A stretch of 26,150 nt of DNA from a virus, in the IMG/VR virus record IMGVR_UViG_3300043431_000032, positions 1 through 26,150 of that record; one strand, given 5' to 3'. The notes under the pieces were generated by a model. That model made no database searches. It was not told the origin of the DNA and saw nothing but the letters and a program-made list of their open reading frames with translations. Below are positions 1 to 26,150 of this stretch, one piece after another. The position numbers and the translations under genes were made by a program. Within the stretch, counting starts at the first letter, position 1; every line of letters starts with the position of its first letter.

Positions 1-75
1 AACTTCCTGTATTAACTGAGTAGCCTGTCTACAAAGTCTTCATTTGAGTTCTTGGAAGGATAACCTTCATAGAGA

Positions 76-103
76 ATTATATACCTCTTTTCTCATTTGT
101 CAA
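76..103 (-). promoter_or_regulatory. Near-consensus leftward sigma70 promoter
   Basis: On the - strand, TTGACA (103-98) is followed by a 16-base spacer and TATAAT (81-76): both hexamers match the consensus exactly. Transcription would start at about base 70 and leave the window at its left end. The predicted RNA 5' end carries the hairpin GAAGG-TTAT-CCTTC (68-55), immediately after the start; 5'-terminal hairpins are known to protect mRNAs from decay. If the genome closes into a circle, this promoter points at the - strand structural block. A 13-codon ORF begins at the predicted +1 A (70-29), but I do not claim it as a gene. Confidence 0.75.
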
Positions 104-163
104 GTACTTTATGATATTTATTTTATAGTCTTACATGATTAGAGTACAGACTCTAGAAGCTAT

Positions 164-269
164 CTTCATAGACCTCTACGACACTACGTGTCTATGTGTC
201 CATTACTTCATAGACCTCTTGTGTCCACTTCATAGCCCTCTAGAGACTCTATGACAGGCTCCTGTGTCC
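164..269. repeat. Interspersed CTTCATAGACCTCT and TGTGTCCA repeats
   Basis: CTTCATAGACCTCT occurs at 164-177 and 206-219, a one-mismatch copy CTTCATAGCCCTCT at 228-241, and a truncated copy CTTCATAGAG at 65-74 just downstream of the leftward promoter. TGTGTCCA alternates with them at 195-202, 220-227 and 262-269. The complement reads AGAGGTCTATGAAG, which resembles a ribosome binding site plus start codon, but the ORFs that follow end after 2 to 13 codons. Function unknown; it may be a protein-binding array or the decayed remains of duplicated gene starts. Confidence 0.6.
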
Positions 270-349
270 AGTTACGCTACGCTTTAGGTCTACATTAGTG
301 TTGTATTTACACAACAGTCTATCTTAGTCACTAACTTCTTTGATTTTAT

Positions 350-378
350 TAGACTTTTTAGTAATAAGTATCTATTCT
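350..378 (+). promoter_or_regulatory. Candidate rightward sigma70 promoter (weak)
   Basis: TAGACT (350-355), a 17-base spacer and TATTCT (373-378) match 4 of 6 bases at each hexamer. It is the best rightward candidate I found by eye in this region and could drive the gene block beginning at 879, but the stretch is T-rich and chance matches are likely. Confidence 0.25.
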
Positions 379-483
379 TCTATAGTCTTTTTTGTGTGCT
401 ATAGAGGCTACCACAAAAGTATTCACTCAAGCACACCCCCTCCCCCCATGTCTTTGTAGGCACTAATGACTCAGTAGTCAGTA

Positions 484-502
484 GCAAATGAGAATCATTA
501 TC
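484..502. promoter_or_regulatory. Fur-box-like palindrome
   Basis: The 19 bases at 484-502 match the classical enterobacterial Fur box (GATAATGATAATCATTATC) at 16 of 19 positions, counted by hand. The core ATGAGAAT-C-ATTATCAT is an inverted repeat with 7 of 8 arms paired. No obvious promoter overlaps it, so a role in iron-responsive control is only a possibility. It lies 24 bases before the palindromic repeat pair at 527-564. Confidence 0.45.
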
Positions 503-526
503 ATCTACTTAATAGGGGACAGATCA

Positions 527-564
527 GTGCTTAAAAAGTAAGCAATGTGCTTAAAAAGTAAGCA
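527..564. repeat. Two palindromic 18-base direct repeats (iteron-like)
   Basis: GTGCTTAAAAAGTAAGCA occurs identically at 527-544 and 547-564, a 20-base pitch, so both copies lie on the same face of the helix. Each copy is itself an inverted repeat (TGCTTA, five-base AAAAG loop, TAAGCA). A partial GTAAGCAGTG appears again inside the DnaA-box cluster near 690-699. This geometry suits a dimeric DNA-binding protein, as in iterons or operators; the binder is unknown. Confidence 0.65.
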
Positions 565-608
565 GTGAGGGGCAATGTAGCACCTAATATGGCATACTTA
601 ACAGACAC

Positions 609-646
609 CATTATAGTGCATCAGAGCCACCTCATGCACCATAATG
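609..646. repeat. 13-base inverted repeat
   Basis: CATTATAGTGCAT (609-621) and ATGCACCATAATG (634-646) are complementary at 12 of 13 positions, around a 12-base loop. A further copy of ATGCACCATG lies at 655-664. The stem could form a hairpin when single-stranded or be a protein-binding site. There is no T-run after it, so it does not look like a terminator. It sits between the palindromic repeats and the DnaA-like sites. Confidence 0.55.
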
Positions 647-675
647 AGACATAAATGCACCATGTCAGTGCTACC

Positions 676-767
676 TGTGGATAACCCTTGTAAGCAGTGG
701 ATAACTTCTATGCCTGTGGATAACTACCTACAATGCCAATAGTAGAGCCACTCACAGGTGTGTATAA
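676..767. other. Cluster of four DnaA-box-like sites (candidate origin)
   Basis: The complement of the DnaA box TTATNCACA is TGTGNATAA. Perfect matches are at 676-684, 715-723 (both TGTGGATAA) and 759-767 (TGTGTATAA), with a one-mismatch copy AGTGGATAA at 696-704. All four point the same way, all are followed by C, and start-to-start spacing is 20, 19 and 44 bases, close to whole helical turns. A chance run of four such sites in 92 bases is unlikely. Host DnaA recruitment at a phage origin is the natural reading, but the function is inferred from the motif alone. Confidence 0.6.
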
Positions 768-878
768 CCTGAGCATACCTGTCTAAGTACCTGTAAGGTT
801 CAAGCTGGCATGGTATCTGCATAGGTAAAAGCATCCGAGGCACACCGCATCGGGCAACCAGTCAAGGATCGACACACC

Positions 879-1079
879 ATGCAAGCACTCACACAGTCAA
901 CAGTTACTCAGTACATACAAGAGCACATCCAAGCAGACGCACCGTGCTCATTGTCTCATGTCACAAGCTGGGCTAAGGTTCAAGGATTAGGCGGTTCTAA
1001 AATGGTCAAGGCTATCCAAGAGCTTAAGAACGCTAGAATCATCACCATTGATGACGAATCAATCGTTGAATTAGTCTAA
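879..1079 (+). CDS. Small hypothetical early protein, 66 aa
   Basis: First gene of the rightward block; family not recognised. The product is a compact mixed-charge protein (residues 1-66) with a predicted helical N-terminus, a short glycine turn (GLGGSK, about residues 36-41) and an acidic C-terminal strand (TIDDESIVELV). Spacing of helices followed by a strand pair is compatible with a winged-helix fold, but no family motif confirms that. The start is supported by the leader AAGGATC at 864-870, which recurs before the next two genes. As the first protein made it could be a regulator or a host-takeover factor; this is inference. Confidence 0.75.
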   Translation: MQALTQSTVTQYIQEHIQADAPCSLSHVTSWAKVQGLGGSKMVKAIQELKNARIITIDDESIVELV

Positions 1080-1110
1080 TCAATACACAAACATGCAAAG
1101 GATCAGCACC

Positions 1111-1194
1111 ATGAACACCCACGAATTCATTGACCGCATTGTAATCCCTGCACTGGGCTTTGTTGCCCTTATTGTCTGCTGGATGACAGCTTAA
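1111..1194 (+). CDS. 27-aa single-pass membrane peptide
   Basis: ORF of 27 codons (MNTHEFIDRIVIPALGFVAL...) with one hydrophobic segment at about residues 10-27 and a charged N-terminus. It begins directly after AAGGATCAGCACC (1098-1110), almost the same 13 bases as before the gene at 1272, which is the strongest evidence that the start is used. Function unknown; such small inner-membrane peptides are common in phage early regions. Confidence 0.6.
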   Translation: MNTHEFIDRIVIPALGFVALIVCWMTA

Positions 1195-1271
1195 GCTACA
1201 ATCTACCGTGAAGGGTTACGAGTTAGCCCTTTGCAGTGCACTGTCGCACTATCTTACTAAGGATCAGTACC

Positions 1272-1586
1272 ATGAACAACGACCTCCAAAACCACGTAAA
1301 CGATATTGCACGCCGTATCAGTGAAGCTGACTTCGACCGTAACGATGACGGTGACGAATTCTCAGCCTTTGATTACCTTCAAGACGCTTTAGACATCGAA
1401 TACATTGTCAATAGTAAGCGTGAATACTTGGGAGCTCGCGTGCTCGTTGCCTTCGGTGGCCCTAATATCTGGGTTAACACACGTACAAATACTGTAGAGG
1501 GTCATTGGTGGGGCGATAGTGCCTCTGCTACCTTTGTGGATAATCTCGGCCTTGATGAGGCTTTGAACGAATTGTATAACTGCTAA
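1272..1586 (+). CDS. Conserved-looking phage protein, 104 aa
   Basis: Acidic protein without a recognised domain. The N-terminal half is helical and rich in Asp/Asn (residues 1-40); the centre has a beta-like stretch with repeated Trp/Gly (ARVLVAFGGPNIWVNT, then GHWWGDSAS) that resembles a small globular phage protein family I cannot name. An upstream in-frame GTG at 1236 would add 12 residues, but the ATG at 1272 is preceded by AAGGATCAGTACC (1259-1271), matching the leader of the gene at 1111, so I take 1272. A hairpin (AAGGGTTA 1211-1218, TAGCCCTT 1224-1231) and the palindrome CAGTGCACTG (1234-1243) lie in the preceding gap. Confidence 0.8.
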   Translation: MNNDLQNHVNDIARRISEADFDRNDDGDEFSAFDYLQDALDIEYIVNSKREYLGARVLVAFGGPNIWVNTRTNTVEGHWWGDSASATFVDNLGLDEALNELYNC

Positions 1587-1598
1587 TCAAGGGACACT

Positions 1599-1772
1599 AT
1601 GAGAACAGATTTCAAAGTTTATAAGCGTAAGATTCACGTATATTTCAAGAAGTCAGACGGGCTTTGGTATGCGTGGAGTACTAACGCCTTCAAAACATGT
1701 CGTGATGCAGTAGCAGACGCAAAGCAACAACGCCCACAATGGGACTTTAAAGCCTCTTTCGCAAAGGATTGA
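1599..1772 (+). CDS. 57-aa hypothetical protein
   Basis: ORF of 57 codons, basic and aromatic-rich (MRTDFKVYKRKIHVYFKK then WYAWST and WDF). Alternating charged and aromatic residues at positions 5-28 suggest a small beta hairpin or sheet followed by a helix (CRDAVADAKQQ, about 34-44). Preceded by AAGGGACACT. It starts 12 bases after the previous stop and ends 4 bases before the next start, which fits a real gene in a packed operon. Function unknown. Confidence 0.7.
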   Translation: MRTDFKVYKRKIHVYFKKSDGLWYAWSTNAFKTCRDAVADAKQQRPQWDFKASFAKD

Positions 1773-1776
1773 CACT

Positions 1777-1947
1777 ATGCTAAACGATAATTACATCATT
1801 GAAGTGACGCCGAGTCTCTGTTCCTATGTGTCAGCCTACATCAACGAGGAATTGACACGAGGGGCAACGATTGACAAATACACCATTCAAGACGCATTAG
1901 ACGCCTTTCTAGGCGGTGCGTCTATCGAATCAACTAACGAGGAGTAA
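1777..1947 (+). CDS. 56-aa acidic hypothetical protein
   Basis: ORF of 56 codons (MLNDNYIIEVTPSLCSYV...). Predicted strand, then two helices, with an acidic end (ASIESTNEE). The binding site is AAAGGATTGAC, lying across the previous stop. No family recognised. Its size, charge and close spacing match its neighbours, a run of small early proteins often involved in host interaction (general inference, no direct evidence). Confidence 0.65.
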   Translation: MLNDNYIIEVTPSLCSYVSAYINEELTRGATIDKYTIQDALDAFLGGASIESTNEE

Positions 1948-1953
1948 TCGATC

Positions 1954-2202
1954 ATGCTAAGCAATAACGACTTTATAAGCCTAGAACGTAGATTATGGGC
2001 CGAAGGCAACCCATTAGCGGACGAATTAGCGTCTACACGTGACGAGCTACTGTACTTACTGTCTCAATGTAAGAATATACTGGAAAAGTATTCACCTATG
2101 CTTAATAAACAGGCAGGTGGTGATCTAGATTACATGAGAGAATGGGATAACTTCGGTGACTCTATCGACAATTTGTCTTATGACTTAGGGATTGATCTAT
2201 GA
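1954..2202 (+). CDS. 82-aa helical acidic protein
   Basis: Mostly helical, acidic protein (MLSNNDFISLERRLWAEGNP..., ending SYDLGIDL). Two long amphipathic helices are likely at residues 4-15 and 22-45, the second with leucine spacing (LLYLLSQCKNILEK). Preceded by ACGAGGAGTAATCG, with GGAG as a good binding site inside the previous gene's stop context. It ends in an ATGA overlap with the next gene, implying translational coupling. No domain recognised. Confidence 0.75.
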   Translation: MLSNNDFISLERRLWAEGNPLADELASTRDELLYLLSQCKNILEKYSPMLNKQAGGDLDYMREWDNFGDSIDNLSYDLGIDL

Positions 2203-2435
2203 ATGACAATAAAAACCTTATGTGTCCTGCTTGTGGGCGTGATAATTGGGACTGGGCTAATGTAGGGTTACATCATGCGGTTCAATGTACCGACTGTGGC
2301 TTTGTTTACAGTGCTCCACAAAAGCCTTGGGTTGAGATAACGAAGAGGCAGATTGACGACTGTCTCAAACATAGCGACAATTACGACTTCGCATGGGCTA
2401 TTGAGGCCATATGTAAGAAAAACAACGGGTATTGA
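2199..2435 (+). CDS. Small zinc-ribbon protein, 78 aa
   Basis: Two CxxC pairs, CPAC (residues 9-12) and CTDC (30-33), about 17 residues apart, with aromatic residues between them, make a typical single zinc ribbon. The C-terminal part (35-78) is mixed charge and probably helical. Similar one-ribbon proteins are common in tailed phages and may bind nucleic acid or protein; nothing here decides which. Its ATG overlaps the stop of the 1954 gene (ATGA). Confidence 0.8.
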   Translation: MNDNKNLMCPACGRDNWDWANVGLHHAVQCTDCGFVYSAPQKPWVEITKRQIDDCLKHSDNYDFAWAIEAICKKNNGY

Positions 2436-2489
2436 TATGACAATGATTTGTATCCTATTTGCTATTGATTTGATAACGGAGCATGACTT

Positions 2490-2621
2490 GTGGTAATAAA
2501 ACAACACATTAACAACTGGCCTTTTCCTACTAAGGATAACCCTTTGACACCATGGACACCTGAACAACAGAAGAAGTGGGCAGAGGAACAACTCAAGAAC
2601 ATGCCTCCAAGCCCTTTATAG
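2490..2621 (+). CDS. 43-aa basic, proline/tryptophan-rich protein (GTG start)
   Basis: An in-frame stop lies at 2484-2486, so the first usable codon is the GTG at 2490, with GGAG at 2478-2481, eight bases upstream. The 43 residues look like a real small protein: NNWPFPTKDNP, then TPWTPEQQKKWAEEQLKNM, with proline/tryptophan turns and a charged helix. No ATG exists in the frame before the last few residues. A 19-codon ORF (2437-2496) precedes it, ends in the same place and may simply be a coupling leader. Function unknown. Confidence 0.5.
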   Translation: MVIKQHINNWPFPTKDNPLTPWTPEQQKKWAEEQLKNMPPSPL

Positions 2622-2678
2622 GCTCACCAAGGCCTCTAATTTCATCAACCTATACCCTGACTAGGGTGGAGACTTAAA

Positions 2679-2942
2679 ATGCACTGTACAGCTTGTGATA
2701 AATTGTTAACGGATTATGAGGCAACCCGAAAGGATGCGCATACGTTCAAGTTTATCGACCTCTGTAAGACTTGTTTTGAAGATATTAAACCTTTTGTATC
2801 AGTCATTGATCGTAAGGATTTAATCACGGAACAGGACTTAGACACCATAGACGATGACGATACGGACACAGGGGTTTCCCTAGAAGACGTTGATACCTAT
2901 ATAGACTATGTAGTAGACTCTAGAGAGGACTATGATGTCTAA
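2679..2942 (+). CDS. Zinc-finger protein with acidic tail, 87 aa
   Basis: An N-terminal CTAC (residues 3-6) pairs with CKTC (29-32) to form a small zinc-binding module; the rest is strikingly acidic (IDDDDTDTG around 58-66, then DVDTYIDYVVDSREDYDV). Short proteins with an N-terminal CxxC..CxxC knuckle and acidic tail occur in many phages without assigned function. Binding site GGTGGAGAC is 5 to 10 bases before the ATG. A hairpin ACCCT-GACT-AGGGT (2654-2667) lies just before that site and could modulate its access. Confidence 0.8.
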   Translation: MHCTACDKLLTDYEATRKDAHTFKFIDLCKTCFEDIKPFVSVIDRKDLITEQDLDTIDDDDTDTGVSLEDVDTYIDYVVDSREDYDV

Positions 2943-3018
2943 GAACTTCTATGACATTAAAGCATTCATTAAAGTAAATACTACTTTATTGTTTATCTTT
3001 AAACCTACATTAAAGTAA
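2932..3018 (+). CDS. Possible 28-aa peptide overlapping the previous gene
   Basis: ORF MMSKNFYDIKAFIK... overlaps the last 11 bases of the 2679 gene in another frame. It is basic with a hydrophobic centre (TTLLFIF). Overlap and location fit translational coupling, but there is no separate binding site and the reading could be chance. AAAGTA-aatac-TACTTT (about 2973-2989) inside it forms a small hairpin followed by T-rich sequence. Confidence 0.3.
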   Translation: MMSKNFYDIKAFIKVNTTLLFIFKPTLK

Positions 3019-3030
3019 AGAGGGGATAAC

Positions 3031-3198
3031 ATGAAACAGAAAGAAGATGATAAGACAATCGATATATTTGATGTCTATGACCAAGAAGAAGCGTACTATG
3101 CTCACACGATCAATGATGTCGTTGAATTGATGATTGAGTACGGATACGTAAAAGTATTTACCGATCTCTTTGAGAGAGCAAGGGAGGTTAACAAATGA
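3031..3198 (+). CDS. 55-aa acidic hypothetical protein
   Basis: ORF of 55 codons beginning MKQKEDDKTIDIFDVYD, with a strong binding site (AGAGGGGATAAC) directly upstream. Acidic N-terminal half, then a helix (INDVVELMIEYG, about 30-41) and a basic tail. It ends in an ATGA overlap with the 18-codon ORF at 3195. No family recognised; the clear ribosome binding site is the main support. Confidence 0.7.
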   Translation: MKQKEDDKTIDIFDVYDQEEAYYAHTINDVVELMIEYGYVKVFTDLFERAREVNK

Positions 3199-3251
3199 TT
3201 GTGTCTCTATTCGTATTTGTCTTAACTTTGATAAAGGTGTCTTTGAAATGA
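3195..3251 (+). CDS. Possible 18-aa hydrophobic linking peptide
   Basis: A micro-ORF (MIVSLFVFVLTLIKVSLK) starts in an ATGA overlap with the 3031 gene and stops in another ATGA overlap with the 3248 gene. It is almost entirely hydrophobic with two lysines at the end, like a single membrane-spanning peptide. It may be a real peptide or only a translational relay that carries ribosomes to 3248, whose own binding site is poor. Confidence 0.4.
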   Translation: MIVSLFVFVLTLIKVSLK

Positions 3252-3670
3252 AAATCGTAATTAACAAGTGTTACGGTGGCTTCGGATTGTCCGATGAAGC
3301 TATGAAACGCTATGCCGAATTGAAAGGCATCACGCTGTACCCTGAGAAGGATAGGTCTGGTCTTTACTCTAACTATTACACAGTGCCAGCACATAAGCGT
3401 GTAGCACGTATCGAAGGTGAGCAGTTCTATGCGTTGTCGATGGAGGAGCGAAGTGCTTACAACAAACAATGTGCTAGTGAATCTCTGTACGACAGAGACA
3501 TTCCACGAGATGACCCAACCTTGGTACAAGTGGTGAAAGAACTTGGTAAGAAGGCATCTGGTAGGTTTGCTAGTCTTGCTGTTGTCAATGTTCCCGATGG
3601 TGTGTCATGGGAGATTGACGAGTACGATGGACTTGAGCAGGTAGCTGAAACACATAGAACTTGGAGTTAA
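3248..3670 (+). CDS. Conserved phage protein of unknown function, 140 aa
   Basis: The N-terminus MKIVINKCYGGFGLSDEA is a very recognisable opening of a protein family widespread in tailed phages, with no known function. It continues with an amphipathic helix (MKRYAELKG) and a mid-region with charged turns (YDRDIPRDDPTLVQVVKELGKKASG, about residues 80-105), then an acidic strand (VPDGVSWEIDEYDGLEQVAE) that ends the protein. The frame is open further upstream to a GTG/ATG near 3170, but that extension would cross two coupled genes, and the family start MKIVIN fits 3248. No catalytic motif is visible. Confidence 0.85.
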   Translation: MKIVINKCYGGFGLSDEAMKRYAELKGITLYPEKDRSGLYSNYYTVPAHKRVARIEGEQFYALSMEERSAYNKQCASESLYDRDIPRDDPTLVQVVKELGKKASGRFASLAVVNVPDGVSWEIDEYDGLEQVAETHRTWS

Positions 3671-3674
3671 CAAA

Positions 3675-3878
3675 ATGAAAGCAACAATTGAATATGATCT
3701 GTCTAATTCGGCAGAAGCCTACGCATATAAATGCTCACAGAAGGCTTTAGAAGCCTGTCAGATGCTGGAGTCTCTAAAGAGTCTTACGCAAGGGTACACA
3801 GCGTACAAAGGGGTCTCTGAGAGCGTTCTAGCGGACATCATCTCAGACTTGTCTAAGTGGGAGGACGTGAAGCTATGA
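3675..3878 (+). CDS. 67-aa helical hypothetical protein
   Basis: Small, mainly helical protein with aromatic and Ala/Ser spacing (AEAYAYKCSQKALEACQMLESLKSL, about residues 13-37), then a second helix ending WEDVKL. It has two cysteines in the first helix. It starts 4 bases after the previous gene and ends in an ATGA overlap with the 3875 gene. No domain recognised. Confidence 0.75.
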   Translation: MKATIEYDLSNSAEAYAYKCSQKALEACQMLESLKSLTQGYTAYKGVSESVLADIISDLSKWEDVKL

Positions 3879-4489
3879 AAGACGCATTGAAGCTGGCACT
3901 TGAGGCGTTGGAACGATACCAAGTTAAGCGGCAAGACTTTGAACGGTTTGCAGATGTAATAATCGCCATCAAAGAAGCCTTGGCACAGCCAGAGCAGGAG
4001 CCTGTGGCGTGGATTTCTGTGAAGGATGCTCTGCCAAAAGCGGTTCGTGGTTTGTCCTACAAAAAGAGCATTACAGAAACTGTGCTTGTCCGACATTCCG
4101 ACCGACCAGATTATCCAATCACTGCCCATGCAGTTCTCGGTGAAGGTCTTGGTGCTGGCATTTCGATTTTTACAGAAGGAGCATCAGAGTATCCAGAAAT
4201 TGCTTGGTACTCAGCATCTTCTGATCTGAATAACCCGTTCGGATTGAGGCATGATGATTACGAGCGATATTTACCACGGATATTTGGTTCAAAGATTACG
4301 CACTGGATGCCAATCACCACCCCATATGTGGCTACGCCACGGCCACAGCGCAAGCCATTAACTCGTGAAGAAATTGCAGACCTTCGACATAAATTCGGTA
4401 TCACTTCTGATGGTCGCGGGATTAAAGAGTTTACGCAAGTTGAGGGTTTTGTTCGCGCCACCGAATCCGCCCACGGCATTAAGGAGTAA
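3875..4489 (+). CDS. DUF551-like modular phage protein, 204 aa
   Basis: Three modules. Residues 1-44 are a helical segment (KDALKLALEALERY ... AIKEALAQPEQEPVAW) that begins many phage proteins of mosaic type. The middle has the DUF551 signature: WISVKDALP (about 48-56), a variable strand region and the closing ITHWMPI (about 145-151). The end (about 155-204) carries TPRPQRKPLTREEIADLRHKFG, a second portable module. The ATG at 3875 is in the ATGA overlap with the 3675 gene; an in-frame alternative at 3857 lies inside that gene. The base sequence of the TPRPQR segment is repeated at 4625-4644. Function of DUF551 is unknown. Confidence 0.8.
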   Translation: MKDALKLALEALERYQVKRQDFERFADVIIAIKEALAQPEQEPVAWISVKDALPKAVRGLSYKKSITETVLVRHSDRPDYPITAHAVLGEGLGAGISIFTEGASEYPEIAWYSASSDLNNPFGLRHDDYERYLPRIFGSKITHWMPITTPYVATPRPQRKPLTREEIADLRHKFGITSDGRGIKEFTQVEGFVRATESAHGIKE

Positions 4490-4492
4490 GAC

Positions 4493-4678
4493 ATGAGCAA
4501 AGAATTTGAACAAGCATACAAAGATTATTGCGAAGGCAAGGTAGAAGACCCAGCAGAATTGTTGCGTGTCATGTGGAAAGAAAATAAAGAAGCAATTGAC
4601 ACATTCATAGCTAAAGGGGGTTTTTACGCCACGGCCACAGCGCACATGGTTTGGGCTGACGGAAGAAGAAGTAATTGA
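4493..4678 (+). CDS. Accessory ORF, apparently frameshifted, 61 aa as read
   Basis: The first 44 codons (MSKEFEQAYKDYCEGK ... TFIAKGGF) look normal: an acidic helical start, then a helix with MWKENKEAID. After the run AAAGGGGGTTTTT (4613-4625) the frame reads an unlikely ATATAHMVWADGRRSN and stops. The adjacent frame, from 4626, continues sensibly for 46 codons (TPRPQR ... LTEEEVIDLW) to 4766 and matches the terminal module of the preceding gene. One base fewer in the G5/T5 run would give one 90-aa protein. It may be a true indel, an assembly error in the homopolymer or programmed frameshifting. The binding site is AAGGAGTAAGAC. Confidence 0.7.
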   Translation: MSKEFEQAYKDYCEGKVEDPAELLRVMWKENKEAIDTFIAKGGFYATATAHMVWADGRRSN

Positions 4679-4766
4679 TTTGTGGCCTGATTTGATAATG
4701 CACCGACACACATATCAGTTTTGGCAGAACTTAGAAGCCAAACTACGCGAAAAGAATTCGCTTTAA
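4626..4766 (+). pseudogene. Out-of-frame C-terminal module of the 4493 gene
   Basis: In the frame one base ahead of the 4493 ORF, 46 codons run TPRPQRTWFGLTEEEVIDLW ... LEAKLREKNSL and stop at 4764-4766. TPRPQR followed by LTxEEIxDL is the same module as at the end of the DUF551-like protein. There is no start codon with a binding site just before it, so it is readable only by a ribosome that shifts frame on the G5/T5 run, or if the true sequence lacks one base there. Confidence 0.65.
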
Positions 4767-4778
4767 GGAGAAGAACAC

Positions 4779-4808
4779 ATGAACCATAGTGATGGGAGTA
4801 AGCTATGA
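4779..4808 (+). CDS. 9-aa peptide duplicating the next gene's start
   Basis: ATG at 4779 follows a strong AAGGAG site (4765-4770). It encodes MNHSDGSKL and ends in an ATGA overlap with the gene at 4805, whose N-terminus is MSHSDGGKG. Four of the six base differences are synonymous third-position changes. It is either a functional leader peptide or the remnant of a previous copy of that gene left by recombination. Confidence 0.4.
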   Translation: MNHSDGSKL

Positions 4809-5074
4809 GCCATAGCGACGGAGGTAAAGGTTCAGGAAGGCGTAAGGAAGACGCAAGTAAGGTTCGAGATAATTGGGATCTAATCTTTGGTAAAGGAAAG
4901 ACTATGATTGATGATGAAAACAACATTGAAGACTTTGACGAGGACGATGAGGAACAAGTTTGCTCATGGTGTGGTGGATGTGGCGAAGGTATGTATGACG
5001 GTGCAGCTTGCCGAAAGTGTCACGGAACAGGCGTAGAACCTAGTGAAAGGGACTGTGATGACTCAGACTATTAA
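4805..5074 (+). CDS. Two-module small protein with DnaJ-like zinc motif, 89 aa
   Basis: Residues 1-33 (SHSDGGKGSGRRKED, then NWDLIFGKG) match a short phage protein type that usually stands alone and ends just after FGK. Residues 34-53 are an acidic linker (EDFDEDDEEQ). Residues 54-78 carry CSWCGGCGEG and CRKCHGTG, repeats of the CxxCxGxG type seen in DnaJ zinc fingers, here one pair only. An internal ATG at 4903 with AAAGGA upstream could make the zinc part separately. It starts in an ATGA overlap with the 9-codon ORF. It appears to be a fusion of two small genes; role unknown. Confidence 0.75.
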   Translation: MSHSDGGKGSGRRKEDASKVRDNWDLIFGKGKTMIDDENNIEDFDEDDEEQVCSWCGGCGEGMYDGAACRKCHGTGVEPSERDCDDSDY

Positions 5075-5297
5075 GAGCGTAAAGGACGTGAAGTCCGTAC
5101 ACATCAAAGAGTTCTGGCCTTACCAGTACGTCAAGCCTGATCGTAGAGTCTTTAAACGTGAGACTATGGACAGAGCTAATGCTCGTAAGCGTGAGATATA
5201 CCATCAAAAAAAGAAGCTCATTGGCTTGCAAGTCTTTGAGATGGACATTGATATTTGTCATAGGCTGAACAATGCAACCACTAAAAATAGCAAGTAA
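5058..5297 (+). CDS. 79-aa basic hypothetical protein
   Basis: Basic protein (VKSVHIKEFWPYQYVKPDRR, then a helical run of Arg/Lys, ARKREIYHQKKKL at about 53-65) without recognised domain; nucleic-acid contact is plausible from charge. The frame is open to a GTG at 5043, but the ATG at 5058 has AAAGGGA about seven bases upstream, so I use it. The start lies within the last codons of the 4805 gene, and the end overlaps the primase-helicase by 26 bases. Confidence 0.7.
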   Translation: MTQTIKSVKDVKSVHIKEFWPYQYVKPDRRVFKRETMDRANARKREIYHQKKKLIGLQVFEMDIDICHRLNNATTKNSK

Positions 5298-6891
5298 GTT
5301 TATCAAGCACGTAGCCTGTGAGCACTGCGGTAGCTCAGATGGTTCATCTCTGTATGACGATGGGCATCAATATTGCCACGTATGTCACGCTTACACGGCC
5401 TCAGAAGGAACTGAGTTTCGTGCTCAACAAGACGTACAACGTCAGTCAACAACTAAGGTATTTCAGATGAAACAGACAGGGGAAGTTAAGGCTATCGTAG
5501 ATCGAGGTATCTCACGTGATACATGTGAATACTTTGGTGTTACTCAAGATGTAGGTAGGCACTACTACCCTTATTTCGACGAAACAGGGACTAAGGTGGC
5601 TGAAAAGATCCGATCTGTAGAGAATAAGACGTTCTCCATTGAAGGTAATTTCAATAAAGCTACGCTCTTTGGGCAGAATCTGTTCCAGAAACAAGGTAAG
5701 TACATCACCATCGTTGAAGGTGAGCTAGACGCTCTGGCTAGTTATCAGATGACAGGCAGCAAATGGCCTACTGTGAGCATCCGTACTGGGGCTTCAGCGG
5801 CTGTTAAAGACTGCAAGGCTCAGTATGAGTACCTAGATAGCTTCGAGACTATCGTTATCTGTTTTGACGGTGATGAAGTTGGACAGAAGGCTGCTAAGGA
5901 TGTGGCTGAACTGTTCGGAAACAAGGTTAAGATTGTTAAACATTTAAAGGAGTGCAAAGATGCCTGTGATTACCTCATTAACGGACGAGGAGCTGAATAC
6001 GTTAACCAGTGGTGGAGAGCTGAGAGTTACGTACCCGATGGGATCGTCCAAGCCTCAACACTTTGGGACAGCGTATCTGCATCTGAACCAGTCGCAGAAG
6101 CCTTCTATCCCTTCAAAGGACTTAACGAACTCCTCTACGGAATACGATCAGCTGAACTCATTACGGTCACAGCTGGATCGGGTCTCGGAAAGAGTCAATT
6201 CTTACGAGAAATCTTATATCGAATCTTGGAAACGACAGGATGGAATATTGGCGGCATGTTCCTCGAGGAAAGTGTGCGGAAGACTGCTCGGAGCATCATG
6301 TCCCTTCATGCTAACAAAAAGTTGCACTTGCCCGACACTCAAGTCACAGAACGGGAATTGAAGGAGGCATTTGATGCTACACTCGGAACTAATCGGGTCT
6401 ATCTCTTTGACCATTTTGGCTCTCTTGCCATTGATAATGTTCTCAATCGTATACGGTATATGGCACGTGCTTGTGACTGTCGCGTGGTCTTTCTTGACCA
6501 TATCAGTCTTGTTGTCTCTGGTATGGATGGGAATGATGAGCGCAAGTCTATTGACGTCTTGATGACTCGACTGCGTACACTTGTACAAGAAACAGGTATT
6601 ACACTCATTTGTGTTAGTCACTTGAAACGACCTAGCACATCTAACAAAGGACATGAAGACGGTGAATCGGTATCCTTATCTCAGTTACGTGGCTCTGGTG
6701 CTATTGCTCAGTTGTCTGACGCTGTTATCACTCTTGAACGAAACTCCATGAGCGACGATCCTGAAGTACGTCATACTACAAAGGTAGCAGTGGCTAAGAA
6801 TCGCTACAACGGACTCACAGGGCCAGCTTGCTCTTTGAAGTACGATATGGACACAGGTAGAATGATTGAAGTAACAATGGAGGAGCTATGA
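5272..6891 (+). CDS. DNA primase-helicase (T7 gp4-like), 539 aa
   Basis: Bifunctional replication enzyme that makes RNA primers and unwinds DNA ahead of the polymerase. Domains: zinc-binding C16-C19-C35-C38 for template recognition; TOPRIM primase with VEGELDALA (148-156) and CFDGDEVGQKAA (197-208), carrying acidic metal ligands; RecA-like DnaB/gp4 helicase with Walker A GSGLGKS (302-308), Walker B-type FLDHIS (407-412), the DNA-contact motif around RGSGAIAQLSD (473-483) and an Arg near 511 as candidate arginine finger. Length is close to T7 gp4 (566 aa). An internal Met66 (5467) with AAGG eight bases upstream sits where T7 starts its zinc-less short form. It overlaps both neighbours. Confidence 0.96.
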   Translation: MQPLKIASKFIKHVACEHCGSSDGSSLYDDGHQYCHVCHAYTASEGTEFRAQQDVQRQSTTKVFQMKQTGEVKAIVDRGISRDTCEYFGVTQDVGRHYYPYFDETGTKVAEKIRSVENKTFSIEGNFNKATLFGQNLFQKQGKYITIVEGELDALASYQMTGSKWPTVSIRTGASAAVKDCKAQYEYLDSFETIVICFDGDEVGQKAAKDVAELFGNKVKIVKHLKECKDACDYLINGRGAEYVNQWWRAESYVPDGIVQASTLWDSVSASEPVAEAFYPFKGLNELLYGIRSAELITVTAGSGLGKSQFLREILYRILETTGWNIGGMFLEESVRKTARSIMSLHANKKLHLPDTQVTERELKEAFDATLGTNRVYLFDHFGSLAIDNVLNRIRYMARACDCRVVFLDHISLVVSGMDGNDERKSIDVLMTRLRTLVQETGITLICVSHLKRPSTSNKGHEDGESVSLSQLRGSGAIAQLSDAVITLERNSMSDDPEVRHTTKVAVAKNRYNGLTGPACSLKYDMDTGRMIEVTMEEL

Positions 6892-7193
6892 ACACACCGC
6901 ACAAACACGCAGAGCTTATCAAGGCATGGGCCGATGACGCAGAGATTGAATGGTACGACAGTTCGCCAAGAGCGCACCGTTGGAAAGGCATGGAAGGACA
7001 CAATCCATCATGGTGTGACAGCGTAAATTTTCGGGTTAAACCAGAGCCAGTCCCTGATTTTAAAAAAAGTTATTTCGTACATGGAAATCATTTCCAAGGT
7101 TTGCACATATCAGCAAGGTTAGATGAAGCACACAATCTGACTCTTACGTTTGATGGTGAGACAGGAAAACTTAAATCAGCGGAGGTGCTATGA
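6888..7193 (+). CDS. Conserved small phage protein (HKHAELIKAWADGAEI type), 101 aa
   Basis: The opening HKHAELIKAWADDAEIEW is typical of a protein family found in many tailed phages, usually followed by a Trp-rich loop (HRWKGMEGHNPSWCD) and a strand ending in RVKPEP; all three are here (residues 5-54). The remainder (55-101) is strand-rich. Function unknown. The ATG overlaps the primase-helicase stop (ATGA), and its own stop overlaps the membrane protein at 7190 in the same way, so it is translated as part of the replication operon. Confidence 0.8.
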   Translation: MNTPHKHAELIKAWADDAEIEWYDSSPRAHRWKGMEGHNPSWCDSVNFRVKPEPVPDFKKSYFVHGNHFQGLHISARLDEAHNLTLTFDGETGKLKSAEVL

Positions 7194-7336
7194 TTGAAAT
7201 GATTATCGTGGGTACTATCGGTATCGGCTACTCCGTTGTAGGTGTGCTACAGTGGCTCAAAGGTGACATGGGTGCTGGTATCATGTGGTTAGGATACTCA
7301 TTTGCCCAGATCGGCTTATTCTTAAACTTAAAGTAA
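7190..7336 (+). CDS. 48-aa two-pass membrane protein
   Basis: The ORF MIEMIIVGTIGIGYSVVGVL... contains two hydrophobic segments, about residues 4-21 and 29-47, separated by a short charged loop (WLKGDMGAG). It has a strong GGAGG binding site (7181-7185) and an ATGA overlap with the gene before it, and ends 3 bases before the polymerase start. Location between helicase and polymerase suggests a membrane component near replication, but function is unknown. Confidence 0.7.
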   Translation: MIEMIIVGTIGIGYSVVGVLQWLKGDMGAGIMWLGYSFAQIGLFLNLK

Positions 7337-7339
7337 AAC

Positions 7340-9037
7340 ATGAAACGCATTGCTATTGACATCGAGACAAACATGGCACATGACGTCATCCATCTCGCTG
7401 TTACGCAGGACATTGACACAGGGGAAGTAAAGACATGGAAAGCTCCAACAGGACTTTGGGACTACTTAAAGGACGCTACGTTGATCGCAGCTCACAACGG
7501 AATATCCTTCGACTTTCCGATCTTAAACAAGCTCTGGAAGACCAAGATTGGATTGAAGCAAGCATACGACACACTCGTAGTATCAAGGCTTCTAGAGCCA
7601 ACGAGGGAGAACGGACACTCTCTGGACGCATGGGGAAAAGAGCTAGGAGTTCAGAAGCTGGACTACAAAGCAACTTGGCAGTGGATGATGAACAGAAGGG
7701 AAGAATATGATGGAGAATCCTTTGATAACCCTATTGATGTACTGCTTGATTTTTATTGTCGGCGTGACGTTAGTGTTCTCTGCGGTTTATTTTGTCATCT
7801 CGATGCTTTGGTTGACGCTCAGTCTTTTGGGCAAGACTCACTTGTTCTTGAGCACAATGTAGCAGCTATCATCAAGAAGCAAGAAACCAATGGATTCAAG
7901 CTCGATGTAGTTCACGCTACTTGTCTCTTGTCAGATTTGAAACTCAAGATGGGTGTCATCTACGACAAGATGCAGGAGCTGTATCCACCTTACGAGGTTG
8001 AACGTATCTCAGAGAAGACAGGGAAGACTTTGAAGCCTGAACTGATTGCCTTCAATCCAGCATCTCGACAACAGATAGCTGAGAAGTTAATCGGCTTAGG
8101 TTGGAAGCCTACTAAGAAGACTGAGAAAGGTCAAGTCATCGTAGATGAAGGTACTCTCATGGGTTTGAAGTATCCTATCGCTCAGTTGATTGCTGAGTAC
8201 ATGATGCTTCAAAAGCGCATAGGACAGATTGAGTCATGGTTAGAGGTCATAGGTAACGATGGTAGGGTACACGGTAGAGTCATCACCAATGGGGCTGTAA
8301 CAGGCCGTTGTACGCACTCTAAGCCGAATATGGCTCAAATACCTAACACCTCTAGTCCTTACGGAAAAGAGTGTCGTCAGTGTTGGACAGTGGAAGAAGG
8401 AAACGTACTTGTAGGTGTTGATCTATCGGGTATTGAACTCCGCTGCTTTGCTCACTACCTAAACGATGAAGAATACATTAAGGAAGTTGTATATGGTGAT
8501 GTCCATACAAGGAACCAAAAAGCTTTTGGTGTTGATTCACGAAACGATGCAAAGACAGTACTATACGCCACATTGTATGGGGCTTCGTCTTCCAAGATCG
8601 GGACAATTATTGGTGCTAATGCCAAAAGAGGGCAAACCATTATTGATAATTTTGAGCGAAGCGTTCCTGCGTATGCCAAACTCAAAAGAAAGGTTGCTAC
8701 GTATGCTACAAAAGGATGGATATGGGGTCTTGATGGAAGAAAGTTATGGATTAGGTCAGAGCATAGCGCCCTCAACACTCTTCTCCAATCGGCTGGTGCC
8801 ATTATTGCTAAACAATGGGTTGTATGTTTTGATAAGAAACTCTCTAAGTCAAAGATTCCATACAAGCTCGTTGCTTTCGTCCACGATGAAGTGTGTATTG
8901 AAACCGCCCCTCAGTATGCAGAAGAAGTTAAAGAACTTGTGATAGAATCTGCTAAAGAAGCAGGAGAGATTCTAAAGTTTCGCTGCCCTGTAGGAGCTGA
9001 GGGACATGTTGGAAGGACTTGGGAAGATGTGCATTAA
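7340..9037 (+). CDS. Family A DNA polymerase with 3'-5' exonuclease, 565 aa
   Basis: Replicative polymerase. Exonuclease: DIET (D7, E9), HNGISFDF (52-59, with D58) and YCRRDV (139-144, D143). Polymerase: motif A DLSGIELR (361-368), motif B RNDAKTVLYATLYG (401-414; K405, Y409, Y413) and motif C VHDEV (514-518, D516). All metal ligands are present. Tyr409 aligns with T7 Y526, the O-helix residue that lets T7 polymerase accept dideoxynucleotides. At 565 aa it is shorter than T7 gp5 (704), probably lacking or shortening the thumb insertions, including the thioredoxin-binding loop. The start at 7340 follows the membrane protein directly. Confidence 0.96.
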   Translation: MKRIAIDIETNMAHDVIHLAVTQDIDTGEVKTWKAPTGLWDYLKDATLIAAHNGISFDFPILNKLWKTKIGLKQAYDTLVVSRLLEPTRENGHSLDAWGKELGVQKLDYKATWQWMMNRREEYDGESFDNPIDVLLDFYCRRDVSVLCGLFCHLDALVDAQSFGQDSLVLEHNVAAIIKKQETNGFKLDVVHATCLLSDLKLKMGVIYDKMQELYPPYEVERISEKTGKTLKPELIAFNPASRQQIAEKLIGLGWKPTKKTEKGQVIVDEGTLMGLKYPIAQLIAEYMMLQKRIGQIESWLEVIGNDGRVHGRVITNGAVTGRCTHSKPNMAQIPNTSSPYGKECRQCWTVEEGNVLVGVDLSGIELRCFAHYLNDEEYIKEVVYGDVHTRNQKAFGVDSRNDAKTVLYATLYGASSSKIGTIIGANAKRGQTIIDNFERSVPAYAKLKRKVATYATKGWIWGLDGRKLWIRSEHSALNTLLQSAGAIIAKQWVVCFDKKLSKSKIPYKLVAFVHDEVCIETAPQYAEEVKELVIESAKEAGEILKFRCPVGAEGHVGRTWEDVH

Positions 9038-9434
9038 AGTTTGTAAGCAATGCGGCTGGAAAGCTTCTTTGGACTTCTTTCAAAAAGACGTTTCAAAGAA
9101 AGATGGAGTACGTCCTGAATGTAAAAAATGTACAGCAGATAATCGGAAGAAACGTTATAGTGCTGAGACAAACAGGAAAAACAACATGGAGAAGAATTTT
9201 GGTAAAGGTGTTTTGGACACCTATCAAAGACTTTTCGATGAGCAAAAAGGCGTGTGTGCTATTTGTAAGTCCCCTGAGAACGGGCGGTACAAACACCTAA
9301 GTGTAGATCATTGTCACGATACAGGAAAGATTCGAGGTCTTCTGTGTAATAATTGCAACAGAGGTATTGGTCTTTTAAAAGATAGTCCTGAACTGTTAAA
9401 GAATGCGGTAGGATACCTTGAGGAAAACGAATGA
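9027..9434 (+). CDS. Endonuclease VII-like HNH nuclease, 135 aa
   Basis: Residues 65-132 match the recombination endonuclease VII family (T4 gp49): LFDEQKGVCAIC, then LSVDHCHDTGKIRGLLCNNC, NRGIGLLKDSPELLKNAVGYL. Zinc ligands C77/C80/C107/C110 and catalytic D94, H95, H97, N111 are all present. An N-terminal CKQC (6-9) with CKKC (32-35) is an extra zinc knuckle, as often seen in free-standing mobile forms. An ATG at 9006 would add 7 residues; GGAAGGA at 9011-9017 favours 9027. It may resolve DNA branches or act as a homing nuclease. It overlaps the polymerase by 11 bases. Confidence 0.9.
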   Translation: MCIKVCKQCGWKASLDFFQKDVSKKDGVRPECKKCTADNRKKRYSAETNRKNNMEKNFGKGVLDTYQRLFDEQKGVCAICKSPENGRYKHLSVDHCHDTGKIRGLLCNNCNRGIGLLKDSPELLKNAVGYLEENE

Positions 9435-9616
9435 TTGATAAAACAGATAAATTGAAATCTCAGATTATGGTGAACATAAGTGATGAGTCATTTATGATCC
9501 TACACTCTGATGACATGGATATTCTCGATGTATACTTGGTGCTCTCAGCAGCCCTTGATTACATTGAAGGTGAAGCGGAAGCTGTCTCTCGTAAAGAAGG
9601 CAGTTACTTGCAGTGA
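9431..9616 (+). CDS. 61-aa acidic hypothetical protein
   Basis: Acidic, probably helical product (SDESFMILHSDDMDILDVY, then a helix YIEGEAEAVSRKEG). It overlaps the endonuclease VII-like gene by ATGA. Nothing in the sequence identifies a family. It is the last gene before the 200-base structured interval. Confidence 0.65.
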   Translation: MIDKTDKLKSQIMVNISDESFMILHSDDMDILDVYLVLSAALDYIEGEAEAVSRKEGSYLQ

Positions 9617-9624
9617 TAGAATAC

Positions 9625-9680
9625 GGATAAGTGCTGGTCGCAGAGAGGACGCTCTGTTGGTTCGATTCCAACCTTATCCA
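9625..9680 (+). ncRNA. tRNA-like element, 56 bases, degenerate or minimal
   Basis: GGATAAG (9625-9631) pairs with CTTATCC (9673-9679) as a perfect 7-bp acceptor stem; TG follows at the usual position 8-9; GTTGG-TTCGATT-CCAAC (9656-9672) is a canonical 5-bp T arm with TTCGATT loop; A9680 is the discriminator. Between them only 22 bases remain: either a 3-bp D-like stem CTG-GTCG-CAG plus AGAG-GACG-CTCT, or one stem CAGAG-AGGACG-CTCTG. Neither gives a normal 7-base anticodon loop. It is therefore a tRNA remnant, a minimal armless tRNA or a tRNA mimic. No CCA is encoded. Confidence 0.55.
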
Positions 9681-9696
9681 TCAATCAGCTTGATCC

Positions 9697-9749
9697 GACA
9701 CCTCCTCGTCGTTTTCGTGGAGAAGGCCCTCGCAATGGGCGGCAGTGTC
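9697..9749 (+). ncRNA. Putative multi-branched structured RNA
   Basis: GACAC (9697-9701) pairs with GTGTC (9745-9749), enclosing two hairpins: CTCC-T-CG (9702-9708) with CG-T-GGAG (9716-9722), a helix with one T-T mismatch, and GCCC (9726-9729) with GGGC (9737-9740) around a 7-base loop TCGCAAT. It lies directly after the tRNA-like element in a non-coding gap and before a terminator-like hairpin. Hand folding only; no known family recognised. Confidence 0.4.
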
Positions 9750-9776
9750 CCTGTAGTATGGTAAGCAGGGTTTTAT
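9749..9776 (+). terminator. Terminator- or attenuator-like hairpin before the SSB gene
   Basis: CCCTG (9749-9753) pairs with CAGGG (9766-9770) around a 12-base loop, followed directly by TTTTATT. The stem is short for a terminator, so an attenuator or partial stop is as likely. C9749 is also the last base of the GTGTC strand of the branched RNA, so the two folds could compete. A second small hairpin GAGC-TACG-GCTC lies at 9782-9793. Confidence 0.35.
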
Positions 9777-9816
9777 TAACGGAGCTACGGCTCAATCCTT
9801 AAAAGGAAAAGAAAGT

Positions 9817-10233
9817 ATGTCAGATCTTAAACCAGTTAAAATCCAAGGTGAACTCTTCTGGAGCAAATGGATGGCTGAATTCAACAAAGCATTCAACACG
9901 GACAATGACCGTTACGAATGTACCATCGGTAACATCTCCGATGACGATGCAGCTAAGCTCACAGGCTTGGGTATCAAAGTGAAGCACAAGGATTCAATGG
10001 GTAACTTCATTGTCGCTAAGAGCAAATACTTGTTCAAGCCTACTGATGACAACCTCAAGGAAGTCAACATCGCTGACTTGGGTAACGGCTCTAAGTGTGT
10101 TGCTATCGTTGGCTCATACACTCATCGTATGTCCTCTAAGCATGGCAATGCACCATCTCTGAAGACAATCATGGTGACTGAAGTTAAGACTTACGTCCCT
10201 GAGCCAGCTACTGCGGATGACGAGGCTCTGTAA
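9817..10233 (+). CDS. Probable ssDNA-binding protein (T7 gp2.5-like role), 138 aa
   Basis: Pattern of a phage single-strand binding protein: a beta-rich body starting KPVKIQGELFWSKWM, with a K/H-rich segment (GIKVKHKDSMGNFIVAKSKY, about 52-71) for DNA contact, and a short acidic C-terminal tail ending ATADDEAL. Acidic tails of this type recruit polymerase and helicase in T7. No OB-fold motif is decisive, so the call rests on the overall pattern and the position between polymerase and exonuclease genes. The binding site is AAAAGGAAAAG. It joins the next gene by TAATG overlap. Confidence 0.65.
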   Translation: MSDLKPVKIQGELFWSKWMAEFNKAFNTDNDRYECTIGNISDDDAAKLTGLGIKVKHKDSMGNFIVAKSKYLFKPTDDNLKEVNIADLGNGSKCVAIVGSYTHRMSSKHGNAPSLKTIMVTEVKTYVPEPATADDEAL

Positions 10234-10430
10234 TGTTTAACAAACTTGCTTACTTTAAGTGCGTGTCGCTTATCATGCTTGCAGGTAAAGTCTTTGTTGA
10301 CGATACTATGTTTTCATGGTTTGACATCTTTGGTATGGTCCTGATCCCTGCTGTGTTTTCAATGTTGCTTTCTGAGTTGGACAAAAAGCTCGACTCATGG
10401 ACAACTAAAGTAGATGGAAAAGACCTCTAA
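10233..10430 (+). CDS. 65-aa small membrane protein
   Basis: Two hydrophobic segments (CVSLIMLAGKVFV, residues 10-22, and FDIFGMVLIPAVFSMLL, about 30-46), then a charged tail (ELDKKLDSWTTKVDGKDL). Start and preceding stop share one base (TAATG), which implies coupled translation with the SSB-like gene. No family recognised. Confidence 0.7.
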   Translation: MFNKLAYFKCVSLIMLAGKVFVDDTMFSWFDIFGMVLIPAVFSMLLSELDKKLDSWTTKVDGKDL

Positions 10431-10462
10431 GCCTAAGCTAGCTATCATCCAAAGGAAACAAA

Positions 10463-10645
10463 ATGTTTAATATTTTAAACTCTGTGGTAAAAGCCGCCGT
10501 GTCTGTAGTAGAGATCCCCGTTGCTGTTGTTGCTGATGTTGTTACATTAGGCGGCGCAGTAAACGATAAGGATCAACCTTACACAGCTACTGCTGTTGAG
10601 CATCTTGTGCAGAACGTACAAGACGCTGCAAATCCTCGTAAATAA
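10463..10645 (+). CDS. 60-aa hydrophobic-start phage protein
   Basis: Begins MFNILNSVVKAAVSVVEIPVAVVADVVTLG, an amphipathic/hydrophobic N-terminal half (1-32) with repeated Val/Ala, then a polar tail (NDKDQPYTATAVEHLVQNVQDAANPRK). The same general layout, a Val/Ala-rich helix with a polar end, occurs in small phage proteins of unknown role. The binding site is AAAGGAAAC, nine bases before the ATG. It is the last gene before the candidate promoter at 10649. Confidence 0.7.
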   Translation: MFNILNSVVKAAVSVVEIPVAVVADVVTLGGAVNDKDQPYTATAVEHLVQNVQDAANPRK

Positions 10646-10648
10646 GTA

Positions 10649-10677
10649 TTGACTTTTCCTACTCTATATGCTACAGT
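10649..10677 (+). promoter_or_regulatory. Candidate sigma70 promoter with extended -10
   Basis: TTGACT (10649-10654; 5 of 6 to the -35 consensus), a 17-base spacer and TACAGT (10672-10677; 4 of 6 to the -10 consensus), with TG one base before the -10 (extended -10). It lies in the 59-base gap before the HNH endonuclease at 10705 and would also feed the exonuclease, ThyX and RNR genes downstream. Confidence 0.55.
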
Positions 10678-10704
10678 GTAGGTATTATAGTTTAGGAGAA
10701 GTTA

Positions 10705-11184
10705 ATGTTTACACGGTTGATTAAAGAGCGAGATGAGCAAGGGAAGATAAAAAGCTATGAGTTGTTGTTTGACGGGAAGCCTATATCAGACGGTAAAAAG
10801 TATTGCCCTTCGTGCACACAGCTTTTAGATAAATCTTCTTTTTCAGCTAAGGGTAACGCTTGTAAGACCTGCGCTACGCAAAGAGCTAAGAACTGGAGAG
10901 TTGTTAAAGAAAACAATCCAGATTGGCGAAAACAGCGTAACGCACAGATTGCAGAGAATAGCCGAAAGTTGAAACGTAAGATGGTTGAGTTGAAGGGAGA
11001 CTGTTGCAGCAAGTGTGGTAATAAATACCCAGATGTTGTATACGATTTTCATCATCTTGACCCATCTCAGAAAGACTTTAACATTGGTAGTTCTAGGAAC
11101 TGGCCTAAGATTGAAAAGGAGTTAGCAAAATGTGTAATGTTATGTGCAAACTGTCACCGTATCGAGCACTTCCATAATGACTGA
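10705..11184 (+). CDS. Free-standing HNH endonuclease, 159 aa
   Basis: Zinc knuckle CPSC (34-37) with CKTC (53-56), then a basic linker (KNWRVV ... WRKQRN) and an HNH domain: CSKC (101-104), YDFHHLDPSQKDFNI (113-127; H116, H117), and CANCHRIEH (147-155). This is a typical mobile HNH endonuclease that cuts intron- or gene-less alleles in co-infecting phages. A promoter candidate precedes it (10649-10677) and the binding site TTTAGGAGAAG is strong, so it may be expressed independently. Its end overlaps the 5'-3' exonuclease start by 8 bases. Confidence 0.9.
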   Translation: MFTRLIKERDEQGKIKSYELLFDGKPISDGKKYCPSCTQLLDKSSFSAKGNACKTCATQRAKNWRVVKENNPDWRKQRNAQIAENSRKLKRKMVELKGDCCSKCGNKYPDVVYDFHHLDPSQKDFNIGSSRNWPKIEKELAKCVMLCANCHRIEHFHND

Positions 11185-11863
11185 CAAACCAAGACTGGCT
11201 ATAATCGACGGAGACATTTTGGTCTACCGAGTAGGTTTCGCTAGTGAAGACGTTGATGAGGCTGTTTGTTTGGCTCGTGTGACACAGTTAGTCAATGAGA
11301 TTGTGTACCAAGACTTACGTTGTGATGACTACAAAGCGTACATCACTGGTAAGGGTAACTATCGCAACGACATAGCAGTCACTGAGCCTTACAAAGGCAA
11401 CCGCAAGGACGCTAAGAGGCCAGTGCATTATCAAGCTATTCGTACCCATCTCCAGCGCCTTGGTGCAGAACTGGTAGAGGGACAGGAAGCTGACGATGCA
11501 GTGGCTATCGAGGCTACAGCTACAGGTGGATGGATTGTCTCCATTGATAAAGACCTAGATCAAGTTGCAGGTTGGCATTACAACTTCGTGAAGCATGAGG
11601 AATACTACGTTACTGAGGAGGAAGGTCTTCGTAACTTATTCACACAGGTGCTCACAGGGGATCGTACTGACAACATCATTGGCTTGAAAGGCATTGGCCC
11701 TGTAAAGGCTGCTAAGCTTCTACAGGATTGTAAAACTGAAAGGGAATACTATGACGCTTGTCTCAAAGCTTACGATGGTAATCAACTTCGTGTCGATGAA
11801 AACTTGAATCTGCTATATTTGCAACGCAAACCCAACGACAGATATAAGATTCCAAAGGAGTAA
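11177..11863 (+). CDS. 5'-3' exonuclease (T7 gp6-like / FEN family), 228 aa
   Basis: Flap/5' exonuclease that removes RNA primers and degrades host DNA into nucleotides. Motifs: DGD (11-13), YKGNRK (72-77), EADD (104-107), SIDKDLDQ (122-129) and the helix-3-turn-helix GDRTDNIIGLKGIGPVKA (161-178), covering the metal-binding carboxylates and the DNA-backbone loop. The frame is open upstream to 11144 inside the HNH gene; the ATG at 11177 gives the expected N-terminus (TDKPRLAIIDGD). Length is close to the family norm. It is placed with SSB, endonuclease I and ThyX. Confidence 0.93.
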   Translation: MTDKPRLAIIDGDILVYRVGFASEDVDEAVCLARVTQLVNEIVYQDLRCDDYKAYITGKGNYRNDIAVTEPYKGNRKDAKRPVHYQAIRTHLQRLGAELVEGQEADDAVAIEATATGGWIVSIDKDLDQVAGWHYNFVKHEEYYVTEEEGLRNLFTQVLTGDRTDNIIGLKGIGPVKAAKLLQDCKTEREYYDACLKAYDGNQLRVDENLNLLYLQRKPNDRYKIPKE

Positions 11864-11866
11864 ACA

Positions 11867-12100
11867 ATGAAGTTCCGTAAGAAGCCTGTGATAATTGAAG
11901 CTATGCAATTTTGGATTAACACTCATAATGGATGGCCTCAAGGTGTTTATAAGGACGACACAAGTCCAACTGGCTATAAGATCGACACACTTGAAGGAAG
12001 TCACGAAGTTACCGAAGGGGATTGGATTATTACAGGAGTAAAAGGTGAACGTTACCCTTGCAAGCCTGACATCTTTGACATGACTTATGAGGCGTGTTAA
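11867..12100 (+). CDS. Conserved small phage protein (KFRKKPVIIEAMQ type), 77 aa
   Basis: The start MKFRKKPVIIEAMQFW is a widely shared opening in tailed phages and prophages; the family's closing part, EGDWIITGVKGERYPCKPDIFDMTYE (about 49-74), with G-D-W and Y-P-C-K-P-D-I-F, is present. Function unknown. It starts 3 bases after the exonuclease stop, with AAAGGAGTAAAC as binding site. Confidence 0.85.
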   Translation: MKFRKKPVIIEAMQFWINTHNGWPQGVYKDDTSPTGYKIDTLEGSHEVTEGDWIITGVKGERYPCKPDIFDMTYEAC

Positions 12101-12103
12101 AGG

Positions 12104-12172
12104 ATGGCTACGAAGAGAACCAAACCAAACGTGCCCTCATCTTTCCACAGCTCTACAAGAGCGAGGAGCTGA
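12104..12172 (+). CDS. 22-aa peptide resembling the next gene's start
   Basis: ATG at 12104 sits 3 bases after the previous stop. The peptide begins MATKRTKPNVPSSF and aligns with MTAKKLKPSIPMSF at the start of the metallopeptidase-like gene at 12177; 7 of 14 positions are identical. After residue 14 the resemblance stops (HSSTRARS). It is either an expressed peptide or the remnant of an older copy of the gene. There is no good separate binding site. Confidence 0.35.
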   Translation: MATKRTKPNVPSSFHSSTRARS

Positions 12173-12176
12173 ATAG

Positions 12177-12461
12177 ATGACAGCTAAAAAACTAAAGCCC
12201 TCTATTCCGATGAGCTTTTACCTCGTTGGGTGTCAGTGGAACGTCAAGTACATAGAGGAACTAAGTGAGTACGGTAAGTGTGACTGTGCTACTCAGATGA
12301 TTTATCTTCGATCAGGTATGAACAAGAACTTCACTGAGCAGACATTCTTCCATGAGTTGATTCACGCTATCATGTTCGCTATGGGGCATACGAACCACGA
12401 TGAGGTATTCGTAGATGCCTTCGGTGCTCTGTTACATCAATATGAAAAAACGAAGTTGTAA
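12177..12461 (+). CDS. Small zinc metallopeptidase-like protein, 94 aa
   Basis: HELIH (59-63) is a zinc-peptidase HExxH motif within FFHELIHAIMFAMGH, followed about 11 residues later by NHDEVFVDAFG (73-83), which supplies candidate third ligands (H74, E76 or D80). Short proteins of this layout occur widely in phages. The N-terminal part (1-50) has two cysteines (CDC, 35-37). Likely a small peptidase; substrate unknown. GCGAGGAGC upstream (12161-12169) is its binding site. Confidence 0.8.
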   Translation: MTAKKLKPSIPMSFYLVGCQWNVKYIEELSEYGKCDCATQMIYLRSGMNKNFTEQTFFHELIHAIMFAMGHTNHDEVFVDAFGALLHQYEKTKL

Positions 12462-12474
12462 GGACTAGACTGTA

Positions 12475-12792
12475 ATGGATATTGAACAACTAAAACTTGT
12501 ACTCGAGACTGTCAAAGGAATTACTGATGACGCTACTTCAGTGGCTATTTGGTATTTTGTTTTATCAATCGGTTTAAAATTCTTAGCTCAAATTGTTTGT
12601 TGGGGCGGTATTTTTGGATCTATTTACATGATTGCCACAGCTTTCAAATCTAGCAATGACGATGCAGTTTGGCTTCGTGAATTACGTGATGATCTTATTC
12701 CTGCTTCAGGAGGATGGGTCTGTAGTTCAGACCGAAGAAAAATGCGTCAAATCATTACAGAACTACGAATGAAAAATCATGGTAACTCGTAA
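12475..12792 (+). CDS. Membrane protein, 105 aa
   Basis: A polar N-terminus (1-22) precedes a long hydrophobic region (about 23-56; VAIWYFVLSIGLKFLAQIVC, then GGIFGSIYMIAT) that fits two membrane passes. The C-terminal 45 residues are charged and look cytoplasmic (WLRELRDDLIP, then DRRKMRQIITELRMKN). No family recognised. Its end overlaps endonuclease I by 14 bases. Confidence 0.75.
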   Translation: MDIEQLKLVLETVKGITDDATSVAIWYFVLSIGLKFLAQIVCWGGIFGSIYMIATAFKSSNDDAVWLRELRDDLIPASGGWVCSSDRRKMRQIITELRMKNHGNS

Positions 12793-13225
12793 GACAACAA
12801 GCTCTAAACGAGCTAATGCTTTGAAGCATGGGTGGCGTAGCGGCCTCGAAGAAGATGTCGCTAAGGCTCTCACAGCAGCGGGTGTTCCTTTCACCTACGA
12901 AGAGACTAAGATCAAGTACATCAAGCCAGCGAGTGAACATCAATATACTCCTGACTTTGTGCTAGATAACGGTATCATCGTGGAGACTAAGGGGCGCTTC
13001 CTCATCGCAGACCGTAAGAAACACATGCTCATCAAGAGACAACAACCACACTTGGATATTCGTTTTGTCTTCTCTAACAGCTCACAGAAGCTGAACAAAG
13101 GGTCAAGAACAACGTATGCTCAGTGGTGTGTTAAGAACGGTTTTGAGTACGCTGATAAGACAATCCCTGAACATTGGATCAAAGAAAGACGAAAGAAGGT
13201 ATCAGATGGAACTTACATTAGTTAA
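12779..13225 (+). CDS. Endonuclease I (T7 gp3-like Holliday-junction resolvase), 148 aa
   Basis: Close to T7 gp3 (149 aa). Catalytic residues align: E24 in SGLEED (T7 E20), D59 in YTPDF (D55), E69 and K71 in VETKG (E65, K67). The stretch KKHMLIKRQQPHLDIRFVFS and the end WIKERRKK also follow the family. It cuts branched recombination and replication intermediates and helps break down host DNA. It overlaps the membrane protein before it and the small gene after it. Confidence 0.93.
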   Translation: MVTRKTTSSKRANALKHGWRSGLEEDVAKALTAAGVPFTYEETKIKYIKPASEHQYTPDFVLDNGIIVETKGRFLIADRKKHMLIKRQQPHLDIRFVFSNSSQKLNKGSRTTYAQWCVKNGFEYADKTIPEHWIKERRKKVSDGTYIS

Positions 13226-13475
13226 AGAACACCCAGACGGTAGCGCAACTTACACATTTGACATGACGGATGATGAGAGGTTACAGTTACTGAACTTAGG
13301 TATCATTACAGCGTTGAAAATGGGAATTGAGGAAGGAAGGAAATTCGATGACAGTCAAGTTAATATGGGTGACACCGGAAGCGGAACAGAAGATTGCGTA
13401 TATGGCCCGTGTGTCAAATCCGGCAAATCAGAACTCCAATGCGTCTGCGACCAAATTACTAAAGTACCTTATTAA
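13206..13475 (+). CDS. Small phage protein overlapping thyX, 89 aa
   Basis: ELTLVKEHPDGSATYTFDMTDDE, then a helix GIITALKMGIEEGRKFDD: this pattern (xLxKEHPDGSATYTFDM then a hydrophobic helix and GIEEGRK) occurs in other phage small proteins of unknown function. The final 42 codons run in another frame over the first 128 bases of thyX, giving a Gly/Cys-rich tail (TGSGTEDCVYGPCVKSGKSELQCVCDQ). ATG at 13206 lies inside endonuclease I; the frame is open further up, but not with a good start. Confidence 0.7.
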   Translation: MELTLVKEHPDGSATYTFDMTDDERLQLLNLGIITALKMGIEEGRKFDDSQVNMGDTGSGTEDCVYGPCVKSGKSELQCVCDQITKVPY

Positions 13476-13992
13476 AAATAAGCACTGGAGTCCCTTTGAG
13501 ATGGTTAACGTCTGCATGGAGATTGAAACTACTCGTGACATAGCTCGTCAGATCTTACGTCATCGTAGCTTCTCTTTCCAAGAGTTCTCACAGCGTTACT
13601 CAGTGTCTGAGGGATTCATTCAAGACTCACAGGTACGACTACAAGACGAGAAGAACCGTCAGAATAGCTTGTACACTGATGATATTAGCCTTCAGTACTG
13701 GTGGGAAGGTATCCAGCGTAGGTTAGTCGATGAAGCTAAGTTTATGTACACAGCAGCCTTGGACAAAGGTATCGCTAAGGAAGTGGCTCGAAAGCTTCTC
13801 CCTGAGGGTCTTACGATGTCTAAGATGTACATGAACGGTACTCTGCGTAGCTGGTTACACTACATTGACATTCGTTGTGATGCAGCAACACAGAAAGAGC
13901 ATCGTGACGTAGCTGTTCAGTGTCGTGATATCATCTTCGCTGAGTTCCCAACATTGAAAGAGCTGTATGGCGAAGCTAGTAGTTCACTATAA
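13348..13992 (+). CDS. thyX: Flavin-dependent thymidylate synthase ThyX, 214 aa
   Basis: Makes dTMP from dUMP with FAD, methylene-tetrahydrofolate and NADPH. The ThyX motif RHRxxSxxxxSxR is present as RHRSFSFQEFSQRYS (71-85). Supporting family features are LLKYLIKNKHWSPFEMVNV (37-55) and the helix with SWLHYIDIRCDAATQKEHRDVA (168-189). Length is typical. GGAAGGAAGG at 13331-13340 favours the ATG at 13348 over the in-frame TTG at 13327. The gene lies in the nucleotide-supply cluster with RNR and glutaredoxin. Confidence 0.95.
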   Translation: MTVKLIWVTPEAEQKIAYMARVSNPANQNSNASATKLLKYLIKNKHWSPFEMVNVCMEIETTRDIARQILRHRSFSFQEFSQRYSVSEGFIQDSQVRLQDEKNRQNSLYTDDISLQYWWEGIQRRLVDEAKFMYTAALDKGIAKEVARKLLPEGLTMSKMYMNGTLRSWLHYIDIRCDAATQKEHRDVAVQCRDIIFAEFPTLKELYGEASSSL

Positions 13993-14173
13993 ACCACCAC
14001 CTTTTCACCCTGATTGGACTGATGGGTGTTATAAGGTCTTCGTAACGGATCATCCTAGATTAGGGTGTAGAATGATACAGACATCCAAAGTTATCAAGGA
14101 CTACGGCAACGGAATCTTTGAGACACAATGGGTAGTGTATCATCCAGTAGACGGAGACTTCAATGACACTTAA
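13967..14173 (+). CDS. 68-aa small protein
   Basis: Short protein with aromatic-rich, beta-like sequence (HYKPPPFHPDWTDGCYKVFVTD, then FETQWVVYHPVDGDFND). It overlaps thyX by 26 bases at its start and the next gene by 11 bases at its end. No domain recognised; the overlaps and plausible composition support it as a gene. Confidence 0.65.
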   Translation: MAKLVVHYKPPPFHPDWTDGCYKVFVTDHPRLGCRMIQTSKVIKDYGNGIFETQWVVYHPVDGDFNDT

Positions 14174-14708
14174 CGCGATAACGCTTGACGAGTACTTTCA
14201 CACAATCATTAACCAACCACGTATTGTTTACGTAAAGGAAATAACCATGTTTGACAAGACTAAAATGTTTTTTACTCAACAGATTGAGAAAATTAACTCA
14301 CTGTTGACTAAACCTACTGCATTTGTAGAGGAACCAGTGAATCTGATGGCAGATGACTATTGGGCTTTTGAGATGTACACAGGTGAGTGGTATTCTGACG
14401 ATAGAGATGAACTTATCCCTGTTAAACACACAGTGGTTATTGAGCCTCAAGACGGTACTTGGATGGAGGTGTTGGATAAGATTCTCGATGAAATGGAGAA
14501 ACACTACGGTTGCAATATCAAAGAGCAAGTGTACTATTCTGTTGCCTTCCCTAACAACACCATGTACTACAGCCCAGAAGGACTCCCTCCAGCGGGTTAC
14601 GGACGTAGCTTGAACGACACTGTGCTTCAACAGCTCTTGCTAGCTTACCCTGAAGTCTATAAGTGTATTATCCCTGATAACTACACCATCACAGGCGGTG
14701 TTAAGTAA
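14163..14708 (+). CDS. Hypothetical acidic protein, 181 aa
   Basis: Acidic protein without recognised family. Visible parts: a helical N-terminus (residues 1-50), a Trp/Tyr-rich acidic core (DDYWAFEMYTGEWYSDDRDE, about 64-83), and a longer helix WMEVLDKILDEMEKHYG (101-117). GGAG at 14153-14156 lies six bases before the ATG at 14163; an internal ATG at 14247 with AAGGA six bases upstream is a second usable start (153 aa). It ends in a TAATG overlap with the phosphoesterase, so the two are coupled. Confidence 0.7.
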   Translation: MTLNAITLDEYFHTIINQPRIVYVKEITMFDKTKMFFTQQIEKINSLLTKPTAFVEEPVNLMADDYWAFEMYTGEWYSDDRDELIPVKHTVVIEPQDGTWMEVLDKILDEMEKHYGCNIKEQVYYSVAFPNNTMYYSPEGLPPAGYGRSLNDTVLQQLLLAYPEVYKCIIPDNYTITGGVK

Positions 14709-15481
14709 TGCGTATTTTAGTCGTACCAGACACGCAATGCAAACCAGATGCTTCACAAGAGCATCTTACATGGGCAGGGAAAGCAATCTGTGAGTACCGT
14801 CCTGACATCGTAGTTCACCTTGGAGATCACTGGGACTTTCCTAGTCTCTCCAGCCACGACAAAGCAGGTAGCAAGTACTTTGAAGGTAAACGCTACCTAG
14901 CTGACGTAGCAGCAGGGAATACAGGTATGCTGACTCTGTTGAATCCTCTCCACGCTCTCCAGAAGAGTCAGAAAGAGAACAAACAGAAGCTGTATAAGCC
15001 TCGTATGGTCTTTTTGAAGGGCAACCATGAGAATCGACTCACTAGGGCTGTGAACAACAATCCTATGCTCGAAGGGTTACTGACCTATGATGACCTTAAC
15101 TTGAAAGATTGGGAAGTACATGAATTCTTACACCCTGTTTTCATTGAGGGCGTTGGTTTTAACCACTTTTGGCCTGTGGGTGCAATGGGACGTCCTGCTG
15201 CTTCTCCCGCTGCTATTATTAGTAAGCTTCACATGTCTTGCGTTGCGGGCCATCAGCAAGGAAAACAAGTCGCTTACGGAAAACGTGCTGACGGAAAGCC
15301 TATCTGTTCTATTGTTGTTGGTAGTTATTATCTGCATGACGAAGACTACATGGATCAGCTAAGTAACCGTCACTGGCGAGGCTTACTGGTAATGAATGAC
15401 GTACAGGATGGGCACTTTGACGAGATGTTCTTATCAATCGAATACCTAGAGAGAAAATATGGCAACAGTCAAGGAAATTGA
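14708..15481 (+). CDS. Calcineurin-like metallophosphoesterase, 257 aa
   Basis: Metal-binding motifs of the calcineurin-type phosphoesterases in order: PDTQ (7-10; D8), LGDHWD (38-43; D40), GNHENR (105-110) and GHQQG (181-185). These would bind two metal ions and hydrolyse a phosphoester, either nucleotide or nucleic acid; the substrate is unknown. Phage relatives are common beside replication genes. It starts in a TAATG overlap and ends overlapping the 15459 gene by 23 bases. Confidence 0.88.
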   Translation: MRILVVPDTQCKPDASQEHLTWAGKAICEYRPDIVVHLGDHWDFPSLSSHDKAGSKYFEGKRYLADVAAGNTGMLTLLNPLHALQKSQKENKQKLYKPRMVFLKGNHENRLTRAVNNNPMLEGLLTYDDLNLKDWEVHEFLHPVFIEGVGFNHFWPVGAMGRPAASPAAIISKLHMSCVAGHQQGKQVAYGKRADGKPICSIVVGSYYLHDEDYMDQLSNRHWRGLLVMNDVQDGHFDEMFLSIEYLERKYGNSQGN

Positions 15482-15806
15482 AGAATACATAGCTTTAGGT
15501 ATGCCCGGAATTAATACTAAAGGTTTAAAGTATGATTCAGGTAAATTAAATTGGAGTTTAATGCCCTTCGGGGCTTTACAAGAAGTTGTAAAAGTGCTAG
15601 AATTCGGGTCCAAAAAATACGCCCCGAACAACTGGCAGTATGTGGATAACGCCGATGAGCGATACTGGAATGCAGCAATGCGTCACCTAATCGCTTACAA
15701 GACAGAATCTACTACCGACAGTGAAACGGGGCTTTCGCATCTGGCACACGCTATTTGCTGTATGCTTTTCCTTCAACACCTTAACAACAACGAGAATACA
15801 AAATGA
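15459..15806 (+). CDS. dATP/dGTP diphosphohydrolase-like domain (DUF5664 type), 115 aa
   Basis: Residues 22-109 (GLKYDSGKLNWSLMPFGALQ, then VLEFGSKKYAPNNW, HLIAYK and HLAHAICCMLFLQHL) match the all-helical domain called dATP/dGTP diphosphohydrolase N-terminal, in Pfam as far as I recall PF18909, which is common in phages. It would trim dATP/dGTP pools. A related domain occurs in phages that use modified purines, but I see no PurZ in this window. It overlaps both the phosphoesterase and the RNR (ATGA). Confidence 0.75.
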   Translation: MATVKEIEEYIALGMPGINTKGLKYDSGKLNWSLMPFGALQEVVKVLEFGSKKYAPNNWQYVDNADERYWNAAMRHLIAYKTESTTDSETGLSHLAHAICCMLFLQHLNNNENTK

Positions 15807-17716
15807 CAACAATGACTCCTTGGTCCTCAGTCGGCTACTTGACCTATAAGCGTACCTATGCTCGTCGCTTGGACGAAAACGATATTAACAGCCCTACAGA
15901 GGAATTTCCTGACACCGTAGAACGAGTCATTAAGGCTTGTAACGAACAGCTTAATTGTGGGTTCTCTTACGGTGAAGAGAAACGTCTTCGTCGGTATCTT
16001 CTTGAGCTTAAAGGTTCTGTAGCAGGTCGTTTCTGGTGGCAGCTAGGCACAGATACAGTTGACAAGTTAGGCCTTTCCAGCCTTCAAAACTGTGCTTTCC
16101 GTACAGTCGATAAGCCTGTGGAGCCGTTCACTTGGGCGATGGATATGCTAATGCTTGGCTCAGGCGTTGGCTACAACATTCAGAAAGAAAATGTTAATAA
16201 ACTTCCTCCAGTTAATCTTGATTTTAAGTGTCCTGTTCGTAGTAACGATAGTGGGGCTGATTTCATTGTTCCTGACAGCCGTGAAGGATGGGTTGCTCTC
16301 TTGGGTAAGACGCTCAAGGCTGCATTCTTGGCTCACAGCTCAGGTAAGCAAACATTCACCTACTCGACACAACTGATTCGCTCTAAAGGCGCTCCTATTA
16401 AAGGCTTTGGCGGCACTGCTTCAGGCCCAGAAGACTTAGTGTGGGGTATTGAGAACATTAGCAAGATCTTGGAGAAACGTGCGGGTAAGCAGCTTCGTCC
16501 TGTTGACTGTTTGGACATCATGAACATTATCGGTGCTGTTGTCGTAGCAGGTAACGTGCGTCGAAGTGCTCAGATTGCTATTGGAGATGCAGACGATGTG
16601 GAATATCTACTTGCTAAGCGATGGGACTTGGGCAATATCCCGTCATGGAGAGCCATGTCCAACAACTCAGTCGTGTGTCACGATATTGGAGATTTGCACG
16701 ACTTCTTCTGGGATGGTTATGAAGGCAAAGGCGAACCATACGGCCTTATCAACCTCAAACTCTCACGAAAGATCGGACGATTGGGTGAAACTCAGTATCC
16801 AGATCCCAAAGTGCAGGGTTATAATCCATGTGCTGAACAGTCTCTGGCTGACGGTGAAACCTGTTGCCTTGCAGAAGTATTCCTCCCTAATATCTCTAGC
16901 AAAGAAGAGCTTCTTGATGTTTGCACTTTGTTGTATCGTATCAATAAGCACTCGTTGGCGCTCCAGTGTCACCAAAAGGTCACAGAGGCTATCGTTCACG
17001 AGAACATGCGAATGGGTATTGGTATCACAGGTGTCTTGCAGTCCACTGAAGAACAGAAGTCATGGCTGAGTGAGACATACGGTAAGATTCGTGCTTTCGA
17101 TGATGCTTACAGTCAACAATATGGTTTTAATCGTTCCATCAAGCTGACAACTGTTAAGCCTTCAGGTACTTTGTCTCTGTTGCCCGGCGTCACCCCCGGC
17201 TGTCATCCTGCTTATGCTCGATTTATGATTCGACGTATCCGTATCAGCTCTAATCACTCGTTGGTTCAGGTTTGTAAGGATCACGGCTATCATGTGGAGT
17301 ATCAGCAGAACTTTGACGGTACTGAAGACCGTTCAACAGTGGTTGTAAGCTTTCCGTTCCGTCACCCAGATCACGCTGTGTTGGCTAAGGACATGACAGC
17401 TATCTCTCAACTAGAGACAGTTAAATGGTTGCAGGAAGTGTGGAGCGATAACTCTGTGTCTTGTACCGTGTACTATCGTCCTGAAGAGCTTCCTGAGATC
17501 AAGAAGTACCTCAAAAAGAACTACAAGACAAACCACAAGTCACTGTCTTTCCTGTTACACTCAGAGCATGGTTTCAAGCAAGCTCCATTGGAAGAGATTA
17601 CTGAGGAACAATACAATGAGCTGGTTGCCAATACACGCACTATCACGGCTATTGACGAAGCTAATATTGGCCTTGACGATGCTGAATGTTCGACTGGTGC
17701 TTGCCCTATCCGCTAA
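15803..17716 (+). CDS. nrdJ: Class II ribonucleotide reductase (B12-dependent, monomeric), 637 aa
   Basis: Reduces ribonucleotides to deoxyribonucleotides using adenosylcobalamin and therefore works with or without oxygen. It resembles the Lactobacillus leichmannii RTPR monomer: active-site cysteines C97 (NCAF), C343 and C354 with E345 in NPCAEQ...GETCC correspond to RTPR C119, C408, C419 and E410, and the C-terminal CSTGAC (C629, C634) corresponds to the C731/C736 relay. At 637 aa it is about 100 residues shorter than RTPR (739). The next gene is a glutaredoxin that can reduce the relay cysteines. ATGA overlap with the gene before it. Confidence 0.94.
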   Translation: MTTMTPWSSVGYLTYKRTYARRLDENDINSPTEEFPDTVERVIKACNEQLNCGFSYGEEKRLRRYLLELKGSVAGRFWWQLGTDTVDKLGLSSLQNCAFRTVDKPVEPFTWAMDMLMLGSGVGYNIQKENVNKLPPVNLDFKCPVRSNDSGADFIVPDSREGWVALLGKTLKAAFLAHSSGKQTFTYSTQLIRSKGAPIKGFGGTASGPEDLVWGIENISKILEKRAGKQLRPVDCLDIMNIIGAVVVAGNVRRSAQIAIGDADDVEYLLAKRWDLGNIPSWRAMSNNSVVCHDIGDLHDFFWDGYEGKGEPYGLINLKLSRKIGRLGETQYPDPKVQGYNPCAEQSLADGETCCLAEVFLPNISSKEELLDVCTLLYRINKHSLALQCHQKVTEAIVHENMRMGIGITGVLQSTEEQKSWLSETYGKIRAFDDAYSQQYGFNRSIKLTTVKPSGTLSLLPGVTPGCHPAYARFMIRRIRISSNHSLVQVCKDHGYHVEYQQNFDGTEDRSTVVVSFPFRHPDHAVLAKDMTAISQLETVKWLQEVWSDNSVSCTVYYRPEELPEIKKYLKKNYKTNHKSLSFLLHSEHGFKQAPLEEITEEQYNELVANTRTITAIDEANIGLDDAECSTGACPIR

Positions 17717-17728
17717 GAAAGGTAAGTA

Positions 17729-17920
17729 ATGAAAACTATCGTATACACTAAAGACAACTGTCCAGCGTGTGTGCAACTGAAGACGAAGTTGACCTCGGAA
17801 GGGGTTGACTTTGTTGAGGTTCACTTAGGCAAGGATATGACTATTGAAGCCTTTAAGGAGAAATTCCCTACAGTGCGTTCAGTACCTCACATGATCTACT
17901 CAAAGGATGAAATATGGTAA
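17729..17920 (+). CDS. Glutaredoxin-like protein, 63 aa
   Basis: Thioredoxin-fold redox protein with active site CPAC (residues 11-14) and SVPHM (52-56) as the cis-proline loop. Small for a glutaredoxin (typical 75-85), so it may lack the last helix. It directly follows the class II RNR and probably reduces its C-terminal cysteine pair. AAAGGTAAGTA is the binding site. It overlaps the next ORF by 7 bases. Confidence 0.9.
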   Translation: MKTIVYTKDNCPACVQLKTKLTSEGVDFVEVHLGKDMTIEAFKEKFPTVRSVPHMIYSKDEIW

Positions 17921-18066
17921 TTGATTTCTCATTCGCTGGTGGCTTTGTTGTAGGAATACAACACAATGATACCGCAGTAGTGGAGATAGACGAAGGGGAG
18001 TTTGAGTTCTGTAGTGCTATTATGGTGCATCTAGGACTCTTCACAATGACCCTACTATTCGTGTAG
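17914..18066 (+). CDS. 50-aa membrane peptide after glutaredoxin
   Basis: The ORF MVIDFSFAGGFVVGIQHNDT... has a hydrophobic N-terminus, a short acidic middle (EIDEGEFEF) and a hydrophobic end (MVHLGLFTMTLLFV). It resembles small two-segment phage proteins that start (V/L)xDFSF and end in a hydrophobic patch. It overlaps the glutaredoxin by 7 bases and is the last rightward gene before the terminator. AAAGGATG upstream serves as binding site. Confidence 0.65.
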   Translation: MVIDFSFAGGFVVGIQHNDTAVVEIDEGEFEFCSAIMVHLGLFTMTLLFV

Positions 18067-18079
18067 TGTAGAAACTAAG

Positions 18080-18103
18080 AAGCCCCTCACGGGGCTTTCT
18101 CTT
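18080..18103. terminator. Bidirectional rho-independent terminator
   Basis: AAGCCCC (18080-18086) pairs with GGGGCTT (18091-18097) around TCAC, with TTTCTCTTT downstream on the + strand; the - strand side has a run of Ts in TCTTAGTTTC. The stem is 7 bp and GC-rich at its base. It sits exactly between the convergent rightward and leftward blocks and probably stops both. Confidence 0.85.
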
Positions 18104-18147
18104 TAGCACTTCTTAGGTGGCTTCTTACCTGTAGATTTCTTCTTCAT
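18103..18147 (-). CDS. 14-aa lysine-rich peptide (possible)
   Basis: Starts in an ATGA overlap with the endolysin stop and ends just at the terminator. Sequence MKKKSTGKKPPKKC, basic and ending in Cys. It is too short to be certain, but the coupling and composition are like other tiny basic peptide genes at the ends of phage operons. Confidence 0.35.
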   Translation of the reverse strand: MKKKSTGKKPPKKC

Positions 18148-18596
18148 GCTTTATGGTACTCCTCTTCAGTTAAGATACCTGCTTTGTATTTGCCTTCAGG
18201 TTTAAAGATAGTAAGCTCTTGTTGTCTCATCTCAGGAGCGAAGCTGATGTGCATCCAACGACCAAACTCATGGATCATCTGGTCAAACTTGATACCAGCC
18301 TTCTGTACTTCTTGGCAGAGCTGCAAAGGAGTCAGTTTAGAGCTAGATACGTCGATAGCCCACCCATCCATGTGAGAAGAGACTTTAGAGCCTCCAACAG
18401 CCACGTTAACAGCTGGTAGACGCAACCAAGAGTTAATCTTTAGTGGGCCTGTAACGGCACGAAGTTGCTCTAGCTTCTGAGCAGCTACCTTCATGTTTTC
18501 CAGCTGCAAAGCTGAAGGTTGATTATCGATACCCTGACGGATAGCTGTGTCGCTATGAGTAGCTTCTTCAAGTGTAAAGTGTTCAGAGAGATTCAT
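18144..18596 (-). CDS. Endolysin, M15-type peptidase, 150 aa
   Basis: Peptidoglycan hydrolase with the M15A zinc triad: H75 and D82 in SSHMDGWAIDV and H116 in WMHISFAP. The N-terminal LSEHFTLEEATHSDTAIRQG is the standard start of phage endolysins of this kind. It cleaves peptide cross-links in the cell wall; no signal peptide is visible, so it relies on the holin. It follows Rz/Rz1 in the transcript (2-base gap) instead of preceding them. Confidence 0.92.
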   Translation of the reverse strand: MNLSEHFTLEEATHSDTAIRQGIDNQPSALQLENMKVAAQKLEQLRAVTGPLKINSWLRLPAVNVAVGGSKVSSHMDGWAIDVSSSKLTPLQLCQEVQKAGIKFDQMIHEFGRWMHISFAPEMRQQELTIFKPEGKYKAGILTEEEYHKA

Positions 18597-18598
18597 AA

Positions 18599-18994
18599 TT
18601 ATTTAATGTTCCTTAGGTTGTTGTAGAGATCGATGCAAGAATTTAATTGGATGATGGCTTTGTCGCCGTCCCCTGAGATGGAGATAAGATCTTGAGCAGT
18701 CTGTCTGTCAAGTTCGGCTCCATTTTCTGAAGCTCCGCTGGTAGAGCAGGAATCTTGGTTGGTACGGACATACAGCCTGAGATTGCCATCAGCAACAGCA
18801 GACTTAAGAGAATTGATCTTATTTTGAGCATCTTGCTTTTCTTTCTTCAGCTGTTCGTTAGCTTTGGCCGTAGTTTCTTCCATTTTAGATTCTATACGGC
18901 TAACCTCAGCTTGAATCTCCTGTCTGGCTTTGTATTTACCAGCGAAGAAGGCCAAGCAGAGGCAGATAACGAGTGTCGCTATGTTACGCAGCAT
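18599..18994 (-). CDS. Rz: Rz-like inner-membrane spanin, 131 aa
   Basis: N-terminal membrane anchor (about residues 5-20: IATLVICLCLAFFAGK), a coiled-coil region with charged heptads (AEVSRIESKMEETTAKANEQ, about 29-48), and the Rz-type C-terminus with YVRTNQDS, AELDRQTAQDL and GDGDKAIIQLNSCIDLYNNLRN. Two-component spanins join inner and outer membranes and disrupt the envelope in the last step of lysis. It overlaps the holin by 11 bases. The Rz1 gene lies wholly inside it in another frame. Confidence 0.88.
   Translation of the reverse strand: MLRNIATLVICLCLAFFAGKYKARQEIQAEVSRIESKMEETTAKANEQLKKEKQDAQNKINSLKSAVADGNLRLYVRTNQDSCSTSGASENGAELDRQTAQDLISISGDGDKAIIQLNSCIDLYNNLRNIK
18643..18831 (-). 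CDS. Rz1: Rz1-like outer-membrane lipoprotein spanin, 62 aa
   Basis: Nested within Rz in another frame. It has a lipoprotein signal (ILLSLLLLMAISGC) with Cys20 as the acylation site after I-S-G, then a small Pro-containing tail (VPTKIPALPAELQ). This is the standard Rz/Rz1 arrangement. Partner of Rz at the outer membrane. Confidence 0.88.
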   Translation of the reverse strand: MLKIRSILLSLLLLMAISGCMSVPTKIPALPAELQKMEPNLTDRLLKILSPSQGTATKPSSN

Positions 18995-19238
18995 CCTGCT
19001 TCTTCTCGTCTTTGTTGAAAGCGGAGATACCTAAGATAGCTGCAAAGGCGATATGGATAAAGCCACCGTTAGTCAAGGTCAACGGAACCCACTGACGGAA
19101 GGCATCGTTAGCAGCTTGTACTTCCCAAAACTGTACGATTGTGTACATAATAGGGAAGGCAACGAAGTCAGCGATGTTGACAATCATGTAGGTCAAGCCC
19201 ATCAGATATGTCCATTTTTGTTTATGATTCTCATCCAT
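18984..19238 (-). CDS. Holin-like protein, 84 aa
   Basis: Two hydrophobic segments at about residues 11-38 and 55-74, with a charged C-terminus (FNKDEKKQDAA) and no cysteines. It forms the lysis pore that lets the endolysin through. AGGAG in TTACAGGAGTAAATAAAC is its binding site. Position directly before Rz/Rz1 and endolysin in the transcript supports the call; the sequence alone would only say small membrane protein. Confidence 0.7.
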   Translation of the reverse strand: MDENHKQKWTYLMGLTYMIVNIADFVAFPIMYTIVQFWEVQAANDAFRQWVPLTLTNGGFIHIAFAAILGISAFNKDEKKQDAA

Positions 19239-19241
19239 AGT

Positions 19242-19394
19242 TTATTTACTCCTGTAACACATTTCTACTGCGTCTTTAACGATAATATATAAATACAATT
19301 CAAAAGGTAAGATGATAAAGAACAGCAGGGTAAGCAACACTAGGAAGCTCACATAGGCTGTCTCGCTAGAAGAAGAGCTATTATTAGTCCCCAT
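19242..19394 (-). CDS. 50-aa membrane protein before the holin
   Basis: Starts MGTNNSSSSSETAYVSF and has one long hydrophobic segment (VLLTLLFFIILPFELYLYIIV, about 18-38), followed by a short charged end. The frame opens at a TTG (19430) 12 codons upstream, but the ATG at 19394 is more natural. It overlaps the preceding gene by 46 bases and ends within the holin's binding site. It might be a second holin or antiholin. Confidence 0.6.
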   Translation of the reverse strand: MGTNNSSSSSETAYVSFLVLLTLLFFIILPFELYLYIIVKDAVEMCYRSK

Positions 19395-20122
19395 AATTCC
19401 AATACTATTAAAGCCATAACTACGACCCAAGCTATTCTCTGTCTAACCTTAGAGAGGATCTTCTGTCTACGAAGTACTTCCTCTTTTCTTTTACGAATAT
19501 TAAGTAAGTGAGTAGCCTCCTGTTTCTCTTGTACGATACCGAACATACTAACTACATCGGTATATAAAGCCCCTAGCTCAGGAGGGCTTTGGTAGACCAT
19601 GATCTCTCTGATCTCCTTTTGAAGCTTCTCCATCTCCTTTAAAGCTACTACATGGTCTAAAGATATGTCTAGAAGCTCATCAGGATCTATCACTGAGGTA
19701 TCTATCCGTAGCTGTTGTTCAGCTATCTTCTTCTTCATAGCTATCATTCCTTTGAAGAATATCTTCAAGTTCTTGATTAGCTCTCCCTTTATCTCTTGTT
19801 CGCTATTACTAGGCTCTTCTTGTTGTTTAACAGCTTTCTTAGGAGCCTCTGTCTTGACCTCATCCTTGGTATCATCAGTATTCTCTTTGTTGATGCGTTG
19901 ATTAGGGGGCTTAATCGCCTCAGATTTTGAGGTGAATAGCTTAGTCTTGATGAAGTCCCATATACCAGTACCTACATCAGTTACCTCTACAGCTATACCC
20001 TTAGCTTCATCAAAGGTCTTCTTAGCCTTTAAAGCTACCCCTTTGTACTCTTTGTATAGCTCACATCCCTGCTGGATAGCCTCAACAGCCTTGAGAGCAC
20101 CAGCAAGGATTATGAGAGGCAT
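19349..20122 (-). CDS. Putative structural protein with coiled coil and C-terminal anchor, 257 aa
   Basis: Three parts: a hydrophobic N-terminal stretch and helix (1-60), a highly charged Lys/Glu/Pro middle (about 70-115), and a long predicted coiled coil (about 115-225) ending in a strong hydrophobic segment (WVVVMALIVLELWGLIIALLL, about 232-252). The layout suggests a membrane-interacting virion protein, perhaps involved in DNA ejection. No family recognised. It is the last member of the probable ejection-protein group, before the lysis genes. Confidence 0.65.
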   Translation of the reverse strand: MPLIILAGALKAVEAIQQGCELYKEYKGVALKAKKTFDEAKGIAVEVTDVGTGIWDFIKTKLFTSKSEAIKPPNQRINKENTDDTKDEVKTEAPKKAVKQQEEPSNSEQEIKGELIKNLKIFFKGMIAMKKKIAEQQLRIDTSVIDPDELLDISLDHVVALKEMEKLQKEIREIMVYQSPPELGALYTDVVSMFGIVQEKQEATHLLNIRKRKEEVLRRQKILSKVRQRIAWVVVMALIVLELWGLIIALLLARQPM

Positions 20123-20124
20123 GT

Positions 20125-21561
20125 TTACTGAGCTTCTGGAGGGACTAGACCTGTAGTGAACAAACCACGATAAGCTAAGTTAGGCTGTGAAGGAGCACCC
20201 TGTCCTGAGGCAATTAAGTTAGCAGCTTGCTGTGCAGCACGACGACGAAGTACGCTTTGAATAGTGTCAGCAGTGTAACCAGCACCAGCTAAAGTAGCAG
20301 CAGACATAGGAGTCTGTGTAGCGGCAACACCGTAAGCAGCAGCGGATAGCTTAGAACGAGCAGGGTTAAACTGAGCGGCAAAGCTCAATAAAGGATCTAA
20401 ACTCCCACCCTTGATAACAGACTTAATGATGTTCTGTTCTTGTTCGCTAAACATACCCATCTTATTCTTATTGGCTGCAATGTTCACAAAGCCACGACGA
20501 ATAAGCTCACTCTCAGAAGCGTTAGGCATCTCTTTCTTGATCTCAGCTACGTTCAGAGCGTCTTCGAGCACCTGAGCACGAGAGGCATTACGCCAATCCT
20601 TACGAGCGTTTGTTACGTTCTTAACTGCCTCATCAAGACCCCCCTGACCAGCGATAAGATCACGACCATTAAGCTTAGTAATGTAGTTGTCTACTGAGTC
20701 TACTGCGATTGAGCCAAGACGAGCTTCTTTAGGATCAGGACTTCCTTTAAGATTGTTAGCCAGTTGACGTAAGCGGTCTAAAGTAGAGAAAGGAACTCGC
20801 TGAGTACCAATGATCTTCTCCATCTGCCCCAAAGTACGCTCAACTGCCGCAGCCTCTGGAGAGCCGGGGATCATGTTAGCGTCATCGAGAGACTTACGAA
20901 TGTCACCAACCATGTTCAAAGCACTTTGAGGCTTAACAGTGATACCAGCATCGTCTACGGATTTATAAGCACGTGAAGCACGTTGACGCACTTCTTCCAT
21001 AGTGTAAACAGGTTTGTTCTCTTTCATGGCTGCACCAATGGCACGACCAGACGCACCTGCCGCTAAAGTACCTGCGCCTACAGCTGCAATGGTAGCTGCT
21101 AAATCGCTACCAGTGTAGTCTTTAATAACTTCAGCGGTAGGCTGTGACACCATGCCAGCAACAGCAGACACAGGGACCTGACGAGCCATGTCAGCAGCTA
21201 GAGCTGGAACAGCAGGGGCTAATTTAGCCAATCCAGCAGTGCCTGTCATAGCTTGTGTACCAGCTTGCACAGCACGTTCTAAACGGTTCTCAGGCTCAGG
21301 AACCCCTGCTTTAGTAAGCATTTGACCTTGTGCTTGAGCAAAGCTAGGCATACGACTTTCAGAGCCTAATAGGTTAGCACCAATGTTATAAGCACCACGT
21401 CCTGCCTCCAACACAGCCGTAGCTGGAGAGGTAAGACCTTCGTAAACTGCTCTACCTGTCAGTCCTAGTTGACGACCTAGAGCCTCGCCTGTTGAACGAG
21501 GTACTAGATCATCAAAGGAAACATCTTTAGGAATTAAATCATCAAACGAGACATCTGCCAT
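20125..21561 (-). CDS. Putative internal virion/ejection protein, 478 aa
   Basis: Begins with the repeated motif SFDDLIPK / SFDDLVPR (residues 5-22), a feature of many podoviral internal virion proteins. It then has an Ala/Gly-rich hydrophobic region (about 80-185) suited to membrane insertion, and a helical part (about 190-440) with many charged repeats. There is no enzymatic motif. In podoviruses, such proteins leave the capsid with the DNA and form a channel; this is inference from composition and position between two other such proteins. Confidence 0.7.
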   Translation of the reverse strand: MADVSFDDLIPKDVSFDDLVPRSTGEALGRQLGLTGRAVYEGLTSPATAVLEAGRGAYNIGANLLGSESRMPSFAQAQGQMLTKAGVPEPENRLERAVQAGTQAMTGTAGLAKLAPAVPALAADMARQVPVSAVAGMVSQPTAEVIKDYTGSDLAATIAAVGAGTLAAGASGRAIGAAMKENKPVYTMEEVRQRASRAYKSVDDAGITVKPQSALNMVGDIRKSLDDANMIPGSPEAAAVERTLGQMEKIIGTQRVPFSTLDRLRQLANNLKGSPDPKEARLGSIAVDSVDNYITKLNGRDLIAGQGGLDEAVKNVTNARKDWRNASRAQVLEDALNVAEIKKEMPNASESELIRRGFVNIAANKNKMGMFSEQEQNIIKSVIKGGSLDPLLSFAAQFNPARSKLSAAAYGVAATQTPMSAATLAGAGYTADTIQSVLRRRAAQQAANLIASGQGAPSQPNLAYRGLFTTGLVPPEAQ

Positions 21562-21570
21562 ATATTTCCT

Positions 21571-22866
21571 TTACTGAACAGTATAACCTTGGTCTTTAAG
21601 GCGCTTCATTACAGACTCACGACTAGCACCACGTTTGATAGCATCATTTGCCTTGTCAATAATAGCTTGTGTAAGAGGCTTACCTTGAGGCGTAGTTGGC
21701 TCAGCAGCTGGTTGTAGTTGTGGATTCATGCCTGACATCGAGCTTTTCTTAGGGGCTACATCACCAGCACCAAACGTAGGAATCTCAGGTACTCCTGTGG
21801 AAGTAAGCGTCTGACGTTTAGCTTGAAGAGCTTGCTTTGTACCAGCTAAAGTAACAGCTAAATCATCAAAGGCAGAAGTAAGGAGATCCTTGTTCTTCCA
21901 TGTGTCCTCATCAGCGATTTGATCTTTAGCACGTTGGGCGTCACCCTCAGTTTGAGTACCCTTAGCCAACAACAATAAGTTATTAGCTTGAGAGCGGACT
22001 TCACGCTGCAACTGCTTAAATGCCTTAGTGTCTTCAGTGGGCTTACCTAAGAAGCCTGACACACCACGTTCTACGTTCTGATACAGACCAAGATTAAGCT
22101 CTTGAATCTTAGGAGTCAACGCTGTAATCTTATTGATAGATGTGTCTAGAGCTGTCATTTGCTCATCAACACTGCCAACTTCCTTACGAATCGTAGGAGA
22201 GATCTTTGTAGCAGGAGTGGTTGACACTGTGCCGCCAACGCCACCACCAGCCTTAGCTGTCTTACCAACCAAAGCAGCAAGGTTAGGAGCTGATGTAGAC
22301 AAATCAATAGGATCAATCTGAGTGATCTCACCTGTCTCCGAATCACGGAAGATCTTAGGCTTATTCTCTTGACCAACCAACCAACGAACTCGTGCTTCTT
22401 CCTCAGCTGTCAAAGACTCGCCTTTAGCAAGTTTAATTTCAGCGTTAGCAATCATCTCACGGTTACGTTCAGACACTGTTGTAGCACCTGCTGTACGCAT
22501 AGCTTTATCTGTCTGAGCTTTCTTCAAAGCAGCAGCACGAGCCATTTCAGCCAACTGAGAAGCACCTGCTGGATCTACTTGAGAAAGACGTTGAGCTGCT
22601 TGCATGATGGAGTCAGGATTAGTAGGGTCCATACCCTGCACAGCGGAACGACGAGCAGTAGCAATTTTAAGTTGAGGGTCTTGAGCACCCATGATCCCAC
22701 CAGCAAGTTTACCTAGACCGTAGCCAGACATACCAGCTAAGTAGTTAGCTCGTTGGTAGGGGTCCATTTGAGCTTCTTGAGCCATCTGAGCTTCAACTTG
22801 AGCACGTTGAGCCATTTGAATTTGTTCAGGGGTAGCAAATAACCCCATTACGCTATCTGTTGCCAT
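21571..22866 (-). CDS. Putative internal virion protein, 431 aa
   Basis: Met/Gln/Ala-rich helical start (FATPEQIQMAQRAQVEAQMA), a Gly patch (GMSGYGLGKLAGGIMG), then a long helical, charged body with segments such as EEEARVRWLVGQENKPKIFR and a proline-rich end (TPQGKPLTQ). Composition suits a virion ejection or scaffold-like protein. No domain recognised. It runs on from the 22870 gene after 3 bases; GGTGGTAATAT provides the binding site. Confidence 0.65.
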   Translation of the reverse strand: MATDSVMGLFATPEQIQMAQRAQVEAQMAQEAQMDPYQRANYLAGMSGYGLGKLAGGIMGAQDPQLKIATARRSAVQGMDPTNPDSIMQAAQRLSQVDPAGASQLAEMARAAALKKAQTDKAMRTAGATTVSERNREMIANAEIKLAKGESLTAEEEARVRWLVGQENKPKIFRDSETGEITQIDPIDLSTSAPNLAALVGKTAKAGGGVGGTVSTTPATKISPTIRKEVGSVDEQMTALDTSINKITALTPKIQELNLGLYQNVERGVSGFLGKPTEDTKAFKQLQREVRSQANNLLLLAKGTQTEGDAQRAKDQIADEDTWKNKDLLTSAFDDLAVTLAGTKQALQAKRQTLTSTGVPEIPTFGAGDVAPKKSSMSGMNPQLQPAAEPTTPQGKPLTQAIIDKANDAIKRGASRESVMKRLKDQGYTVQ

Positions 22867-22869
22867 ATA

Positions 22870-23853
22870 TTACCACCATCCTTGTTCTGTACCCATCTGG
22901 GCGTATTCGTTACCTGTAGTATTAAATGTAGAAGGTGTTGTCCAATCAGGCAAAGTAGCGTTGTAGTAAGCTTGTTTACCGTAATCAATGATAGATTGGT
23001 CAATAGACGATCCTAGACCTGATTTACCAAAACCAGACATCATTGAAGCTGTAGGACTCATAGCGTTAGCCTTGAACATAGTGTTAGCTGCTCCCAAGCC
23101 ACCTGTCAGCAGAGCATTAGAGGCTGTAGCACCACCTTGGAGAGCTTTACCGCCTAAGTTAGCACCTAAGGTAAGAGCGTCTTGACCCAAGTTCTCCACA
23201 GTGCTCTGCAAGCCAAGAGCTGTCTGGAATGGAGAGTAAGCTGAAGACAACAATCCAAGACCGTAGTTAGTCTGTTGTTGAGCAGCCTGTTCAGCTCCAG
23301 CAGCCAGTTGAGACTGTTGTTGAGCTAAGGAGTTATAGTAAGCAGCCAATTCAGGGTTAGTAGCACCCATGCCGCCAGCTGTAGTAGCGCCTGTAGCCAA
23401 GCCCTGACGACCTGTCTGGAACAAATTATTACGTAGACCAGCTAAGGCTTGCTCATTCTGTGGAGCTAAGAGAGCATTCTGTTGATCCATGTAACGCTGA
23501 CGTACAGCATTAGGATCTTCAGCTAAGTAACCACGGCCTAGATTAAGCAGCCCTTGTGTGTCCCCTACGGACTCTTTAGTGGCTTGACCCAGTAAATTCT
23601 GGTATCCTTGAAGCTCAGGAGATAGTGTATACCCTGCACTTGTTAGATCCCCTGATGGACTGAATCCAAACTGAGAAGTACCGAAACGAGAGGTAACACC
23701 TACAGGACGAAACTTAGCTGCATCAGCGGCTGTCTGAGCTGCTGCAAGTTGAGCATTAGCTGATGTCTGAGCAGCTGAGGTAGTAGCGTCAGCTTGTTTA
23801 CTAGCAGGGCCGATGCCGAATACGTCTGCTACTGAGTTAATTATGTCACCCAT
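22870..23853 (-). CDS. Putative internal virion protein, Ala/Gln-rich, 327 aa
   Basis: Ala/Gln/Gly-rich protein with a helical start (ADATTSAAQTSANAQLAAAQ), a Phe-rich loop (FRPVGVTSRFGTSQFGFSP) that resembles a surface insertion, then Gln/Ala repeats (about 170-205) and glycine-rich segments. Ordered with the two following genes, it looks like the first of three podoviral internal or ejection proteins. Composition is the only support; no motif identifies a function. Confidence 0.6.
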   Translation of the reverse strand: MGDIINSVADVFGIGPASKQADATTSAAQTSANAQLAAAQTAADAAKFRPVGVTSRFGTSQFGFSPSGDLTSAGYTLSPELQGYQNLLGQATKESVGDTQGLLNLGRGYLAEDPNAVRQRYMDQQNALLAPQNEQALAGLRNNLFQTGRQGLATGATTAGGMGATNPELAAYYNSLAQQQSQLAAGAEQAAQQQTNYGLGLLSSAYSPFQTALGLQSTVENLGQDALTLGANLGGKALQGGATASNALLTGGLGAANTMFKANAMSPTASMMSGFGKSGLGSSIDQSIIDYGKQAYYNATLPDWTTPSTFNTTGNEYAQMGTEQGWW

Positions 23854-23854
23854 C

Positions 23855-24142
23855 TTAGTACCCCAATCCGTAGATATAGCCTGTCACTTGATTATCTTTC
23901 ATAACTGTTTCCTTCTTTGTCCACCCTAAGGTTTCACCAAACTTAGCTAGTTTTTTGTTATCTTTTTGCACGAAGGCAACTAAAGGCATACCAACTAGAT
24001 CTAATAATCTGTAGAGATCACTTTTATAGTTTCTCTTGATCTCCGTAGTCCACTTCCTAACGTCTGTATGGAACCATAGAAGGTCATCATATAGCTCTAA
24101 ATACATAATGTAATTAGTACGTAAGACTACAGGAGTTTTCAT
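23855..24142 (-). CDS. Small GNAT-like protein (T7 gp13-like?), 95 aa
   Basis: The second half (WFHTDVRKWTTEIKRNYKSD, then KKLAKFGETLGWTKKETVMK ... GYIYGL) follows the pattern of the C-terminal part of GNAT acetyltransferases and of T7 gp13, an internal virion-linked protein with a similar fold. The N-terminal acetyl-CoA motif is not visible and the protein is short, so it may be structural rather than catalytic. It lies directly before the internal virion genes, as gp13 does in T7. Confidence 0.5.
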   Translation of the reverse strand: MKTPVVLRTNYIMYLELYDDLLWFHTDVRKWTTEIKRNYKSDLYRLLDLVGMPLVAFVQKDNKKLAKFGETLGWTKKETVMKDNQVTGYIYGLGY

Positions 24143-24179
24143 CTTTTGTCAAGAAATTTCTTTGAAATTGTAATACTTT

Positions 24180-24656
24180 TTAATCGTTAGTAGGCCACTG
24201 CTGAGCACCAACCACTGTAGCCAAAGAAGCTACATCGGCAGCACCAGCGATAGCAGCCAACAGACGATCACACTCAGTCAATACAGTTGCACGATAAGTC
24301 ACTGTAGAGGCTGGAATGTCCACGTTACGTTCAAACTTACGAATAACCATCCAATCGGTTGCAGCCAAGAGCTTGTTCGTAGTGTCTTTGATCTGTGCTG
24401 ACCAGTTAGACTTCAAGCCTTTTTGTGTGTAAGGCTCGCCTTGCTCTGGAGTTACTGTTTCATCATTGAGTTGCTTTGGATTACCAACACCCCACCAGAA
24501 ACGATCATCGTAGCCTTCAGGATCAGCAACTTCAGTGATACCAATAGCTTCACGTTCTTCAGGAGAAGCCAAACGAAGCCAGTTATTAGGGTACTGAATA
24601 TCGTTGTGAGTGAAAGCTGTGTCCAGCGCCAGTGTTTTATTGTCTAATTGAAACAT
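24180..24656 (-). CDS. Tail-fibre assembly-like protein, 158 aa
   Basis: The C-terminal half has the layout of tail fibre assembly/chaperone-like proteins: LLAATDWMVIRKFERNVDIP (about 95-114), then TYRATVLTECDRLLAAI and a final WP. The N-terminus (FQLDNKTLALDTAFTHNDIQYPNNWLRLASPEERE) resembles the partner domain that recognises fibre tips. It lies 2 genes after the fibre protein, separated by an HNH gene. The chaperone function is inferred from pattern and position. Confidence 0.65.
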   Translation of the reverse strand: MFQLDNKTLALDTAFTHNDIQYPNNWLRLASPEEREAIGITEVADPEGYDDRFWWGVGNPKQLNDETVTPEQGEPYTQKGLKSNWSAQIKDTTNKLLAATDWMVIRKFERNVDIPASTVTYRATVLTECDRLLAAIAGAADVASLATVVGAQQWPTND

Positions 24657-24671
24657 AGTTAATTTTCCTTA

Positions 24672-25142
24672 TTATCGTGCAAGGGAGTGTTTCCAAGCCT
24701 GACCATGCCAGATTCGGTAAACGGTTGATGGTACTAATTTAAATTCATCACATATTTTGCGATAGCCTTCATGTGCTCGTTCACGAATAGCTTTGACTTG
24801 TTCTTCAGTCAGTTTGCTGTGTCCTTGAGCCTCGCCTTTTGCATGACGATTTTTAGCAATCTTGTCAGCTACATTTTCTAAGTTTGTCCCATAGTTTAAA
24901 TGTGCTGGATTGCAGCATGATGGGTTATCGCATGAGTGCATTACGATTCGACCATTTGCATTACCAAGATGAATTTCTGCTGATACTTTATGTGCGCGTT
25001 TCATCTTTTTTGCATGACCATCCCATATCTGACCATAGCCATCTTTATCTGGAGAGCCAAGCCAAGGCCAGCAATCATCATCTGAACGCACATCAACTTT
25101 TGCCCAGAACTTATCAATCACGTTAATCTTTGGTCTTGCCAT
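24672..25142 (-). CDS. HNH homing endonuclease with C-terminal HTH, 156 aa
   Basis: HNH_3-type domain in the first two-thirds: CWPWLGSPDKDGYGQI (about 19-34), RAHKVSAEIH (49-58), then VMHSCDNPSCCNPAHLNYGT (67-86) with the catalytic His and paired cysteines, followed by AKGEAQGHSKLTEEQVKAIR and a C-terminal helix-turn-helix (EFKLVPSTVYRIW, about 133-145) typical of free-standing phage homing endonucleases. It has inserted between the fibre gene and its assembly protein. The binding site GCGAGGTGATAT is good. Confidence 0.92.
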   Translation of the reverse strand: MARPKINVIDKFWAKVDVRSDDDCWPWLGSPDKDGYGQIWDGHAKKMKRAHKVSAEIHLGNANGRIVMHSCDNPSCCNPAHLNYGTNLENVADKIAKNRHAKGEAQGHSKLTEEQVKAIRERAHEGYRKICDEFKLVPSTVYRIWHGQAWKHSLAR

Positions 25143-25145
25143 ATA

Positions 25146-26150
25146 TCACCTCGCCAAAGCATATTTCGTTGGATTCTCAGCAAAGGCTGCGTAGATGTAT
25201 GTTGCGCCGCTAGCGTTGCTGTCGGCGTTGTTTTGTCTGCACTTAAATCCGTTAGATAGAAAATCCATTATGCGTGTACTTGCATCTTCAGCAGAAGACC
25301 CGTCTGGGTACAGCGTCTTTCCAACCTCGTTGTAGGTGTCTCTTGAAGCATCGTGCATACCCCAAGAGGCAAGACTGTCTGTACGTTTAAACAACACGAA
25401 CTTCGGACGGAATCCAAGATACACAAACGTGCCATCAGCAGACCCGTTGCCTGTGTAGCTTCCGAACTTGCTATATCCAGCGACTTCTGAGAAACAGTAA
25501 GCCACTTGAGTTTGACCGCTACTGTTAATGTTGCTACTTGTGCCGATACTAAAAACTGTTGAAGTTGGTAGTGTGCTATTCCATACGGTTGCCGCAGTAG
25601 CACTAGCGTTTATTAAGTTCAAATAGATGTAGCCAGTTGCGCCAAGAGATGTATGCCAGCTAATCCAGTTATCTGCGGAATTTCTTGGCTTTGTAATAAT
25701 CATCTTTGGAGCAACACCAAGACCATGACCCACCGTGGCGTTTGCACCTGTCCCCGTGTAAGTCACCACAGAAAACCCTTGCGTAGCGCCAGCACTCACA
25801 GATGAAGTGATTGAGCCTGAAGTGTTGCTTACTGCGGAGCCACCTGCTTTCCATTGCCATCCGACATAGGTAACACCAGTATTGTTGTAAACGGTGCTTG
25901 CGCCTACTGTAAATCCATTGCTGTTAATTGCTGTTACACCAGTTAAGTCGGTTGTCTCTGCACCAGTTGTATTTGATATTAAAGCATTAGTTACACCTCT
26001 AACGCTATCAGTTAGTTTGTGGTCAGTAGCGGCAGAGCGTGACTTAATCCAAACCAAATCAGGTTGAAACGATGCACCACTAGCCGTGTTTGTAATGCTT
26101 TGACCAGTTAGGTTACCCGTATAAGTCGTAGCCGCCATATAAGCCGCACC
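25146..26150 (-). CDS. Tail fibre/structural protein C-terminal part, open at window edge
   Basis: Gly/Ser/Thr/Asn-rich beta protein with repeated Trp/Tyr motifs: PDLVWIKSRS (27-36), LTDSVRGVTN (42-51), YVGWQWKAGG, the Pro/Lys turn HGLGVAPKMIITKPRN, and near the end YLGFRPKFVLFKR. This is the pattern of a domain (DUF7483-like, from memory) of fibre or adhesin proteins in podoviruses. An ATG stands at 26138, but the frame stays open upstream (GAAY then M) to the window edge, so it is probably an internal methionine of a larger fibre. Residues are numbered from that methionine. Confidence 0.75.
   Translation of the reverse strand, partial: GAAYMAATTYTGNLTGQSITNTASGASFQPDLVWIKSRSAATDHKLTDSVRGVTNALISNTTGAETTDLTGVTAINSNGFTVGASTVYNNTGVTYVGWQWKAGGSAVSNTSGSITSSVSAGATQGFSVVTYTGTGANATVGHGLGVAPKMIITKPRNSADNWISWHTSLGATGYIYLNLINASATAATVWNSTLPTSTVFSIGTSSNINSSGQTQVAYCFSEVAGYSKFGSYTGNGSADGTFVYLGFRPKFVLFKRTDSLASWGMHDASRDTYNEVGKTLYPDGSSAEDASTRIMDFLSNGFKCRQNNADSNASGATYIYAAFAENPTKYALAR

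Follow-up and report, generated by a model that had tools for sequence, protein, structure and literature searches.

We observed that DnaA boxes, a sigma-54 promoter and NtrC-like dyads lie together in one intergenic region near the left end of a virus record from an uncultured phage (about 26 kb; the whole 26,150-nt stretch analysed is called the window throughout), and their conservation and layout could be followed in its relatives. On this comparison, window positions 338-832 may form a host-DnaA-dependent origin combined with an early-control region, serving a T7-type replisome in a phage with no detectable RNA polymerase of its own, and we give this reading about an even chance. Host DnaA would bind the box array at 676-767 and help to open the nearby AT-rich, T-rich stretch, and the phage's own primase-helicase would load on the opened stretch, so that copying could start. 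Host RNA polymerase with sigma-54 would transcribe the rightward replication operon from 806-821, and a host enhancer-binding protein, most likely NtrC, would activate it from the upstream dyads. The binding, the opening, the order of events and the identity of the activator are what we infer from this arrangement. Host DnaA, RpoN and NtrC are assumed: bacterial genomes searched with the helicase and terminase gave no close relative, and no tRNA genes were found as a host clue.

Table 1. Features of the control region and of the first genes of the rightward operon (window coordinates)
Feature	Sequence	Position	Strand	Remarks
Perfect sigma-70 consensus promoter	TTGACA-16-TATAAT	76-103	-	Faces left, toward the terminase and structural genes of relatives
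AT-rich, T-rich tract, candidate unwinding element		338-405		Up to 82% A+T in 50 bp (343-392)
Conserved C-tract, family landmark	CCCCCTCCCCCC	436-447		84 loci have a similar tract before the helicase
Conserved block	GTGAGGGGCAATGTAGCACCTA	565-586		Family-wide, also in relatives without the sigma-54 site
NtrC-like dyad	GACACCATTATAGTGCA	604-620		3 mismatches
NtrC-like dyad	TGCACCATAATGAGACA	635-651		3 mismatches
NtrC-like dyad	TGCACCATGTCAGTGCT	656-672		3 mismatches; distances to the other two dyads 21 and 52 bp; directly before box 1
DnaA box 1, strong consensus	TGTGGATAA	676-684	+	Exact in the window, G009, L009 and L032 at -130 from the sigma-54 site
DnaA box 2, one mismatch	AGTGGATAA	696-704	+	TGTGGATAT in G009
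DnaA box 3, strong consensus	TGTGGATAA	715-723	+	Exact at -91 in the window, G009, L009, L032 and L073
DnaA box 4, TTATNCACA class	TGTGTATAA	759-767	+	TGTGGATAA in G009
Putative sigma-54 (-24/-12) promoter of the rightward replication operon	TGGCATGGTATCTGCA	806-821	+	Matrix rank 1; equivalent place in 36 loci
First ORF of the rightward operon, 66 aa		879-1079	+	No Pfam match
T7-type primase-helicase		5272-6891	+	Toprim, DnaB_C, T7 helicase/primase N-terminal domain
Family A DNA polymerase		7340-9037	+	

The helicase of the window is shared, at 69-90% identity, by relatives of about 36-38 kb, seven of which have exact terminal repeats of 58-127 bases, the mark of a near-complete, self-closing assembly. 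In these relatives the left end of the window corresponds to an intergenic region between divergent genes: terminase and structural genes run leftward, and small genes, then replication genes, run rightward. The rightward operon of the window encodes the primase-helicase, family A polymerase, an exonuclease, endonuclease I, ThyX and a B12-type ribonucleotide reductase, and the T7-like primase-helicase, family A polymerase and endonuclease I are traits of the T7 type. The single-subunit RNA polymerase typical of T7 (Autographiviridae; PF00940) was not found in 15 records of the family, several of them near-complete by their terminal repeats, or in 8 distant ones, while the control, phage 285P, gave a match. 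The idea that a T7 RNA polymerase is hidden in the missing part of the genome was rejected, as none was found in the near-complete-looking relatives. A phage-coded DnaA or sigma-54 activator was also rejected, since PF08299 and PF00158 had no match in the 15 family records; bacterial controls did match.

The preliminary description had reported four co-oriented DnaA-box-like sites in a gene-free stretch, and this is what we found. The boxes begin at 676, 696, 715 and 759 (spacings 20/19/44), three of them fit TTATNCACA and the one at 696 is one mismatch off, and no gene-like ORF occurs over 1-878. The accompanying term 'helically phased' holds only roughly in the window, where spacings of 20/19/44 bp come to about 1.9, 1.8 and 4.2 turns; in relatives, boxes on the same strand were most often spaced by 11, 22, 12 and 33 bp (44 distinct arrays). 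Similar clusters elsewhere at chance frequency, which the same description had named as evidence against its proposal, did not appear: the window has no second cluster, and at least two exact TTATNCACA sites within 92 bp occurred in none of 400 first-order Markov simulations of it. The remaining exact TGTGNATAA matches (1535, 11636 and 15641) were isolated, and all fell within called ORFs. One-mismatch matches across the whole window were at chance level (22 against 27.8 expected), so the DnaA signal consists in the clustering. Chance in a single genome as the source of the cluster was rejected on the simulations and on the relatives.

Among relatives with a 42-100% identical primase-helicase we observed 2-10 boxes at the equivalent place, and in most of them boxes occupy the corresponding intergenic region with differing designs. 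Exact boxes numbered 50 in 23 of 36 loci, as against 0.165 in shuffles, a cluster above chance of the kind seen at oriC-like origins; like all our counts, these come from related, hence non-independent, sequences and are inflated by kinship, and the viral records compared may be chimeric or cut. Of the exact boxes in 11 genomes, 18 belonged to the 380-bp control region and 7 to all remaining sequence, a density about 226-fold higher in the region. We gave the layouts class letters of our own, with boundaries drawn after viewing the alignments. The window's class (the window, G009, L009, L032 and, more distantly, L073 and L075) has four co-oriented boxes, with offsets from the promoter kept within the window's subtype at -130/-110/-91/-47 (window and G009) against -110/-91/-72/-37 in L073, where the last box is shifted by 10 bp. 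Class B (for example G003, G006 and G014) has TTATCCACA-17-TGTGCATAA-8-TTATCCACA and another box about 100 bp upstream, class F (G011, L070, L072, L080 and L083) has inverted and direct boxes across about 100 bp, and class D has one or two boxes. No DnaA cluster was found in this region in the close relatives of class A. In the distant relatives (helicase 45-50%) an AT-rich stretch and C-tract are immediately followed by arrays of 8-10 boxes.

Spacings of 11, 22 and 33 bp look like those of DnaA arrays and would be hard to explain without DnaA. The place of the boxes is kept despite changes in orientation and number, and this, with the 11-bp pitch in relatives, supports the view that the sites in the window behave as real DnaA boxes. 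Judged by these patterns, DnaA very likely binds the array. It might be argued that the boxes are functionless remnants of a control region that came down from an ancestor or a plasmid, as boxes 2 and 4 differ among close relatives and the cluster is missing in some. We consider this highly improbable, because exact boxes survive rearrangements of number, strand and spacing and are rare elsewhere in those genomes.

The sigma-54 promoter and NtrC-like enhancers of this region, as well as the relatives that have either module alone, had been overlooked in the earlier reading. The element TGGCAY-N6-TGCW was spotted just upstream of the first early gene when relatives were compared side by side, and it corresponds, at promoter position, to the -24/-12 consensus TGGCACG-N4-TTGC quoted in PMC3224663. 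For scoring we used a matrix derived from 29 sites mapped in Salmonella (PMC3844500), which is the one independent measure here, the DnaA and sigma-54 patterns having been chosen after viewing the phage alignments. The window site ranked first over the whole window, with a score of 19.2 against 7.5 for the next best. The element was the best genome-wide match in all 11 genomes that have it (16.6-20.1, with a training median of 19.1). Over all loci, the stretch preceding the helicase contained 49 matches, compared with 3 at other places in 1.15 Mb; control contigs, which were partly selected for TGGCAC, had 0.6 matches per 37 kb. A scan of viral contigs for an NtrC dyad plus TGGCAC was abandoned, since the pattern was too loose and its matches were mostly chance; its contigs served only as part of the control set.

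The middle of the element varies while TGGCA and TGC are fixed, which would be the sigma-54 pattern, although the ends are partly imposed by the search pattern. Transcription of the rightward operon would then start near 832. In G001 and G005 the best-scoring site faces leftward, within the corresponding region. Nine class A loci have a second, leftward site exactly 167 bp away, and two other loci have one about 178 bp away, one turn more. Upstream of the helicase in the distant clade (L475, L476, L479 and others) we also observed two or three tandem sigma-54-like promoters, often 56 bp apart.

Dyads near TGCACCANNNTGGTGCA, which we take to be the NtrC consensus and on which the assignment to NtrC depends, numbered 63, spread over 31 of the 36 loci, where shuffled sequence gave 1.08; many of the dyads have 2-3 mismatches. 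They are commonly spaced 21 or 30-31 bp apart (2-3 helical turns) and lie about 90-210 bp upstream of the sigma-54 element, as phased activator sites do at promoters served by sigma-54 and an enhancer-binding protein. Upstream of the early promoter of L054, G010 and L077, the NtrC-like dyads give way to inverted repeats of another kind (TGTCGG...CCGTCA, GTGTCAAAATATTGACA), so a different activator is possible in those relatives. Elsewhere in this stretch (528-564) the palindrome TGCTTAAAAAGTAAGCA occurs twice, 20 bp apart, with similar copies in G008, L053 and L054; at its place G009 has seven 9-bp CTTACAANN-like repeats.

It is also conceivable that TGGCAY-N6-TGCW is the site of some phage protein and not a sigma-54 promoter. 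The promoter is a predicted one and its activator a presumed one, and class F replaces the element by another promoter-like sequence. We hold this to be most unlikely, since the scores equal those of the mapped Salmonella sites, the part that varies is the part that sigma-54 tolerates, and phased dyads stand at enhancer distance.

An AT-rich stretch followed by a C4-5-T-C5-7 tract was observed upstream of the helicase in 84 loci, with helicase identity down to 42%. In the window some 280 bp separate the conserved AT-rich tract from box 1, whereas tract and boxes are close together in the distant clade, and the boxes of the window are about 230 bp from the C-tract, further than in that clade. 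The GC-skew minimum of nine near-complete relatives fell in the control region or up to about 2 kb downstream, a position confounded by gene direction, and we gave it little weight for the origin because this is also where the genes diverge. The weakest step of our proposal is origin function, given class A without a cluster, the roughly 230 bp between array and C-tract, and a skew that may reflect only gene direction. At the far side of the region a perfect sigma-70 promoter faces the terminase side, so the divergent operons seem to use different sigma factors.

We observed that the DnaA and sigma-54 elements could occur apart. Class A has the promoter and dyads with no DnaA cluster, class F has the DnaA cluster with no sigma-54 site, and the window has both. 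We therefore regard them as separable cassettes downstream of the AT-rich/C-tract element, which argues for a separate part played by DnaA and against that of a mere helper of the sigma-54 promoter. As class A lacks the cluster, it is not obligatory for replication across the family. In the 84 loci with the AT-rich/C-tract element, a sigma-54 core was present in 14 of 33 with at least three boxes and in 25 of 36 without boxes, a weak mutual exclusion (14/19 against 25/11, Fisher p 0.03) among sequences that are not independent.

Regulation by DnaA and titration of DnaA are both serious rivals to an origin. As a regulator, DnaA would control transcription of the early operon, or of the divergent pair, as one of several swappable host-regulator cassettes. 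The boxes of the window's subtype do have the NtrC-like dyads on one side and the sigma-54 site on the other, with offsets that are conserved, and the cassette that follows the C-tract may consist of boxes, of sigma-54 sites or of both, subject to the weak exclusion just given. We nevertheless find this unlikely, though by no means negligible, since class B boxes are upstream of the dyads, class F keeps its boxes though the sigma-54 site and dyads are gone, and arrays of 8-10 boxes with an 11-bp pitch are more origin-like than operator-like. Those large arrays also bear on titration, in which the array would be a decoy that soaks up host DnaA and halts new rounds of host chromosome replication. 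Each genome brings 2-10 strong boxes, a number that phage copy number would multiply, and several relatives far exceed what a simple operator needs. A decoy might be placed at any position, but the arrays keep to one site, beside the AT-rich/C-tract element and the early promoter, and the window has only 3-4 boxes, so we think a decoy distinctly unlikely. Of the preliminary proposal that a DnaA-responsive origin or a decoy lies beside a T7-like primase-helicase and polymerase, the boxes themselves have stood up; their service as an origin opener, and not as regulator or decoy, is the part that we infer.

Returning to the origin and early-control region, we know of no settled account of how T7-like phages without their own RNA polymerase start replication and early transcription. 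The region offers a concrete, testable answer for the start of infection, in a group from many environmental samples. From the elements described, a large group of uncultured aquatic phages would appear to take their cue for infection from two control systems of the host of which T7 makes no use. We tentatively suggest, while rating it somewhat below an even chance, that in a large aquatic phage clade without detectable phage RNA polymerase two host systems have taken over both tasks of T7 RNA polymerase, early transcription as well as origin firing. They would act on one region through cassettes that can be exchanged: DnaA would open the origin, and sigma-54, together with an activator that responds to nitrogen stress, would drive early transcription. 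The nitrogen and replication state of the host would in that case gate infection, and cassette exchange at one fixed site would let the re-wiring of a phage to new hosts be watched. DnaA origins and sigma-54 promoters are each of a known kind. In the open PMC texts searched we found neither a phage early operon with a sigma-54 promoter nor a DnaA origin and sigma-54 promoter jointly in the early region of a T7-replisome phage without RNA polymerase.

When compared with bacterial oriC-type DnaA origins, the region is alike in combining several TTATCCACA boxes (in relatives with an 11-bp pitch) with a GC-rich tract and an AT-rich stretch, all between the same genes and close to a GC-skew minimum that is confounded by gene direction. 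It differs in belonging to a phage with its own primase-helicase and polymerase and no dnaA gene, in the putative sigma-54 promoter alongside, and in that the opening is only presumed. The primary origin of T7 consists of the phi1.1A/B promoters and an AT-rich region. Here, too, a T7-like primase-helicase, family A polymerase and endonuclease I occur, and an AT-rich stretch lies beside promoters, which are tandem in some distant relatives; however, no T7 RNA polymerase was found, host-type DnaA boxes and sigma-54 sites take the place of phage promoters, and the promoters point away from the AT-rich stretch.

The premise of the preliminary description that T7-type phages do not usually use DnaA is not absolute. 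Shigella phage VB_Ship_A7, an enterobacterial, true T7-like phage with an RNA polymerase, has four TTATCCACA in about 110 bp near one end (L174 13350-13463; record 39704-40058), and a 355-bp query from it matched Escherichia phage P483 over its full length. Roseophage SIO1 and the pelagiphages HTVC104P and HTVC115P share T7-like replication genes with the window, and HTVC115P and SIO1 also nucleotide-metabolism genes. They differ in that neither a DnaA cluster nor a sigma-54 site was found in the stretches scanned (SIO1 whole, HTVC115P 1-50000 of 55 kb, HTVC104P 1-20000); another marine cousin, MW202701, had no DnaA cluster in the 50 of 55 kb scanned.

The early promoter resembles NtrC/sigma-54 promoters such as enterobacterial glnA in its -24/-12 element and its paired dyads, which are separated by 2-3 turns and mostly precede the predicted start by about 130-190 bp, but it would drive a replication operon in a phage, and its dyads are imperfect and its activator presumed. 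The nearest idea is that of the cyanophage NtcA promoters, phage promoters bearing sites for a host nitrogen regulator (PMC3037559). Those involve another regulator and sigma factor and occur at several sites per genome in T4-like cyanophages, whereas here the site is at one place, in the early region. A sigma-54 early promoter would tie infection to the nitrogen state of the host, as has been proposed for cyanophages with that other regulator.
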